NCBI RefSeq assembly: GCF_002940685.1
Contig: NZ_PNFP01000008.1
Span: 1 to 64,000 of the forward strand
DNA length: 64,000 nucleotides
Direction of reading: 5' to 3'
Origin: Ensifer adhaerens
Lineage (GTDB): Bacteria; Pseudomonadota; Alphaproteobacteria; Rhizobiales; Rhizobiaceae
Of this stretch, positions 1-64,000 are shown in pieces (the first letter of the stretch is position 1; every line of letters begins with the position of its first letter). Under the pieces are notes generated by a model. It ran no database searches. It was not told where the DNA came from and was given only the letters and a program-made list of their open reading frames with translations. The position numbers were made by a program, and so were the translations under genes.

Positions 1-488
1 TGGGTGTCGATGCCGCGCTTCTGGCCGTTGCCGAGATCGATGATCTCCTTCGGCTCGCCGAAATAGACGCCGCCGGTGAGCTCGCGCACGATCAGGATGT
101 CGAGGCCTTCGACCAGCTCGGGCTTCAGCGACGAGGCGTCCGCCAGCGCCGGGTAGCAGATCGCCGGACGCAGGTTGGCGAAGAGTTCGAGATCCTTGCG
201 CAGGCGCAACAGGCCGGCTTCCGGACGCACCTCGTAAGGCACCGCATCCCATTTCGGACCGCCGACGGCGCCGAACAGCACCGCGTCGGCGGCAAGCGCC
301 TTTGCCATGTCCTCTTCCGAGATCGCCTGGCCGTGGGCGTCATAGGCCGAACCGCCGACCAGGCCCTCGTCGGTCACGAAGCCGGAGCCAAGCTCGGCGT
401 TCATGTAGGCGATGATCTTGCGGACTTCCGCCATGGCTTCCGGGCCGATGCCGTCGCCGGGCAGAAGGAAGAGGTTGCGCACAGTCAT
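1..488 (-). CDS. leuB: 3-isopropylmalate dehydrogenase, N-terminal part
   Basis: This is the first 162 or so codons of LeuB, which oxidatively decarboxylates 3-isopropylmalate in leucine biosynthesis in the cytoplasm. The reverse-strand start ATG is at 486-488 and the protein begins [17 protein letters not shown], the classic nucleotide-binding opening of the isocitrate/isopropylmalate dehydrogenase family. It continues with [34 protein letters not shown] and [14 protein letters not shown], all typical LeuB blocks. The C-terminal half lies beyond the window edge, so the truncation is an artefact of the window and not a mutation. The gene reads out of the window and has its own upstream region facing the LysE gene. 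Confidence 0.96.
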
Positions 489-861
489 GGATAGTCCTTC
501 TCGCGGGGAAAACTCGGCCGCGTTCTAGCGCAACTTCGTATCGAGGGAAATCGGCGAAACGAAAGATTTGTGCGCGCTCACGAGGGGCACGTTCCCGACG
601 GAACAGCTGCTCCGGCGAGGGAGTGCCATGTTGTTCGAAAGCCGCGCACCTGCCCGGCCATCGACCCTTCGAGGAGAAGAACATGTACAATTTCGTCCAC
701 GCCGTCGCCGCACATATCCGCGCCACGACCAGGAACCTAACATTTTCCGGCAGGCAGCGTGGCAAGCGCTCCCCTGCGTCGTCCTATAGCTGGCTTAGCT
801 TTCCTCTTGACTGAATCGGTGCCTCCGGATCGAATGCGGGCAACTCAACCGGGAACCCGCC
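489..861. other. Intergenic region between leuB and the LysE gene
   Basis: This 373-base divergent gap should hold the leuB promoter and that of the LysE-type gene. I see no clear operator or terminator. Its only coding candidate is the small frame at 683-814, described separately. Confidence 0.5.
683..814 (+). CDS. Candidate small protein, 43 residues, unknown function
   Basis: A short frame begins with ATG at 683 directly after a strong Shine-Dalgarno-like GAGGAGAAGA (671-680). It encodes a basic, Ser/Arg-rich peptide starting MYNFVHAVAAHIRA and ending SSYSWLSFPLD. I recognise no domain, signal peptide or membrane segment. It is reported because the ribosome binding site is better than that of most genes here and the frame lies in an otherwise empty gap. 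It could equally be chance in GC-rich DNA. Confidence 0.3.
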   Translation: MYNFVHAVAAHIRATTRNLTFSGRQRGKRSPASSYSWLSFPLD

Positions 862-1503
862 ATGTCCGAGACGCTGCTGATTGGAGCCTTTCTCGCCGCC
901 CTTTCCTATGTCCTCATTCCCGGACCTGCCTTTCTGGCCCTGCTCGGCATCGGCGCCGGCCAGGGGCGCAAGGCAGGCGCCCTTTTCATGGGTGGGCATC
1001 TGGCCGGTGACATTCTCTGGTCGACCCTGGCGCTGGTCGCCATTGTCGGTGCGCGCTCGGTCGGAACCACCATCTTCGATATTCTCGGCCTCTTCTGCGG
1101 TGCCTATCTCGGCTGGATCGGCTGGACGGCGCTGCGCGCTCGTCCCGCCGGCGAGAGCCGGGCGCTGCTCACGGTCGAGCGTCCCTTGAGGCGTGGACTG
1201 ATCTTCGGGCTGACCAATCCCAAAGGCTATCCGGTGGCGCTGGCAACCTTCACCGCACTGCTCGCCAGCTCGGCCAACGCGCTTGATTTCGATGCGCTGC
1301 CGGCGCTGCTCGCAGTTTCGCTGATCGGCTTTCTTGTTGCCGACCTGATCCTGATCGTCATCATCGGCACGTCCGTGGTGCGTCGCTTCTACCGACGCCA
1401 CGAACTCGCGATCGTTCGGCTCTCCGGTCTCCTGTTCATCGGCTTCGCCGTTCAGGCGGTCTGGCACGCTGCCCCCGGCCTCCTCGGCCTGCGCAAGCCT
1501 TGA
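862..1503 (+). CDS. LysE/RhtB family exporter
   Basis: This is a 213-residue inner-membrane protein of the LysE family, which exports amino acids or related small metabolites. It shows the family's N-terminal signature (YVLIPGPAFLALLGIGAGQGRKAG, read as two blocks), the conserved GLTNPKGYPVALATF segment in mid-protein, and about six hydrophobic segments spread over its full length, the usual LysE size. The ATG at 862 is preceded only by a weak GGGAA, but it gives a family-like N-terminus. The substrate cannot be told from sequence. It stands alone between the leuB leader and the M3 peptidase. Two further LysE-type genes occur in the window, at 45879 and 60066. Confidence 0.88.
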   Translation: MSETLLIGAFLAALSYVLIPGPAFLALLGIGAGQGRKAGALFMGGHLAGDILWSTLALVAIVGARSVGTTIFDILGLFCGAYLGWIGWTALRARPAGESRALLTVERPLRRGLIFGLTNPKGYPVALATFTALLASSANALDFDALPALLAVSLIGFLVADLILIVIIGTSVVRRFYRRHELAIVRLSGLLFIGFAVQAVWHAAPGLLGLRKP

Positions 1504-1609
1504 CGCCTTCCCTGCCGGCAACCACCTTCATTTTCGCCGCTTCCTGATGTCATCAGTCAGCGGCGTCCCTCCCCGGCCCCGCGTCGGACCGCATGCGAAA
1601 GGATTTCTG

Positions 1610-3673
1610 ATGACCACCAGCACCCCGCTCAACCCTGCGCTCACCTCGTGGACCGGCCATGAGGGCCTGCCGCGGTTCGATCTGGTGAAGGACGAGGATT
1701 TCGCACCGGCGTTCGATGCCGCCTTTCGCGAGCATGAGGCGGAGATCGATGCAATCGCCGGCAGTCCCGCGGCGCCGACTTTCGACAACACCATCGTTGC
1801 GCTCGAGATTGCGGGCGACGCCCTTTCGCGGGTGTCTTCGATCTTCTGGAACAAGGCCGGTTCCGACACCAACGAGACGATCCAGGCGCTTGAACGGGAC
1901 ATCGCGCCAAAAATGTCCCGGCACTATTCGAAGATCGGCATGAATGCGGCGCTGTTCAAGCGCATCGATACGCTGTGGGAAGGACGCCAGGCGCTGGGCC
2001 TCGATCTCGAAGCGACGCGCGTGCTGGAGCGGCACTGGAAGGGTTTCGTCAAATCCGGCGCCAAGCTCGAAAAGCCCGAGCAGGAACGGCTGGCAGCGAT
2101 CAACGAGAAGCTTGCGGGCCTTGGCGCCAGGTTCGGCCAGAACGTGCTCGCCGACGAGAAGAATTGGGTTCTGTTCCTCGAAAGCGAGGAACAGCTCGCC
2201 GGCCTGCCGGACTTCCTGCGCGACGCCATGGCGGCGGTCGCCGAGGATCGCGGCCAGAAGGGCAAATATGCGGTCACCCTTTCGCGCTCGATCATCGAGC
2301 CGTTCCTCACCTTCTCCGACAATCGCGAGCTTCGCGAGCAGGCCTTCCGCGCCTGGATTGCCCGTGGCGAAAACGGTGGTGAGACCGACAATCGCGGGCT
2401 GATCGCCGAGATGCTGGCGCTGCGCGCCGAAAAAGCGAAGCTGCTCGGCTATGACAACTTCGCAGCGCTGAAGCTCGACGACACCATGGCGAAGACGCCC
2501 GCCGCGGTGAACGGTCTCCTGATGCAGGTCTGGGAAAAGGCGGTTGCGCGTGCTCGCGAGGAAGAGGCCGAGCTTGCCAGGCTCGTTGCCGGCGAAGGCC
2601 GCAATCACGACGTCATGCCCTGGGACTGGCGCCATTACGCCGAGAAGCTCCGGGCCGAGAAGTTCAACTTCTCCGAGGGCGAACTCAAGCCCTACCTGCA
2701 GCTCGAAAAGATCATCGAAGCCTGCTTCGACGTTGCCAAGCGCCTGTTCGGCATCACCGCGACGGAGAAAAAAGGCGTTGCTGCCTACCATCCCGATGTG
2801 CGCGTCTTCGAGATCAAGGACGCATCCGGCAAGCTGGTGGCGCTCTTCCTCGGCGACTACTTTGCCCGTTCCTCGAAGCGCTCCGGCGCGTGGATGAGCG
2901 CCTTCCAGTCGCAGCACAAGCTCAAGCTGAAGAACGGTGCCGAGGGCGAGCTGCCGATCATCTACAACGTCTGCAATTTTGCCAAGCCCGCCGAAGGCAA
3001 GCCGGCGCTGCTGTCACTCGACGACGCCCGTACGCTCTTCCACGAGTTCGGGCACGCATTGCATGGCATGCTATCCAACGTCACCTATCCTTCGGTTTCG
3101 GGCACGGGTGTGTCGCGCGACTTCGTCGAATTGCCGTCGCAGCTCTACGAGCATTGGCTGACGGTGCCCGAAATCCTCAAGCGCTATGCGGTGCACTACC
3201 AGACCGGCGAGCCGATGCCTGAGGCGCTGCTCGACAAGGTGCTGGCGGCTCGCACCTTCAACTCGGGCTTCACAACGGTCGAGTTCACCTCCTCGGCGCT
3301 CGTCGACATGGCCTATCACACGGCCGGGGTGACGGCGGAGCCGATGGCGCTCGAAGCCAAGAAGCTCGATGAGATCGGCATGCCGAAATCCATCGTCATG
3401 CGACATCGCAGCCCGCATTTCCTGCACGTCTTCTCGGGCGACGGCTACTCGGCCGGCTACTATTCCTACATGTGGTCGGAAGTGCTCGACGCTGACGCCT
3501 TCGCTGCCTTCGAGGAAACCGGCAACGCGTTCGACCCGGCCATGGCCGCCCGGCTCAAGGACAACATCTATTCGGTCGGCGGCTCGATCGATCCGGAAGA
3601 GGCTTACAGGGCCTTTCGCGGCAAGTTGCCGAGCCCGGACGCGATGCTGGCGAAAAAGGGCCTTGCCGCCTGA
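1610..3673 (+). CDS. dcp: M3 family oligopeptidase (peptidyl-dipeptidase Dcp / oligopeptidase A type)
   Basis: This 687-residue zinc metallopeptidase probably degrades short peptides in the cytoplasm. The zinc site HEFGH lies at residues 478-482, with the third ligand Glu at about 507 in DFVELPSQ. Downstream come the usual M3 segments (FTSSALVDMAYH, SGDGYSAGYYSYMWSEVLDADAF). Length fits Dcp/OpdA (about 680). The ATG at 1610 is preferred over an in-frame upstream start at 1547 because AAAGGA lies just before it and the protein then begins MTTSTPLNPALTSWTG like its relatives. There is no signal peptide. Dcp and OpdA are hard to separate by eye, so the symbol is tentative. It converges on the next gene with only 17 bases between stop codons. 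Confidence 0.87.
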   Translation: MTTSTPLNPALTSWTGHEGLPRFDLVKDEDFAPAFDAAFREHEAEIDAIAGSPAAPTFDNTIVALEIAGDALSRVSSIFWNKAGSDTNETIQALERDIAPKMSRHYSKIGMNAALFKRIDTLWEGRQALGLDLEATRVLERHWKGFVKSGAKLEKPEQERLAAINEKLAGLGARFGQNVLADEKNWVLFLESEEQLAGLPDFLRDAMAAVAEDRGQKGKYAVTLSRSIIEPFLTFSDNRELREQAFRAWIARGENGGETDNRGLIAEMLALRAEKAKLLGYDNFAALKLDDTMAKTPAAVNGLLMQVWEKAVARAREEEAELARLVAGEGRNHDVMPWDWRHYAEKLRAEKFNFSEGELKPYLQLEKIIEACFDVAKRLFGITATEKKGVAAYHPDVRVFEIKDASGKLVALFLGDYFARSSKRSGAWMSAFQSQHKLKLKNGAEGELPIIYNVCNFAKPAEGKPALLSLDDARTLFHEFGHALHGMLSNVTYPSVSGTGVSRDFVELPSQLYEHWLTVPEILKRYAVHYQTGEPMPEALLDKVLAARTFNSGFTTVEFTSSALVDMAYHTAGVTAEPMALEAKKLDEIGMPKSIVMRHRSPHFLHVFSGDGYSAGYYSYMWSEVLDADAFAAFEETGNAFDPAMAARLKDNIYSVGGSIDPEEAYRAFRGKLPSPDAMLAKKGLAA

Positions 3674-3690
3674 GCGGCACCCATCTCCGG

Positions 3691-5166
3691 TCACGCCATC
3701 CGGCGTGATCGGTTGTTCCAAAGTCCCCGCGCCGTCTCGCAGGCCGCCTCGAAATCATCGTGATTGCGCAGGCTGATGAGAGCGGCAGCCGTGGTCGTGA
3801 TGATGATTGTTTCGGCGCGCTCGTCGCGGGCGGCACCGGTCCAGACGGCCTGCCAGTATTCGCGGCTGCTGAGGCCCGTGCGCGGCTCGGCCGGCGGCGC
3901 CGTCCTTGCGGGGACGATGAGGTCGGAAACTTCGCCGCCGACAAGGCGGAAAAGCGGCGTCTGGCGGTAGGGCGTGAACTCGGCGTGGTCGCGGGTATTG
4001 CCGAGGATCGTCAGTTCCCTCGTGCCGAGCAGCAGGGCGATGTCGCGGCTGAGCGTGCGGCTCGAGGGATTGGCGACGCCGAGCAGGCTTGCCCGCCCGC
4101 CCATCGGGTTGATGAGATGGATGGCCGCGTTCAGCGGCATGCGCATTTCCATCAGCCGATAGAGCCCCAGCAAACGATAGATCTGCGGGGCAAAGGCAGA
4201 CAGCGGCAGGTAGGCGATTCCTGCCGATCCAAGCGCCGTCTTGGCTGCGGCGATCGACGTGCAGATCGGGATGCCGGCTGCGGAGGCGGCGATCTCGAGC
4301 TTGTGCCGTTCCTCGCTTGCCTCGCCGTAGTTCCCATGCAGCACGACGCGATGACCGGCGTCGGCGACAAGCCGTGCTGAATGCAGGAACCAGGGCGCGG
4401 TCTTCAGTTTCGGCGAGAGATAGCAGGGCCAGTCGAGATCGGCGATACGGCCTGCCGGTGCGATCGCGCCGACATGGCGGCGCATGGCGCGCACGAAACC
4501 GGCCACTTCCACCGCGGTCGGTCCGCGATAATGCAGCACGGTCATCAGAGCGCCGATCTGCACCGGATCGGCCTCGCCGGCAAGGATGATCGCCAGCGCA
4601 TCCTCGGCCTCCTCTTCGCTCAAGGGGCGGCTGCGGCCTGCACCGGTACCAACAGTGGCGATGCAACGGGCCAGCCGGCGTTCGGGCGCGGCATCGCCGC
4701 CGATCTCGGCCAGTTTTGCCGCGAATTGCTCCGGTGCCGGTTCGCCTTCGAGCAGGCGGCTCGGACGGACTGACAAGGGTGGTGCTTCGCTCAGGGCCTG
4801 CCCTCCCCAGCCTGCGTGCCCCGCTTGCGGTGGCGCTGACGGGCCACCCACTGCATGAGCGCCAAACAGCGCCTCGGTCTCTGCGGCAAGAGCGCGCACG
4901 CGCAGTCGCAGCGACTCGGCAAGCGGCGTCGGGCGAAGGCCGTGGCCGGTGCGCAGGAACAGGGGATCGGCATAGTCTTTGCGTAATTGACCGAGCAAGC
5001 GGCTCATCGCCGAGGGCTGAAGTCCGACGCTCGCGGCCGCGCGGCTGACGCTGTTTTCGCGCAACAGCGCATCGAGCGCCACGAGGAGGCGCAGCTTGCT
5101 CAGGTCCGTCTGACGGTCGTTCGAGACCGGCTTGCCCACCGCTTCGCCCGTTCGTTCTTGCGCCAT
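3691..5166 (-). CDS. LysR-type HTH fused to a TrpD2/YbiB-like glycosyltransferase-fold domain
   Basis: This 491-residue protein has two parts. Residues about 20-85 are a LysR-type winged HTH (LLVALDALLRENSVSRAAASVG, then PSAMSRLLGQLRKDYADPLFLRTGHGLRPTPLA, each seen as separate blocks). Residues about 145-480 resemble the anthranilate phosphoribosyltransferase fold of the TrpD2/YbiB branch: a helical N-domain (SEEEAEDALAIILAGEADPVQ), then a segment ending GHRVVLHGNYG, and later INPMGGRASLLGVANPSSRT. The phosphoribosyl-diphosphate motif GTGGD of true TrpD is absent, and the normal LysR effector domain is missing. It is divergent from the TonB receptor across 150 bases containing strong inverted repeats, so it may regulate that gene. 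The biochemical role is unknown; the domain calls are by eye. Confidence 0.75.
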   Translation of the reverse strand: MAQERTGEAVGKPVSNDRQTDLSKLRLLVALDALLRENSVSRAAASVGLQPSAMSRLLGQLRKDYADPLFLRTGHGLRPTPLAESLRLRVRALAAETEALFGAHAVGGPSAPPQAGHAGWGGQALSEAPPLSVRPSRLLEGEPAPEQFAAKLAEIGGDAAPERRLARCIATVGTGAGRSRPLSEEEAEDALAIILAGEADPVQIGALMTVLHYRGPTAVEVAGFVRAMRRHVGAIAPAGRIADLDWPCYLSPKLKTAPWFLHSARLVADAGHRVVLHGNYGEASEERHKLEIAASAAGIPICTSIAAAKTALGSAGIAYLPLSAFAPQIYRLLGLYRLMEMRMPLNAAIHLINPMGGRASLLGVANPSSRTLSRDIALLLGTRELTILGNTRDHAEFTPYRQTPLFRLVGGEVSDLIVPARTAPPAEPRTGLSSREYWQAVWTGAARDERAETIIITTTAAALISLRNHDDFEAACETARGLWNNRSRRMA

Positions 5167-5204
5167 GGTCCCGTCCCGCCTTTCTGCTCGTCCGGCATAT
5201 TCGC

Positions 5205-5255
5205 CGGCGCTGTTTTGCGTCGTTTCGTAATTGGAACGGTTCTAAAACAGCGCCG
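5205..5255. promoter_or_regulatory. 12-bp inverted repeat flanking a near-palindrome in a divergent promoter region
   Basis: CGGCGCTGTTTT (5205-5216) and AAAACAGCGCCG (5244-5255) are perfect reverse complements with a 27-base gap. The gap contains TTGGAACGGTTCTAA (5231-5245), whose arms GAAC and GTTC match around a central G. The block lies between the HTH-TrpD2 gene and the TonB receptor, where a shared operator would be expected. It could instead act as a hairpin in a receptor leader transcript. Confidence 0.6.
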
Positions 5256-5318
5256 TTGACCGCCTCCTTCGCCAATAACTAAGTGGAGTTCATTACTCAA
5301 GATATATGTGGGGCGAAG

Positions 5319-7490
5319 ATGATGAAGCGGATGGGGCTTGCGACGGAAACCGATGGCCGGCGGCAACGGACCGGTCAACCGGGCCGGCGCGGCCCGGCCG
5401 GATGGTCGCGTCGTTTCGTCTGCGCCTGCCTTGCCGGCACGGCGTTGACGGCACCGGCGGAAGCGTTGGCGCAGAAGGCCAAGGAAAAGGACAAGGAGAA
5501 GGCGACCGAACTCGAGCAGATCGTGGTGACGGCGACCGGCTTCGAGCAGAACGTCAAGGAGGCGCCGGCGAGCATTACGGTCATCTCGGGCGAAGACCTG
5601 CAGAAGCGGTCGTTCCGCGATCTGACCGACGCGCTGCGCGACGCACAAGGCGTGGCGGTGACCGGCGTCGCCAACGAGCGCGACATCTTCATCCGCGGCC
5701 TGCCCGGCTCCTACACGCTGATCCTCGTCGACGGCAAACGCCAGAGCACGCGCGACGCGCGCACCAACGGCAATTCCGGCTTCGAGCAGAGCTTCGTTCC
5801 GCCGGCGGCCGCCATCGAACGCATCGAGATCGTGCGCGGCCCGATGTCGTCGCTCTATGGTTCCGATGCCATGGGCGGGGTCATCAACATCATCACCCGC
5901 AAGGTTGCCGATACATGGACCGGCTCGGTCACGACCGACGGCACGATGCAGCAGCACAAGCGCTTCGGCAATTCCGGGCAAATGTCGTTCTATACGAGCG
6001 GGCCGATCCTGAAGGATACGCTCGGCGTGCAGATCTGGGGTCGTGGCCTGAAGCGCGGCGAGGACAACTTCCTCTCCGGCATCACCGGCGCGAAGGAGCA
6101 TGATCTGACCGCCCGCCTCTCCTATACGCCGAACGAGGATCACGACTTCTTCCTGGAAGGCGGGAAGGCGCGGCTGAAGCGCGACGCCAATGTCGGCAAC
6201 ACCATCGCGCCCGGACCGCGGGCCGTCAGCACCTACAACGAAAACGACCGCGATCATTGGTCGTTCTCGCATACGGGACGTTGGGGGCCGACGACCTCGG
6301 ACTTCTCCATCCTGCAGGAATGGGCGGAGCGGCGGAACTACAATTACAGCCAGGCGGATGGCCGTTTCATCAAGCAGCCGCGCGCGCCTCAGGTGCGCAA
6401 CACGGTGATCGACGGCAAGTTCACCACACCGTTCGAACTCGGCGGCAGCCATACGCTGGTGACCGGCGGGCAGTATTTCGAGGCGCGGCTGTCCGATCAG
6501 AACCCGGGACGCCGCACGGGCAAGAACGAGACCTTCTCGGCGACGCAATGGGCGCTGTTTGCCGAGGACGAGTGGCGCATGGTGGACAGCTTCGCGCTGA
6601 CCACCGGTCTGCGCCTGGATCATCACGAGGTGTACGGTTACCACCTCAGCCCGCGCATTTACGGCGTCTGGGACGCGACCGACATGCTGACGGTCAAGGG
6701 TGGCGTTTCCACCGGCTTTCGCGCGCCCGATATCCGCAGCATTGCACCGGGCTATGCCTATACGACCGGCGGCGGCGGTTGCACCTACGGGCCGACCGGC
6801 ACCTGCGGCGTCATCATCGCCGACCCGAACCTCAAGGCCGAATCGAGCACCAGCTATGAAATCGGCGCGGTCTGGGACAATGGCGACGTCATCCTCGGCG
6901 GCACCTATTTCTACACCGATTTCAAGGACAAGATTTCCAACCTGCCGGTGGTCGACGCTTCCGGCAATCCGGTGCGCTGGAGCGAGGATCCGAACTACCG
7001 CCTCTGGTACAACTACAATATCGACGACGCGGTCATCCAGGGTGTGGAACTGACGGCGACGTGGAATGCGACCTCGGATCTGACGCTGCGCGCCAGCTAT
7101 ACCTATACCCAGTCGGAACAGAAGACCGGAGATTTCGCCGGCTTCCCGCTGGCGCGCACGCCGGAGCACATGGCCAATATCAGGGCCGACTGGTACACGC
7201 CGATCGAAGGCCTCGAGGCCTGGGCCTCGGTCAACTATCACGGCGAGGAAATCTCCGCCGGCCCGCGTGTCTCCACCACCAGCGGCAAGCCGGTGAGGAT
7301 CAACGGCAAGACAGGCTACAAGTATGACGCCTACACCACTGTCGATGTCGGCACGAAATACGATGTCGGCGAAGGGCTGACGCTCAATGCGGCCGTCTAC
7401 AACCTCTTCGACAAGGAGGTCGAGCCGACCGATTTCAATGCGGTCGGGGAAGGCCGCCGCTTTTGGCTGAGCCTGACGGCGACATTCTGA
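5319..7490 (+). CDS. TonB-dependent outer-membrane receptor, FepA/CirA-like
   Basis: This 723-residue receptor should import an iron chelate or other large nutrient across the outer membrane using TonB energy. A long basic N-region is followed by a hydrophobic signal segment (FVCACLAGTALTAPAEALAQ), a TonB-box-like EQIVVTAT, a plug domain (PASITVISGEDLQKRS, RDIFIRGLPGSYTLILVDGK, IERIEIVRGPMSSLYGSDAM), and a beta-barrel ending in the outer-membrane C-terminal Phe (RRFWLSLTATF). Plug wording is closest to the catecholate siderophore and colicin receptors. ATG at 5319 is chosen over a GTG at 5283 because the latter lacks a ribosome binding site. No receptor-linked ABC transporter is nearby. Ligand is unknown. 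Confidence 0.9.
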   Translation: MMKRMGLATETDGRRQRTGQPGRRGPAGWSRRFVCACLAGTALTAPAEALAQKAKEKDKEKATELEQIVVTATGFEQNVKEAPASITVISGEDLQKRSFRDLTDALRDAQGVAVTGVANERDIFIRGLPGSYTLILVDGKRQSTRDARTNGNSGFEQSFVPPAAAIERIEIVRGPMSSLYGSDAMGGVINIITRKVADTWTGSVTTDGTMQQHKRFGNSGQMSFYTSGPILKDTLGVQIWGRGLKRGEDNFLSGITGAKEHDLTARLSYTPNEDHDFFLEGGKARLKRDANVGNTIAPGPRAVSTYNENDRDHWSFSHTGRWGPTTSDFSILQEWAERRNYNYSQADGRFIKQPRAPQVRNTVIDGKFTTPFELGGSHTLVTGGQYFEARLSDQNPGRRTGKNETFSATQWALFAEDEWRMVDSFALTTGLRLDHHEVYGYHLSPRIYGVWDATDMLTVKGGVSTGFRAPDIRSIAPGYAYTTGGGGCTYGPTGTCGVIIADPNLKAESSTSYEIGAVWDNGDVILGGTYFYTDFKDKISNLPVVDASGNPVRWSEDPNYRLWYNYNIDDAVIQGVELTATWNATSDLTLRASYTYTQSEQKTGDFAGFPLARTPEHMANIRADWYTPIEGLEAWASVNYHGEEISAGPRVSTTSGKPVRINGKTGYKYDAYTTVDVGTKYDVGEGLTLNAAVYNLFDKEVEPTDFNAVGEGRRFWLSLTATF

Positions 7491-7523
7491 TCACGCGGCG
7501 GCCCGCCCGGCCTCCGGTCGAGA

Positions 7524-7553
7524 ACAGACGGCGCCTTCCCGGGCGCCGTCTGT
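7524..7553. terminator. Bidirectional terminator-like hairpin
   Basis: ACAGACGGCGCC (7524-7535) pairs perfectly with GGCGCCGTCTGT (7542-7553) across a 6-base loop. It sits in the 67-base gap between the convergent TonB receptor and DUF993 genes. There is only a weak T-rich tail on the plus strand. Confidence 0.75.
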
Positions 7554-7557
7554 CTGT

Positions 7558-8730
7558 TCAGGCGCCCTGCTCTACCCCCAAAGTCGATAGCAGGCTTTGC
7601 ATTCTTTGGGCTGCCAGTTCCGGCCGATCGAGCACATTGGCGCGGTCGGCAAGGCGGAAGATGTCCGCGTAGTGCAGCACCCCGCGGGCCGACTGCATGC
7701 CCGAAGGCATTGTGAAATGGCGCTGGTGCCCGTTCAGCCAGGCAAGGAAGACGACGCCGGCCTTGTAGTACTGCGTCGGCGCCTCGAAGATCTTGCGCGA
7801 CAAGGGGACCGTCGGTTCGATCACGCCGCGGAAGGTGGAAAGATCATCCCTGGCGAGTGCGGCGAGCGCCTTGGAGGCGGAGGGGGCCACCGCATCGAAG
7901 ATGCCCAGCAGCGCATGGCTGTATTTGCGGCCGTCGCCTTCGATCAGTTCGGCGTAGTTGAAGTCGTCGCCGGTAAAGCAGAGCACGCCATCGGGTAAGC
8001 GATTGCGCAGCGCCACTTCCTTGGCATTGTCGAGCAGCGAGATCTTGATGCCTTCGACCTTGTCGCGGTTGGCCCCGATGATCGACAGCACGGTGTCGAG
8101 CGCCTCATCGAAATCCTCCGAGCCCCAATAGCCTCGAAGCTGCGGATCGAACATGTCGCCGAGCCAGTGCAGCACGACCTTGTGCCTGACCTGACCAAGG
8201 ATGCGGCCATAGACAAGGCGATAGTCGTCGGCGGAGCGGGCGACGCGGGCAAGCGCCCGGCTCGCCATCATGATCGCCCTGCCCCCCTCGCCTTCGACGA
8301 AGCCGACCTGTTCCTCATAGGCGGCAATCACGTCGTCCAGCGATCGCGTGTCGGCCGGCGCCAGATGATCGGTACCGGCGCCGCAGGCAAGGTCGGCGTC
8401 CGGGACCTGGCGTGCATCTGCCAGCGAGCGACGGATCAGCTCCTGCGCGCCCGGCCAGGCAAGGCCCATGCCGCGCTGGGCCGTGTCCATCGCCTCGGCG
8501 ATCTTGAAGCCGAGGCTCCAGAGGTGATGGCGAAACGCCATCGTCGCGTCCCAGTCGATCGCCGGATTGCCCCAGGGATCGAGGTCGCGGAGCGGATCCG
8601 AGACCACATGGGCGGCCGCATAGGCGATGCGGTTGAAGGTCGGCGGCGTCTTGGGCCGTTCGATTGGCGTTCCGGTCAGGTGGAACTGTTCAAGCGAACC
8701 GTCTTGGCGCGGCAGCGTCAGGCTTGTCAT
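7558..8730 (-). CDS. DUF993 / dihydrodipicolinate synthase-like TIM-barrel protein
   Basis: This 390-residue protein is of the DUF993 family, which database entries often name dihydrodipicolinate synthase family protein; an aldolase-like TIM barrel is expected. It has no signal peptide. Recognisable blocks are NRIAYAAAHVVSDPLRDLDP near the N-terminus, GMGLAWPGAQELIRRS, KVEGIKISLLDNAKEVALRN and LPDGVLCFTGDDFNYAELI, and PTQYYKAGVVFLAWLNGHQ near the C-terminus. The lysine in GIKISLLD is the best Schiff-base candidate (inference). The start ATG (8728-8730) follows GGAGGAG on the reverse strand. It is divergent from the lacI-afr operon, and a LacI-type palindrome lies 40 bases upstream, so co-regulation is likely. 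The substrate is unknown. Confidence 0.8.
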   Translation of the reverse strand: MTSLTLPRQDGSLEQFHLTGTPIERPKTPPTFNRIAYAAAHVVSDPLRDLDPWGNPAIDWDATMAFRHHLWSLGFKIAEAMDTAQRGMGLAWPGAQELIRRSLADARQVPDADLACGAGTDHLAPADTRSLDDVIAAYEEQVGFVEGEGGRAIMMASRALARVARSADDYRLVYGRILGQVRHKVVLHWLGDMFDPQLRGYWGSEDFDEALDTVLSIIGANRDKVEGIKISLLDNAKEVALRNRLPDGVLCFTGDDFNYAELIEGDGRKYSHALLGIFDAVAPSASKALAALARDDLSTFRGVIEPTVPLSRKIFEAPTQYYKAGVVFLAWLNGHQRHFTMPSGMQSARGVLHYADIFRLADRANVLDRPELAAQRMQSLLSTLGVEQGA

Positions 8731-8769
8731 TGGGGTCGGTCTCCTCCGCGGACGTTTGTCTTGGAATAC

Positions 8770-8785
8770 TTTGGATCGTTCCAAA
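8770..8785. promoter_or_regulatory. LacI-type operator before the DUF993 gene
   Basis: TTTGGATCGTTCCAAA is a 16-base palindrome with one mismatched pair. It matches the perfect sites at 8972-8989 and 23082-23099 and lies 40 bases before the DUF993 start codon. Confidence 0.75.
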
Positions 8786-8964
8786 TGGCAAGCGGCAATG
8801 TTTTTGGGCGTCCGCCCCATGCCGGATCCTTAGGAGGTACGCCAAGATATATCGTTATTTTTCATAGATTTATGTGTGCAGCAAGCCTCCCTCCGATGTC
8901 GGTGATCTCGACTGTCTGGCCATATTGTGGGCGAGCGAGATCGAAAAAAGTGATCACCCAACTC

Positions 8965-8994
8965 TTGACGAAATTGGAACGTTCCAATTATGAA
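8965..8994 (+). promoter_or_regulatory. Promoter of the lacI-afr operon with an operator between -35 and -10
   Basis: A TTGACG -35 box (8965-8970) is followed after 17-18 bases by a weak TTATGA/TATGAA -10 (8988-8994). The spacer is filled by AATTGGAACGTTCCAATT (8972-8989), a perfect 18-base palindrome. This placement would let a LacI-type repressor block polymerase directly, consistent with autoregulation by the adjacent lacI gene. Confidence 0.7.
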
Positions 8995-9029
8995 AGAGAA
9001 AAGCAGGTGAGAAAATTCGGGAGGATGCT

Positions 9030-11068
<2,039 letters not shown>

Positions 11069-11072
11069 ACAG

Positions 11073-12692
11073 ATGTCGATGAGCAAGCATATCTCGCCGG
11101 CCGAAGCGGCCGCTATGATCCCGGATGGTGCGGTGGTTTCCGTCTCGTCGTCCAGCGGCCTCGGCTGCCCGGACCTGATGTTGAAGGCGATCGGCGAGCG
11201 CTTTGATGCAACCGGTCACCCGCGCAACCTGACGACGTTGCATCCGATCGCCGCCGGCGACATGAGCGGCATCAAGGGTGTCGATTACATCGCGAAGAAG
11301 GGCCTGCTGAAAAAGATCATCGGCGGCTCCTACCCGTCCGGCCCGTCGAGTGCCGAACCGCCGCTGATCTGGCAGATGATCGGCGCCAACGACGTGGCTG
11401 CCTACAACATTCCCTCCGGCATCCTCTTCGACATGCACCGCGAAGCGGCAGCCAAGCGGCCGGGCGTGATGACCAAGGTCGGTCTCGACACCTTCGTCGA
11501 CCCGTCGCGCGAAGGCTGCGCGATGAACGCCTCGGCCGCGTCCGAACCCGTGGTGAAGAAGGTTTCGTTCGAAGGCGAGGACTGGCTCTATTTCAAGGCG
11601 ATCGCGCCAGAAGTGGCGATCATCCGTGCGACGACGGCCGACGAGCGCGGCAACCTCACCTATGAGCACGAGGGCGCCTATCTCGGCGGCCTCGACCAGG
11701 CGCTCGCCGCTCGCAATAATGGCGGCATCGTCATTGCCCAGGTCAAGCGCATCACCAAGGAAGGATCGCTCAAACCCCACGACGTGCGCGTGCCCGGCGT
11801 GCTGGTCGACTACGTCATCGTCGATCCCGACCAGAAGCAGACGACCCAGACGCTCTATGATCCGGCGATATCGGGCGAGATCTTCCGGCCGCTCGACAGT
11901 TTCCGCGTGCCGGAATTCAACATTCAGAAGGTGATTGCCCGCCGCGTCGCGCAGGAGCTTGAGGCCGGCAGCGCCGTCAACCTCGGCTTCGGCATCTCGG
12001 CCAACGTGCCGCGCATCCTGCTTGAAGAAGGCCTGCACGGTGCCGTCACCTGGGTGATCGAGCAGGGCGCCGTCGGTGGCGTGCCGCTCTTGGACTTCGC
12101 CTTCGGCTGCGCGTCGAACGCGGACGCCTTCATGCCCTCGCCCTACCAGTTCACCTACTTCCAGGGCGCCGGCTTCGATGCTTCGCTGCTCTCGTTCCTC
12201 GAGATCGACCGCCATGGCTCGGTCAACGTGTCGAAGCTCTCCTTCCGTCCGCATGTGACGGCTGGCGCCGGCGGTTTCGTCGACATCACCGCGCGGGCGA
12301 AGAAGATCGTCTTCTCCGGCATGTTCAATGCCGGCGCCAAGCTTTCGATCGAGGGTGGCAAGCTGGTGATCGAGAAGGAAGGCAAGCTGAAGAAGCTGGT
12401 CAACGAGGTCGAACACGTCACCTTCTCCGGCCGTCGCGGCATCGAGCAGGGTCAGGACATCACCTATGTGACCGAGCGCTGCGTGATGAAGCTGACGCCT
12501 CAAGGCGTGATGCTGACGGAGATCGCGCCGGGTGTCGATCTGCAGGCACATATCCTCGACCAGTCCGAGTTCCCGCTGATCGTGTCGGACAAGCTGAAGA
12601 CCATGGACGCGGCACTGTTCCAAGAGGCGTCGATCGGATTGGAGCTGCCGAAGAAGCCGGCGCGCCGGCTTCAGGGAGGCGACCGTGGCTGA
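11073..12692 (+). CDS. Acyl-CoA:carboxylate CoA-transferase (YdiF-like, fused subunits)
   Basis: This 539-residue enzyme is a single-chain family I CoA-transferase, with the two half-domains that in other members are separate A and B subunits. The first half starts MSMSKHISPAEAAAMIPDGA and includes GSYPSGPSS and CAMNAS. The second half holds FNIQKVIARRVAQEL, SAVNLGFGISANVPRIL and the catalytic-glutamate neighbourhood VTWVIEQGAVGGVPL. It probably moves CoA between an acyl-CoA and a short-chain acid made by this pathway. The ATG at 11073 lies four bases after the afr stop. It overlaps the next gene by eight bases. The actual acid is unknown. Confidence 0.88.
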   Translation: MSMSKHISPAEAAAMIPDGAVVSVSSSSGLGCPDLMLKAIGERFDATGHPRNLTTLHPIAAGDMSGIKGVDYIAKKGLLKKIIGGSYPSGPSSAEPPLIWQMIGANDVAAYNIPSGILFDMHREAAAKRPGVMTKVGLDTFVDPSREGCAMNASAASEPVVKKVSFEGEDWLYFKAIAPEVAIIRATTADERGNLTYEHEGAYLGGLDQALAARNNGGIVIAQVKRITKEGSLKPHDVRVPGVLVDYVIVDPDQKQTTQTLYDPAISGEIFRPLDSFRVPEFNIQKVIARRVAQELEAGSAVNLGFGISANVPRILLEEGLHGAVTWVIEQGAVGGVPLLDFAFGCASNADAFMPSPYQFTYFQGAGFDASLLSFLEIDRHGSVNVSKLSFRPHVTAGAGGFVDITARAKKIVFSGMFNAGAKLSIEGGKLVIEKEGKLKKLVNEVEHVTFSGRRGIEQGQDITYVTERCVMKLTPQGVMLTEIAPGVDLQAHILDQSEFPLIVSDKLKTMDAALFQEASIGLELPKKPARRLQGGDRG

Positions 12693-13464
12693 GGGACGTA
12701 TCCGCATCGAGGTCGAAGGCGCGATCGCGACGATGACGGTCGCGCGTCCGGAAAAGCTCAACGCCTTCGACATCGACATGCTGAAGGCGCTGGCGTCCGC
12801 CTGCGACACGGTCGAGGCCGACCGCAAGATCCGCGTCGTCATCCTGACCGGCGAAGGCAAGGCGTTTTCGGCCGGCGGTGACATCAAGGCCTGGGGCGGC
12901 ATGGATGCGCCCGCGTTCGGTCATGACTGGGTGCGGTTCGGTCATCGGGTGTTCGAGCGGCTGGCGACGCTGCGCATGCCCGTGATCGCGGCGCTGAACG
13001 GCCATGCGCTCGGCGGCGGGCTGGAGCTTGCGGCGGCGGCGGATTTCCGCCTGGCCGAGGCCCAGATCAAGATCGGCCTGCCGGAAACAAGCCTCGGCAT
13101 GGTGCCCGGCTGGTCCGGAACGCAGCGCCTTGTCTCACGCTTCGGCGCCCAGATTGTCAGGCGCATGGTGCTCGGCGGCGAGATGTTCACGGCCGAGGCA
13201 GCTCTCAAGCAAGGTCTCGTCGATGCCGTCGTCGAGACCGGCACGGTGCTTACAGCTGCCCGCGACTATGCGGCGCGTATCGCCAAGCGCGGGCCGGCGG
13301 CACTCGAAATTTCGAAACTGATGATCGCTTCGGCGAATGGCGAGGACAACGGGTCCGCCGTCGAGGCCCTCGGCTCGATCCTTGTTGCCAAGACCGGCGA
13401 CCTCAAGGAAGGCGTCGCCGCGTTCTCGCAGAAGCGTGAAGCCCAATTCAAGGGAGAATGGTAA
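12685..13464 (+). CDS. Enoyl-CoA hydratase/isomerase family protein
   Basis: This 259-residue crotonase-fold protein has the oxyanion-hole blocks GEGKAFSAGGDIKAWGG and ALNGHALGGGLELAAAADFR, then LPETSLGMVPGWSGTQRL. In the last block Glu in PETSLG aligns with a common catalytic position, whereas a second glutamate in the GGG-ELA helix is Glu-Leu. It should hydrate or isomerise an acyl-CoA. The GTG at 12685 has AGGGAGG six bases upstream and overlaps the CoA-transferase by eight bases. Its TAA shares one base with the next ATG. Context points to catabolism of one acid and not general fatty-acid oxidation, because no acyl-CoA dehydrogenase or thiolase is present. Confidence 0.9.
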   Translation: MAEGRIRIEVEGAIATMTVARPEKLNAFDIDMLKALASACDTVEADRKIRVVILTGEGKAFSAGGDIKAWGGMDAPAFGHDWVRFGHRVFERLATLRMPVIAALNGHALGGGLELAAAADFRLAEAQIKIGLPETSLGMVPGWSGTQRLVSRFGAQIVRRMVLGGEMFTAEAALKQGLVDAVVETGTVLTAARDYAARIAKRGPAALEISKLMIASANGEDNGSAVEALGSILVAKTGDLKEGVAAFSQKREAQFKGEW

Positions 13465-14972
13465 TGACCGTGCTGGTGAAACCCAAGCCGATCGAGGGCC
13501 ACAAGGTCCGTGCGTTCCAGATGCTGATCGATGGCAAATGGGTGGACAGCGCCGAAGGGCGCACGATCGAGCGCGTGGCGCCGGGCCATGGCGTCACCGT
13601 CAGCCGCTATCAGGCGGGCACCAAGGCCGACGCCGAAAAGGCGATCGCCGCCGCCCGTCGCGCCTTCGATGAAGGCGCCTGGCCGCGCATGACCGCGTCT
13701 GAGCGCTCGCTGGTGCTGCTGCGCGCAGCCGACATGATTGCCGAGCGCGCCGACGAACTCGCCTATCTCGACGCGATCGAATCCGGCAAGCCGATCAGCC
13801 AGGCCAAGGGCGAACTCGGCGGTGCCGCCGATATCTGGCGCTATGCCGCGGCCCTTGCCCGCGATCTGCATGGCGAAAGCTACAATACGCTCGGCGACGG
13901 CACGCTCGGCGTTGTGCTGCGCGAGGCGATCGGCGTCGTCTCGATCATCACGCCCTGGAACTTCCCGTTCCTGATCGTCAGCCAGAAGCTGCCTTTTGCG
14001 CTTGCTGCGGGCTGCACCACGGTCGTCAAGCCGTCGGAACTGACCTCGGCCTCGACGCTGCTGCTTGGCGAAATTCTTGAGGCGGCGGGCGTTCCCTCAG
14101 GTGTCGTCAACATCATCACCGGCACGGGGCCCGAGGTCGGCGCGCCGATGACGACTCATCCCGACGTCGACATGGTGTCCTTCACCGGTTCGACCGGTGT
14201 CGGCCGGCTGACCATGGCCAATGCGGCGCAGACGCTGAAGAAGGTGTCGCTGGAGCTCGGCGGCAAGAACCCGCAGATCGTCTTTCCGGACGCCAATCTC
14301 GACGAGTTCATCGATGCCGCCGTCTTCGGCGCCTATTTCAACGCCGGCGAATGCTGCAATGCCGGCTCGCGACTGATCCTGCACCGTGACATCGCCGACG
14401 AGGTGACGCGCCGCATCGCCGCGCTCTCGGCCAAGGTGAAGGTGGGCGATCCGCTCGACCCGGAAACCCAGGTCGGCGCGATCATCACGCCGCAGCACCT
14501 GGAAAAGATTGCCGGCTATGTTTCTGCCGCTTCCAGGGATGGAGCAGCGGTCGCCCATGGCGGCACGGCGCTCGATCTCGGCATGGGCCAGTTCATGGCG
14601 CCGACGATCCTTTCTTCCGTGCGTCCGGACATGGCGGTGGCGCGCGAGGAAGTGTTCGGCCCGGTTCTCTCGGTGCTGACCTTCGAGACGACGGAAGAGG
14701 CGATCCGGATCGCCAATGCGATCGACTACGGGCTTTCGGCTGGTGTGTGGAGCCGCGATTTCGACACCTGCCTGACGATCGGCCGCCGCGTGCGCGCCGG
14801 CACCATCTGGATGAACACCTTCATGGACGGTGCGTCCGAGCTTCCGTTCGGCGGCTATCGCCAGTCCGGTCTTGGTCGCGAACTCGGAAGGCATGCGGTG
14901 GAGGACTACACCGAGACCAAGACACTCAACATGCATATGGGCGCGCGCACCGGCTGGTGGATGCCGCGCTAG
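13464..14972 (+). CDS. NAD(P)-dependent aldehyde dehydrogenase
   Basis: This 502-residue ALDH-superfamily enzyme should oxidise the pathway aldehyde to its acid. It has the cofactor motif PWNFPFLIVSQKLPFALAAG, the FTGSTGVGR loop, the general base Glu264 in LELGGKNP, and the nucleophile Cys298 in GECCNAGSR. The C-terminal block FGGYRQSGLGRELG is of the betaine- and aminoaldehyde-type ALDH group, but the substrate cannot be fixed. ATG at 13464 is chosen over one at 13458 because GGGAGA is then seven bases away. It is the last gene of the lacI-afr operon. The next gene converges from 15073. Confidence 0.93.
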   Translation: MTVLVKPKPIEGHKVRAFQMLIDGKWVDSAEGRTIERVAPGHGVTVSRYQAGTKADAEKAIAAARRAFDEGAWPRMTASERSLVLLRAADMIAERADELAYLDAIESGKPISQAKGELGGAADIWRYAAALARDLHGESYNTLGDGTLGVVLREAIGVVSIITPWNFPFLIVSQKLPFALAAGCTTVVKPSELTSASTLLLGEILEAAGVPSGVVNIITGTGPEVGAPMTTHPDVDMVSFTGSTGVGRLTMANAAQTLKKVSLELGGKNPQIVFPDANLDEFIDAAVFGAYFNAGECCNAGSRLILHRDIADEVTRRIAALSAKVKVGDPLDPETQVGAIITPQHLEKIAGYVSAASRDGAAVAHGGTALDLGMGQFMAPTILSSVRPDMAVAREEVFGPVLSVLTFETTEEAIRIANAIDYGLSAGVWSRDFDTCLTIGRRVRAGTIWMNTFMDGASELPFGGYRQSGLGRELGRHAVEDYTETKTLNMHMGARTGWWMPR

Positions 14973-15072
14973 GTTTCGAGCTCTGGGAGGAGAGGACATG
15001 CGGATCGCGGGCGGAAAACAGGAGCGGAGGGCAGCGCCGGGCGCCGCCGTTCTACGCGCCCCTTCCGTGCGC

Positions 15073-16137
15073 TCAGCCGGCAGTGCCGAAGCTCGACGGG
15101 ATCTGCGGACAGAGCAGCAGTTGCAGCTTGCTGACGTCGCTTTCGCCGCCGATCTTCTGCAGCAGAACCCGGCCCATGTCCTCGCCGGTTGCCGTCAGGT
15201 CCTCGTAGATCGTCTCGACCTGCGGCTGGATGGCGCTCAAGAGATGCGAGGTCTGCTTGGCGACGATGTCGTACTCGCGACCGAGCGTCAGCCCGCAATC
15301 GCTCATGCCGGTGATGGTCGCCAGCGCGCAGACTTCGCCGCCGCACATGAAACTGTCGGGCGGATCGGGCTCGGCGTAGCGCTGGCGGACGCGATCGCGG
15401 ATCGCGCCGGCAGGGCTGTCGAGATCGATGCCGGAGAGGATTTCGTAAGCGCAGCCCGCTTCGCGCACCGCGGTCATGAAGCCGTGCTGCAGATGGCCGG
15501 CAAAGGTGAAATCGGCGGGACCGCTGATCAGTGCGGGCTTGCGCCTGCCCTTGGCGATCAGGCGCTTCGTCGCCTGGTAGGAGAAGGTGAAATTGTCGTA
15601 GTCGACATAGGGATGCGGGGTGGAAAGCTCCGTGCGTCCATGGGTGACGAAGGGAAAGCCGAGATCGGAAAGCAGCCGCACACGCGGATCGAGCGGCTCG
15701 GTGCGCGAGAAGATCAGGCCGTCGGCCATGCCGTTGCGGGTGATGTAGTTGACCGCCTCGACATTGGTCGAGTTGAGAAAATTGGGCATGACGATCAGGT
15801 GGTAGGCGGTGCCCTGCAGCGCCTTGGCGATGCCGCTCATGATCGAGGTGCCGTAGCCGAGAATTTCCTCGTGCGGGTCGAGCAGCACGCCGATGACGTT
15901 GGTGCGCCCGGTCTTCAGGCGCTGGGCGGCGCGGTCGGGCGAGTAGCCGATCTCGTCGGCGACCTCGCGCACGCGCCTTCGCGTCTCGATGGAGATCTGC
16001 GGGGCATCGGAAAGCGCGCGCGAAACGGTGGTGACCGCAAGGCCGGTTATTTCCGCGATCGTGCGAAGGGTCGGCTTGCCGCGTTTGACGGCCAAACCAC
16101 TGTCTTCGGCGTGGGCGGGCTTGGAGGGATCGGCCAA
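15073..16137 (-). CDS. LacI family regulator of the sugar ABC transporter operon
   Basis: This 354-residue regulator starts with a short acidic/basic tail and then a LacI HTH (TLRTIAEITGLAVTTVSRAL, hinge RRRVREVADEIGYSPDRAAQRL). The effector domain begins RTNVIGVLLDPHEEILGYGT. It is divergent from the sugar-binding protein gene. The shared 303-base gap contains two copies of AACGTTTTAAAT, one over the transporter promoter, so it most likely represses the transporter and perhaps itself. It is distinct from the LacI protein at 9030, and its expected site is also different. The sugar effector is unknown; its wording recalls regulators of alpha-glucoside-type systems, but that is weak. Confidence 0.92.
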   Translation of the reverse strand: MADPSKPAHAEDSGLAVKRGKPTLRTIAEITGLAVTTVSRALSDAPQISIETRRRVREVADEIGYSPDRAAQRLKTGRTNVIGVLLDPHEEILGYGTSIMSGIAKALQGTAYHLIVMPNFLNSTNVEAVNYITRNGMADGLIFSRTEPLDPRVRLLSDLGFPFVTHGRTELSTPHPYVDYDNFTFSYQATKRLIAKGRRKPALISGPADFTFAGHLQHGFMTAVREAGCAYEILSGIDLDSPAGAIRDRVRQRYAEPDPPDSFMCGGEVCALATITGMSDCGLTLGREYDIVAKQTSHLLSAIQPQVETIYEDLTATGEDMGRVLLQKIGGESDVSKLQLLLCPQIPSSFGTAG

Positions 16138-16211
16138 TGCTAGTCATCCTGAAAGCGGGCAAGAGCGGGTTTTGTAACGTGGTGCGAACGCTTAGGCAAT
16201 CGAATCATGCA

Positions 16212-16223
16212 AACGTTTTAAAT
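16212..16223. promoter_or_regulatory. LacI-type half-palindrome repeat, copy 1
   Basis: AACGTTTTAAAT, preceded by CA, lies 75 bases before the divergent lacI start. An identical 12-mer occurs at 16348-16359. The core AAACGTTT is self-complementary, as in LacI operators. Confidence 0.6.
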
Positions 16224-16329
16224 CTCGCATCGCGGTATGATTTGTTGCGCTGCAACAGCTAATCCGTGCTATATAATTCAGTAAATTCAACCGGTTCCGA
16301 AGCTGCTAAAATACAAGACTGTGGAATGC

Positions 16330-16359
16330 TTGACTTGCTGAATTTATAACGTTTTAAAT
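16330..16359 (+). promoter_or_regulatory. Transporter promoter with overlapping LacI-type repeat, copy 2
   Basis: TTGACT (16330-16335) and TTAAAT (16354-16359) form a -35/-10 pair with an 18-base spacer. The repeat AACGTTTTAAAT (16348-16359) covers the -10, which suits repression. The start codon of the binding-protein gene is 82 bases downstream. Confidence 0.6.
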
Positions 16360-16440
16360 GGCCAGCCGCTGGCTCAAGCGGCGCGAATTCCGGGGTGGAA
16401 GGAGGTTCCACTTCGAAAACTTGCAAACGGGAGGATAACG

Positions 16441-17685
16441 ATGCGCAAGTTGATGACGACGACGGCCGTTGTGGCGCTGATGATGGCGGCCACCGCCGCG
16501 CGCGCAGCCGAAAACGTGGAAGTTCTGCACTGGTGGACATCCGGCGGCGAAGCCGCCGCGCTCGACGTTCTGAAGAAGGATCTGGAAAGCAAGGGCATTT
16601 CCTGGACCGACATGCCGGTTGCCGGTGGTGGCGGTACGGAAGCCATGACCGTTCTGCGCGCTCGCGTCACCGCGGGCAACGCCCCGACCGCCGTTCAGAT
16701 GCTCGGCTTCGACATTCTCGACTGGGCCAAGGAAGGCGCGCTTGGCAACCTCGACGAGACCGCTGCCAAGGAAGGCTGGGACAAGGTGGTCCCGACCGCA
16801 CTGCAGCAATTCTCGAAGTATGACGGCCACTGGATCGCAGCGCCGGTCAACGTGCACTCGACCAACTGGGTCTGGATCAACAAGGCAGCACTCGACAAGG
16901 CTGGCGGCAAGGAGCCGACCAACTGGGACGAGCTGATCGCGCTGCTCGACAACTTCAAGGCCCAAGGCATCACCCCGATCGCCCATGGCGGCCAGCCCTG
17001 GCAGGATGCGACGATCTTCGACGCCGTCGTGCTTTCGCTCGGCACCGACTTCTACAAGCAGGCCTTCATCGACCTCGACCCGGCAGCGCTCGGCGGCGAC
17101 AAGATGAAGGAAGCCTTCGATCGCATGACGAAGCTGCGCTCCTATGTCGACGACAATTTCTCGGGTCGCGACTGGAACCTCGCTTCCGCCATGGTCATCG
17201 AGAACAAGGCCGGCCTGCAGTTCATGGGCGACTGGGCCAAGGGCGAGTTCCTGAAGGCCAAGAAGGTCCCGGGCACCGACTTCGTCTGCATGCGCTTCCC
17301 GGGCACGCAGGGCGCCGTCACCTTCAACTCCGACCAGTTCGCGATGTTCAAGGTTGCCGACGACAAGGTTCCGGCACAGCTCGCCATGGCTTCGGCCATT
17401 GAAAGCCCGACCTTCCAGTCGGCCTTCAACGTGGTCAAGGGCTCGGTCCCGGCCCGCACCGACGTTCCGGACACGGACTTCGACGCTTGCGGCAAGAAGG
17501 GCATCAAGGACCTCGCCGAAGCCAATGCCAGCGGCAAGCTCTTCGGTTCCATGGCCCATGGCCATGCCAACCCGGCTGCCGTCAAGAACGCGATCTACGA
17601 CGTCGTGACGCGTGAGTTCAACGGCGAACTGACGTCCGAACAGGCCGTCAAGGAACTGGTCTCTGCCGTCGAGGCAGCGAAGTAA
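16441..17685 (+). CDS. Sugar ABC transporter periplasmic binding protein (CUT1)
   Basis: This 414-residue solute-binding protein is exported by a clear Sec signal ([19 protein letters not shown], cut after ARA) and continues [18 protein letters not shown], the start typical of family 1 carbohydrate-binding proteins. The blocks [29 protein letters not shown] and GDWAKGEFL support a glucose/mannose- or oligosaccharide-type protein. The ATG at 16441 follows GGGAGGA with good spacing. It heads an operon with two permeases, an ATPase, a GMC oxidoreductase and an SDR. A strong hairpin separates it from the permeases, a common device for making more binding protein than membrane parts. Substrate unknown. 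Confidence 0.93.
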
Positions 17686-17695
17686 CGGGCTCGTT

Positions 17696-17720
17696 CCGGG
17701 GCGCAACCAAAGCGCCCCGG
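17696..17720 (+). terminator. Intercistronic hairpin after the binding-protein gene
   Basis: CCGGGGCGC (17696-17704) and GCGCCCCGG (17712-17720) form a perfect 9-base-pair stem with a 7-base loop, 10 bases after the stop. No T-run follows, so it more likely stabilises or trims the upstream mRNA, or terminates only partly, than ends the operon. Confidence 0.7.
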
Positions 17721-17859
17721 ACACCCACTCCGACATGCAAGCGCCGTCGAACCGCCGTGGCCAATGGGACGCGGGGAAGGGCGCATTGATACCCAGAACC
17801 TCGCGCGGATGCCGATATCAGGGACTTCCCGACGGCCGCGCCAGAAGTGGTGAACGTTC

Positions 17860-18738
17860 ATGGATAGCCGCAGCCGACTGCAGGACCTGATACCGAAGCT
17901 GGTGCTTGCCCCGAGCTTCCTTATCGTCCTGATCTTTGTCTATGGTTTCATTGCCTATACCGGCTTTCTGTCGATGACGGACAGCAAGATGCTGCCGTCC
18001 TACAATTTCGTCGGTTTGAGCAACTATGCGAAGCTGTGGGCGCTGCCGCACTGGTGGCGGGCGGTGAGCAACCTGGCGATCTTCGCAGCACTTTACATCG
18101 CCATCTGCTCCATCCTTGGCCTTGGACTGGCGATCCTGCTCGATCAGAAAATCCGCGCCGAAGGGTTCCTGCGCCCGATCTATCTCTATCCGATGGCGCT
18201 TTCCTTCATCGTGACCGGTACCGCCTGGAAGTGGTTCCTCGACCCGGGCATCGGGCTTGAGAACACCATGCATCTCTGGGGTTGGGAGAGCTTCTCCTTC
18301 AACTGGATCAAGGACCGCAACTACGCCATCTACTGCGTCGTCATCGCCGCCGTCTGGCAGTCGACCGGCTTCATCATGGCGATGTTCCTGGCGGGCCTTC
18401 GCGGCGTCGACAACGAGATTATCAAGGCAGCCCAGATCGACGGCGCCAAGACCTCGACGATCTATCGCCGCATCATCATTCCCTTGATGCGCCCGGTGTT
18501 TCTGTCCGCCTTCGTGGTGCTCGCGCATCTGGCGATCAAGGCCTACGACCTGATCATCGCGCTCACCGGCGGTGGCCCGGGGCAGGCGACGGAACTGCCG
18601 GCGACCTTCATGTATTCCTATACCTTCACCCGCAACCAGATGGGCATCGGCGCGTCTTCGGCGATCATCATGCTGGTGATGATCTTCTCGATCATCGTTC
18701 CCTATCTCTATTCCGAAATCCGGGGAGCAAAACGCTGA
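17860..18738 (+). CDS. Sugar ABC transporter permease 1 (MalF-like)
   Basis: This 292-residue inner-membrane protein has six hydrophobic segments and the transporter EAA loop (EIIKAAQIDGAKTSTIYRRI, just before the C-terminal membrane spans). It begins MDSRSRLQDLIPKLVLAPSF, the usual opening of first permeases in CUT1 systems. It pairs with the second permease and the ATPase. The ribosome binding site is poor, which with the upstream hairpin suggests lower output than the binding protein. Its stop overlaps the next start by one base. Confidence 0.93.
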   Translation: MDSRSRLQDLIPKLVLAPSFLIVLIFVYGFIAYTGFLSMTDSKMLPSYNFVGLSNYAKLWALPHWWRAVSNLAIFAALYIAICSILGLGLAILLDQKIRAEGFLRPIYLYPMALSFIVTGTAWKWFLDPGIGLENTMHLWGWESFSFNWIKDRNYAIYCVVIAAVWQSTGFIMAMFLAGLRGVDNEIIKAAQIDGAKTSTIYRRIIIPLMRPVFLSAFVVLAHLAIKAYDLIIALTGGGPGQATELPATFMYSYTFTRNQMGIGASSAIIMLVMIFSIIVPYLYSEIRGAKR

Positions 18739-19619
18739 TGAGCGCTCCGAGCCCAGACAACATCATTTCGCACAACCGCCTCACCCGCGCGCTGATCTAC
18801 ACCGCGCTGATCCTCTTCGCGCTCTATTCGCTGCTGCCGCTCTACGTCATGCTGGTGAATTCGGTGAAGCCGCTCGACGAGATCCGCCAGGGCGGCATGC
18901 TCAACCTGCCGCAGACTTTCACGGTCGAGCCTTGGCTGCAGGCCTGGTCGACGGCGCAGATCGGCGTTCAGCCGACCGGCCTCAAGCCCTTCTTCATCAA
19001 CTCGATCCTGATGGTCGTGCCGGCGGTGGCGATCTCGACGATCGTCGGCGCGCTCAACGGCTACGTCCTGACGAAGTGGCGCTTCCCGGGTGCCAACATC
19101 TTCTTCGGCATGCTGCTTCTGTCCTGCTTCATCCCGTTCCAGATCGTGCTGATCCCGATGGCGCGCATCCTTGGCATCCTCGGGCTCGCCGGTTCGATCT
19201 GGGGCCTGATCTTCGTGCATGTGATCTACGGCATCGGCTTCACGACGCTCTATTTCCGCAACTACTACGAGGCGTTTCCGACCGAACTGGTGCGCGCAGC
19301 GCAGATCGATGGTGCGAGCTTCTTCCAGATCTTCTGGCGCATCCTCTTGCCGTCGTCCGGCCCGATCATCGTCGTTTCGGTCATCTGGCAGTTCACCAAC
19401 ATCTGGAACGACTTCCTGTTCGGCGCGTCCTTCTCCGGACCCTATTCGACGCCGATGACGGTCGCGCTCAACAACCTCGTTTCGTCCTCGACAGGCGTCA
19501 AGGAATACAACGTTCACTTCGCGGGCGCGATCCTCGCCGCCCTGCCAACGCTCATCGTCTACATCGTGTCCGGCCGCTACTTCGTTCGCGGGCTGATGTC
19601 GGGCGCCGTGAAAGGATAA
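18738..19619 (+). CDS. Sugar ABC transporter permease 2 (MalG-like)
   Basis: This 293-residue inner-membrane permease has six hydrophobic segments and the EAA loop ELVRAAQIDGASFFQIFWRI. Its N-terminus (MSAPSPDNIISHNRLTRALI, then LFALYSLLPLYVMLVNSVKP) is typical of the second CUT1 permease. The ATG at 18738 shares its A with the TGA of the first permease, so the two are coupled and made in equal amounts. The ATPase starts four bases after its stop. Confidence 0.93.
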   Translation: MSAPSPDNIISHNRLTRALIYTALILFALYSLLPLYVMLVNSVKPLDEIRQGGMLNLPQTFTVEPWLQAWSTAQIGVQPTGLKPFFINSILMVVPAVAISTIVGALNGYVLTKWRFPGANIFFGMLLLSCFIPFQIVLIPMARILGILGLAGSIWGLIFVHVIYGIGFTTLYFRNYYEAFPTELVRAAQIDGASFFQIFWRILLPSSGPIIVVSVIWQFTNIWNDFLFGASFSGPYSTPMTVALNNLVSSSTGVKEYNVHFAGAILAALPTLIVYIVSGRYFVRGLMSGAVKG

Positions 19620-19623
19620 GCTC

Positions 19624-20739
19624 ATGTCTTTCTTGAAAATCAGCAACCTGCGCAAATCCTACGGCTCGCTCGAGATCCTGAAGGACATCAATCTGGAGAT
19701 CGAGGAAGGCGGCTTCCTGGTGCTGGTCGGCCCGTCCGGCTGCGGCAAGTCCACGCTTCTCAACACGATTGCGGGCCTTGAGCCGATCACCTCCGGCGAC
19801 ATCGCCATCAAGGGCCGCTCGGTCTCCGACCTGCATCCCTCCAAGCGCGACATCGCCATGGTGTTCCAGTCCTACGCGCTCTATCCCAACATGACCGTTG
19901 CCGGAAACATCGCCTTCGGCATGGAAATCCGCGGCGTGCCGAAGGAAGAGCGCGAGAAGGCGATCAAGCAGGTCGCCGACATGCTGCAGATCGGCCACCT
20001 GCTCGACCGCAAGCCGAGCCAGCTCTCCGGCGGCCAGCGCCAGCGTGTCGCCATGGGCCGGGCGCTGGTGCGCAACCCGCAGGTCTTCCTGTTCGACGAG
20101 CCGTTGTCCAACCTTGACGCCAAGCTGCGCGTCGACATGCGCACGGAAATCAAGCGGCTGCACAATCGCATGAAGACGACAATCGTCTACGTCACCCACG
20201 ACCAGATCGAGGCGATGACGCTCGCGACCAAGATCGCCGTTTTGAAGGACGGCGTGCTGCAGCAGTTCGGGACGCCCGCCGAAATCTACAACAACCCGGC
20301 AAACATGTTCGTCGCCGACTTCATGGGTTCGCCGGCGATGAACCTTTTGACCGCGCGCATCGAAAAAAGTGGTTCTGACATTGCCGTGGCGCTGGCGCGC
20401 CCGAATGCCGAGCCGCTGAAGCTTGCGGTGCCGCAGGCCAATGGTGCGCTGTCGGCTTATGCCGGCAAGGACGTCGTCTTCGGCATTCGCCCGGAAGCGC
20501 TGACCGACCCTGACGGCGCCGACCGCAACGCCAAGGTAGTGGCCGAGGGCGACTGCCTGATCGAGGTGGTGGAGCCCGCCGGTTCCGATACCTTTGCCGT
20601 CACCCGTCTCGGCGGCAAGGAGATCGTTGCTCGGCTCCGAGCCGATGCCCGCATTGCCGCCGGCCAGACCTCGCGGCTTGCCTTCAATCTCGACAAGGCG
20701 GTGTTCTTCGACCCGCAGAGCCAGCAGCGGATCGCGTAA
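19624..20739 (+). CDS. Sugar ABC transporter ATPase (UgpC/MalK type)
   Basis: This 371-residue ATPase energises the two permeases. It shows the Walker A GPSGCGKST, signature LSGGQRQRVAMGRALV, Walker B VFLFDEPLSNLDAKLR, and switch histidine in YVTHDQIEAMT, in order over residues 35-205. The C-terminal part (FGIRPEALTDP and onward) is the regulatory TOBE/OB region of the MalK group. Length is usual. It is followed six bases later by a GMC oxidoreductase gene in the same direction, tying transport to sugar oxidation. Confidence 0.94.
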   Translation: MSFLKISNLRKSYGSLEILKDINLEIEEGGFLVLVGPSGCGKSTLLNTIAGLEPITSGDIAIKGRSVSDLHPSKRDIAMVFQSYALYPNMTVAGNIAFGMEIRGVPKEEREKAIKQVADMLQIGHLLDRKPSQLSGGQRQRVAMGRALVRNPQVFLFDEPLSNLDAKLRVDMRTEIKRLHNRMKTTIVYVTHDQIEAMTLATKIAVLKDGVLQQFGTPAEIYNNPANMFVADFMGSPAMNLLTARIEKSGSDIAVALARPNAEPLKLAVPQANGALSAYAGKDVVFGIRPEALTDPDGADRNAKVVAEGDCLIEVVEPAGSDTFAVTRLGGKEIVARLRADARIAAGQTSRLAFNLDKAVFFDPQSQQRIA

Positions 20740-20745
20740 CCGATC

Positions 20746-22245
20746 ATGCAGGAGCAGCCGGACATCGTCATCATCGGCTCGGGGATCGGCGGCTCCACGC
20801 TCGCGGCGGGGCTTGCCGGCTCCGGTGCCCGCATCGCGATCCTCGAGCGCGGAGAGCGCCTGCCGGACACGCCGGAGGCACGCAGCTACAGCTCGATCTT
20901 CGTCAAGGGCCATTTCCGCCCGAGGGAGATGTGGCGCGAGCCCGATGGCACCGAGTTCAATCCGGGGAACTTCTATTTCGTCGGCGGCAATTCCAAGCTC
21001 TTCGGCGCGGTGCTCCTGCGCTACCGCGCCGAGGACTTCACCGAGATGCAGCATCTCGGCGGCATTTCGCCGGCCTGGCCGTTTCCCTATGACGAACTGG
21101 AGCCGTGGTACGGAAAGGCCGAGCAACTGTTCGAGGTGCGCGGCGAACTGGGCGACGACCCGACCGAGCCGTTCCATAGCGCGCCCTACGCATTCGGCCC
21201 GGTGCCGGACGAGCCGGCCATTGCCCGTGCCCGCACTGAGCTGAAGGCGCAGGGGCTGCATCCGGCGACCTTGCCGCTCGGCGTCGATATCGACACGTGG
21301 CTTTCCGGCGGGCGCACGCCCTGGGATGGGTTTCCGAACACCGGCAAGGGCAAGAAGGATGCCGAGACCGCACCGCTCGCCGTTGCGCTGAACGATCCGA
21401 ACATCGAGCTGATCACCTCGGCCCATGTCGACACGCTTGAGGCAGGACCGGGCGGGCGGATCGAGACGATCCATTACACCCACAGAGGCGAGAAGAAGCG
21501 CCTGTCGCCGAAGCTGGTGATTCTGTCGGCGGGCGCGATCAATTCGGCTGCGATCCTGTTGCGCTCCGGCGAGGGCAGGGGGCTGGCGAACGCGTCCGAC
21601 CAGGTCGGCCGCAACTTCATGAACCACAATTGCAGCGCCATGCTGGCGATCAATCCGTTCAAGCGCAACGACAGCATCTACCAGAAGACGCTGATGCTGA
21701 ACGACTATTACCTGACCGGCGGCAGGGACGGCCGGCCGCTCGGCAACGTTCAGCTTCTCGGCAAGATCAACGCCGACATCCTCAAGGCCAATGCACCTGT
21801 CTGGGGCCCGCGCTTCGCCTTCGATCTCATGGCCGGCCATGCGGTCGACTGGTACATGATGACCGAGGACCTGCCGAACCCGGAAAGCCGCATCATGGTC
21901 GACGGCAAGGGCATCATCATGCAGTGGCGGCGCTCGAACATGGAGGCGCTTTCCGGGCTCGAAGCGAAGATGCGCACGCATTTCAAGGCGGCCGGCTATC
22001 CGATCGTGCTGTCCCAGGCCTTCGACAAGCGCACGCCGTCACATCAATGCGGCACGGTGCGGATGGGCAAGGACCCGAAGAACGCGCCGCTCGACGTCTA
22101 TTGTCGCGCTTTCGACCACCCGAACCTCTTCGTCGTCGACGCGAGCTTCCTGCCCACATCGGCCGCGGTCAATCCGGCACTGACCGTTGCCGCGCAGGCG
22201 CTCAGGGTCGCCGACCATATCGTCACTGGGGAGTTCCGATCATGA
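20746..22245 (+). CDS. GMC-type FAD-dependent sugar oxidoreductase
   Basis: This 499-residue flavoprotein begins with the FAD-binding motif IVIIGSGIGGSTLAAGLAGS. It ends with the GMC C-terminal domain, in which the likely catalytic pair is His in PSHQCGTVRMG and Asn in AAVNPALTVAAQALR. The form is closer to pyranose oxidase and glucoside 3-dehydrogenase large subunits than to choline dehydrogenase. There is no signal peptide, so a cytoplasmic role on the imported sugar is likely. It starts six bases after the ATPase stop and its last bases overlap the SDR start. The guess that it oxidises the transported sugar is inference from context. Confidence 0.85.
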   Translation: MQEQPDIVIIGSGIGGSTLAAGLAGSGARIAILERGERLPDTPEARSYSSIFVKGHFRPREMWREPDGTEFNPGNFYFVGGNSKLFGAVLLRYRAEDFTEMQHLGGISPAWPFPYDELEPWYGKAEQLFEVRGELGDDPTEPFHSAPYAFGPVPDEPAIARARTELKAQGLHPATLPLGVDIDTWLSGGRTPWDGFPNTGKGKKDAETAPLAVALNDPNIELITSAHVDTLEAGPGGRIETIHYTHRGEKKRLSPKLVILSAGAINSAAILLRSGEGRGLANASDQVGRNFMNHNCSAMLAINPFKRNDSIYQKTLMLNDYYLTGGRDGRPLGNVQLLGKINADILKANAPVWGPRFAFDLMAGHAVDWYMMTEDLPNPESRIMVDGKGIIMQWRRSNMEALSGLEAKMRTHFKAAGYPIVLSQAFDKRTPSHQCGTVRMGKDPKNAPLDVYCRAFDHPNLFVVDASFLPTSAAVNPALTVAAQALRVADHIVTGEFRS

Positions 22246-23021
22246 CGTCCTCGACGCGCCCCGTCGCCATCGTCACTGGCGGCCGCCGTGGCATCGGCCT
22301 CGGTGTCGCCCGCGCGCTCGCCCGCGACGGCTTCGACATCGCGATCACCGGTCTCGGCGCGGCAGACGCGACAACCGCCCAGACCTTGTCCGAACTTTCC
22401 GGCGACCACGGCCGGGCGATCTACATCGAGGCCAATCTTGCCGATGTCAGCGGCCATGCTGCGACCGTCGAGCGTGTCCGCGCCGAGCTCGGTCCGATCC
22501 GCTGCCTCGTCAACAATGCCGGCATCGCCTCGGTGGTGCGGGGTGATTTCCTCGATCTGCTGCCGGAGAATTTCGACACGATCGTCGCCACCAACCTGCG
22601 CGGCACGGTGTTTTTCACCCAGGCGGTGCTGGTGTCGATGCTGACCGACCCGGCCGACGTGACGCCACGCTCGATCATCAACATCACCTCGGTATCGGCA
22701 ACGATGACGTCGCCGGAGCGGCTCGACTATTGCATGACCAAGGCCGGCCTTGCGGCCTTCAGCCAGGGGCTGGCGCTCCGGCTCGCCAATACCGGCATTT
22801 CGGTCTTTGAAATCCGGCCGGGCATCATCCGTTCCGACATGACTTCAGGCGTTTCGGGCAAATACGACGCGCTGATCGATGGCGGATTGGTGCCGATGCG
22901 GCGCTGGGGCGAGCCCGAGGACATAGGCAACATCGCGGCCTCGCTTGCCGGCGGAAAATTCGGCTTTGCAACGGGCTCGGTCATCCAGGCGGATGGCGGC
23001 CTTTCGATCGGCCGGCTCTAG
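22242..23021 (+). CDS. Short-chain dehydrogenase/reductase (3-oxoacyl-ACP reductase-like)
   Basis: This 259-residue SDR has the cofactor motif TGGRRGIGLG at residues about 13-22, the NNAG motif at about 90, and the active-site Ser...Tyr-x-x-x-Lys (SVSAT, then DYCMTKAG). The C-terminus GFATGSVIQADGGLSIGRL is standard. It probably acts on a keto-sugar or polyol with NAD(P). The ATG at 22242 overlaps the TGA of the GMC gene, so it is translationally coupled and closes the transporter operon. Many family members carry fatty-acid names without that function; context argues for sugar metabolism. Confidence 0.88.
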   Translation: MTSSTRPVAIVTGGRRGIGLGVARALARDGFDIAITGLGAADATTAQTLSELSGDHGRAIYIEANLADVSGHAATVERVRAELGPIRCLVNNAGIASVVRGDFLDLLPENFDTIVATNLRGTVFFTQAVLVSMLTDPADVTPRSIINITSVSATMTSPERLDYCMTKAGLAAFSQGLALRLANTGISVFEIRPGIIRSDMTSGVSGKYDALIDGGLVPMRRWGEPEDIGNIAASLAGGKFGFATGSVIQADGGLSIGRL

Positions 23022-23081
23022 GAAACAGGCAGACGTTTTGAAGCTCGCAAGCGGGCAGGGTTTGAATTGAACACGTCGAAA

Positions 23082-23099
23082 ATTTGGAACGTTCCAAAT
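23082..23099. promoter_or_regulatory. LacI-type operator before the second GMC gene
   Basis: ATTTGGAACGTTCCAAAT is a perfect 18-base palindrome, 24 bases upstream of the ATG. Its core is the same as the operator of the lacI-afr operon at 8972-8989. This makes the GMC-Dabb-glycerate kinase genes probable members of the same regulon. Confidence 0.8.
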
Positions 23100-23123
23100 G
23101 ACGGCGGCGGAGGAAGACAGGGA

Positions 23124-24779
23124 ATGAGCTACGACTACATCATCACCGGTGCCGGCCCGGCCGGCTGCGTTCTCGCCAATCGCCTCTCCGAGGATCCGTC
23201 GGTGCGTGTGCTTCTGCTGGAAGCCGGTGGCGGCGACTGGAACCCGTTGTTCCACATGCCGGCGGGCTTTGCCAAGATGACCAAGGGGGTCGCGAGCTGG
23301 GGCTGGGAAACCGTGCCGCAGAAGCACATGAAGGGCAGGGTGTTGCGCTACACCCAGGCCAAGGTGATCGGCGGTGGCTCGTCGATCAACGCGCAGCTCT
23401 ATACGCGTGGCAATGCCGCCGACTACGATCTCTGGGCGTCGGAGGACGGCTGCACCGGCTGGGACTATCGCAGCGTGCTTCCCTATTTCAAGCGCTGCGA
23501 AGACAACCAGCGTTTTGCTGACGACTACCACGCCTATGGTGGACCGCTCGGCGTCTCGATGCCGGTCTCGGCGCTGCCGATCTGCGACGCCTATATCCGC
23601 GCCGGCCAGGAACTCGGCATTCCCTACAATCACGATTTCAACGGCCGCCAGCAGGCGGGCGTCGGCTTCTACCAGCTCACCCAGCGCAATCGCCGCCGGT
23701 CGAGCGCGTCGCTTGCCTATCTCTCGCCGATCAAGGATCGCCGCAACTTGGACGTTCGCACCGGCGCCCGTGTCGCCCGGATCGTGCTTGAAGGCACGCG
23801 CGCCGTCGGCGTCGAGGTCGTCACCGGCAAGGGCAGCGAGATCATCCGGGCGGAACGGGAAGTACTCGTGTCCTCCGGCGCCATCGGTTCGCCGAAGCTT
23901 CTCCTGCAGTCGGGCATCGGCCCCGCAGATCATCTGAAGTCGGTGGGCGTTTCGGTAAAGCACGACCTGCCCGGTGTCGGCGGCAACCTGCAGGACCACC
24001 TCGATCTCTTCGTGATTTCCGAGTGCACGGGCGACCACACCTACGACGGCGTGGCGAAACTCCATCGTACGCTATGGGCCGGGTTGCAATATGTGCTCTT
24101 CCGCTCGGGCCCGGTCGCCTCGTCGCTGTTTGAGACCGGCGGCTTCTGGTATGCCGATCCGAACGCCCGGTCGCCGGATATCCAGTTCCATCTCGGGCTC
24201 GGCTCCGGCATCGAGGCCGGTGTCGAAAAGCTGAAGAATGCCGGCGTGACGCTCAATTCCGCCTATCTGCATCCGCGCTCGCGCGGCACGGTACGGCTCA
24301 AATCCTCCGATCCGGCGGCAGCACCTCTGATCGATCCCAACTACTGGGAGGATCCGCACGACCGCAAGATGTCGATCGAGGGCCTGAAGATCGCCCGCGA
24401 GATCATGCAGCAGGCAGCACTGAAGCCCTTCGTGCTGGCCGAGCGCCTGCCGGGCAATTCGGTCATGAGCGACGCGCAGTTCTTCGACTATGGCTGCGCC
24501 AATGCCAAGACCGATCACCATCCTGTCGGCACCTGCAAGATGGGCACGGATGCCTCGGCCGTGGTCGGGCTCGACCTCAAGGTGCGTGGTCTTGAAGGTC
24601 TGCGGGTCTGCGACAGCTCGGTGATGCCGCGCGTTCCCTCTTGCAACACCAACGGGCCGACGATCATGATGGGGGAGAAGGGCGCCGACATCATCCGCGA
24701 GCGCCAGCCCCTGCCGCCGGCGATCTTCGCCCACGAACGCAACGACAGCCGCCCGCGCGCCCGCGCCGATATCCGTTGA
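23124..24779 (+). CDS. GMC family alcohol/choline dehydrogenase-like flavoprotein
   Basis: This 551-residue enzyme begins MSYDYIITGAGPAGCVLANR, the FAD motif of the choline dehydrogenase/alcohol oxidase group, then has GGGSSINAQLYTRGNAADYD (GMC signature 1 region) and SSGAIGSPKLLLQSGIGP (signature 2). The catalytic pair is His in HHPVGTCKMG and Asn in CNTNGPTIMMGEK. An in-frame start at 23067 would read through the operator, so ATG at 23124 with GGAGGAAG upstream is taken. It probably turns an alcohol into an aldehyde, which the ALDH at 13464 could then oxidise; this link is inference from the shared operator. It leads a three-gene unit. Confidence 0.88.
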   Translation: MSYDYIITGAGPAGCVLANRLSEDPSVRVLLLEAGGGDWNPLFHMPAGFAKMTKGVASWGWETVPQKHMKGRVLRYTQAKVIGGGSSINAQLYTRGNAADYDLWASEDGCTGWDYRSVLPYFKRCEDNQRFADDYHAYGGPLGVSMPVSALPICDAYIRAGQELGIPYNHDFNGRQQAGVGFYQLTQRNRRRSSASLAYLSPIKDRRNLDVRTGARVARIVLEGTRAVGVEVVTGKGSEIIRAEREVLVSSGAIGSPKLLLQSGIGPADHLKSVGVSVKHDLPGVGGNLQDHLDLFVISECTGDHTYDGVAKLHRTLWAGLQYVLFRSGPVASSLFETGGFWYADPNARSPDIQFHLGLGSGIEAGVEKLKNAGVTLNSAYLHPRSRGTVRLKSSDPAAAPLIDPNYWEDPHDRKMSIEGLKIAREIMQQAALKPFVLAERLPGNSVMSDAQFFDYGCANAKTDHHPVGTCKMGTDASAVVGLDLKVRGLEGLRVCDSSVMPRVPSCNTNGPTIMMGEKGADIIRERQPLPPAIFAHERNDSRPRARADIR

Positions 24780-24787
24780 GGTCCCAG

Positions 24788-25105
24788 ATGATCCGCCATT
24801 GTGTCTTCATCCGCTTCCGTCCTGAAATCACCAAGGAGGAAAAGGTGGCGATCTTCGACGAGATCGTCGCGCTGAAATCGCGGCTGCCGGGTTTCATGGC
24901 CGCCCATGTCGGCGGCAATGTCAGCCCGGAAGTGGGCATGGACAAGGGCCATGGCCTGGGCTTCATCGTCGACTTCACCGATGCGGCCGCGCGCGATGCC
25001 TATCTGGAGGACGAGGAGCACCGCAAGACCGGCGCGAAGATCGTGGCGGCGGCCGAAGGCGGCGTTGCCGGCATCTTCGTCTACGATCTCGAAATTGCCG
25101 GTTGA
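24788..25105 (+). CDS. Dabb (stress-responsive alpha/beta-barrel) domain protein
   Basis: This 105-residue protein starts MIRHCVFIRFRPEITKEEK, the standard opening of the Dabb ferredoxin-like fold, and has GFIVDFTDAAARDAYLEDEEH later. Such small dimeric proteins act as accessory enzymes or oxygenase-like catalysts, or have no known role. It lies eight bases after the GMC stop and nine before the glycerate kinase start, so it is part of this operon. A catabolic step is likely but the reaction is unknown. Confidence 0.85.
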   Translation: MIRHCVFIRFRPEITKEEKVAIFDEIVALKSRLPGFMAAHVGGNVSPEVGMDKGHGLGFIVDFTDAAARDAYLEDEEHRKTGAKIVAAAEGGVAGIFVYDLEIAG

Positions 25106-25114
25106 GCGACGGCG

Positions 25115-26380
25115 ATGATCGATGCGCGCCCATTCCTCACCCGATTGTTCGAGGCGGCCGTCCGAGCCGCCGATCCTTACGAGGCGATCAAGGCGCACCT
25201 GCCCGATCCGCCGAAGGGTCGGACCGTGGTCGTCGGCGCCGGCAAGGCGGCAAGCCAGATGGCGGCCGCTTTTGAAAAGCTTTGGCAGCATCCCTTCAGC
25301 GGAACGGTTGTCGCCCGCCACGGGCCGGTGGAGCCGTGCGAGACGATCACGGTGCTGCAATCAGCCCATCCGGTGCCGGACGAAGCCGGGATCGCCGCAT
25401 CGGATGCGTTGCTCAAGGCCGTTGCCGGGCTGACCTCGGACGATCTCGTCATCGCATTGATTTCGGGCGGCGGCTCGGCGTTGCTGCCGGCGCCGCCCGC
25501 GGGTTTGACGCTTGCAGACGAAATCGCCGTCAACAAGGCACTGCTTGCCTCAGGGGCGCCGATTTCGGCGATGAACGTCGTGCGCAAGCACGTGTCGCGA
25601 ATCAAGGGCGGGCGGCTTGCTGCGGCCGCCTTCCCGGCGCGTGTCGTCAGTCTGGTGGTCTCCGACGTTCCCGGCGACAATCCGGCCTTCGTCGCCTCGG
25701 GGCCGACCGTGCCCGATCGCAGTACGGCAGCGGAGGCGCTTGAGATCGTTGCCCGCTACCGCATGGGACTACCGGACGGCGTGATGGCGCACCTGCGCTC
25801 GGAGGCGGCCGGAGCACCCGATCCGAATGATCAGCGATTTGCCGGGCATGAATGTCACGTCATCGCTTCGGCTGCCGTTTCGCTCGAAGCGGTCGCGGCG
25901 AAGGCGCGTGAACTCGGGGTCGAGGCACGGATCCTCTCCGATGCGATCGAGGGCGAAGCCCGCGATATCGGCCGCATGCATGCCGCGCTTGCCCGCGAGG
26001 TGGCACTGAGGAACCGCCCCTTCGCCAAGCCGGTGGTGCTTTTATCCGGCGGTGAAACGACCGTGACGATATCCGGCAAGGACTATGGCAAGGGCGGGCG
26101 CAACAGCGAGTTCCTGCTGTCGCTGGCGCTCGATATCGATGGTGTGGTGGGGATCGATGCGCTGGCCGCCGATACGGATGGCATCGACGGCTCGGAAGAC
26201 AATGCCGGGGCCTTTGCCGATGGTGAGAGCATCGCCCGCATGCGCGCCGCCGGCATCGACCCGCGGCTCAATCTCGCCCGCCATGATGCCTGGTCGGCGT
26301 TTGACGCGAGCGGCGATCTCTTTGTGCCCGGCCCGACCGGCACCAATGTCAATGATTTCCGGGCGCTGCTGATCCGTTAG
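25115..26380 (+). CDS. Glycerate kinase (GckA/TtuD, MOFRL family)
   Basis: This 421-residue kinase phosphorylates glycerate with ATP, feeding lower glycolysis or the serine cycle. The N-terminal domain shows TVVVGAGKAASQMAAAFE, LISGGGSALLPAPPAGLTL and MNVVRKHVSRIKGGRLA; the C-terminal MOFRL domain shows LSGGETTVTI, GKGGRNSEFLLSLAL and ADTDGIDGSEDNAGAF. All are diagnostic. Length is usual. It ends the GMC-Dabb operon and is followed by a strong bidirectional hairpin. Its presence suggests that the regulated pathway releases glycerate or a related C3 acid. Confidence 0.92.
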   Translation: MIDARPFLTRLFEAAVRAADPYEAIKAHLPDPPKGRTVVVGAGKAASQMAAAFEKLWQHPFSGTVVARHGPVEPCETITVLQSAHPVPDEAGIAASDALLKAVAGLTSDDLVIALISGGGSALLPAPPAGLTLADEIAVNKALLASGAPISAMNVVRKHVSRIKGGRLAAAAFPARVVSLVVSDVPGDNPAFVASGPTVPDRSTAAEALEIVARYRMGLPDGVMAHLRSEAAGAPDPNDQRFAGHECHVIASAAVSLEAVAAKARELGVEARILSDAIEGEARDIGRMHAALAREVALRNRPFAKPVVLLSGGETTVTISGKDYGKGGRNSEFLLSLALDIDGVVGIDALAADTDGIDGSEDNAGAFADGESIARMRAAGIDPRLNLARHDAWSAFDASGDLFVPGPTGTNVNDFRALLIR

Positions 26381-26433
26381 GGCGGAACCACCTACATAGA
26401 CGTTAGCCGGATTCGGTTCCGTATCGAAATACC

Positions 26434-26466
26434 AACGCCGCCGCCGAAGTCTTCGGCGGCGGCGTT
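26434..26466. terminator. Bidirectional terminator hairpin
   Basis: A perfect 15-base-pair stem, 26434-26448 with 26452-26466, and a 3-base loop lies between the convergent glycerate kinase and aminotransferase genes. A T-rich stretch (TGTCTTGACTT) follows on the plus strand. Confidence 0.85.
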
Positions 26467-26484
26467 GTCTTGACTTGCTTTCGC

Positions 26485-27822
26485 TTACTTGGCGCGCTTC
26501 AGCGCATCGCCGAGGATCGAGACGATCTCGCCAAAGTGCTTCTCTTCGGCGATCAGCGGCGGCGAGAAGGCGATGATGTCGCCGGTGACGCGGATGAGCA
26601 GACCCTTTTCGAAGCAATCGACGAAGACGTCGTAGGCGCGGGCGCCGATGGCGCCGTCGCGCGATTGCAGCTCGATGCCGGCGATCAGGCCGATCGTGCG
26701 GATATCGATGACGTTGGGCAGGCCTTTCAGCGAATGCATGGCGTCGTGCCAGGCGTCCTGCAGCTCGACGGCGCGGGTCATCAGCCCCTCGTCGCGGTAG
26801 ATGTCGAGCGTGGCGATGCCGGCGGCGCAGGCGGCCGGGTGGCCGGAATAGGTGTAGCCGTGGAAGAGCTCGATCGCGTTTTCCGGACCGTGCATCAGCG
26901 CGTCGTGCACCTTGCGGCTGGCAAAGACCGCGCCCATCGGGATCGCGCCGTTGGTCAGCCCCTTGGCGGTCGTCACCAGATCCGGCGTGACGCCGAAGAA
27001 GTCGGTTGCAAATGGCGCGCCGAGGCGGCCGAAGCCGGTGATGACTTCGTCGAAGATCAGCAGGATGCCGTGCTTGTCGCAGATCGCGCGCAGCCGCTCC
27101 AGATAACCCTTCGGCGGAATGAGCACGCCGGTCGAGCCGGCGACGGGCTCGACGATGCAGGCGGCGATGGTTTCCGCACCATGCAGCGCGACCAGCCGCT
27201 CGAGATCGTCGGCGAGCTCGGCGCCGTGTTCCGGCTGGCCCTTGACGAAGGCGTTCTTGGCGGGGTCATGCGTATGGCGCAGATGATCCGAACCCGGAAG
27301 CTGCGGGAAGACGCGGCGGTTGTTGAGGATGCCGCCGACCGAAATGCCGCCGAAGCCGACGCCGTGATAACCGCGCTCGCGGCCGATCAGGCGCGTACGC
27401 GTGCCCTGGCCGATCGCACGCTGATAGGCGATCGCCATCTTCAGGGCGGTGTCGACCGATTCAGAACCGGAGCCGGTGAAGAAGACGCGGTCGAGCTTCT
27501 GTCCAGCCGGGCCCGGAGCGATTTCGGCGAGGCGCTCGGCGAAGTCGAAAGCAATCGGATGGCCCATCTGGAAGGAGGGCGCAAAATCCATCGTCGAAAG
27601 CTGGCGCTCGACGGCAGCCGCGATCTGGCGGCGGCCGTGGCCGGCGTTCACACACCAGAGCCCGGCGGTGCCGTCGAGGATCGTGCGGCCATCGGTGCTG
27701 GTGTAGTGCATGCCTTCGGCCGAGGCGAGCAGGCGCGGGGCCTGCTTGAACTGCCGGTTGGCGGTAAACGGCATCCAATAGCTGTCGAGAACGGGGGCGT
27801 TGGGTTTGGTGTGCTGGTTCAT
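26485..27822 (-). CDS. Class III (omega-amino acid:pyruvate) aminotransferase
   Basis: This 445-residue PLP enzyme is of the beta-alanine/omega-amino acid:pyruvate type. It has the blocks DGTAGLWCVNAGHGRRQIA, FFTGSGSESVDTALKMA, GGISVGGILNNRR, the PLP aspartate in LIFDEVITGFGRLG, and the lysine in TTAKGLTNGAIPMGAV. The ATG at 27820-27822 has AGGAGG just upstream on the reverse strand. It is divergent from an XRE-cupin regulator of the type that often controls polyamine or GABA catabolism. Substrate (beta-alanine, GABA, taurine-like or polyamine-derived amines) cannot be fixed. Confidence 0.9.
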   Translation of the reverse strand: MNQHTKPNAPVLDSYWMPFTANRQFKQAPRLLASAEGMHYTSTDGRTILDGTAGLWCVNAGHGRRQIAAAVERQLSTMDFAPSFQMGHPIAFDFAERLAEIAPGPAGQKLDRVFFTGSGSESVDTALKMAIAYQRAIGQGTRTRLIGRERGYHGVGFGGISVGGILNNRRVFPQLPGSDHLRHTHDPAKNAFVKGQPEHGAELADDLERLVALHGAETIAACIVEPVAGSTGVLIPPKGYLERLRAICDKHGILLIFDEVITGFGRLGAPFATDFFGVTPDLVTTAKGLTNGAIPMGAVFASRKVHDALMHGPENAIELFHGYTYSGHPAACAAGIATLDIYRDEGLMTRAVELQDAWHDAMHSLKGLPNVIDIRTIGLIAGIELQSRDGAIGARAYDVFVDCFEKGLLIRVTGDIIAFSPPLIAEEKHFGEIVSILGDALKRAK

Positions 27823-27905
27823 GGCATCCTCCTGAGGTCGGCGATTGACGCCATGATTTGATTTGCCAAACAAGTCCTTTTCTGCTGTCAGTTAACGCAT
27901 TGATT

Positions 27906-27911
27906 TATAAT
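27906..27911 (+). promoter_or_regulatory. Perfect -10 box for the XRE-cupin gene
   Basis: TATAAT at 27906-27911 lies 59 bases before the regulator's GTG. The nearest -35-like CTGTCA (27885-27890) has a short 15-base spacer, so the pairing is uncertain. Confidence 0.4.
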
Positions 27912-27969
27912 GCTGCTAGTCGGCATGTTTGCGCTATTTCGAACAACCTGAACAGGGAATCGAGCACCC

Positions 27970-28518
27970 GTGAGCGTCGATATCGGAAACCGGCTTCGCC
28001 ATATCAGGCTGATGCACAATCTCTCGCAGCGTGAACTCGCCAAGCGGGCAGGCGTCACCAATTCGACCATCTCGCTGATCGAATCGAACGCGTCCAATCC
28101 GTCCGTCGGGGCGCTGAAGAGGATTCTCGACGGTATTCCGATCGGGCTTGCGGAGTTCTTCTCCTTCGAGCCGGAGAAGCCGCGCAAAGCGTTTTATGCT
28201 GCCGAGGAACTGGTCGAGATCGGCAAGTGGCCGATTTCCTATCGCCAGATCGGCGAAAACCTCTTCGGCCGCAGCCTGCAGATCCTGAAGGAGGTTTATC
28301 AACCGGGTGCCGACACCGGAAAGGTGCCGCTTGTGCACGATGGCGAGGAAGGGGGCATCGTGCTCTCGGGCCGCATCGAGGTTACGGTCGATGACGAGCG
28401 GCGGATCCTCGGGCCGGGGGATGCCTACTACTTCGAGAGCCGGCGACCGCATCGCTTTCGCTGCGTCGGGCCTGTGCCTTGCGAAGTCATCAGCGCCTGT
28501 ACGCCGCCGACGTTTTGA
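27970..28518 (+). CDS. XRE-type HTH regulator with cupin domain (PuuR-like)
   Basis: This 182-residue regulator has an N-terminal XRE HTH (IGNRLRHIRLMHNLSQRELA, then VTNSTISLIESNASNPSVG) and a C-terminal cupin barrel (EEGGIVLSGRIEVTVDDERR, GDAYYFESRRPHRF). The start is GTG at 27970 with AGGGAA about 11 bases upstream. PuuR-type proteins sense polyamines or their breakdown products. Its divergence from the class III aminotransferase, with 147 bases between, makes that gene the likely target. I could not pick out its operator. Repeats of the RIME type follow it. Confidence 0.9.
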   Translation: MSVDIGNRLRHIRLMHNLSQRELAKRAGVTNSTISLIESNASNPSVGALKRILDGIPIGLAEFFSFEPEKPRKAFYAAEELVEIGKWPISYRQIGENLFGRSLQILKEVYQPGADTGKVPLVHDGEEGGIVLSGRIEVTVDDERRILGPGDAYYFESRRPHRFRCVGPVPCEVISACTPPTF

Positions 28519-28556
28519 GGGAGAGGCGTTCCAATCGCAGTGCGAAGTGGACGAAT

Positions 28557-28706
28557 GCCCCTCATCCCGCTGCCGCGACCTTCTCCCCGTTTTGACGGGG
28601 AGAAGGGATATGCCGCACCCATTCGCTCCACGTGACCGCATACTGGTCTGTTGCGTAGGGCACGTCCCCTCTCCCCGCGGGCGGGGAGAGGGTTAGGGTG
28701 AGGGGC
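28557..28706. repeat. RIME-like palindromic intergenic element, copy 1
   Basis: A 150-base element made of two palindromes, beginning GCCCCTCATCCCGCTGCC and ending GTGAGGGGC, with inner CTTCTCCCCG/CGGGGAGAAG and CCTCTCCCCG/CGGGGAGAGG hairpins. It resembles Rhizobium-specific intergenic mosaic elements. Its left 40 or so bases reappear in reverse complement at the right end of the copy at 58426-58598. Confidence 0.8.
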
Positions 28707-28729
28707 AATCCCGAGCTCAGAGTAATCGA

Positions 28730-29962
28730 TCAGGAAAGCCTTGCGCAGGCGTCGGCGATGCGCGTCAGCGCTTCCTTCAGTTCCGCTTCCGACGTGGCGT
28801 AGGAGATGCGGAAGAACGGCGAGAGACCGAAAGCCGAGCCCGGAACGACGGCGACGTGGGCGTCGTCGAGCAGGTAGGCGCAGAAGTCCGTGTCCGTCTC
28901 GATCTTCTTGCCCGCAGGGGTGACCTTGCCGAGCATGCCGGCGCAGCCGGAGAAGGTGTAGAAGGCACCTTCCGGAACGCGGCAATCGAGGCCGTCGACG
29001 GCGTTGAGGCCGGTAACGACGAGATCGCGGCGGCGCTGGAAGCTGGCGGTGCGTTCCTTCAGGAACTCCTGCGGACCGGTCAGCGCGGCAACCGAGGCGG
29101 CCTGGCTGACGGACGAGGGGCAGGAGGTCGCCTGGCTCTGGACGACGGCCATTGCCTTGATCAGATCCCGCGGGCCACCGGCATAGCCGATGCGCCAGCC
29201 GGTCATGGCATAGGCCTTGGAAACGCCGTTGACCGTGAGCGTCCGGTCCTTGAGGCGAGGCTCGAGCTGCGCCGGGGTGACGAAGCGGAAGCCGTCATAG
29301 ACGATGTGCTCGTACATGTCGTCGACCAGCAGCCACACATGCGGATGCTTGAGGAGCACGTCGAGCAGCGGCCGGTAGTCGCTCGCACCGTAGGCGGCAC
29401 CCGACGGGTTCGACGGCGAATTCAAGAGCACCCAGCGCGTCTTCGGCGTGATTGCAGCCTCGAGCTTGTCGGCGGTCAGCCGGAAGCCGGAGGAGGCGTC
29501 GCAGGGGATCAGAACCGGCTTGCCTTCGCAGATCTGGACGATGTCCGAATAGGAGGTCCAGTAGGGCGTCGGGATGACCACTTCGTCGCCGGGATTGATC
29601 GACGCCATCATGGCGTTGAACAGGATCTGCTTGGCGCCGGTTGCCACCGTGATCTCGTCCTGCTCGTAGGCAAGGCCGTTTTCACGCTGGAATTTTTCGC
29701 GGATCGCCTTCTTCAGCTCCGGCGTGCCGTCGAGGGCCGTGTACTTGGTGTCGCCGCGCTTGATCGCTTCGCAGGCGGCATCCTTGACATAATCAGGCGT
29801 GTCGAAGTCCGGCTCGCCGGCGCCAAGGATGATCACCGGCTTGCCTTCGCGCTTCATCGCTTGCGCGCGGGCGCCGATCTTCAGGATTTCGGACACTCCG
29901 ATCGAGGAGATCCGCGAGGCGGGCTGAAAGCCCGCCTCCTTGACCGTTTGGTTGATGGTCAT
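28730..29962 (-). CDS. aatB: Class I aminotransferase, AatB-type aspartate aminotransferase
   Basis: This 410-residue PLP enzyme begins MTINQTVKEAGFQPASRISS and has ILGAGEPDFDTPDYVKDAA, NSPSNPSGAAYGA, and the PLP lysine Lys249 in NGVSKAYAMTGWRIGYAGG. This is the AatB group (class I, subgroup I-gamma-like) that I recall next to the same aldehyde dehydrogenase in S. meliloti. It moves amino groups between aspartate and 2-oxoglutarate. In this operon with ALDH7 and HglS it may also convert 2-aminoadipate to 2-oxoadipate, which is inference. It starts 24 bases after the ALDH stop on the same strand. Confidence 0.88.
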   Translation of the reverse strand: MTINQTVKEAGFQPASRISSIGVSEILKIGARAQAMKREGKPVIILGAGEPDFDTPDYVKDAACEAIKRGDTKYTALDGTPELKKAIREKFQRENGLAYEQDEITVATGAKQILFNAMMASINPGDEVVIPTPYWTSYSDIVQICEGKPVLIPCDASSGFRLTADKLEAAITPKTRWVLLNSPSNPSGAAYGASDYRPLLDVLLKHPHVWLLVDDMYEHIVYDGFRFVTPAQLEPRLKDRTLTVNGVSKAYAMTGWRIGYAGGPRDLIKAMAVVQSQATSCPSSVSQAASVAALTGPQEFLKERTASFQRRRDLVVTGLNAVDGLDCRVPEGAFYTFSGCAGMLGKVTPAGKKIETDTDFCAYLLDDAHVAVVPGSAFGLSPFFRISYATSEAELKEALTRIADACARLS

Positions 29963-29986
29963 GGTCGTTGCCTACTCAGGTGCCGC

Positions 29987-31519
29987 TTATTCGATGTCGA
30001 ACGACACGCCCTGCGCCAGCGGCAGAGCCTTCGAATAGTTCACCGTGTTGGTGGCGCGGCGCATGTAGGCCTTCCACGAGTCCGAACCGGATTCGCGACC
30101 GCCGCCGGTTTCCTTTTCACCGCCAAAGGCGCCGCCGATTTCAGCACCGGATGTGCCGATGTTGACGTTGGCGATCCCGCAATCCGAGCCGTCGACGGCG
30201 AGGAATCGTTCGGATTCCTGCATGTCGCGGGTGAAGATCGAGGACGAGAGACCGGCTGCGACCGCATTGTGGTCGGAAAGTACGGCGTCGAAGTCGCTGT
30301 ACTTCATGACGTAGAGGATCGGCGCGAAGGTTTCTTCGAAGACCGGGCCGGCCTGGACAGGCATTTCGACGAGAGCCGGCTTGGCGTAGTAGCCGTTGTC
30401 GTAGCCGAGCTCGACGCGCTCGCCGCCGGTGACGCTGCCGCCGTGCGACTTGGCTTCCGCGATCGCCTTCTGCATGCCGTCGAAGGCAGCCTTGTCGACG
30501 AGCGGACCGACGAGCGCGGTCGATTCCAGCGGGTTGCCGACCGAGACCGAACCATAGGCCTTCTTCAGGCGCGGAACGAGCTGGTCGTAGACGCTCTCAT
30601 GCACGAAGAGGCGGCGCATGGTGGTGCAACGCTGGCCGGCGGTGCCCATGGCGCCAAAAGCGATGGCGCGCAGCGCCATGTCGAGATCGGCCGAGGGGCA
30701 GACGATGCCGGCGTTGTTGCCGCCGAGTTCGAGGATGGCGCGGGCAAAGCGCTTGGCAAGGCGCGGGCCGACGTCGCGGCCCATGCGGGTCGAGCCGGTA
30801 GCCGAAACGAGCGGAACCTTCGGGTTGTCGACGAGGACTTCGCCGATGGCGCGGTCGCCGATCAGCACCTGCGACAGGCCTGCCGGCGCATCGCCGAAGC
30901 GGGCAAGCGCACGCTCGAAGATCGCCTGCGATGCAAGGGCCGTGAGCGGGGTCTTTTCCGAGGGCTTCCAGACGACCGAGTTGCCGCAGACGATGGCAAG
31001 TGCTGCGTTCCACGACCAGACGGCGACCGGGAAGTTGAAGGCCGAGATGACGCCGACGACGCCGAGCGGATGCCAGGTTTCCATCATGCGGTGGCCGGGG
31101 CGCTCGGTGGCGATCGTCAGGCCGTAGAGCTGGCGGGAAAGACCGACGGCGAAATCGCAGATGTCGATCATTTCCTGGACTTCGCCGAGACCTTCGGAGG
31201 TGATCTTGCCGGCTTCGATCGAAACCAGGCGGCCGAGATCGGCCTTGAACGTGCGCAGCTCTTCGCCGAGCAGGCGGATCAGTTCGCCGCGCTTCGGCGC
31301 CGGCACCAGGCGCCAGACCTTGAAGGCTTCGTGGGCCTGCTCGATCTTGGCGGCGGCTTCAGCGGCCGAAACCGTCTTGAGATTGCCGATCTTTTCGCCG
31401 GTGACCGGGCTAAAGGACGGCATGTTGCCGCCGGTGTAGAGTTCCTTGGCGACGCCCATCTTTTCGAGAAGCGCTGCGGCTTCCTTGGTCACGTCGACTT
31501 TCTTGGTTGCGATGTTCAT
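29987..31519 (-). CDS. amaB: ALDH7-type dehydrogenase (piperideine-6-carboxylate/2-aminoadipate semialdehyde)
   Basis: This 510-residue enzyme is in the antiquitin branch of aldehyde dehydrogenases, which oxidise 2-aminoadipate semialdehyde (piperideine-6-carboxylate) to 2-aminoadipate in lysine breakdown. Catalytic Glu264 lies in ILELGGNNAGIV and Cys298 in GTAGQRCTTMRR. The GGNNA and RCTTMRR wording and the C-terminal GGAFGGEKETGGGRESGSD block mark ALDH7. The neighbours encode the steps after 2-aminoadipate, strongly supporting this role. ATG is at 31517-31519. A long hairpin lies between it and the upstream FAD-linked dehydrogenase gene. The symbol is transferred from the Pseudomonas usage. 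Confidence 0.85.
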   Translation of the reverse strand: MNIATKKVDVTKEAAALLEKMGVAKELYTGGNMPSFSPVTGEKIGNLKTVSAAEAAAKIEQAHEAFKVWRLVPAPKRGELIRLLGEELRTFKADLGRLVSIEAGKITSEGLGEVQEMIDICDFAVGLSRQLYGLTIATERPGHRMMETWHPLGVVGVISAFNFPVAVWSWNAALAIVCGNSVVWKPSEKTPLTALASQAIFERALARFGDAPAGLSQVLIGDRAIGEVLVDNPKVPLVSATGSTRMGRDVGPRLAKRFARAILELGGNNAGIVCPSADLDMALRAIAFGAMGTAGQRCTTMRRLFVHESVYDQLVPRLKKAYGSVSVGNPLESTALVGPLVDKAAFDGMQKAIAEAKSHGGSVTGGERVELGYDNGYYAKPALVEMPVQAGPVFEETFAPILYVMKYSDFDAVLSDHNAVAAGLSSSIFTRDMQESERFLAVDGSDCGIANVNIGTSGAEIGGAFGGEKETGGGRESGSDSWKAYMRRATNTVNYSKALPLAQGVSFDIE

Positions 31520-31557
31520 GGTCTGACTCCCGTCTTATTGGTTTAGATCATTGGTTG

Positions 31558-31605
31558 GAGCGGAATGTCGGCAGAAGACCGCACTGGCTTTTCCTCATTC
31601 CGCTC
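31558..31605 (-). other. Intercistronic hairpin within the lysine module
   Basis: GAGCGGAATG (31558-31567) and CATTCCGCTC (31596-31605) are perfect 10-base reverse complements with a 28-base gap. The structure lies directly after the stop of the FAD-linked dehydrogenase (reverse strand) and before the ALDH start. It may set relative expression of the two halves of the operon. No T-run follows. Confidence 0.6.
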
Positions 31606-31609
31606 TGGC

Positions 31610-33031
31610 CTATCCGAAACGCACGCTGCCGAGCTTTCCCGGCGAGGTCAGCGTCTTCAGGCCCGCGGCCATGTCCTTGAGTTTGTCTGGCGTATAAAAG
31701 TCGTAATAGGCCTGATTGCGGCGGCCGATCGCATGTTCCGCGCTGAAGCTGCCGTGATACTCCTCGACGGCGACGGCGAAAACCCATTCGCGCAGCCGCG
31801 GTTCGAAAGTCTCGTCCTTGAGAAGGTCGCTGTCCTTCGGCACGACGAGGTTGAAGTGCACGCCGCCATCGCCGATATGGCCGAAATCGCAGACGGTCAC
31901 ATCGGGGAACTTCGAGGGCATTTCGGCCTTCATATGGTCGCAGAAGGCCATGATGTCACCCCGGCGGAAGGAGACATCGAAGGCGATCAGCTTACCCAAG
32001 TGCTTGACGCCCTCGGACAGGGCATGGCGCAACGCCCAGATTTCGTGCGGCGGGCCGACGAAGGCGTCGGCGAGCGGCGCCTGCTCCATTTCCCAGATCT
32101 CCGCGAGTGCGGTTTCCAAGACGGCGTCGAGCGACTGCTCGCCTTCGCGTTGGCCCCAGGTGCGGCTGATCTCGGCGAGGATGACGTAGTCGGGGACTTG
32201 GCCAGCCTGGAACGGGTTCTTAAGTGACGGCACGTGGGCAAAGGCCGCCTTGACGGCATTGCTCGACATGCCCTCGAAGGCCGAGAGATAGGCTCCGAGG
32301 CGTTCTTCCATGGCGCGCAGCAGCGGCAGCACCTGCGCGCCGCTCGCCGGAACCAGCAACGCGGTCGCCGTCTGCTGTGGCAGGCGTTCGAGGTTCAACA
32401 CGCATTCGGTGACGATGCCGAAGGCACCTGAGGTGCCGACGAAGAGCTGCTTCCAGTCGACGCCGGTGTTGTTCTTGCGAAGGTCGCATTGTAGGTCGAG
32501 CACGGTGCCGTCCGCGTCCGCCAGCACGACCTTGAGGCCCAGCGTATTGCGGCGCACGTCGCCGTATTTCAGGAAACGTGAGCCGCCGGTGTTGGTGGCG
32601 ATCATGCCGCCGATGCGCGGGTCGGCGCCGAGGTCGATCGGGAAGAACAGCCCGTGTTCCTCCAGCCGCCGGTTGAGATCCGACAGCCGGAAACCGGCGT
32701 CGAGCCGGACCGAGCGGTTGTCGAGATCGAGCTCGAAGCGCTTCGTCAGCCGGTCGAGGCTGAGCACGGCTTCGTCGCCGGATTGATCCGGGGTCGAGCC
32801 GGAAACGAGGCCGGTATTGCCGGATTGCGGGATCAGCGCGATGCCGTTCGTCACGCAATAGGCGACAACGGCCGAGGCTTCCTCGGTCGTCGCAGGCCGC
32901 AGCACCAGCGGGGTCCGGCCGCGATCGTAGCGCGCGCCGGTCTCATAGGCTTCCAGGTCTTCGGGACGCGTCACGACACCCTTGTCTCCAAGGATGCCGG
33001 TGAGCGCGTCGATATGCCGTTTGTCGATCAT
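31610..33031 (-). CDS. FAD-linked D-2-hydroxyglutarate dehydrogenase-like oxidase
   Basis: This 473-residue flavoprotein is of the FAD-binding 4/FAD-oxidase C family that holds D-2-hydroxyglutarate and D-lactate dehydrogenases. The PCMH FAD domain shows ALIPQSGNTGLVSGSTPDQS, GADPRIGGMIATNTGGSRFLKYG (two blocks) and GTSGAFGIVTECVLNLE. The C-terminal domain shows FGHIGDGGVHFNLVVP, whose histidines bind metal/substrate, and FSAEHAIGRRNQAYY. In this operon it should oxidise the D-2-hydroxyglutarate made by HglS to 2-oxoglutarate. Its start lies 10 bases after the HglS stop. D-lactate or glycolate as substrate is possible but fits the neighbours less well. Confidence 0.88.
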   Translation of the reverse strand: MIDKRHIDALTGILGDKGVVTRPEDLEAYETGARYDRGRTPLVLRPATTEEASAVVAYCVTNGIALIPQSGNTGLVSGSTPDQSGDEAVLSLDRLTKRFELDLDNRSVRLDAGFRLSDLNRRLEEHGLFFPIDLGADPRIGGMIATNTGGSRFLKYGDVRRNTLGLKVVLADADGTVLDLQCDLRKNNTGVDWKQLFVGTSGAFGIVTECVLNLERLPQQTATALLVPASGAQVLPLLRAMEERLGAYLSAFEGMSSNAVKAAFAHVPSLKNPFQAGQVPDYVILAEISRTWGQREGEQSLDAVLETALAEIWEMEQAPLADAFVGPPHEIWALRHALSEGVKHLGKLIAFDVSFRRGDIMAFCDHMKAEMPSKFPDVTVCDFGHIGDGGVHFNLVVPKDSDLLKDETFEPRLREWVFAVAVEEYHGSFSAEHAIGRRNQAYYDFYTPDKLKDMAAGLKTLTSPGKLGSVRFG

Positions 33032-33041
33032 CGGATCAGTA

Positions 33042-34442
33042 TCATTCCGCAGCGATCGCGCCGGTCAAGGCCTGAATGCAGCTTTCGATCGAAGCCTGCT
33101 CGATGCCGGCGTAGTGGTCGAACTCGTTGAGAACGGTGGCGCCGAGATCGCTCTCGAAACGCTTCTGGTTCGGGCTGGCGACGAAATCCTGCTGGGCGCC
33201 GTCGCCGAGGTTCGATTGGAAGATACCCGCGGCGCTGACCGGCAGGAAGTCTTCATAGACGATGGCGTCGAACTGGACGAGGCCGTTGGCGATGAGGGCT
33301 TCGATGTCACGCGCCGGGGAGACACCGGCCTTGCGGCCCTTCTCCGTCAGCGAGTAGCTGAAATAGCCGAGGCCGGCTTCGCGGATGCCTGCCCAGGTGT
33401 CCGGGAAGGGCGCGAAAGCCTTGGCGAGCGCCGCTTCGTATTCGCGGGCATTCGAACCGTCGGCCGCCGGGCGGACGATCTTGCGCGAGGCGTCGAGCAG
33501 GTCGTCGTAGAGCGCGCGGCCCTTCGGCGTCAGCGCGATGCCGCGTTGTTCGATCTCGCCGAAACGGGCGGTGTGCGAACCTTCCTTCCAGGTGCCGTCG
33601 GCATCCTTGAAGGATACCGGCTCTTCCAGCGCCTTGAACGAGGTCTGGCGAAGCAGAATCGGGCACTTGCGGGTCGGCGGGCCCTCGACGACGGCCTTCG
33701 GCGCGATTTCGTATTCCGGCATCAACGCCTGCACCTTGTCGATATCGAGCGTGCGCGGCGTCAGGTGGTTGATGTGCGGGCCCTTGAAGGACACGACATC
33801 GGCGATCAGGCGATGGGCGTCGTGCAGGCGCTTGTACATGTCGGCGCTGACATTGGCCTTGTCGTGCCAGCGGAAGGTTTCGAGCACTTCCAAGACGAAA
33901 CGTTCGGCATCGGCCTTGTCGAGGCCGCCGTCGCGCTCGGCCTTTTCGGCCAGCTCGACTGCGCCGGCGGTGAAGATCTGGCGTGCAGCCAGGATGACCT
34001 CGGCTTCGGCGCGCAGCGCTTCGTCGGCGATGAGGTCGAGACGCAAGAGCGAGGTGAAGACGCGGAACGGGTTGCGCTTGAGCGCGGCGTCGCCGACTGG
34101 GCGGAACGCGGTCGAATGGACGGGAACGCCGGCGGTCGACAGGTCGTAGTAGCCGACCGGATACATGCCCATGACGGCGAAGACGCGGCGCATCATAGCG
34201 AGTTCGGCCGGGGTGCCGAGCCGGATCGCGCCGTGGCGTTCCTCGGAGATGCGGTCGAGCGTGTCCGTCGCGTCGAGGCGCTCCTTCAGCTCGGGGTCGG
34301 CGGCGAGCGTATCGTCGTTGACCTTGGCGACCAGCTCCATCAGCGTGCCGTAAGCCGGCACCTCTTCGCGGTACATGACCGACATGGCTGCGGAAAAGGC
34401 CGAGCGGATGTCGTCGGCGGATACGAAACTATTCTCTTTCAC
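33042..34442 (-). CDS. hglS: 2-oxoadipate dioxygenase/decarboxylase (DUF1338/YdcJ, HglS)
   Basis: This 466-residue enzyme converts 2-oxoadipate to D-2-hydroxyglutarate with loss of CO2 and use of O2, a late step of lysine breakdown described for Pseudomonas putida HglS. Key residues are visible: His70 and Arg74 in ERHGAIRLG, the histidines of KGPHINHLTPR, and the Glu in ARFGEIEQRG. The GTG at 34440-34442 is chosen because the protein then opens like P. putida HglS and His70/Arg74 fall at the same numbers; an ATG at 34485-34487 would add 15 residues and lacks a ribosome binding site. It is the first gene of the operon and divergent from a LysR gene. Confidence 0.92.
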   Translation of the reverse strand: MKENSFVSADDIRSAFSAAMSVMYREEVPAYGTLMELVAKVNDDTLAADPELKERLDATDTLDRISEERHGAIRLGTPAELAMMRRVFAVMGMYPVGYYDLSTAGVPVHSTAFRPVGDAALKRNPFRVFTSLLRLDLIADEALRAEAEVILAARQIFTAGAVELAEKAERDGGLDKADAERFVLEVLETFRWHDKANVSADMYKRLHDAHRLIADVVSFKGPHINHLTPRTLDIDKVQALMPEYEIAPKAVVEGPPTRKCPILLRQTSFKALEEPVSFKDADGTWKEGSHTARFGEIEQRGIALTPKGRALYDDLLDASRKIVRPAADGSNAREYEAALAKAFAPFPDTWAGIREAGLGYFSYSLTEKGRKAGVSPARDIEALIANGLVQFDAIVYEDFLPVSAAGIFQSNLGDGAQQDFVASPNQKRFESDLGATVLNEFDHYAGIEQASIESCIQALTGAIAAE

Positions 34443-34488
34443 TGGGGCTCGCCTCGCGCTATGGGTGAAGGACAAGGTCATTCTCATT

Positions 34489-34503
34489 TCGGATCATATC
34501 CGA
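34489..34503. promoter_or_regulatory. Palindrome between hglS and its divergent LysR gene
   Basis: TCGGATCATATCCGA has perfect 6-base arms around CAT. It lies 46 bases before the hglS GTG and 52 before the lysR ATG, the usual place for a LysR-type binding site. Confidence 0.6.
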
Positions 34504-34555
34504 TCGAACTGGCCATTGATCGCGTTGCTTCTGACTATGTTGATGCGAGGGCGGA

Positions 34556-35449
34556 ATGAAGTTGAGCCGCAGACTGGTTCCCGACGTGACGACGCTGCAG
34601 GCGTTCGAATGCGCGGCGCGACACGGCAGCTTCACGCAGGCCGCCGCCGAGCTGAACCTCACCCAGAGTGCGGTCAGCCGCCAGATCAAGGATCTCGAAA
34701 ACCAGCTCGGCGTGCTTTTGTTCGAGCGCGTGCGGCAGCGGGTGATCCTGTCGGATGCCGGCCAGAAGTTTCTGCCGGAGGTGCGCCGCCTGCTCAACCA
34801 GACCGAAGAGCTGATGGTGCGGGCGATGGCATCCGCCCGGGCGGACTCGACGCTGTCGATCGCGTCGCTCCCGACCTTCGGCAGCCGCTGGCTGGTGCCG
34901 CGTCTTCCCGATTTCCTCAAGCGCCATCCCGACACGGTGATCAATATCGCCTCGCGGTCGGCGCCTTTCGATTTCGAGGAGCAGAACTTCGATCTCGCTA
35001 TCCACTACGGCCAGCCGGTCTGGGCGCGGGCGACCTGCAGCTATCTCTGCAGCGAGATCATCGTGCCGGCCGCAAGCCCGGCCATGCTGGCAACGCATCC
35101 GGTTGCGTCCCCGGAAGATATCGTCACGGGACCCATGCTCCATCTCGCCACCCGCCCGAAACTCTGGGCGCAATGGTTCGAGGCCAACGACATGGATGGG
35201 CGCGGTGCCTATCGCGGCAACCGTTTCGACCAGTTTTCGATGGTTATCGAGGCGGCGACCGCAGGGCTCGGTTTCGCCCTGCTGCCACGTTATCTGATCG
35301 AGCAGGAAATTGCCGCCGGAACGCTGAAAATCGTGCTCGACCGGCCGATGCAGACGGAAAACAGCTATTATCTCGCCGTGCCTGAGGGCAAGCTCGAAAA
35401 CCCGATCAGCCTTGCTTTCCGCGAGTGGATCACCGAGCAGGTGGGCTAA
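34556..35449 (+). CDS. LysR family regulator (GcvA-like) of the lysine module
   Basis: This 297-residue regulator has the LysR HTH (LQAFECAARHGSFTQAAAEL, then LTQSAVSRQIKDLENQLGVL) and an effector domain of the GcvA/AmpR-like group (LSIASLPTFGSRWLVPRLPD, FDLAIHYGQP, GLGFALLPRYLIEQEIAAG). ATG at 34556 follows GAGGGCGGA. It is divergent from hglS across 113 bases containing a palindrome, so it most likely controls the hglS-aatB operon, with 2-oxoadipate, 2-aminoadipate or lysine as candidate effector (inference). It is followed by a 360-base gap before ndvB. Confidence 0.92.
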   Translation: MKLSRRLVPDVTTLQAFECAARHGSFTQAAAELNLTQSAVSRQIKDLENQLGVLLFERVRQRVILSDAGQKFLPEVRRLLNQTEELMVRAMASARADSTLSIASLPTFGSRWLVPRLPDFLKRHPDTVINIASRSAPFDFEEQNFDLAIHYGQPVWARATCSYLCSEIIVPAASPAMLATHPVASPEDIVTGPMLHLATRPKLWAQWFEANDMDGRGAYRGNRFDQFSMVIEAATAGLGFALLPRYLIEQEIAAGTLKIVLDRPMQTENSYYLAVPEGKLENPISLAFREWITEQVG

Positions 35450-35809
35450 CGCTCGCTGCGCTTTTGTGCATTTCGAGGGAACCTTCGCCGCCCCTTCACG
35501 TTTCGCCTTGTCTGCCATCCGCGATGAAGCTTGAGAAGGGGCATTTGAGAGAGCTGTATCGAAGTGCCAAGGGGGTCCGCACATCGGCCGATTTCGGCCT
35601 GGAACGACTGTGCGCAAATCGTCCAATCTTGTATGAGCAATCCTTGCAAGCTGTTGGCACCACGGCTAAAAAATGCCATTTTCATGCATCACCGCGGCCT
35701 TGAAAATCAATGCGCCGCCGGCTTTGCGATCTCCGATGCCCAGTCGCGGGCGGTGCCTGTTACCGCCAGGTTCCGGTTTCCCGGGACATGACGGTGGATG
35801 GGAGGACAC
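35450..35809. other. ndvB upstream region
   Basis: This 360-base gap should hold the ndvB promoter and a long leader. I find no convincing promoter pair, terminator, repeat or reading frame in it. The last bases carry GGAGGA just before the ndvB start. Confidence 0.4.
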
Positions 35810-38800
35810 ATGACCGTGTCTAGCAACGCGCCGGCTCAGCCTGATTTCGCAGGGCCACAGCCAACCCGGACCCCTACCGAGGGCCGGGCCGATCAACCCC
35901 GGTTGGACTCAGAACCCGTACCCATGCAGCTTCAAACTACGCCGCCCACCTCTCCGCGCGAACCGGAAGCCAAGCAGATCGATTACAACGATTCGATCCG
36001 CGCCACCTTCTTCTCGATGGAGGACCTCCGGCAATGCGGCGAGGATCTCGCGTCGAAGGGTGTGTCCTCGTTGCCGGGCTTCTTCCCGTTCGAGTTCCGG
36101 CCGCGACATCGCGAAAACGAAAACGAGATCCTGCGCGTCTACCGGGCGACGGCCGCTGATGTCGAGGCAGGGGCGACGATCACGCCGGCTGCCGAATGGC
36201 TGCTCGACAACCATCACGTCGTCGAAGAAGCGATCCAGGAAGTGCGGCGCGATTTCCCGCGCCGGTTCTATCGCCAGCTTCCGACCATTTCGGTTTCGGG
36301 CACGGTGATCCCGCGCACCATGGCTCTCGCCTGGCTCTACGCTGCCCATACCCACAGCACAGTGACGCGCGAAAGCATCACGGCCATGGTCGAGGGCTTC
36401 CAGAAGCACGACACCTTCAAGATCGGCGAACTCTGGGCACTGCCGTCGATCCTGCGCTTCGTGCTGATCGAGAACCTCAGACGGATCGCCATCCGCGTCG
36501 AACGCTCGCGCGGCATGCGGCGCAAGGCAAACGACGTCGCCGACCAGATCATCCGCCTCAGCGATCCGGAAAAGTCGCGCACGCTGCTTGCGGAATCGGA
36601 AGCGCTGGCGGCCGACAACACCTTCGTCGCGCAACTGCTCTACCGCATGCGTGATGGATCGCAGACCTCGGGCGCCGTCATCGGCTGGATCGAGGAACAG
36701 CTTGAAAAGCGCGGCAGCGACGTCGAAAGCGCGCTGGTCGCCGAGCAAAACCGCCTGTCGTCCGGCAACGCGACGATGAGCAACATCATCCGCAGCCTGC
36801 GTGAAATCGACGACACCGACTGGGCCGTCTGGTTCGAAAGCGTCAGCAAGATCGACGCTGCACTTCGCGAAGGCTCCGATTACGCGGCGCTCGATTTCGG
36901 TTCGCGCAACAAGTACCGCGACACGATCGAAAAGCTGGCGCGCCGTTCGGGACACAGCGAATTCGAAGTGACCCAGATCGCCATCCAGATGGTGCGCGAG
37001 GCGGAAGTCGCGGCGGAGACGGAAGCGCCGCTACAGCAGCCCAACGTCGGCTCGTTCCTGGTCGGCAAGCAGCGCAAGCTTCTGGAAAAGAAGATCAGCT
37101 ACCGGCCGTCGGTGCTGCAGACCATCATTCGCCTCAGCCGCACGCTCGATTGGTTCGCGATCGCCGGGCCGAACATCCTCCTGACCATCCTGGCGATGAT
37201 CGCCGTCTATTCGTTCGTCAGCCCGATGGCGATCCCGAGCGGCGCGAAGCTGATCATGCTGCTTCTTTTCGCGCTGCCGGCCTCGGAAGGCGCGATGGGC
37301 CTTTTCAACACGCTGGTGACGCTGTTCGTCAAACCGTCGCGGCTGGTCGGCTACGAGTTCCTCGACGGCATCCCCGAGGACGCCCGCACGCTCGTTGCGG
37401 TGCCGTGCCTGATTTCCAAGCGCGATCACGTCGACGAACTCGTGCGCAATCTCGAGGTCCACTACCTCGCCAACCCGCGTGGCGAGATCTACTTCGCCCT
37501 GGTCAGCGACTGGGCCGACAGCAAGGTTGAGGAATCGAGCGCCGACGCCGATGTGCTCGACTACGCCAAGCGCGAAATCGCCCAGCTTTCGGCGCGTTAT
37601 GCCTATGACGGCAAGACCCGATTCTACCTCTTGCATCGCCGCCGCCTGTATAACGAGCAGGAAGGCGTGTGGATGGGCTGGGAGCGCAAGCGCGGCAAGC
37701 TGCACGAACTGAACATGCTCTTGCGCGGCGACCGCGACACCTCGTTCCTGCAGGGCGCCAACACGGTGCCTGACAACGTCCAGTACGTGATGACGCTCGA
37801 TTCCGACACGCGCCTGATGCGCGACGCGGTGACGAAGCTCGTCGGCAAGATGTACCATCCGATCAACCGCCCGGTTGTCGATCCGAAGACGCAGAATGTG
37901 ATCGCCGGCTACAGCCTGCTGCAGCCGCGCGTGACGCCGTCGCTGACGACGGGCAGCGAGGCCTCCGCCTTCCAGCGCATCTTCTCTTCCAACCGCGGTA
38001 TCGACCCCTATGTCTTCACGGTGTCCGACGTCTACCAGGACATCGCCGGCGAAGGCAGCTTCACCGGCAAGGGCCTCTATCATGTCGACGCCTTCGAGGC
38101 GGCGCTGAAGGGACGCATCCAGGAAAATGCCGTCCTCAGCCATGACCTGCTCGAAGGCTCCTATGTGCGCTGCGCGCTGGTGACCGACGTCGAGCTCGTC
38201 GAGGACTTCCCGACCCGCTACGAGGTCGAGATGTCGCGCCAGCATCGCTGGGCGCGCGGCGACTGGCAGCTTCTGCCTTACATTTTCAACCTGTCGAACG
38301 GGCTGTCGATGCTCGGACGCTGGAAGATGTACGACAACCTGCGCCGCTCGTTGATCCCGCTCGCCTGGCTCGTCGCCTCGGTCATGGGCTGGTACTACAT
38401 GGAGCCGACCGAAGCGCTGATCTGGCAGATCGTCCTGATCTTCAGCCTGTTCGTGGCGCCGACGCTTTCGCTCATCAACGGGCTCCTGCCGCGCCGCAAC
38501 GACATCGTCGCCCGAGCGCACCTGCATGCGGTCCTGACCGAAGTCCGTGCCGCCAACGCGCAGGTCGCGCTACGCATCGTCTTCATCGCCCACAATGCGG
38601 CGATGATGGGCGACGCGATCGTGCGCTCGCTCTACCGCACCTTCGTCAGCGGCAAGCTGATGTTGGAATGGCGTACGGCCGCGCAGGTGCAGAGCGCCGG
38701 CCACGGCACCATCGGCGACTATTACCGCGCCATGTGGATTGCGCCGGCGCTTTCGGCGATCTCGCTGGCACTCGCGGCGATTTCCGATACCGGCCTGCCC

Positions 38801-41800
38801 TTCATCGGCATTCCCTTCGCGCTGCTCTGGGCGCTTTCGCCGGCCGTTGCCTGGTTCGTCAGCCAGTCGGCGGAAACGGAAGACCAGCTCGTCGTTTCCG
38901 ACGAGGCGATCGACGAGATGCGCCTGATAGCGCGCCGCACCTGGCGCTACTTCGAGACCTTCGTCACCGCCGAGCAGCACTTCCTGCCGCCGGACAACTT
39001 CCAGGAGACGCCGCAGCCGGTGCTCGCCGAGCGGACGTCGCCCACCAATATCGGCGTCTACCTGCTGTCGGTGATGTCGGCGCGCGATTTCGGCTGGATC
39101 GGCTTCGAAGAGACGATCAACCGGCTGGAGCAGACGATCGCGACCATCGACCGGATGCCGAAGTACCGCGGGCACCTCTTCAACTGGTACCGGACGAACA
39201 CGCTCGAAACCATGGAGCCGCGCTACATTTCGTCGGTCGACAGCGGCAATCTGGCCGGTCATCTGATCGCCGTCTCGTCAATGTGTCGCGATTGGGCGGA
39301 AGCGCCGTCGGCGCATGTGCAGGGCAGCCTCACCGGTATCGGCGACGTCGTCGCGATCCTGCAGGAGGTCCTGCGCGACCTGCCCGACGACCGCAAGACG
39401 GTGCGTCCGCTGCGTCGCCTGATCGAGGAGCGCATCGTCGGCTTCCAGAATGCGCTCGAGGCGATCAAGCGCGAGCACGAGTTCGCCTCGATCCGGGTGA
39501 TCAATCTGGCGGTTCTGGCGCGCGACATGCACAAGCTCACGGTCAATCTCGACCACGAGGTGCGCACGTCGCAAAGCAGCGAAGTGACGAAGTGGGCCAA
39601 TTCGCTCGTCACCACCTGCGAAGCCCATATCGCCGATGGCGTCTTTGACCTCGGCGCGATCGAATCGCTGCGCCAGCGCCTGCTGGTGCTGAAGGACCGG
39701 GCGCGTGACATCGCCTTCTCGATGGACTTCGGCTTCCTGTTCCGGCCGGAGCGGCGGCTGCTGTCGATCGGCTTCCGCGTCAACGCCAACGAGCTCGACG
39801 AGGCCTGCTACGACCTTCTGGCATCGGAAGCGCGCCTCACCAGCCTGTTTGCGATCGCCAAGGGGGATCTCCCGACGGAGCACTGGTACAAGCTCGGCCG
39901 TCCGATCGTGCCGATCGGCGCGCGCGGTGCGCTGATCTCCTGGTCCGGCTCGATGTTCGAGTATCTGATGCCGCCGCTGGTCATGCAGGAACGGCAGGGC
40001 GGCATCCTCAACCAGACCAACAATCTGGTCGTAAAAGAGCAGATCAACCATGGCCGCCGCCTCGGCACGCCATGGGGCATCTCCGAGGCCGCGTTCAACG
40101 CGCGTGATCATGAGCTCACCTATCAGTACACCAACTTCGGCGTGCCGACGCTCGGCCTGAAGCGCGGTCTCGGCCAAAACGCGGTCATCGCGCCCTACGC
40201 CTCGATCCTTGCCTGCATGTACGATCCGAAATCGGCGCTCGCCAACCTCGGGCGCCTTCGCGAAGTCGGCGCGCTTGGTGCCTACGGCTACCATGATGCG
40301 GTCGACTTCACGCCGACGCGCGTGCCGGAAGGGCAGAAATGCGCGGTCGTTCGCAACTACTATGCGCACCACCATGGCATGTCGATCGCGGCCGTCGCCA
40401 ACGTCGTCTTCAACGGTCGCCTGCGCGAGTGGTTCCATGCCGATCCGGTGATCGAGGCTGCCGAGCTGCTGCTGCAGGAAAAGGCGCCGCGCGACATTCC
40501 GATCATGAATGCCAAGCGCGAGCCGGAATCGGTCGGCAAGGGCCAGGACGATCTGCTGCGGCCGGAAGTCCGCATCATCGAGAATCCGCTTTCGCAGGAC
40601 CGTGAGACCGTGTTCCTGTCGAACGGCCATTATTCGGTGATGCTGACGGCCAACGGCGCCGGCTATGCCCGCTGGAACGGCCAGGCCGTCACCCGCTGGA
40701 AGCCGGATCCGGTCGAGGACCGCACCGGCACCTTCATCTTCCTGCGCGACACGACGACCGGTGACTGGTGGTCGGCGACGTCTGAGCCGCGCCGTGCGGT
40801 GGGCGAGAAGGTGCTGACCCGCTTCGGCGACGACAAGGCCGAATTCGTCAAGACCGTCGGCGATCTCACCAGCGAGGTGGAATGCATCGTCGCCACCGAG
40901 CACGACGCCGAAGGCCGCCGGGTCATCCTGCTCAACACCGGCACCCAGGACCGCTTCATCGAAGTGACCTCCTATGCCGAGCCGGTGCTGTCGACCGACG
41001 AGGCCGACAGCGCCCACCCGGCGTTTTCGAAGATGTTCCTGCGCACGGAAATCAGCCGCCGCGGCGACGTCATCCGCGTCAGCCGCAACAAGCGCAGCTC
41101 CGGCGATCCGGACATGGAAGTGGCGCATCTCGTCACAGACAATGCCGGCAGCGACCGCCACACCGAGGCCGAGACCGACCGCCGCCGCTTCATCGGCCCG
41201 GGCCGCACGCTGGCGGAGGCCGCGGCCTTCGATACGGATGCGGTGCTTTCGGGCACGGACGGCTTCACGCTCGATCCGATCATGTCGCTGCGCCGCGTCG
41301 TGCGCGTGCCGGCCGGCAAGAAGGTCAGCGTCGTCTTCTGGACGATCGCCGCACCGAGCCGCGAGGAGGTCGATCGCGCGATCGATCGCTACCGCCACCC
41401 GGAAACCTTCAACCAGGAGCTCATCCACGCCTGGACCCGCAGCCAGGTGCAGATGCGCCATGTCGGGGTGACCTCGCAGGAGGCGGCAAGCTTCCAGATG
41501 CTCGGCCGATACCTCGTCTATCCGGACATGCACCTGCGTGCCGATACGGCGACCGTGCAGGCGGGGCTCGATTCGCAGTCGAAGCTCTGGCCGCTGGCGA
41601 TTTCCGGCGACTACCCGATCTTCTGCCTCAGGATCAACGACGACGGTGACCTCGGCATTGCCCGTGAGGCTCTGCGCGCCCAGGAATACCTGCGCGCCCG
41701 CGGCATCACCGCCGATCTCGTCATCATCAACGAGCGGGCCTCGTCCTATGCGCAGGACATGCAGCACGCGCTCGATTCCATGTGCGAGAACCTGAGGCTG

Positions 41801-44437
41801 CGCGGTCTTTCGGACGGTCCGCGCCAGCACATCTTCTCGGTGCGCCGCGACCTGATGGAGGCGGAGACCTGGTCGACGCTGCTGTCGGCCTCGCGCGCCG
41901 TCTTCCATGCCCGCAACGGTACGATCTCCGACCAGATCGCCCGCGCCAACTCGCTCTATTCGCCGGCGCCGGTGAAGGGATCCGAGAAGAGCAGCGAGTT
42001 CGTCGGGCCGCTGCTGGCGGCGCCGCAGGAGAACGCGGACGCCACTCCGGCCGAGATCAAGGGCGACGGCCTTTCCTTCTGGAACGGCTTCGGCGGCTTT
42101 GCCGCAGGCGGACGGGAGTATGTCGTGCGCCTGCGCGGCGGCGAAGCGACGCCGCAGCCGTGGATCAACGTGATCTCCAATGATGCTTTCGGCTTCCACA
42201 TTTCGGCCGAAGGTGCGGCCTATTCCTGGAGCCGCAACTCGCGCGACTACCAGCTGACGCCCTGGACCAACGACACGGTCGTCAACCGCCCGGGCGAAGC
42301 GATCTTCATCCGCGATATGGCAAGCGGCACGGTTTCGACGCCTTATGCGGCGCTCTCGCGCCGCCGTTCCGTCGTCTTCGAGACGGCGCACGGGCTTGGC
42401 TACTCGACCTTCCGCAGCGCCCAGGACGACCTCGAGATCGAGGCCATCCAGACGGTGCATCGCAGCCTGCCGGTCAAGCTCATCCGCGTGTCGATCCGCA
42501 ACCGTGCGGCATCGGCCCGGCAGCTGAGGCTCTATGGCTACAACGAGTGGGTGCTCGGCAACAATCGCGCCCGCAGCGCACCCTTCGTGTTGTCGAAGTG
42601 GGACGAGGCGGCCGAGGCGCTGGTGGCGACCAATCCCTACAGCATCGACTTCTCAGGCCGTTCCGCCTTCTTCGCGGTGGACGGCGGGGAAGCAGCCGGC
42701 CACACCGCGAGCCGGCGCGAGTTCCTGGGCTCGCTCGGTGGCATCCTCATGCCGCAGGCCGTGCTTTCGGGGGCGGATCTTTCGGGCTCCGTCGATGTCG
42801 ACGGCGATCCTTGCGCGGTCGTCGCGACCGACCTGACGATCGAGCCCGGTGCCGAACGGCAGGTCACGTTCATCCTCGGCGATACCGATACGGAAGATCA
42901 GGTTCGAGCCATTGTCGGCGAACTGCGTGAGACCGCGTTCGACACGGTGCTTGAGGCGAACAAGACGTTCTGGCGCGAATTCACCGACATCGTGAAGGTG
43001 GAAACGCCGGATCCGGCCTTCGACGCCATGATCAACAACTGGCTGCCCTATCAGAGCCTCGGCTGCCGCATCATGGCGCGCTCGGCCTTCTATCAGGCAA
43101 GTGGTGCCTTCGGCTTCCGCGACCAGTTGCAGGATACGCTGGCGTTCCTGATCCATCGTCCGGAACTCGCCCGGGCACAGATCCTCAACGCTGCCTCCCG
43201 CCAGTTTACCGAAGGCGACGTGCAGCATTGGTGGCTGCCGGGAACCGGCGCCGGCGTGCGCACGATGATTTCCGACGACGTCGTCTGGCTCGCCCATGCC
43301 GTGACCCGCTACAACACGGTGACCGGCACGTCCGATCTCCTTGCCGAGAAGCTTGCCTTCATCACCGGCCCGGCGCTCGAAGCGGGGCAGCATGACGCCT
43401 TCTACAAGCCGGAGATTTCCGAAGAGGTCGGCGACGTCTACGAGCATTGCGCCCGTGCGCTCGATCTTGCGATCAAGCGGACCGGCGAGAACGGCTTGCC
43501 GCTGTTCCTCGCCGGCGACTGGAACGACGGCATGAACAGGGTTGGCGAGAAGGGCCAAGGCACGAGCACCTGGCTCGGCTGGTTCCTGGCGGGCACTCTG
43601 CGCGGCTTCCTGCCTTACGCCCGCGAGCGCAAGGACGAGGCCCGCGTTACCCGCTGGGAGGCGCACCTCGATGCGCTCAAGAAGGCGCTTGCGACCGCCG
43701 GATGGGATGGCGACTACTACCGTCGCGGCTACTATGACGACGGCACGCCGCTTGGCACCAGCGAGGCGCTGGAGTGCCGGATCGATTCGATCGGTCAGTC
43801 CTGGAGCGTGCTTTCAGGCGAAGGCGACGAGCAGCGCTCGCTGAAGGCGATGGATGCGGTCATGGCGGAATTGGTCGATCCCGACCAGCGCATCGTCCGG
43901 CTGTTCACGCCGCCGCTCGAGCGCACGTCGCAGGATCCGGGCTACATCAAGGCCTATCCGCCCGGTGTGCGCGAAAACGGCGGGCAATACACCCACGCCG
44001 CCACCTGGGTCGCCTTGGCCTTTGCTGAACAGGGCAGGGCGGAAGAGGCCTGGCGCGTCTTCCAGATGCTGAACCCGATCTCGCATGCCGAAAACCGCGA
44101 AGCGGCGGAGCACTACCGCGTCGAACCCTATGTGGTTGCCGCCGACATCTATGGCGAAGGCGATCTGGCGGGTCGCGGCGGCTGGACCTGGTATACGGGA
44201 TCTGCCGGCTGGCTCTACCGCGTCGGCGTCGAAGGCATCCTCGGCATCCGCAGGCAAGGCGAGAAGCTGGTCATCCGGCCGGTGCTGCCGGCGGCCTGGG
44301 ACGGCTACGCGGCGGAAGTGACGCTCAACGGCGCGCGCCACAAGATTTCGGTCAAGCGCGACAAGAAAAGTGGCGAGCCGATCGTCAGCGTCAACAATAG
44401 TGTCACAAAAAACGCGCATGAAGGCATTTTGCTGTAA
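35810..44437 (+). CDS. ndvB: Cyclic beta-1,2-glucan synthase
   Basis: This giant inner-membrane enzyme (2875 residues from ATG 35810; an ATG at 35798 adds four) makes periplasmic cyclic beta-1,2-glucans from UDP-glucose, needed for hypo-osmotic growth and root or host infection. The GT84 glycosyltransferase part lies around residues 500-850 with the LDSDTRL Asp motif at about 662 and QHRWARGDW (the QxxRW-type motif) at about 810. Hydrophobic segments flank it (LLTILAMIAVYSFVSP; WQIVLIFSLFVAPTLSLING). The C-terminal GH94 phosphorylase-like part, with ring-size control, includes GDWNDGMNRVG at about 2569 and YPPGVRENGGQYTHAATW. The middle block HHHGMSIAAVANVVFNGR is also family-specific. NdvB/ChvB/Cgs proteins are of similar length. 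Confidence 0.98.
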   Translation: MTVSSNAPAQPDFAGPQPTRTPTEGRADQPRLDSEPVPMQLQTTPPTSPREPEAKQIDYNDSIRATFFSMEDLRQCGEDLASKGVSSLPGFFPFEFRPRHRENENEILRVYRATAADVEAGATITPAAEWLLDNHHVVEEAIQEVRRDFPRRFYRQLPTISVSGTVIPRTMALAWLYAAHTHSTVTRESITAMVEGFQKHDTFKIGELWALPSILRFVLIENLRRIAIRVERSRGMRRKANDVADQIIRLSDPEKSRTLLAESEALAADNTFVAQLLYRMRDGSQTSGAVIGWIEEQLEKRGSDVESALVAEQNRLSSGNATMSNIIRSLREIDDTDWAVWFESVSKIDAALREGSDYAALDFGSRNKYRDTIEKLARRSGHSEFEVTQIAIQMVREAEVAAETEAPLQQPNVGSFLVGKQRKLLEKKISYRPSVLQTIIRLSRTLDWFAIAGPNILLTILAMIAVYSFVSPMAIPSGAKLIMLLLFALPASEGAMGLFNTLVTLFVKPSRLVGYEFLDGIPEDARTLVAVPCLISKRDHVDELVRNLEVHYLANPRGEIYFALVSDWADSKVEESSADADVLDYAKREIAQLSARYAYDGKTRFYLLHRRRLYNEQEGVWMGWERKRGKLHELNMLLRGDRDTSFLQGANTVPDNVQYVMTLDSDTRLMRDAVTKLVGKMYHPINRPVVDPKTQNVIAGYSLLQPRVTPSLTTGSEASAFQRIFSSNRGIDPYVFTVSDVYQDIAGEGSFTGKGLYHVDAFEAALKGRIQENAVLSHDLLEGSYVRCALVTDVELVEDFPTRYEVEMSRQHRWARGDWQLLPYIFNLSNGLSMLGRWKMYDNLRRSLIPLAWLVASVMGWYYMEPTEALIWQIVLIFSLFVAPTLSLINGLLPRRNDIVARAHLHAVLTEVRAANAQVALRIVFIAHNAAMMGDAIVRSLYRTFVSGKLMLEWRTAAQVQSAGHGTIGDYYRAMWIAPALSAISLALAAISDTGLPFIGIPFALLWALSPAVAWFVSQSAETEDQLVVSDEAIDEMRLIARRTWRYFETFVTAEQHFLPPDNFQETPQPVLAERTSPTNIGVYLLSVMSARDFGWIGFEETINRLEQTIATIDRMPKYRGHLFNWYRTNTLETMEPRYISSVDSGNLAGHLIAVSSMCRDWAEAPSAHVQGSLTGIGDVVAILQEVLRDLPDDRKTVRPLRRLIEERIVGFQNALEAIKREHEFASIRVINLAVLARDMHKLTVNLDHEVRTSQSSEVTKWANSLVTTCEAHIADGVFDLGAIESLRQRLLVLKDRARDIAFSMDFGFLFRPERRLLSIGFRVNANELDEACYDLLASEARLTSLFAIAKGDLPTEHWYKLGRPIVPIGARGALISWSGSMFEYLMPPLVMQERQGGILNQTNNLVVKEQINHGRRLGTPWGISEAAFNARDHELTYQYTNFGVPTLGLKRGLGQNAVIAPYASILACMYDPKSALANLGRLREVGALGAYGYHDAVDFTPTRVPEGQKCAVVRNYYAHHHGMSIAAVANVVFNGRLREWFHADPVIEAAELLLQEKAPRDIPIMNAKREPESVGKGQDDLLRPEVRIIENPLSQDRETVFLSNGHYSVMLTANGAGYARWNGQAVTRWKPDPVEDRTGTFIFLRDTTTGDWWSATSEPRRAVGEKVLTRFGDDKAEFVKTVGDLTSEVECIVATEHDAEGRRVILLNTGTQDRFIEVTSYAEPVLSTDEADSAHPAFSKMFLRTEISRRGDVIRVSRNKRSSGDPDMEVAHLVTDNAGSDRHTEAETDRRRFIGPGRTLAEAAAFDTDAVLSGTDGFTLDPIMSLRRVVRVPAGKKVSVVFWTIAAPSREEVDRAIDRYRHPETFNQELIHAWTRSQVQMRHVGVTSQEAASFQMLGRYLVYPDMHLRADTATVQAGLDSQSKLWPLAISGDYPIFCLRINDDGDLGIAREALRAQEYLRARGITADLVIINERASSYAQDMQHALDSMCENLRLRGLSDGPRQHIFSVRRDLMEAETWSTLLSASRAVFHARNGTISDQIARANSLYSPAPVKGSEKSSEFVGPLLAAPQENADATPAEIKGDGLSFWNGFGGFAAGGREYVVRLRGGEATPQPWINVISNDAFGFHISAEGAAYSWSRNSRDYQLTPWTNDTVVNRPGEAIFIRDMASGTVSTPYAALSRRRSVVFETAHGLGYSTFRSAQDDLEIEAIQTVHRSLPVKLIRVSIRNRAASARQLRLYGYNEWVLGNNRARSAPFVLSKWDEAAEALVATNPYSIDFSGRSAFFAVDGGEAAGHTASRREFLGSLGGILMPQAVLSGADLSGSVDVDGDPCAVVATDLTIEPGAERQVTFILGDTDTEDQVRAIVGELRETAFDTVLEANKTFWREFTDIVKVETPDPAFDAMINNWLPYQSLGCRIMARSAFYQASGAFGFRDQLQDTLAFLIHRPELARAQILNAASRQFTEGDVQHWWLPGTGAGVRTMISDDVVWLAHAVTRYNTVTGTSDLLAEKLAFITGPALEAGQHDAFYKPEISEEVGDVYEHCARALDLAIKRTGENGLPLFLAGDWNDGMNRVGEKGQGTSTWLGWFLAGTLRGFLPYARERKDEARVTRWEAHLDALKKALATAGWDGDYYRRGYYDDGTPLGTSEALECRIDSIGQSWSVLSGEGDEQRSLKAMDAVMAELVDPDQRIVRLFTPPLERTSQDPGYIKAYPPGVRENGGQYTHAATWVALAFAEQGRAEEAWRVFQMLNPISHAENREAAEHYRVEPYVVAADIYGEGDLAGRGGWTWYTGSAGWLYRVGVEGILGIRRQGEKLVIRPVLPAAWDGYAAEVTLNGARHKISVKRDKKSGEPIVSVNNSVTKNAHEGILL

Positions 44438-44460
44438 TTGCCGGCACTGAAGACAGGATC

Positions 44461-44502
44461 AAACCGGCTTTGTTCCCGCAAGGGCAAGGCCGGTTTTTCT
44501 TT
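44461..44502 (+). terminator. Rho-independent terminator of ndvB
   Basis: AAACCGGCTTTG (44461-44472) pairs with CAAGGCCGGTTT (44485-44496), 12 pairs with one G-U, and is followed by TTCTTT. It lies 24 bases after the ndvB stop. Confidence 0.85.
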
Positions 44503-44694
44503 GCGGATCGACCGGCGGCACGACCTCGAAGGCCGGGTGTCGTGTCAATTCAAGCTGATGCGACCCCGCGCGTTTCAAGATGTGCGGTGCCGCTCCTCAT
44601 GGTGCCGGCCATTCCGCTCGATTGACGGTATGGGCCACCGGCGCCCGTTTCAACAGGGATGGGGCGGGGCGCCAAATCCTGGAAAACGGACTGC

Positions 44695-45849
44695 ATGCTG
44701 CAAAAGACTTTTCAGGGCGGCGCAAATTCTGCGACCGCCCGGATGGTTCCGAAGGAGCGCGACACCCGTCTCGACGTGTTCAGGGCGCTGTGTCTGCTGA
44801 CGATCTTCGTCAATCACGTTCCCGGACAGTATCTCGAATACTTGACGCACAAGAACTTGGGCTTCTCCGATTCCGCTGAAGCCTTCGTGCTGATCTCCGG
44901 CCTGTCGGTCGGGATCGCCTATGGCGGCAAATTCGTCGCCGGCGGCCGGCTGGCGATGACGCTGAAGATCTGGCGCCGGGCGCTGGCGCTCTACGTCGCC
45001 CATATCATGACCAGCATCGTCACGCTGGCGATCTTTGCCGGGGGCGCGATCTATTTCGGAAGGCAGGACCTGATCGGTGAGATCAACATCCGCCCGATGG
45101 TGGAGCAGACGGAGCAGGGCATCGTCGCCATGGTGCTGCTCGGACATCAGCTCGGCTACAACAACATCCTGTCGATGTATGCGGCGCTGTTCCTGATGCT
45201 GCCGGGCATTCTCTGGCTGAATGGCATCAGCAAGAAATTGCTGCTGTTGCTCTCGGCCACGCTTTGGCTCGCCGCGGGCATCTTCAAGTTCGTGCCGTCG
45301 AACTTCCTCGACGAGGGCTACTGGTTTCTCAATCCCTGGTCCTGGCAGTTCCTGTTCGTCATCGGCGTCGTCATGATGACCTATGTGCGCAACGGTGGAA
45401 CGTTGCCGCGATGGCCCTGGCTGATCGTGCTGTCCTGTGCCTACCTTGCCGTATCCGCCGTCTGGGTGCTTTTTTCCTTCTGGAGCATCGACCTTTCCTT
45501 CGGCCTTCCGGCAGTGCTCACCGGCTTCGACAAGACCTTCCTGTCTCTGCCGCGGCTTTTGCATGTACTGGCGCTTGGCTACCTCATCGCCGTGACGCCT
45601 CGGATCAGCAACCTTGCCAAGCTCGACGGCGATCATCCGCTGGCGGTCGTCGGGCGGCATTCGCTGCCGATCTTCATCTTCGGCACGATCCTGGCGATGT
45701 CCGGCCAGGTGCTCCTGTTCGTCACCGGGCGAAACCCGGTCTTCGGCAGCCTCTTCGTGATCGTCGGCATCGGCCTGCACTTCGCCTATGCCTACTATCT
45801 CGAATGGCTGCGCGGCATCGCGTCTGCCAAACCGCTAAGGGCGGCGTAG
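44695..45849 (+). CDS. OpgC-family membrane acyltransferase, candidate glucan succinyltransferase
   Basis: This 384-residue inner-membrane protein of about ten hydrophobic segments is of the OpgC family, acyltransferases that put succinyl groups on osmoregulated periplasmic glucans. It shows ERDTRLDVFRALCLLTIFVNH, with the Arg and His typical of the acyltransferase-3-like group, then DSAEAFVLISGLSVGIAYGG, and VVGRHSLPIFIFGTILA near the end. Lying directly after ndvB, it likely modifies the cyclic glucans, as Cgm does next to cgs in Brucella (from memory). The start is uncertain: ATG at 44695 has a purine-rich GGAAAACGGA, and ATG at 44659 would add 12 residues. OpgC-like genes are also often annotated only as hypothetical. 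Confidence 0.85.
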   Translation: MLQKTFQGGANSATARMVPKERDTRLDVFRALCLLTIFVNHVPGQYLEYLTHKNLGFSDSAEAFVLISGLSVGIAYGGKFVAGGRLAMTLKIWRRALALYVAHIMTSIVTLAIFAGGAIYFGRQDLIGEINIRPMVEQTEQGIVAMVLLGHQLGYNNILSMYAALFLMLPGILWLNGISKKLLLLLSATLWLAAGIFKFVPSNFLDEGYWFLNPWSWQFLFVIGVVMMTYVRNGGTLPRWPWLIVLSCAYLAVSAVWVLFSFWSIDLSFGLPAVLTGFDKTFLSLPRLLHVLALGYLIAVTPRISNLAKLDGDHPLAVVGRHSLPIFIFGTILAMSGQVLLFVTGRNPVFGSLFVIVGIGLHFAYAYYLEWLRGIASAKPLRAA

Positions 45850-45878
45850 CAATCGCCGCCCTTGACCGTGCATCAGCG

Positions 45879-46511
45879 TCAGGTTCGGGAACCCAGCGCC
45901 AGACGGCAGGCCAGCCCCGTGAACACGCCGGCGAGGAGGTATTGCGGCAGCTTCGGGAAACGCCGGAATCCGGAGAGCCTCGCGCGCAGATGGCTGCCGG
46001 CGAGGATGACCGAGCCGTTCACGAGCAGGCCGATGCCGTTCAGGATGGTCGCAAGCAGAAGCATCTGCAGGACCATCGACCCGCCATTCGGGTCGACGAA
46101 TTGCGGAAACAGGGCCAGCACGAAGAGCGCCATCTTCGGATTGAGCAGGTTCGTCATCAGTCCCTCGCCGAAGATCCGCTGGCCTGAGAGCCGCTTGAGC
46201 GTCGAAGCCGGGGATGCGCCCAAGGGATCCGAGCGGACGGTCTTCCAGGCGAGATAAAGCAGATAGACGCAGCCCGCCCAGCGGACGATCTCGTAGGCAA
46301 CCGGTACGGAGACGAAGAGCTGCGAGAGGCCGAGCGCCGCCGCGAGCGCATGGCAGTAGGTGCCAAGCGCAATGCCGGCATAGGTGAGGAAGCCGGCTGC
46401 GCGTCCCTGGCTGACACTGCGCGAGGCAATGAGCAGCATGTCGGGGCCTGGCGTGGCGGTGAGCACGAGGCTTGCGGCGGCAAACAGAGCGATGGTTGAG
46501 ATATCCGGCAT
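45879..46511 (-). CDS. LysE/RhtB family exporter
   Basis: This 210-residue inner-membrane exporter has the LysE signature start (LFAAASLVLTATPGPDMLLI, then SRSVSQGRAAGFLTYAGIALG), the NLLNPKMALFVLALFPQFV block and about six hydrophobic segments. It is probably an amino-acid or related metabolite exporter. It interrupts the glucan locus between the OpgC-like gene and ndvA and has no obvious part in glucan biology. It converges with the OpgC-like gene across 29 bases. Confidence 0.9.
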   Translation of the reverse strand: MPDISTIALFAAASLVLTATPGPDMLLIASRSVSQGRAAGFLTYAGIALGTYCHALAAALGLSQLFVSVPVAYEIVRWAGCVYLLYLAWKTVRSDPLGASPASTLKRLSGQRIFGEGLMTNLLNPKMALFVLALFPQFVDPNGGSMVLQMLLLATILNGIGLLVNGSVILAGSHLRARLSGFRRFPKLPQYLLAGVFTGLACRLALGSRT

Positions 46512-46600
46512 TGGTGATTCCCTTGGAATTGAAGCCGGAATTCCCGTCTACCAACAATTTGGCGAATGACAAGACCTCCCGATGCGGCGCTCGCCCAAAA

Positions 46601-46636
46601 AAAGAAAAGCCACCCGCGGCTGACCGCGGGTGGCTT
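46601..46636 (-). terminator. Rho-independent terminator of ndvA
   Basis: On the reverse strand AAGCCACCCGCGG (46636-46624) pairs with CCGCGGGTGGCTT (46619-46607) over a 4-base loop and is followed by a T-run (TTCTTTTTTT). It lies 31 bases after the ndvA stop. Confidence 0.9.
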
Positions 46637-46667
46637 GATGTACGATTTGCCTGACGTCGGGCGAGCG

Positions 46668-48425
46668 TTACGCCGCCGTGTGGCTCATGCGGACGTCTTC
46701 GTCCGTCAGGATGCCGCTGGCGCGAAGCAGGGCTGCGAAGCGGCCGTTGCTCTGGCTGAGCTCGTTGAAGCCGCCCATCTCGACGATCCGGCCCTGATCC
46801 ATGAAGATCACCAGGTCGGCCTCGCGCACCGTCGACAGGCGGTGGGCGATGATGAAGGTCGTGCGGTTCTTGCGCAGCGCATCGATCGCATCCTTGACGC
46901 GGTTCTCGGTCTCGACGTCGAGCGCGCTGGTCGCCTCGTCGAGCACCAGGATCGGCGCGTTCTTGAGGATGGCGCGGGCGATCGCCACACGCTGGCGCTC
47001 GCCGCCAGAAAGCCGGTTGCCGCGCTCGCCGACCACCGTGTCGTAACCGGTCGTGCGGCCCTCGATGAAGTCGCAGGCGGCGGCAGCTTCCGCTGCGGCC
47101 ATGACTTCCTCGATCGTCGCGTCGTCGCGGCCAAGCCGGATGTTGTCCGAGATCGAACGGTTCATCAGGCCCGCATCCTGGAAGACGGTGGCGATCGAGC
47201 GGCGCAGCGACTTGCGCGTCACCTTCGAGATGTCGTTGCCGTCGATCAGGATCTGGCCGTCGCGCGGGTCATGGACACGCTGCAACAGGTTGACGAGCGT
47301 CGTCTTGCCGGCGCCGGTCGGGCCGACGATGGCGATCGTCTGGCCGGCCTTGGCGGTGAACGAGACGTTGTGCACGCCCTGGTTCGTGTTCGCAAAGTCG
47401 AAGGAAACGTTGCGGAACTCGACTTCGCCGGAAACAGCCGGAAGCTCTGTCGCACCGGCCGGTTCGTCGCGTTCGCGCACGGCGTCTTCGAGCGTGAAGA
47501 AGTCCTCGAGCTTGGCGCGGGCCTCGAAGATCTGCGTGACGAAGGCCTTCATCTGGTCGAGGCGACCGATCAGAAGGTTGGCAAAGCCGATGAAGGCGAT
47601 GACTTCGCCGACGCCGAGCTCGCCGCGCTGCACCAGCACGGTGCCGATCACGAGGATCGCCATCATCGAAATGGTCGAGGCGACGCGGTTCAGGCCACTT
47701 GCCAGCGCCCACCAGTCGAGCACCGGGAACTGGGCGGAGATCAGCCGCTCGGTGAACTTCTTCAGCTCGCGGGTTTCAGCCTCGATGCGGTTGTAGCTGT
47801 GCACGACCGAAACGTTGCTGATGGCGTCGGAAACGTGGGAGAAAACCGTGTGGTAGTGGTTCTCGACCGAAGCCTGGCCTTCCTTGGTGCGGCTCATGAC
47901 CACCTTGCTGATCACCACATAGAGCGCGCCGAGAACGACGAGCACGAGCGACAGGCGCACGTCCATGGCAAAGGCGGTCGGAACGAGCAGAACCAGCGCA
48001 ACGGCGGTCGCCAGGTGCTGGCGCATGAATTCGAGCCAGAGGCCGAAGAGGGTTTCGCAGGCGCGCAGCAGCGTATGCAGCGCGTTCGACGTGCCGCGCT
48101 GGCTATGCCAGGCGAGCGGCATGGAAACGATACGACCGAAGGCTTCCGTCAAAAGCGTGGCGCGGCGGCCGTGGGCGAGCCGGTCCGCCTCGCGGGCGAC
48201 GAGCACGAAGGCAACGGTGTTGAAGACGCCAAGGCCGGCCCACATCAAGAGCATCGGCGTGACCTCGCCCTTCGACGAAATGGCGTCGATGATGCGGCCG
48301 AACAGGATCGGTTCGGCAATCGTGATGGCTGCCAGAACGACGTTGGCTAGAACGATCGCCGAGACACGAAACTTGTGAACCGCAAGATACTGGAGCGCTC
48401 TTGCATACACCTGGAACAATGACAC
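46668..48425 (-). CDS. ndvA: Beta-1,2-glucan ABC exporter (membrane and ATPase fused)
   Basis: This 585-residue exporter moves cyclic beta-1,2-glucan to the periplasm. Five or six hydrophobic segments (for example VSAIVLANVVLAAITIAEPI) occupy the first 300 residues; the ATPase follows with Walker A GPTGAGKTT, signature LSGGERQRVAIARAIL, and Walker B LVLDEATSALD. The GTG at 48423-48425 (AGGGGTGAG upstream) gives VSLFQVYARALQYLAVHKFR, the family's usual start and a length like ChvA (about 588). A longer frame from 48653 would add 76 residues of low-complexity sequence and is not favoured. It faces ndvB and completes the synthesis-modification-export locus. Confidence 0.96.
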   Translation of the reverse strand: MSLFQVYARALQYLAVHKFRVSAIVLANVVLAAITIAEPILFGRIIDAISSKGEVTPMLLMWAGLGVFNTVAFVLVAREADRLAHGRRATLLTEAFGRIVSMPLAWHSQRGTSNALHTLLRACETLFGLWLEFMRQHLATAVALVLLVPTAFAMDVRLSLVLVVLGALYVVISKVVMSRTKEGQASVENHYHTVFSHVSDAISNVSVVHSYNRIEAETRELKKFTERLISAQFPVLDWWALASGLNRVASTISMMAILVIGTVLVQRGELGVGEVIAFIGFANLLIGRLDQMKAFVTQIFEARAKLEDFFTLEDAVRERDEPAGATELPAVSGEVEFRNVSFDFANTNQGVHNVSFTAKAGQTIAIVGPTGAGKTTLVNLLQRVHDPRDGQILIDGNDISKVTRKSLRRSIATVFQDAGLMNRSISDNIRLGRDDATIEEVMAAAEAAAACDFIEGRTTGYDTVVGERGNRLSGGERQRVAIARAILKNAPILVLDEATSALDVETENRVKDAIDALRKNRTTFIIAHRLSTVREADLVIFMDQGRIVEMGGFNELSQSNGRFAALLRASGILTDEDVRMSHTAA

Positions 48426-48815
48426 TGTCTCACCCCTTCCGGGTACCGGATTTGACGCGCCGCAGACCTTCTGCGGCGGATGCACCCGCGTCCTCGAGGT
48501 TCGCTTCGGCGGGCGGTAAAGCTTCGCGCCTTCAGGAGCACTCGGGGCCGCGCTGAGACGGTCTTTGGCGGCAATGGGAAGCCGTAGCCGGACGCATGGA
48601 CAGCCACTCGTTTTCCCGTTTCGCTCGTCTGCGAGCTTGGCGAGAATATTCATAGTCTGCTATCTGTCGTGCCAACTCCGATTTCTTGCATATTTCGCAT
48701 AAGACCGGGCGTGGTATGACGGATTATCGCGGGTGCAACATGAATGGTCGCTGAACGGTGCCTTTATGTCCGGATTCGGAAATGCGACCATATGCATCGA
48801 CCTGGAAGGTGATCC
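48426..48815. other. Divergent region between ndvA and the LuxR gene, with leader hairpins
   Basis: This 390-base gap holds the promoters of both genes. Near ndvA it contains two hairpins, TCCGG-GTA-CCGGA (48438-48450) and CGCCGCAG-ACCTT-CTGCGGCG (48458-48478), which would lie in the ndvA mRNA leader close to its ribosome binding site. Near luxR it contains the 15-mer shared with the pyc leader. No clear -35/-10 pair was found. Confidence 0.5.
48727..48741 (+). repeat. 15-mer shared with the pyc leader, copy 1
   Basis: TCGCGGGTGCAACAT, 74 bases before the luxR start, differs at one base from TCGCGGGTGCAGCAT at 49628-49642 before pyc. Both follow a TTAT stretch. It may be a shared regulatory or promoter element. 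Confidence 0.45.
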
Positions 48816-49556
48816 ATGAACATTACGCTGCTCGTACAGTTTCTCGCGCTTCTGGAGGAGATGAAGACTCGCGAGGAAATCATCCCGGAGTTCGAGCGCC
48901 TGCTCGATCGCTGCGGATTCGACTTCTACGGCGTCGTGCGCCAGCCCAAGCCGCATGACAACCCGCTCAGGCTGCTTCTTGCCGGTCGCTGGCCGGAAGG
49001 CTGGCCACAGATCTACATCCGCAAGAAGTTCGTGGTGATCGACCCGACCATCCGCTATCTCGGCCACGCCCAGCGTGGTTTTCGCTGGCGCGACACGCTG
49101 TTTGCCTTCCGCTCCGATCCGCATCGCAAGCGTATGGAAAGCATGATGATCGAGGCGCGCAACCACGGCCTCTACGACGGCTATATCTTCCCGGTGCACG
49201 GCCGGCGTGGCCTGCTTGGCAACCTGACGGTCGGCGGTCGCGTCGTCGATCTGAGCCCGGTCGAGATCAGCCTGTTCGATTCGATTGCCAAGCGGCTGTT
49301 CTGGAAGCTGCTCGACCTGACCGACCCGGAGGTTTCGGCCGAGCTCGGTTCGCGCGTCGAGGTGCAGATGACGCGGCGCGAAATGGAAGCGCTCAACTAT
49401 CTGGCCGACGGCATGACCTCCAACGACATCGGCAAGGTGCTCGATATTTCGAGCCACACCGTCGATTGGTACATGAACGGAATCCAGGAGAAGCTGAAGG
49501 CCAAGAACCGCCACCACGTCGTGGCGATCGCCTTCCGTCTCGGCCTGATTTCCTAA
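48816..49556 (+). CDS. LuxR-type solo regulator with autoinducer-binding domain
   Basis: This 246-residue regulator has an N-terminal autoinducer-binding domain and a C-terminal LuxR HTH (MTRREMEALNYLADGMTSND, then ISSHTVDWYMNGIQEKLKAKN). The key ligand residues of TraR-type proteins are in the right spacing: Trp63, Tyr67, Asp76, Pro77, Trp91 (W-x3-Y-x8-DP-x13-W). A true acyl-homoserine lactone response is therefore plausible, yet no luxI-type gene is in the window, making it a solo here. ATG at 48816 has GGAAGG upstream. It reads toward pyc and may share a regulatory 15-mer with it. Confidence 0.92.
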   Translation: MNITLLVQFLALLEEMKTREEIIPEFERLLDRCGFDFYGVVRQPKPHDNPLRLLLAGRWPEGWPQIYIRKKFVVIDPTIRYLGHAQRGFRWRDTLFAFRSDPHRKRMESMMIEARNHGLYDGYIFPVHGRRGLLGNLTVGGRVVDLSPVEISLFDSIAKRLFWKLLDLTDPEVSAELGSRVEVQMTRREMEALNYLADGMTSNDIGKVLDISSHTVDWYMNGIQEKLKAKNRHHVVAIAFRLGLIS

Positions 49557-49627
49557 AGTCGAAAGGCATTCGGTTTCCTGTCGCTTCTGAAATTGCGCTC
49601 TGCCCGGTGACTCGCTAATACTTTATT

Positions 49628-49642
49628 TCGCGGGTGCAGCAT
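49628..49642 (+). repeat. 15-mer shared with the luxR leader, copy 2
   Basis: TCGCGGGTGCAGCAT lies 33 bases before the pyc TTG start, matching 14 of 15 bases with 48727-48741. Confidence 0.45.
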
Positions 49643-49675
49643 TTCCCGCAATATCAAGTCATTGAGGAGACCGAC

Positions 49676-52600
49676 TTGCCTATCTCGAAGATCCTTGTTG
49701 CCAACCGTTCTGAAATTGCCATCCGCGTTTTTCGCGCTGCAAACGAACTCGGTCTGAAAACGGTCGCGATATGGGCGGAAGAGGATAAACTGGCGCTGCA
49801 CCGCTTCAAGGCGGACGAAAGCTACCAGATCGGCCGCGGTCCGCATCTTGCCCGCGACCTCGGGCCGATCGAAAGCTATCTCTCGATCGAGGAAGTCATC
49901 CGGGTCGCCAAGCTCTCGGGCGCCGACGCCATTCATCCGGGCTACGGCCTGCTGTCGGAAAGCCCGGAATTTGTCGATGCCTGTGACGCCGCCGGCATCA
50001 TCTTCATCGGTCCGCGGCCGGCGACGATGCGCCAGCTCGGCAACAAGGTGGCGGCGCGCAACCTTGCCATTTCCGTTGGCGTTCCGGTCGTGCCGGCCAC
50101 CGATCCGCTGCCCGATGACGAAAAGGAAATCCATCGCCTGGCGGCCGAAATCGGCTATCCGGTCATGCTCAAGGCTTCCTGGGGCGGCGGCGGTCGCGGC
50201 ATGCGCGCCATCCGCGACCCGAAGGACCTGATCCGCGAGGTGACGGAGGCCAAGCGCGAAGCCAAGGCCGCCTTCGGCAAGGACGAGGTCTATCTCGAAA
50301 AGCTGGTCGAGCGCGCCCGTCACGTCGAAAGCCAGATCCTCGGCGATACCCACGGCAATGTCGTGCATCTGTTCGAGCGCGACTGCTCCATCCAGCGCCG
50401 CAACCAGAAGGTCGTCGAGCGCGCGCCGGCGCCCTACCTCTCGGATGCGCAGCGCCAGGAACTGGCCAATTATTCGCTGAAGATCGCCGCGGCGACGAGC
50501 TATGTCGGCGCCGGCACGGTCGAGTACCTGATGGACGTCGATAGCGGCAAGTTCTACTTCATCGAGGTCAACCCGCGCATCCAGGTCGAGCACACCGTCA
50601 CCGAAGTGGTGACCGGCATCGATATCGTCAAGGCGCAGATCCACATCCTCGACGGCGAGGCGATCGGCACGCCGGCATCCGGTGTGCCTGAGCAGGCTGA
50701 CATCCGCCTCAACGGCCACGCGCTGCAGTGCCGCATCACCACCGAGGATCCGGAGCAGAACTTCATTCCCGACTATGGCCGCATCACCGGCTATCGTTCG
50801 GCAGCCGGTTTCGGCATCCGGCTCGACGGCGGCACCGCCTATACCGGCGCCTACATCACCCGCTACTACGATCCGCTGCTGGTGAAGGTCACGGCTTCGG
50901 GCAGCACGCCGGCCGAAGCCATCAGCCGCATGGACCGGGCGCTGCGCGAGTTCCGCATCCGCGGCGTCGCCACCAACCTCACCTTCCTCGAGGCGATCAT
51001 CGGCCACGAGCAGTTCCGCAACAACACCTACACGACCCGCTTCATCGACACGACGCCGGAGCTGTTCCAGCAGGTGAGGCGCCAGGACCGCGCGACCAAG
51101 CTCCTGACCTATCTGGCGGACGTCACCGTCAACGGCCACCCGGAGGCCAAGGGCCGCCCGAGGCCGCCGGCGGATGCGGCAAAGCCGGTCGTGCCGTTCA
51201 TTCAGGGCGAAATCCCTGATGGCACCAAGCAGAAGCTCGACGCACTCGGCCCGAAGAAGTTCGCCGAGTGGGTGCGCGGTGAAAGCCGCGTTTTCCTCAC
51301 CGACACGACCATGCGCGATGGCCATCAGTCGCTCTTGGCGACCCGCATGCGCACGCATGATATCGCCCGCGTCGCCGGCACCTATGCCCGCGCCCTGCCG
51401 CAGCTGTTCTCGCTCGAATGCTGGGGTGGTGCGACCTTCGACGTTTCCATGCGCTTCCTCACCGAAGATCCGTGGGACCGCCTGGCGCGCATTCGCGAGG
51501 ATGCGCCGAACCTGCTGCTGCAGATGCTTCTGCGCGGCGCCAACGGCGTCGGCTACAAGAACTATCCCGACAACGTCGTGAAGTACTTCGTCCGCCAGGC
51601 GGCGAAGGGCGGCATCGACGTCTTCCGCGTCTTCGACTGCCTCAACTGGGTCGACAACATGCGGGTGTCGATGGAGGCGGTTGCCGAGGAAAACCGCATC
51701 TGCGAGGCGGCGATCTGCTACACCGGTGACATCCTGAACTCGGCGCGCCCGAAGTACGATCTCAAGTACTACACGGCGCTGGCCGCCGAGCTCGAAAAGG
51801 CCGGCGCGCACATGATCGCCGTCAAGGACATGGCGGGCCTGTTGAAGCCGGCGGCCGCACGCGTGCTCTTCAAGGCGCTGCGCGAAGCGACGGATCTGCC
51901 GATCCATTTCCACACGCACGACACCTCGGGCATCGCCGCTGCAACCGTGCTTGCTGCGGTCGATAGCGGCGTTGATGTGGTCGACGCGGCGATGGACGCA
52001 CTCTCCGGCAACACCTCGCAGCCGTGCCTCGGCTCGATCGTCGAGGCGCTGCGCGGCTCGGATCGCGATCCCGGTCTCGATCCCGAATGGATCCGCCGCA
52101 TCTCCTTCTATTGGGAAGCGGTGCGCTACCAGTACGCGGCCTTTGAAAGCGACCTCAAGGGGCCGGCGTCCGAAGTCTACCTGCATGAAATGCCGGGCGG
52201 CCAGTTCACCAATCTCAAGGAACAGGCGCGCTCGCTGGGGCTTGAGACCAAGTGGCACCGGGTCGCCCAGGCCTATGCCGACGCCAACCAGATGTTCGGC
52301 GATATCGTCAAGGTGACGCCGTCCTCCAAGGTCGTCGGCGACATGGCGCTGATGATGGTCTCCCAGGACCTGACGGTTGCCGACGTCGAGAACCCGGCCA
52401 AGGACATCGCTTTCCCGGATTCGGTCGTCTCGATGCTGAAGGGCGATCTCGGTCAGCCCCCGGGCGGCTGGCCGGAAGCGCTGCAGAAGAAGGCGCTGAA
52501 GGGAGAGAAGGCCTATACCGCCGTTCCCGGCTCGCTGCTGCCGCCGGCCGACCTCGATGCGGAGCGCAAGGCGATCGAGGACAAGCTCGAGCGCAAGGTC

Positions 52601-53134
52601 GACGACTTCGAATTCGCTTCCTACCTGATGTATCCGAAGGTCTTCACCGACTATGCGGTCGCTGCCGATACCTATGGTCCGGTCAGCGTGCTGCCGACGC
52701 CCGCCTATTTCTACGGCCTTGCGCCGGGCGAGGAGCTGCAGCCGGAAATCGAGAAGGGCAAATCGCTGGTGATCCTGCACCAGGCCAAGAGCGAGCCGGA
52801 CGAGAAGGGCATGGTCAAAGTGTTCTTCGAACTCAACGGCCAGCCGCGCCTGATCAAGGTTCCGGACCGCAACCGCAGTGCGACGAGCGCCGTGCGCCGC
52901 AAGGCCGAAGGCGGCAATGCCGCCCAGCTCGGCGCACCGATGCCGGGCGTCATCTCGACCGTCGCCGTTAGCGCCGGTCAGGCGGTCAAGGCCGGCGACG
53001 TGCTTCTGTCGATCGAGGCGATGAAGATGGAAACGGCGCTGCACGCCGAGAAGGACGGCACGGTTGCCGAAGTGCTGGTGCGCGCCGGCGACCAGATCGA
53101 CGCCAAGGACCTGCTGATCGTCTTCGACGCGTAA
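49676..53134 (+). CDS. pyc: Pyruvate carboxylase
   Basis: This 1152-residue, single-chain enzyme adds CO2 to pyruvate to make oxaloacetate, the main anaplerotic step in rhizobia. In order: biotin carboxylase (ISKILVANRSEIAIRVFRAAN; the glycine-rich KASWGGGGRGMRAI ATP loop; FIEVNPRIQVEHTVTE), carboxyltransferase (FLTDTTMRDGHQSLLATRMR, ECWGGATFDVSMRFL), and the biotin carrier domain with the biotinyl Lys1117 in IEAMKMETALH. The start is TTG at 49676: GAGGAGA lies five bases upstream, the protein begins LPISKILVANRSEIA, and the length equals that of S. meliloti Pyc as I recall. A GTG at 49634 is rejected. Confidence 0.98.
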   Translation: MPISKILVANRSEIAIRVFRAANELGLKTVAIWAEEDKLALHRFKADESYQIGRGPHLARDLGPIESYLSIEEVIRVAKLSGADAIHPGYGLLSESPEFVDACDAAGIIFIGPRPATMRQLGNKVAARNLAISVGVPVVPATDPLPDDEKEIHRLAAEIGYPVMLKASWGGGGRGMRAIRDPKDLIREVTEAKREAKAAFGKDEVYLEKLVERARHVESQILGDTHGNVVHLFERDCSIQRRNQKVVERAPAPYLSDAQRQELANYSLKIAAATSYVGAGTVEYLMDVDSGKFYFIEVNPRIQVEHTVTEVVTGIDIVKAQIHILDGEAIGTPASGVPEQADIRLNGHALQCRITTEDPEQNFIPDYGRITGYRSAAGFGIRLDGGTAYTGAYITRYYDPLLVKVTASGSTPAEAISRMDRALREFRIRGVATNLTFLEAIIGHEQFRNNTYTTRFIDTTPELFQQVRRQDRATKLLTYLADVTVNGHPEAKGRPRPPADAAKPVVPFIQGEIPDGTKQKLDALGPKKFAEWVRGESRVFLTDTTMRDGHQSLLATRMRTHDIARVAGTYARALPQLFSLECWGGATFDVSMRFLTEDPWDRLARIREDAPNLLLQMLLRGANGVGYKNYPDNVVKYFVRQAAKGGIDVFRVFDCLNWVDNMRVSMEAVAEENRICEAAICYTGDILNSARPKYDLKYYTALAAELEKAGAHMIAVKDMAGLLKPAAARVLFKALREATDLPIHFHTHDTSGIAAATVLAAVDSGVDVVDAAMDALSGNTSQPCLGSIVEALRGSDRDPGLDPEWIRRISFYWEAVRYQYAAFESDLKGPASEVYLHEMPGGQFTNLKEQARSLGLETKWHRVAQAYADANQMFGDIVKVTPSSKVVGDMALMMVSQDLTVADVENPAKDIAFPDSVVSMLKGDLGQPPGGWPEALQKKALKGEKAYTAVPGSLLPPADLDAERKAIEDKLERKVDDFEFASYLMYPKVFTDYAVAADTYGPVSVLPTPAYFYGLAPGEELQPEIEKGKSLVILHQAKSEPDEKGMVKVFFELNGQPRLIKVPDRNRSATSAVRRKAEGGNAAQLGAPMPGVISTVAVSAGQAVKAGDVLLSIEAMKMETALHAEKDGTVAEVLVRAGDQIDAKDLLIVFDA

Positions 53135-53154
53135 GCGTTTGCCACACCGACAGA

Positions 53155-53193
53155 CAGAAACGGCCGGATGCGAATCCGGCCGTTTCTGTTTTG
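53155..53193 (+). terminator. Rho-independent terminator of pyc
   Basis: CAGAAACGGCCGGAT (53155-53169) pairs perfectly with ATCCGGCCGTTTCTG (53174-53188) across GCGA, then TTTTG. It lies 20 bases after the pyc stop. Confidence 0.92.
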
Positions 53194-53241
53194 CGATGGA
53201 TGAGACGGCGGCTGCTTAGCGCCTGGGCCAGCTTCTCCCTC

Positions 53242-53352
53242 CGTCATCCTCGGGCTTGACCCGAGGATCCACTCCCAGGCAGGGGACATCGCGCACCCCC
53301 TGGTCTGAAGCAGGCTTGCGTTTGGATCCTCGGGTCGAGCCCGAGGATGACC
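53242..53352. repeat. Palindromic intergenic repeat element
   Basis: Ends are inverted: CGTCATCCTCGGGCTTGACC (53242 on) against GGTCGAGCCCGAGGATGACC (ending 53352). Each end is itself a hairpin of the CCTCGGGCTTGACCCGAGG kind. The form is like widespread alphaproteobacterial intergenic repeats and is unrelated to the RIME-like copies. It lies after the pyc terminator and before the convergent ATPase gene. Confidence 0.75.
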
Positions 53353-53426
53353 GTGAAGAAGCGAGGACTGGAGACGCATGTTGCCTCCCGCTTCCTATCC
53401 AACGGAACCGGTCCCAATGCTTCCCT

Positions 53427-54188
53427 TCAAATTTCGTAGTCGTGCGGGGCGCTCAGCGAAGCAATGAACTTCTTGGTGCGCTCGCGCTCCGGTGCCGAGA
53501 AGATCGTCTTCGGCGCGCCGCTTTCGACGATGAGGCCGCCGTCGAGGAAGATCACCTTGTCGGCAACGCGCGAGGCGAGCCGGAGATCGTGGGTGGCCAT
53601 GACCATGGTGGTGCCTTCGCGGGCAAGGCGGCTCAGGACTTCGACGACTTCTTCCGCCAGTTCAGGGTCGAGCGCCGAGGTCGGCTCGTCGCAGAGAAGC
53701 ACGCGCGGCGACGGGGCAAGGGCGCGGGCGATCGCCACGCGCTGCTGCTGGCCGCCGGAAAGCGTCGCCGGCCAAGCGTCGGCCTTGTGCGCCATGCCGA
53801 CCTTTTCGAGCAGTTCCATGGCCCGCGTCTTCGCCCTGTCCGCCGGCCATTTCAGCACGGTGACGAGGCCTTCCATGACATTGCCGAGTGCCGTCTGGTG
53901 CGGGAAGAGCTGGAAGTTCTGGAACACCATGCCGGTCTGCCGGCGCAGACGCTGGATCGCCGTCCAGCCGATCTTGCGGCCGGGAGAGAATTCGAGCTTC
54001 TCGTCGCCGAGCTTGATCGCTCCGGAGGTCGGGATCTCCAAGAGATTGATGCAACGCAGCAGCGTGCTCTTGCCGCCGCCGGATGGGCCGACCAGTGCGG
54101 TCACCGTGCCCTCGGCGAGTGCGACGGAAATATCCTTCAGCACGAGATTGTCGCCGAAACGCTTTTCGATGTGGGAGAGCTCGATCAT
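53427..54188 (-). CDS. Polar amino acid ABC transporter ATPase
   Basis: This 253-residue ATPase is of the amino-acid import (GlnQ/HisP) group. It has the start MIELSHIEKRFGDNLVLKDI, Walker A GPSGGGKST, signature LSGGQQQRVAIARALA and Walker B VLLCDEPTSALDPE, with the switch MATHDLRLASRVAD. The ATG at 54186-54188 overlaps the permease stop by four bases, so it is the last gene of the SBP-permease-ATPase operon. The linker WTAIQRLRRQTGMVFQNFQL is typical of this group. Substrate unknown. Confidence 0.93.
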   Translation of the reverse strand: MIELSHIEKRFGDNLVLKDISVALAEGTVTALVGPSGGGKSTLLRCINLLEIPTSGAIKLGDEKLEFSPGRKIGWTAIQRLRRQTGMVFQNFQLFPHQTALGNVMEGLVTVLKWPADRAKTRAMELLEKVGMAHKADAWPATLSGGQQQRVAIARALAPSPRVLLCDEPTSALDPELAEEVVEVLSRLAREGTTMVMATHDLRLASRVADKVIFLDGGLIVESGAPKTIFSAPERERTKKFIASLSAPHDYEI

Positions 54189-54865
54189 GCACGTGCCTCC
54201 AGGAAGCCGCCATAGCGGGCGAAGCGTCGCTCCAGCCTGACCTGCAAGGCCGAGAGCACCGAGCTCATGGCGAGATAGATCAGTGCCGCCAGAATGTAGA
54301 GGATCAGCGGCTCGTAGGTGGTGGCGACGATGCGCTGCGCCGTCTGGAACATCTCCGGCACGGTGATGGCGGCGGCAAGCGAGGTGTCTTTCACCAGCGA
54401 GATGAAGGTATTCGAAAGCGGCGGCACGGCGACGCGGGTCGCCTGCGGCAGGATGGTGCGGCGCATGGCCTGGCTCCAGCTCATGCCGATGGAGTAAGCC
54501 GCCTCCCATTGGCCACGGGGCACCGACGAGATGACTGCGCGGATGATTTCGGACGTATAGGCGCCGACGTTCAGCGAGAAGCCGATGAGGGCGGCGGTGA
54601 AGGCGTCGAGCAAGATGCCGGCGCTGGGAAGGCCGTAGAAGATCACGAACAGCTGGACGAGCAGCGGCGTGCCGCGGATCACCCAGACGTAGAACCTGGC
54701 GATGGCGACGACCGGCGCCGGCCCGAACAGGCGGGCAACGGCGGTGACGAGACCGAGGATCAGGCCGAAGATGAAGGACAGCAGCGTCAGCGGGATGGTG
54801 AAGGTAAGGCCGGCCCACAGCAGGGACGGCAGCGAATCCAGCATCAATTGGAGCCAGGTAGGCAA
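54185..54865 (-). CDS. Polar amino acid ABC transporter permease
   Basis: This 226-residue HisM/GlnP-family permease has four to five hydrophobic segments, the N-terminal block LLWAGLTFTIPLTLLSFIFG, the RGTPLLVQLFVIFYGLP motif shared by this family, and the EAA-type loop QWEAAYSIGMSWSQAMRRTI, then PQATRVAVPPLSN. A single permease gene means it must act as a homodimer. It follows the binding-protein gene by 106 bases and overlaps the ATPase gene. Confidence 0.93.
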   Translation of the reverse strand: MPTWLQLMLDSLPSLLWAGLTFTIPLTLLSFIFGLILGLVTAVARLFGPAPVVAIARFYVWVIRGTPLLVQLFVIFYGLPSAGILLDAFTAALIGFSLNVGAYTSEIIRAVISSVPRGQWEAAYSIGMSWSQAMRRTILPQATRVAVPPLSNTFISLVKDTSLAAAITVPEMFQTAQRIVATTYEPLILYILAALIYLAMSSVLSALQVRLERRFARYGGFLEARA

Positions 54866-54971
54866 GGGGCGGGCCTTTCAAAAAGCGCGATCCGCCCCGG
54901 GGACCGGAACGGATCGCTTTTCATAGCCGAGAACGGCCGGCTGAGAAACCGGCCGCAACGTCGGTCGGAGG

Positions 54972-55745
54972 TTACTTCGAGACGTCGGCGCCGAAGTACT
55001 TCTGCGAGATCTTGTCGTAGGTGCCGTCGGCCTTGATGTCGACGAGCGCCTTGTTGATCGCTTCCAGCAATTCCGGCTCGCCCTTGCGGATGATGATGCC
55101 AGAGAAGTCGGCATCGGCCTGTTCGGCGGCGATCTTCACCGGCGCATCGGGCTTCTTCTTCTTGAAGTCGAGGAAGGAGAGGCTGTCGTTGATCGTCGCA
55201 TCGGCGCGGCCGGTCAGGACGAGCTGGATCGACTGGTCGAAACCGTCGGTGCCGACGAGTTCGGCGCCCGATGCGGTCGCGAGCTTGCCGAAGTTGCTGG
55301 TCAGCGACTGGGCGGCGTTCTTGCCCTTGAGATCGGCAAAGCCCTTGATCTCCTCGTTGTCGCTCTTGACGATCAGCACGGCCTTGGAGGCGATATAGGG
55401 CTCGGAGAAATCGTACTTTTTCTTGCGCTCGTCGGTGATGCCGACCTGGTTGATGACCGTGTCGTAGCGGTTGGCGTCGAGGCCGGCGATCAGGCCATCC
55501 CACTTGCCTTCGAGGAATTCGGCCTTCACGCCGAGCTTTTCCGCAACCGCCTGGCCGATCTCTACGTCGAAGCCGACGAGCGCGCCCGAGGCGTCGTGAT
55601 AGGTGAAGGGGGCATAGGTGCCCTCGGTGCCGATCTTCAGCACACCGGCGGACTTGATCGCATTGAGGTTTTCGCCGGCTTCAGCGGCGGACAGCGCGGC
55701 AACCTGAATCAGAGCGGCGGCAAACAGCGTGGGGAGGAGTTTCAT
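54972..55745 (-). CDS. Polar amino acid ABC transporter periplasmic binding protein
   Basis: This 257-residue family 3 binding protein has a signal peptide (MKLLPTLFAAALIQVAALSA, cut near AEAG). It has the family block GVLKIGTEGTYAPFTYHDAS, then GFDVEIGQAVAEKLGVKAEF and WDGLIAGLDANRYDTVINQV. Wording is close to cystine- or glutamine-type proteins, but the ligand cannot be named. The ATG at 55743-55745 is chosen because it begins a clear signal peptide; the frame extends further upstream without sense. It leads the operon. The upstream gap to the DeoR gene contains a palindrome and phased repeats. Confidence 0.92.
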   Translation of the reverse strand: MKLLPTLFAAALIQVAALSAAEAGENLNAIKSAGVLKIGTEGTYAPFTYHDASGALVGFDVEIGQAVAEKLGVKAEFLEGKWDGLIAGLDANRYDTVINQVGITDERKKKYDFSEPYIASKAVLIVKSDNEEIKGFADLKGKNAAQSLTSNFGKLATASGAELVGTDGFDQSIQLVLTGRADATINDSLSFLDFKKKKPDAPVKIAAEQADADFSGIIIRKGEPELLEAINKALVDIKADGTYDKISQKYFGADVSK

Positions 55746-55946
55746 CTTGATTTTCCATCTTCTTTCTGGCCCGGCCCGTCGTCCGGATTGAGCGGACAAT
55801 CGCATAAAAAATCGGCGATCTGAGCGTATAAAACACCAATTCCCGAGCGTTTTGATGAAGAATTTTCCTCGAAATCGTGCTGGTGGCGCGCAAGAGCCGC
55901 GGTTTGCGGAAAATCGCTTCCCGATCCGATTTGGTCGCTGCATCGA

Positions 55947-55964
55947 CTTGAAAACGGTTTCAAG
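55947..55964. promoter_or_regulatory. Perfect palindrome in the SBP/deoR divergent region
   Basis: CTTGAAAACGGTTTCAAG has 7-base perfect arms (CTTGAAA / TTTCAAG) around ACGG. It has the look of a repressor operator and lies between the amino-acid transporter operon and the DeoR gene. Confidence 0.6.
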
Positions 55965-55970
55965 AGTTGT

Positions 55971-56010
55971 TATGCACATTTATAGCGATTCATGCACGTT
56001 TATGCACGGT
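55971..56010 (+). promoter_or_regulatory. Three phased direct repeats before the DeoR gene
   Basis: TATGCACATT (55971), CATGCACGTT (55991) and TATGCACGGT (56001) share YATGCACRKT and are spaced by 20 and 10 bases, in step with one DNA face. DeoR-family repressors are known to bind direct repeats. The repeats end 9 bases before the ATG at 56019. Confidence 0.6.
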
Positions 56011-56018
56011 TGATGAAA

Positions 56019-56801
56019 ATGTCAGGCGAACTCCTTCTTCGTGAGCGAAAGACGCTGATCCAGGAGCGGCTGAAGGCCAACGGCCGGGTGCTGGCTGCTG
56101 ACCTTGCGGCCGAGCTCAGCGTTTCCGAAGACACGATCCGCCGCGATCTCCGGGAAATGGCCGCGGCGGGACTGTGCGAGCGCGTCTATGGCGGTGCCCT
56201 GCCTCTTGCCCCGGCGGCGCACAGCACCTTGAGCGAGCGGGTGGCCATGGCGCCGGAACGCAAGGCGGCGCTGGCGCGCACGGCGGTCGGCCTGATCAAG
56301 TCGGGCATGACCGTGTTTCTCGATGCCGGCTCCACCAACTTGGCTATTGCCCAGCTGATCGAGCCGGAGCTGCCGGTCACCATCGTCACCAATACGCCGC
56401 TGATAGCCGTGGCACTCATGGAGAAGCCGGGTGTCGACCTCATTCTGCTCGGTGGCCCGCTCAACCGCGCGGTTGGCGCCGCCATCAGCGCGCGGGCGCA
56501 GCGCGATGCCGAACTGCTTCGGCCGGATCTCTGTTTTCTCGGCACCTGCGGCGCCGACGCGATCGCGGGCCTGACGGCGATCTATTTCGAAGACGCGGAA
56601 TTCAAGCGGCTCATTGCCTTGCGCAGCCAGCGCCTTGTTGTCGCCGTCACCAGCGACAAGCTCGGTACGGCCGCAGCGCACGGGGTCGTCAATATCAATG
56701 ACAAGGTGACGCTGCTGCTCGAGGCGGATGCGTCGGCCGAGCATCGCACGGCATTCGAGGCAACAGGGGCAGAGATCCTGATGGCGGGAGAGACGGAATG
56801 A
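56019..56801 (+). CDS. DeoR family transcriptional regulator
   Basis: This protein (260 residues from ATG 56019) has the DeoR HTH (RKTLIQERLKANGRVLAADL, then LSVSEDTIRRDLREMAAAGL) and a sugar-phosphate-sensing DeoRC domain (VFLDAGSTNLAIAQLIEPE; then VLILGGPLNR-like LILLGGPLNRAVGAAIS). ATG at 55992 and 56013 are other in-frame starts. The first is disfavoured because the phased repeats would then be coding. Its stop overlaps the VOC gene's ATG. It is divergent from the amino-acid transporter, which it may control together with its own operon. The effector is probably a phosphorylated sugar by family, which sits oddly with an amino acid transporter. Confidence 0.88.
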   Translation: MSGELLLRERKTLIQERLKANGRVLAADLAAELSVSEDTIRRDLREMAAAGLCERVYGGALPLAPAAHSTLSERVAMAPERKAALARTAVGLIKSGMTVFLDAGSTNLAIAQLIEPELPVTIVTNTPLIAVALMEKPGVDLILLGGPLNRAVGAAISARAQRDAELLRPDLCFLGTCGADAIAGLTAIYFEDAEFKRLIALRSQRLVVAVTSDKLGTAAAHGVVNINDKVTLLLEADASAEHRTAFEATGAEILMAGETE

Positions 56802-57184
56802 CGACGATCACGCATGTGGCGCTCTGGACCCGTGATCTCGAGGCGATCGCCGGCTTCTGGTCGGCATTCTTCGGCGCCGAGGTCGGCGAAATCTATGAAA
56901 GCCGGCGCCGCCCGGGTTTTCGCTCGCGTTTCCTGACGCTTGGCGACGGGCCGGCATTCGAGATCATGGAAGGCCCCTGGGTCGGGCCTGCCGATCCCGC
57001 CGAAGAGCGAACCGGCCTTGCCCATGTGGCGCTGTCGCTCGGCAGCGAGCAGGCGGTCGATGCCATGGCCGCGCGCGCCGAAGCCGAGGGCATTCTGGTG
57101 GCAAAGCCGCGTCTTACCGGCGACGGCTTCTATGAGGCGGTCGTTCGCGACCCTGACGGAAATCTGATCGAAATCACAGTTTGA
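56798..57184 (+). CDS. VOC (glyoxalase/bleomycin-resistance-like) family protein
   Basis: This 128-residue protein has two VOC beta-alpha-beta units: TITHVALWTRDLEAIAGFWS at the start and LAHVALSLGSEQAVDAMAAR, then VVRDPDGNLIEITV at the end. The His and Glu at these places are the usual metal ligands. The family covers glyoxalases, isomerases and resistance proteins, so no reaction is given. It overlaps the DeoR gene and precedes an MFS transporter by 29 bases, making a three-gene unit. Confidence 0.88.
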   Translation: MTTITHVALWTRDLEAIAGFWSAFFGAEVGEIYESRRRPGFRSRFLTLGDGPAFEIMEGPWVGPADPAEERTGLAHVALSLGSEQAVDAMAARAEAEGILVAKPRLTGDGFYEAVVRDPDGNLIEITV

Positions 57185-57213
57185 GCCGGACGAGCCGGCA
57201 CAGAGGCAAGACC

Positions 57214-58398
57214 ATGGACCAACGTTCTCCCACCGCGACCGGCCGCCAGGGCTACATGACCCGCAACCGGCTGGCGGTTTCGCTGCTCTTCCTGTTGAAC
57301 GGCTTCGTCATCGGCAGCTGGGCGCCGAAGATCCCCGAATTCAAGGACCGGCTCGGCATCAGCGAAAGCGTGCTCGGCCTGTTGATCCTGATGTTCGGTA
57401 TCGGCTCACTGGTGCTGATGCCGATTGCCGGGGGGTATATCGCCCGTGTGGGTTCGCAGAAGGTCGTCAAGGTCACCGCCATCGTCCTGTCGCCGTTGCT
57501 CCTGCTCTTGACGCTTGTGCCAGATGTCTGGACGGCGGCCATCGCCATGTTCCTGCTCGGCGGTTTTGCCGGCGCGATGGACGTCGCGATGAACGCCAAT
57601 GCGGTCGAGGTCGAAAAATCGATGCGCCGGGCGATCATGTCGTCCTGCCATGCCTATTGGAGCCTCGGCGGTCTGATCGGTGCCGGTATCGGCGGCTTCC
57701 TCATGGCCCGCTTCGGCGTGCTGCCGCATGTGCTGGTCGTCACGGCAATCTGCCTGGTATTGATCGCGATCGCCTGGCCGATGATCCTGGCCGACAAGCC
57801 GCATCCGGGCGCCGCCAAGGAGAAGCTGCGCCTGCCGATGACCCCGCTTCCCTGGCTGATCGGCATCATGGCGCTGTTCTCGATGGTGCCCGAGGGCACA
57901 GTGCTCGACTGGGGCGCGCTCTATCTGCGCAACGAGCTTGGCGCCTCCATTGAGCTTTCCGGCTTCGGCTTTGCCGCCTTCTCCGCCACCATGGCGACCA
58001 TGCGTTTTGCCGGCGATTTCGTGCGCGATCGTTTCGGCGCCAGGAGGACGCTGCGCATCTGCACGGTCACCGCCCTCGTCGGCATGGTCATCGCGGGCAC
58101 GGCGCCCAATGCCTATATCGCCATCCTCGGCTTTGCGATCGCCGGCATCGGCATCTCCAACATGGTGCCGATCGCGTTTTCGGCCGCCGGCAACATGCCG
58201 GGCCTGCAGCCGGGTATCGGCCTCTCGGTCGCGACCTTCATGGGTTACTCGGGCATGCTGTTCGCACCGTCGTTGATCGGCTTCGTTGCCGAGCATACGG
58301 GCTTTGCGATCATCTTTGCCTCGGTGCCGGTGCTCTTCATCGTCGTGCTCCTGCTGTCGCACCATGCGGCGCATGCGGACCACGCCAAGGGACACTGA
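57214..58398 (+). CDS. MFS transporter (FucP/YbjJ-like)
   Basis: This 394-residue inner-membrane protein has about twelve hydrophobic segments and belongs to the major facilitator superfamily. It opens NRLAVSLLFLLNGFVIGSWA, then PKIPEFKDRLGISESVLGLL, wording of the YbjJ/FucP-type group. It has FGIGSLVLMPIAGGYIARVG as the loop 2-3 region. It ends in a His-rich tail (HHAAHADHAKGH) that may bind metal or be neutral. ATG at 57214 follows AGAGG. Substrate is unknown; sugar or amino-sugar is possible given the DeoR gene in the same unit. Confidence 0.88.
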   Translation: MDQRSPTATGRQGYMTRNRLAVSLLFLLNGFVIGSWAPKIPEFKDRLGISESVLGLLILMFGIGSLVLMPIAGGYIARVGSQKVVKVTAIVLSPLLLLLTLVPDVWTAAIAMFLLGGFAGAMDVAMNANAVEVEKSMRRAIMSSCHAYWSLGGLIGAGIGGFLMARFGVLPHVLVVTAICLVLIAIAWPMILADKPHPGAAKEKLRLPMTPLPWLIGIMALFSMVPEGTVLDWGALYLRNELGASIELSGFGFAAFSATMATMRFAGDFVRDRFGARRTLRICTVTALVGMVIAGTAPNAYIAILGFAIAGIGISNMVPIAFSAAGNMPGLQPGIGLSVATFMGYSGMLFAPSLIGFVAEHTGFAIIFASVPVLFIVVLLLSHHAAHADHAKGH

Positions 58399-58425
58399 GC
58401 CGCGGAGGGCGCGTGCCGTACATAT

Positions 58426-58598
58426 GCCCCTCATCCGGCCTGCCGGCCACCCTCTCCCCGCTCGCAGGGAGAAGGAAATACGGGGCGGTCTCCAGCCTCC
58501 TCGCATACTCAGCGTACGTTGCGGACAGAGCCACGAGCGCTCGGCGTGTCCCTTCTCCCCGCCTGCGGGGAGAAGGTCGCGGCAGCGGGATGAGGGGC
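58426..58598. repeat. RIME-like palindromic intergenic element, copy 2
   Basis: A 173-base mosaic element, GCCCCTCATCC to GGGATGAGGGGC, with inner CCTTCTCCCCG/CGGGGAGAAGG hairpins. Its right 40 or so bases are the reverse complement of the left end of the copy at 28557, so the copies are in opposite orientation. It may also act as a terminator for the MFS gene. Confidence 0.8.
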
Positions 58599-58648
58599 CT
58601 TCACGCCCGAGGCCGCCATCAAATCGCCGTCAGGGCATGATGTCGCCG

Positions 58649-58740
58649 TTGACAATCAGGCTTTCCTCATCCACCTGATGGGCAAATGGTCAGGGCGAGT
58701 TGAGGAAAGTCCATGCGGGTTGCGCCCCGCATCCTCGCCC
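58649..58740 (+). ncRNA. Candidate structured leader RNA of ispG (pseudoknot-like)
   Basis: Starting at a perfect TTGACA (58649-58654), the leader can form CTTTCCTCA (58661-58669) with TGAGGAAAG (58701-58709), 9 pairs; GGGCGAG (58693-58699) with CTCGCCC (58734-58740), 7 pairs; and a hairpin ATGCGGG (58713-58719) with CCCGCAT (58726-58732). The first two cross, giving a pseudoknot. The structure ends 27 bases before the ispG start. No known riboswitch motif was recognised. TTGACA could be a -35 box, in which case the transcript would start within this span. Confidence 0.45.
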
Positions 58741-58767
58741 GGCTCAGTGACCCACGAAGAGGCCTTC

Positions 58768-60021
<1,254 letters not shown>

Positions 60022-60038
60022 TCGGTTTCGCTGAAGGG

Positions 60039-60058
60039 GCCGTCCGACGCCGGACGGT
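60039..60058. terminator. Short terminator-like hairpin
   Basis: CCGTCCG (60040-60046) pairs with CGGACGG (60051-60057) over a 4-base loop between the convergent ispG and LysE genes. No T-run. Confidence 0.55.
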
Positions 60059-60065
60059 CTCGAAT

Positions 60066-60707
60066 CTAAAGCCGCGACGTCAGCAGCTTGAAGCCGGCAA
60101 AGGCGAAGAAGCCGGCCATCAGGCTTTCGATCCAGCGCCGGGACTTCAGATAGGCGCGGTGCACCGGCGTCAGCGAGAAGACGATCGCAAAGCCACAGAA
60201 GGTCATCAGGCCGAGCATCATGCAGCCGCCGATGAAGACGGCGGTAACGCCGACCGGCGCGCCCGCGGGCATGCCGAGCGAAACCAGCATGATCCAGGAA
60301 AAGATCGCCTTGGGGTTGGTCAGGTGGATACCGAGGCCCTTGAGATAGAGCCGCTTCAGAGAGGTCTGCACCTTCGCCGTCGCCACGATCGCGCTTCTGT
60401 CGCTGCGCATGGCGGCGCGCAGCGCATTGTAGGCGAGCCAGAAGAGGTAACAGGCGCCGGCGATCTTCAGGACGATGATCGCATGGCCATAGGCGCGGAT
60501 CAGCGCCGAGAGGCCGGAGGCCGTCAGCATCGCCCAGGTATAACTTCCCGTCAGTACGCCGAGGGCAAGCGACAGGCCCGCCTTGCGTCCCTGGCTGACC
60601 GAGGTGGTAATAATGGCAAGGATCGCCGGCCCCGGGGAGGCGGTGGCGATCAGATAGGCGGTCCAGGCGACGAGAAGCTGCGGCAGATAGGGCGTCGGGT
60701 CGAACAT
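60066..60707 (-). CDS. LysE/RhtB family exporter
   Basis: This 213-residue inner-membrane exporter has the LysE start (YLIATASPGPAILAIITTSV, then SQGRKAGLSLALGVLTGSYT), the GIHLTNPKAIFSWIMLVSLG block and about six hydrophobic segments. ATG at 60705-60707. It is the third LysE-type gene in the window. The substrate cannot be predicted. It converges with ispG and lies 84 bases downstream of hisC on the same strand; nothing suggests a shared pathway. Confidence 0.9.
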   Translation of the reverse strand: MFDPTPYLPQLLVAWTAYLIATASPGPAILAIITTSVSQGRKAGLSLALGVLTGSYTWAMLTASGLSALIRAYGHAIIVLKIAGACYLFWLAYNALRAAMRSDRSAIVATAKVQTSLKRLYLKGLGIHLTNPKAIFSWIMLVSLGMPAGAPVGVTAVFIGGCMMLGLMTFCGFAIVFSLTPVHRAYLKSRRWIESLMAGFFAFAGFKLLTSRL

Positions 60708-60791
60708 GCGAGAAAAGCTCCGGCTCGGTCGCCGGAGGCTAGATCAGTTCGTCGCCCGTTTGAAACGGCGAAATGTCACCGAGACAAGATC

Positions 60792-61847
60792 TCAGAGGAT
60801 CTCGTCGAGCGCTTCGGTCAGCCGCGCGCATTCCTGATCGGTGCCGATGGTGATGCGCAGGAAATCGGAAATGCGCGGCTTGGCGAAATGGCGCACCAGC
60901 ACGGCGCGCTCGCGGAGCGCCTTCATCAGCGTTTCGCCGCTATGGCCGGGATGGCGGGCAAAGACGAAATTGGCCCCTGATGGCAGAACCTCGAAGCCAC
61001 GCCTGGTGAGGTCCATGGTGAGGCGCTCGCGCGACGCGATGATTTTTGTCCGCGTCTCCTCGAACCAGGCCTCGTCCTCGATCGCGGCAATGGCGCCGGC
61101 CTGGGCCGGGCGGCCGAGCGGATAGGAGTTGAAGCTGTCCTTCACCCGTTCCAGCGCCTCGATCAGCGGCCGCTGGCCGATGGCGAAGCCGACGCGCAAG
61201 CCCGCAAGCGCACGCGACTTGGAGAAGGTCTGGACGACCAGCAGGTTCTCGTATTTCGAAACCAGTTCTGCCGCCGACTGGCCGCCGAAATCGACATAGG
61301 CCTCGTCGATGACGACGGGCTGGTCCGGATGGCTTGCGACCAGGCGTTCGATGGCGGCGAGCGGCAAAGCGATGCCGGTCGGAGCGTTGGGGTTCGGCAG
61401 GATGATCGCGCCGCAGGGCCGGTCGTAATCGGCGAGATCGATCTCGAAGCGATTGTTGAGCGGCACCTCGACCGTGTCGATCTCGAAGAGCCGCGCATAG
61501 GTCGAATAGAAGCTGTAGGAGATATCCGGGTAGAGCAGCGGCGCATCGTGCTTGAGCAAGCCAGCGAAGATGTGCGCCAGCACCTCGTCGGAGCCATTGC
61601 CGACGAAGACTTCGGCTGCCGTGACCCCAACGCGTGCGGCAATCGCCTCGCGAAGCTTCAGCGCCAGCGGGTCGGGATAGAGCCTCAGGTCATCGCTCGC
61701 GGCCGCGCGGACCGCGTCGAGCACCTTTTCAGAAGGGCCGTAGGGGCATTCGTTGGTGTTGAGCTTCACCAGGTTTTCGATGCGCGGCTGTTCGCCCGGC
61801 ACATAGGGCTTCAGTGCGGAGACGATCGGGGACCAGTATTTGCTCAT
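60792..61847 (-). CDS. hisC: Histidinol-phosphate aminotransferase
   Basis: This 351-residue PLP enzyme converts imidazole acetol phosphate to histidinol phosphate. It begins [20 protein letters not shown] and has [19 protein letters not shown], the [11 protein letters not shown] block, [14 protein letters not shown], and the PLP lysine in [23 protein letters not shown] at 61845-61847 is chosen by homology over upstream starts; it lies four bases after the ispA stop, so the two are an operon. Rhizobia usually have more than one hisC-like gene, so aromatic amino acid or cobalamin-related substrates are possible. Confidence 0.9.
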
Positions 61848-61851
61848 GGAT

Positions 61852-62766
61852 CTAGCTCCTGCGGTTGGCGATGAAGCGGGCGGTTTCGACGAGAATGGCC
61901 GAGCGCTCGCCATAGGGCGCAAGCAGCGCTTCGGCTTCCGCGACCAGCTGCTCCAGTCGTTCTTCTGCCCAAGCCTGGCCACGCAGTGCGACGAGCGTGC
62001 CCTTGCCGCGGGCGGCGTCCTTGCCGGTGGCCTTGCCCATGGTCTCAGCGTCGGCGGTCAGGTCGAGCAGGTCGTCGGCGAGCTGGAAGGCGAGGCCGAT
62101 CTTTTCGCCGAAGGCGCGAAGCTGCGCGCGATCGTCCTTTGAGGCGCCGGCGACGATGGCGCCGGCCTCGCAGGCGAAACGGATGAGCGCGCCCGTTTTC
62201 ATCGCCTGCAGCGTGACGATCCCGGCCTCGTCGGGGGCCGACTTTTCCGCGGCCAGATCGAGCGCCTGTCCGCCGGCCATGCCGCCGTGACCGGCAGCGC
62301 GTCCAAGGGCCAGAACCAGCTCCACCTTCTGCGCATCCGAAAGCGATGTCTCGGGAGCAGCGATAATGTCGAAAGCGAAGGTCAGCAGGCTGTCGCCGGC
62401 GAGGATCGCCGTCGCCTCGTCGAAGGCCTTGTGCACGGTCGGCTGGCCGCGGCGCATATCGTCGTCGTCCATGGCCGGAAGGTCGTCATGGACGAGCGAA
62501 TAGCAATGCACGCATTCGAGTGCTGCGCCGACGCGCAAGGCGGCATCGCCGTCGCCGCCGAGCAGATCGGCGCATTCGATCACCAGGAAGGGCCGCAAGC
62601 GCTTGCCGCCGTTCAGCACGCCGTGCCGCATGGCGGCGAGCAGGTTTGCCGGCCGGGCGATCTCGCCCTCTTCCATCGTCGAGCCGAGCAGACGCTCGAG
62701 CAGAGCTCCGACGGCGCGGGTATTGCTGGCGAGGCGGCGGGTAAAGGGCGATGGTTCCTGGCTCAT
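61852..62766 (-). CDS. ispA: Farnesyl diphosphate synthase type polyprenyl synthetase
   Basis: This 304-residue enzyme joins isopentenyl and allylic diphosphates to make farnesyl (or geranylgeranyl) diphosphate. The first aspartate-rich motif is [15 protein letters not shown] at about residues 92-106 and the second is [19 protein letters not shown] and [11 protein letters not shown] are also family blocks. ATG at 62764-62766 is preferred; a longer frame would add 34 residues. Wording is closest to IspA, but chain length cannot be told with certainty. It is upstream of hisC and close to ispG, which feeds the same pathway. Confidence 0.92.
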
Positions 62767-62911
62767 GCGCGCTCTTTGGCATGGGCGAAGAGGGCTTTCA
62801 ACGGGGATTCGTGTCGCAGCCGCGCGCTTTCCCTGGGACAGCCTGCTGCGCGCCTTGCCTTTTGCCATAAAGCCCGTTCAACTCTGCCTGCGCATGCACT
62901 AAGAGAAGCGG

Positions 62912-63685
62912 ATGGACAGCGAGGTGAACAGTCAGGCCGCGAACGTCGTTCCGGAAGCGTGCGAGGAGGGCGAAGTGCCTTCCAGTCGCTGGTCTTCGCT
63001 TCGCCGGACATTGCGCACGCGACGTCGCCAGATCGTCCTGGCCCTCCTGGGTCTCATCGCCCTGCCCTATGTCCTCATCGTTCTCTATCTCGTCGAGTTC
63101 ATCCACCCCGTCTCGACGCTGATGCTGCGCGACCTCGTGCTTCTGCGCGGCTATGACCGGCAATGGGTGGAATTCGAGAACATCGCCCCGGTCCTGGTGC
63201 AGTCGGTGATGATGTCGGAGGATGGCCAGTTCTGCGCCCATGACGGCGTCGACTGGGGGCAGATGCGCGGTGTCGTCGAGGATGCGCTCGAAGGGGAATC
63301 GACCCGCGGCGCCAGCACCATTCCGATGCAGACGGTCAAGAACCTCTACCTCTGGAACGGCCGTTCGTTCCTGCGCAAGGGCATGGAACTGCCTCTGGCG
63401 GTGGCCGCCGATTTCGTCTGGAGCAAGCGTCGGATGATGGAGATCTACCTGAACGTCGCCGAATGGGGCGACGGGATCTACGGTATCGAGGCCGCCGCCC
63501 GCCATCATTTCGGCGTTTCCGCGGCCAAGCTGTCGCGGCGTCAGGCAGCCTTGCTTGCGGTGTCCCTGCCCAATCCGAAGGAACGCAACGCCGGCAAACC
63601 CGGCCGTGGGCTCAAGCGTCTTGCAAACCTGATCGAACGCCGCGCCAGCCGCTCCGGCGGTTACATCACCTGCCTTTATAACTAG
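62912..63685 (+). CDS. mtgA: Monofunctional biosynthetic peptidoglycan transglycosylase
   Basis: This 257-residue inner-membrane enzyme polymerises lipid II into glycan chains in the periplasm. A basic cytoplasmic tail (residues 1-40) is followed by one membrane anchor ([20 protein letters not shown]) and a GT51 domain with the catalytic-Glu block [18 protein letters not shown], then [20 protein letters not shown] and [20 protein letters not shown]. No transpeptidase domain is present. ATG at 62912 follows AGAGAAG. It is divergent from ispA. Confidence 0.95.
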
Positions 63686-63788
63686 GATCAGACCTTTTCA
63701 TTGGATGCGCTCGCCGGGCGATGTCATGCTCGCGTAGTAGAGTTCTGCCATCTGGGCCTCTCTCAACCTGGAAGGCCCGATTGCTCCC

Positions 63789-64000
63789 ATGACCCTGGTA
63801 TCCCCTTCGCTTCTCGCCTTTGGCCGCAGCGCCAACGATGCTCCGCCGCGACATCTCCGAACGCGCTACAACACCGATGGCCGCTTCCTGCCGGAACCGG
63901 GCAACACGGTCGTGTCTCACGTTACCGCCGGAACGCCGTCCGAGGTGGCTGTCCTTGCGGTGCGCGAACGATTGATGGCGATGCCCGAGGCGGGGCAATT
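63789..64000 (+). CDS. DUF1868 domain protein, N-terminal part
   Basis: The window ends inside a frame that begins with ATG at 63789. The 70 or so residues seen (MTLVSPSLLAFGRSANDAPP at the start, then RTRYNTDGRFLPEPGNTVVSH, read as two blocks) match the opening I recall for rhizobial DUF1868 proteins, which belong to the 2',5'-RNA ligase/phosphodiesterase-like superfamily. The catalytic HxT/S motifs would lie beyond the window edge. Function unknown; truncation is due to the window. Confidence 0.6.
   Translation, partial: MTLVSPSLLAFGRSANDAPPRHLRTRYNTDGRFLPEPGNTVVSHVTAGTPSEVAVLAVRERLMAMPEAGQ

Follow-up and report, generated by a model that had tools for sequence, protein, structure and literature searches.

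The window, a 64,000-nucleotide stretch of Ensifer adhaerens DNA (contig NZ_PNFP01000008.1, positions 1 to 64,000), contains a gene unit that spans 7558 to about 26380 and is longer than the region 7558-14972 covered by the original prediction. The cluster of an anhydrofructose reductase gene with genes for a CoA-transferase, an enoyl-CoA hydratase and an aldehyde dehydrogenase, as claimed there, was found on the forward strand. In this operon, the LacI-family regulator LacI1 (9030-10070; PF00356 and PF13377) is followed by the predicted 1,5-anhydro-D-fructose reductase Afr (10067-11068), a Gfo/Idh/MocA protein that matches 2glx at 1.8e-193 and 4koa at 3.3e-184, a YdiF/FadX-type family I CoA-transferase (CoAT, 11073-12692; PF01144; 2ahu, YdiF, 1.9e-113), an enoyl-CoA hydratase (ECH, 12685-13464; PF00378; 5zai, a 3-hydroxypropionyl-CoA dehydratase, 2.2e-50) and an aldehyde dehydrogenase (ALDH, 13458-14972; PF00171), whose closest solved relative is the L-sorbosone dehydrogenase 7w5l. 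Adjacent genes share 4, 8 or 7 bases, or have 4 bases between them. The DUF993 gene (7558-8730, reverse strand; PF06187, 618 bits; solved relative 4dnh, which is SMc04132) is divergent from these five genes (9030-14972).

A second LacI-family regulator, LacI2 (15073-16137, reverse strand; PF00356), follows ALDH, and all further genes lie on the forward strand. A AACGTTTT-type palindrome (16342-16359) is located 5' of the gene for the solute-binding protein of an ABC importer (SBP, 16441-17685; PF01547), a member of the glucose-binding-protein family, which is followed by two permeases (17860-18738 and 18732-19619; both PF00528), a MalK-type ATPase (19624-20739; PF00005 and PF17912), the flavoenzyme GMC1 (20746-22245; PF05199) and an SDR dehydrogenase of the 3-ketoacyl-ACP reductase type (22242-23021; NF009386). 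The importer, GMC1 and SDR thus sit between the ALDH-side genes and a putative operator at 23083-23098, beyond which are the choline-dehydrogenase-like flavoenzyme GMC2 (23124-24779; PF00732 and PF05199), a Dabb (A/B barrel) protein (24788-25105; PF07876, 57.4 bits) and a MOFRL-type glycerate 2-kinase (25115-26380; PF13660 and PF05161). The TonB receptor gene at 5283-7490 was not included in the unit, as the LacI1 operator is absent there.

Operators and regulation

Two putative LacI1 operators, TTTGGATCGTTCCAAA (8770-8785, DUF993 side) and ATTGGAACGTTCCAAT (8973-8988, lacI1-afr side), lie in the gap between DUF993 and LacI1 and are common to both directions, which agrees with the earlier claim that DUF993 shares an operator with the Afr operon. 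The third copy, at 23083-23098, is a perfect palindrome and precedes GMC2, Dabb and the glycerate 2-kinase. The operator search gave six matches over both strands, which correspond to three sites, whereas shuffling gave a mean of 0.38, and when up to two mismatches were allowed, three of the four sites in the whole 7.5 Mb genome were in this cluster. A site with two mismatches near position 288291 of the window's contig was rejected as a regulon member, its neighbours being of other function.

In relatives, two sites with at most two mismatches were present in all 22 LacI1-side loci, and such sites also precede Afr or CoAT in genomes that resemble Rhodobacteraceae and in another class, and precede GMC1 in four loci (L007, L096, L097 and L100). 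The GMC2 operator was present in only 1 of 13 3' flanks of relatives, which counts against the pathway proposed below. We tentatively read the cluster as a catabolic regulon that is governed by two repressors, serves 1,5-anhydro-D-hexitols and includes this CoA pathway; of the explanations considered this is the most probable, though somewhat less likely than not.

Predicted functions of the encoded proteins

Afr resembles the solved 1,5-anhydro-D-fructose reductases over its full length (2glx, 645 bits, residues 3-333 of 333; 4koa, 615 bits), and the next PDB match scored 119 bits. By this full-length match, Afr is predicted to be an NADPH-dependent reductase that converts 1,5-anhydrofructose (AF) to 1,5-anhydromannitol (AM). 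CoAT is likewise similar to the family I, YdiF-type enzyme 2ahu over its full length (383 bits, residues 7-527), and Glu330, which we take to be the catalytic glutamate, is invariant in 48 sequences. In ECH, Glu114 and Glu134 occur in the GGGxE and PE contexts of crotonases and are presumably the catalytic pair, judging from the positions of E144 and E164 in rat ECH. Since both residues are kept in 46 of 46 sequences, ECH is likely to be a real (de)hydratase.

The DUF993 protein matches PF06187 only and gave no match to PF00701, the Pfam model of the DHDPS/NAL family. When it was compared by hhalign with the 10 DHDPS-family proteins of this genome, the probability was 80.8% (E 1.3e-5, 244 columns) with the GIK lysines in register, while five control families scored 0.2%. 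Lys229 is invariant in 35 sequences, and DUF993 appears to be distantly related to the DHDPS/NAL lyase family, Lys229 being the candidate Schiff-base residue. Its predicted model, built from an alignment of 3 sequences, had a pLDDT of 55.8, and Foldseek returned 4dnh followed by mixed TIM barrels, with the PhdJ hydratase-aldolase at rank 6-8; because the model is poor, this list is of little weight beyond 4dnh. DUF993 was named in no paper found by our literature search.

SBP is 87% identical to 4r2b, which was solved with bound glucose, and may simply belong to a glucose importer. Judging by locus tags, S. meliloti SMc04396, which is reported to be dextrin-induced, may correspond to this SBP. 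GMC1 belongs to the class of FAD-glucose and fructose dehydrogenases and pyranose oxidases; it matched 6a2u at 4.2e-33 and the fructose dehydrogenase 7w2j, and the pyranose oxidases more weakly. Its assignment as a pyranose oxidase by family was rejected (TIGR02462, 37.3 bits against a cut-off of 544.9). Pyranose oxidase itself is reported to convert 1,5-anhydroglucitol (AG) to AF. The kinase carries both expected domains (DUF4147, 277 bits; MOFRL, 122 bits), and the NCBIfam models were matched below their cut-offs (NF041176, 232.8 bits, cut-off 550).

Conservation and related clusters

The original prediction had proposed operon conservation as a check. We surveyed 151 genomes of the family, in which Afr was called at E<=1e-100 and CoAT at E<=1e-170, and found Afr in 31, CoAT in 42 and DUF993 in 48. 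All 31 Afr genomes have both CoAT and DUF993, a conservation beyond chance in Fisher tests that ignore relatedness; among the genomes without Afr, CoAT occurs in 11 and DUF993 in 17. Gene presence at individual loci was counted by tblastn, and the ORFs of GC-rich loci were chosen with a codon-position score. In the 19 Afr loci with both flanks, CoAT, ECH, GMC1, SDR, GMC2, DUF993 and LacI1 are each present in every locus, ALDH and SBP in 18 each, Dabb in 11 and the kinase in 6. The same order of genes and the operators are also seen outside the family, in other families and in a further class, and partial gene sets occur in Arthrobacter and Rhodothermales. From the shared operators and this conservation we conclude that the CoA genes are part of the pathway. 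It is very unlikely that the genes are neighbours by chance or make up a mosaic of operons without relation to each other, given the common operators, the overlapping genes, the cross-class conservation and the co-occurrence in 31 of 31 genomes, although 16 of 50 loci lack Afr or have another gene in its place.

The same 16 loci, which contain the CoA module without Afr, led us to reject the idea that Afr is obligatory for the module, and the module is therefore not specific to the substrate of Afr. The original prediction had offered two options, a different natural substrate of Afr or an undescribed anhydro-sugar route; we favour the latter, while these loci weigh against it. Among 38 GMC1 loci, nine lack Afr, and in seven of these its place is taken by a Gfo protein resembling levoglucosan dehydrogenase and a flavoprotein resembling fumarate reductase; SDR and DUF993 were not found in the region of these seven. 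Levoglucosan dehydrogenase, a Gfo/Idh/MocA enzyme acting on an anhydro sugar, is the best model for the Afr-replacing protein in the seven loci, but the score of 293.6 bits lies below the cut-off (650) and levoglucosan is a 1,6-anhydro sugar. We know of no CoA step in the levoglucosan dehydrogenase pathway. In a third type of cluster, CoAT, ECH, GMC2, SDR and DUF993 are combined with an acyl-CoA dehydrogenase, whose nearest models are those of acryloyl-CoA reductase and cyclohexanecarbonyl-CoA dehydrogenase, while Afr and GMC1 are both absent. An Afr-like protein (51%) without the operon is present at L008.

The cluster could instead be a CoA-dependent route with another substrate and chemistry; for example, a glucose-like pyranose or an osone would undergo oxidation at C2 or C3 and be degraded in the manner of beta-oxidation, with SDR as the 3-hydroxyacyl-CoA dehydrogenase, DUF993 cleaving a C-C bond and AF as merely one substrate of Afr. 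SDR and DUF993 accompany CoAT and ECH without Afr at L101, L157-L159 and L162, and this explanation would also suit the acyl-CoA dehydrogenase of the third cluster type, the glucose bound by the SBP ortholog and the similarity of ALDH to L-sorbosone dehydrogenase; Afr reportedly reduces osones as well. However, none of 34 Afr clusters contains an acyl-CoA dehydrogenase, no thiolase was seen, and the GH88 and B12 dehydratase genes of some Afr operons, described below, are not predicted by such chemistry. We regard it as a possible explanation, on the doubtful side.

A proposed route for 1,5-anhydro sugars

The cluster looks like an undescribed, oxygen-tolerant breakdown route for 1,5-anhydro sugars: probable steps are conversion of the sugar to an acid and its linkage to CoA, letting the ring open. 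The ABC importer would take in a gluco-configured pyranose, most simply AG, which GMC1 would oxidise at C2 to AF, and Afr would reduce AF to AM. GMC2 and ALDH would oxidise C6 of AM to give 1,5-anhydromannuronate, and CoAT would form its CoA ester. From this ester ECH would take H5 and the 4-hydroxyl, which are cis in manno and gluco sugars, giving a 4,5-unsaturated enol ether whose hydration would open the ring to 2-keto-3-deoxyhexonate. DUF993 would split this compound into pyruvate and D-glyceraldehyde, and the latter would be oxidised by ALDH to D-glycerate and converted by glycerate 2-kinase to 2-phosphoglycerate. According to hand-drawn Fischer projections, the 2-keto-3-deoxyhexonate would be D-KDG only with the manno configuration at C2, which would explain the need for the manno product of Afr. 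The assigned roles leave out SDR and Dabb and name no enzyme for the ring hydration, which counts against the route. The sequences provide gene content, conservation, operators and conserved catalytic residues; that Afr converts AF to AM is known from other work, and we infer the remaining steps.

AG occurs in almost every food, and neutropenia in GSDIb and G6PC3 deficiency is caused by its phosphate. According to a 2025 review (PMC12441222), an aerobic AG pathway has not been described so far, a probiotic would need an enzyme working in oxygen, and the enzyme that converts AM in Rhizobiaceae has yet to be identified. Our literature search, with subscription papers mostly outside its reach, found no description of a route such as the one proposed here. 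If true, the cluster would be that missing aerobic pathway, would place acyl-CoA chemistry within sugar catabolism and would give DUF993 its first function; it supplies 13 or so candidate genes for the AM conversion.

This review also repeats a proposal for Rhizobiaceae that the original prediction did not mention. Reported for Sinorhizobium morelense S-30.7.5, it has AF converted to AM, from which a C-1 oxygenase that has not been identified forms mannose (PMC12441222). This aerobic soil member of the Rhizobiaceae shares Afr and the conversion of AF to AM with the present case, but its route continues by P450-like C-1 hydroxylation, whereas here we find a CoAT/ECH module and, in the P450 search of the contig, no such gene. 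If the C-1 enzyme were encoded elsewhere, the CoA genes would have a different sugar as their substrate and share the repressor. P450 genes do occur elsewhere in the genome (contigs C13, C66 and C81); however, the P450 search found none on the window's contig (C77) and no C-1 oxygenase gene with afr, and Afr always occurs with CoAT (31 of 31 genomes). We thus consider the C-1 route unlikely for this cluster.

We return to ring opening through a CoA ester. In gut bacteria, the anaerobic AG/AM pathway (YbiW/PflD) has the same substrates and also needs to open the ring ether, as the E. coli radical enzymes do with AG6P and AM6P, but it differs in using 6-phosphates and an oxygen-sensitive glycyl radical enzyme, none of which is proposed here (PMC12441222). 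Its nearest parallel among our loci is L004, a single MAG with Afr, ALDH, the importer, Dabb and glycerate kinase, in which a B12 diol dehydratase replaces CoAT and ECH. In the degradation of cyclohexanecarboxylate and polyethylene glycol, an alcohol is converted through aldehyde and acid to a CoA ester, and the ring or ether is cleaved afterwards, as proposed here, although the substrates are not sugars and the ring-cleaving enzymes are different.

In polysaccharide-lyase pathways, a 4,5-unsaturated uronate is hydrated by GH88 and the ring opens, but no lyase is present here and the known systems work without CoA. The Arthrobacter operon at L009 encodes a GH88 unsaturated glucuronyl hydrolase similar to 1vd5 over its full length (4e-43, 151 bits, 340 residues). 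Both aspartates are aligned, the first at a residue that is Asn in chain 2ahf, and we take this pair to be catalytic. By tblastn, DUF993, SDR and a gene of the GMC2 type are absent from this operon, and no relative of the Arthrobacter GH88 was found in the first 30 kb of the window. Related clusters thus encode GH88, B12 diol dehydratase and a levoglucosan-dehydrogenase-like protein, which point to a chemistry of anhydro sugars or unsaturated uronates, and the first two fit the proposed ring opening. It is conceivable, and we put it forward with reserve, that the ether ring is opened aerobically through a C6 acid, a CoA thioester, dehydration by ECH and KDG-type cleavage by DUF993, and that in other lineages GH88 takes over the hydration, or the B12 diol dehydratase the entire opening of the ring.

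Gene layout and predicted operators

All genes named in the original prediction were confirmed in the window, namely Afr (1,5-anhydro-D-fructose reductase, 10067..11068, +), the CoA-transferase CoAT (11073..12692, +), the enoyl-CoA hydratase ECH (12685..13464, +), the aldehyde dehydrogenase ALDH (13458..14972, +) and DUF993 (7558..8730, -). The unit extends past these genes, through a MOFRL-type glycerate 2-kinase ending at 26380. Its downstream continuation comprises the LacI-type regulator LacI2 (15073-16137, -), the solute-binding protein (SBP, 16441-17685) of an ABC importer followed by two permeases and MalK to 20739, the glucose/fructose-dehydrogenase-class flavoenzyme GMC1 (20746-22245), a short-chain-type dehydrogenase (SDR, 22242-23021), a perfect LacI1 operator (23083-23098), the choline-dehydrogenase-like flavoenzyme GMC2 (23124-24779), the A/B barrel protein Dabb (24788-25105) and the kinase (25115-26380). 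When N-termini were judged by eye, a signal peptide was evident on SBP and none on the enzymes, suggesting that the sugar would be processed intracellularly.

We scanned the 7.5 Mb genome for TTTGGAWCGTTCCAAA with at most two mismatches, using the reversed pattern as control. Four sites were found, at 8770, 8973 and 23083 of the window and at C77:288291 on the same contig, the last adjoining unrelated genes; the control gave 0 sites in the genome. The proposed operator shared by DUF993 and the Afr operon corresponds to the sites at 8770 and 8973. Given the three window sites, LacI1 (9030..10070, +) probably controls DUF993, lacI1-afr-CoAT-ECH-ALDH and GMC2-Dabb-glycerate kinase. All 22 LacI1-side loci of relatives carry two sites at the same threshold (19/22 at one mismatch or fewer), and 400 kb of relatives' loci contained 45 sites, compared with 0.33 in base shuffles of the same DNA. 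At least one site was present in 19 of 34 further loci, typically 5' of Afr or CoAT; the other 15, several of them 3' flanks, had none, and L005, L009, L101 and the type C clusters described below belong to this group. A site precedes GMC1 in L007, L096, L097 and L100, and L103, from a genome of another class (G342), also has one. The GMC2 operator was present in just 1 of 13 relatives' 3' flanks (L132, same genus). We take SMc04401 to be the LacI1 ortholog. In one paper, SMc04401 is assigned a predicted regulon of about four genes.

An AT-rich palindrome with AACGTTTT lies 5' of the SBP gene (16342-16359) and is likely the LacI2 operator. Just past DUF993 is a siderophore-receptor-like TonB-dependent receptor (5283-7490, +), at which no LacI1 operator was found, and 3691-5166 (-) encodes an unusual fusion of a LysR-type DNA-binding domain (PF00126) with an anthranilate-phosphoribosyltransferase-like protein (PF02885, NF006564).

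Conservation and cluster variants

Comparison of operon conservation, one of the checks proposed in the original prediction, supported the grouping. Among 80 loci retained from at least 592 relatives, nine (L002-L009, L075) contain Afr of at least 46% identity along most of its length, and seven of these keep the order Afr, CoAT, ECH, ALDH; L004 has Afr and ALDH, and L008 Afr alone. Afr, CoAT and DUF993 occur in 31, 42 and 48 of 151 genomes of the family, and all 31 Afr genomes also carry CoAT (Fisher 2.7e-23) and DUF993 (Fisher 2.7e-20), with relatedness ignored. Across the phylum, 349 genomes were sampled and 22 of them had CoAT. Fifty loci, picked for an Afr, CoAT or DUF993 hit and some cut by contig ends, included 34 with Afr, alongside which we counted CoAT (33), ECH (32), ALDH (30), GMC1 (29), SBP (27), LacI1 (24), SDR (22), GMC2 (21), DUF993 (21), Dabb (12) and the kinase (7). 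When both flanks were fetched (19 Afr loci), CoAT, ECH, GMC1, SDR, GMC2, DUF993 and LacI1 were each present in 19/19.

The cluster variants carry the argument. Type A has Afr, SDR and DUF993. Type B (seven loci, in G230, G372, G102, G042, G012, G009 and G113) has a Gfo/Idh/MocA protein and a fumarate-reductase-like flavoprotein but lacks Afr, SDR and DUF993 across the region, G102 carrying DUF993 elsewhere. This Gfo protein, whose best match is the levoglucosan dehydrogenase model (293.6 bits, under its cut-off), never shares a locus with Afr among those compared. G067 and G269 lack both Afr and the type B replacement. Afr is replaceable, as type B and these two genomes show. Type C (L157-L159, partly L162 and L168) has CoAT, ECH, GMC2, SDR, DUF993, an acyl-CoA dehydrogenase (absent from L162) and an AP_endonuc_2 isomerase, with no Afr or GMC1; CoAT, ECH and DUF993 thereby appear to serve further substrates too, and L157, L158, L159 and L168 seem to encode a sugar route of similar kind that uses additional CoA enzymes. 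L159 also has a 4HBT thioesterase. Type D (L101) combines CoAT, ECH, kinase, SDR and DUF993 with a 4HBT thioesterase and another Gfo protein. Type E (L004) has Afr, ALDH, importer, Dabb, kinase and a B12 diol dehydratase large/medium subunit fusion, and neither CoAT nor ECH. Type F (L009, Arthrobacter) has Afr, CoAT, a Gluconate_2-dh3/GMC fusion, ECH, ALDH, a GH88 protein and GMC1. From these variants we read CoAT and ECH as a lower module served by several front ends, one of them Afr with GMC1.

The L004 fusion (15438-19198) lies 3' of the glycerate kinase in the Afr operon of a Hyphomicrobiales MAG; the one neighbour checked for a small subunit is an isochorismatase-family gene.

Proposed CoA-ester chemistry and ring opening

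The catalytic glutamates are intact, both in ECH (46/46) and the one in CoAT (48/48), so that ECH is expected to act as a (de)hydratase and CoAT to form CoA esters. Hydration of 4,5-unsaturated uronates is the reaction of GH88 enzymes, and the presence of a GH88 gene within the type F operon suggests an intermediate of this kind; ECH acting on anhydrohexuronyl-CoA would yield one. The B12 diol dehydratase, found where CoAT and ECH are missing, points to ring opening as a shared task of CoAT and ECH, by analogy with E. coli, in which radical enzymes open AG6P and AM6P (PMC12441222). By our stereochemical derivation, ring-opened anhydromannuronate would give D-KDG and anhydroglucuronate its C5 epimer. 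Since D-KDG would arise only from the manno form, there would be a reason for GMC1 and Afr to convert the gluco to the manno configuration ahead of ring opening.

The published proposal, as recounted in PMC12441222, runs from 1,5-anhydrofructose via 1,5-anhydromannitol to mannose by a C-1 oxygenase that the review calls unidentified. The P450 genes of this genome lie only on contigs other than C77. In the literature searched, we found no account of an anhydro-sugar route that depends on CoA.

Importer, possible product and DUF993

1,5-Anhydroglucitol is 1-deoxyglucose. The importer's SBP has an 87% identical relative that was crystallised with glucose; uptake of glucose itself may be all that this importer does. 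The glycerate kinase lies within the regulon in the window's genus and recurs in types D and E, which points to glycerate as a pathway product.

In profile alignment, DUF993 is a distant DHDPS relative that keeps the lysine. Because the motifs flanking it differ, this kinship does not fix the substrate of DUF993. Seven loci without CoAT (L169-L174, L176) have DUF993 copies 57-62% identical to that of the window, which appear to represent a second DUF993 pathway. Several of these copies adjoin Gfo/Idh/MocA and CUT1 ABC genes, and one adjoins an enolase-superfamily gene.
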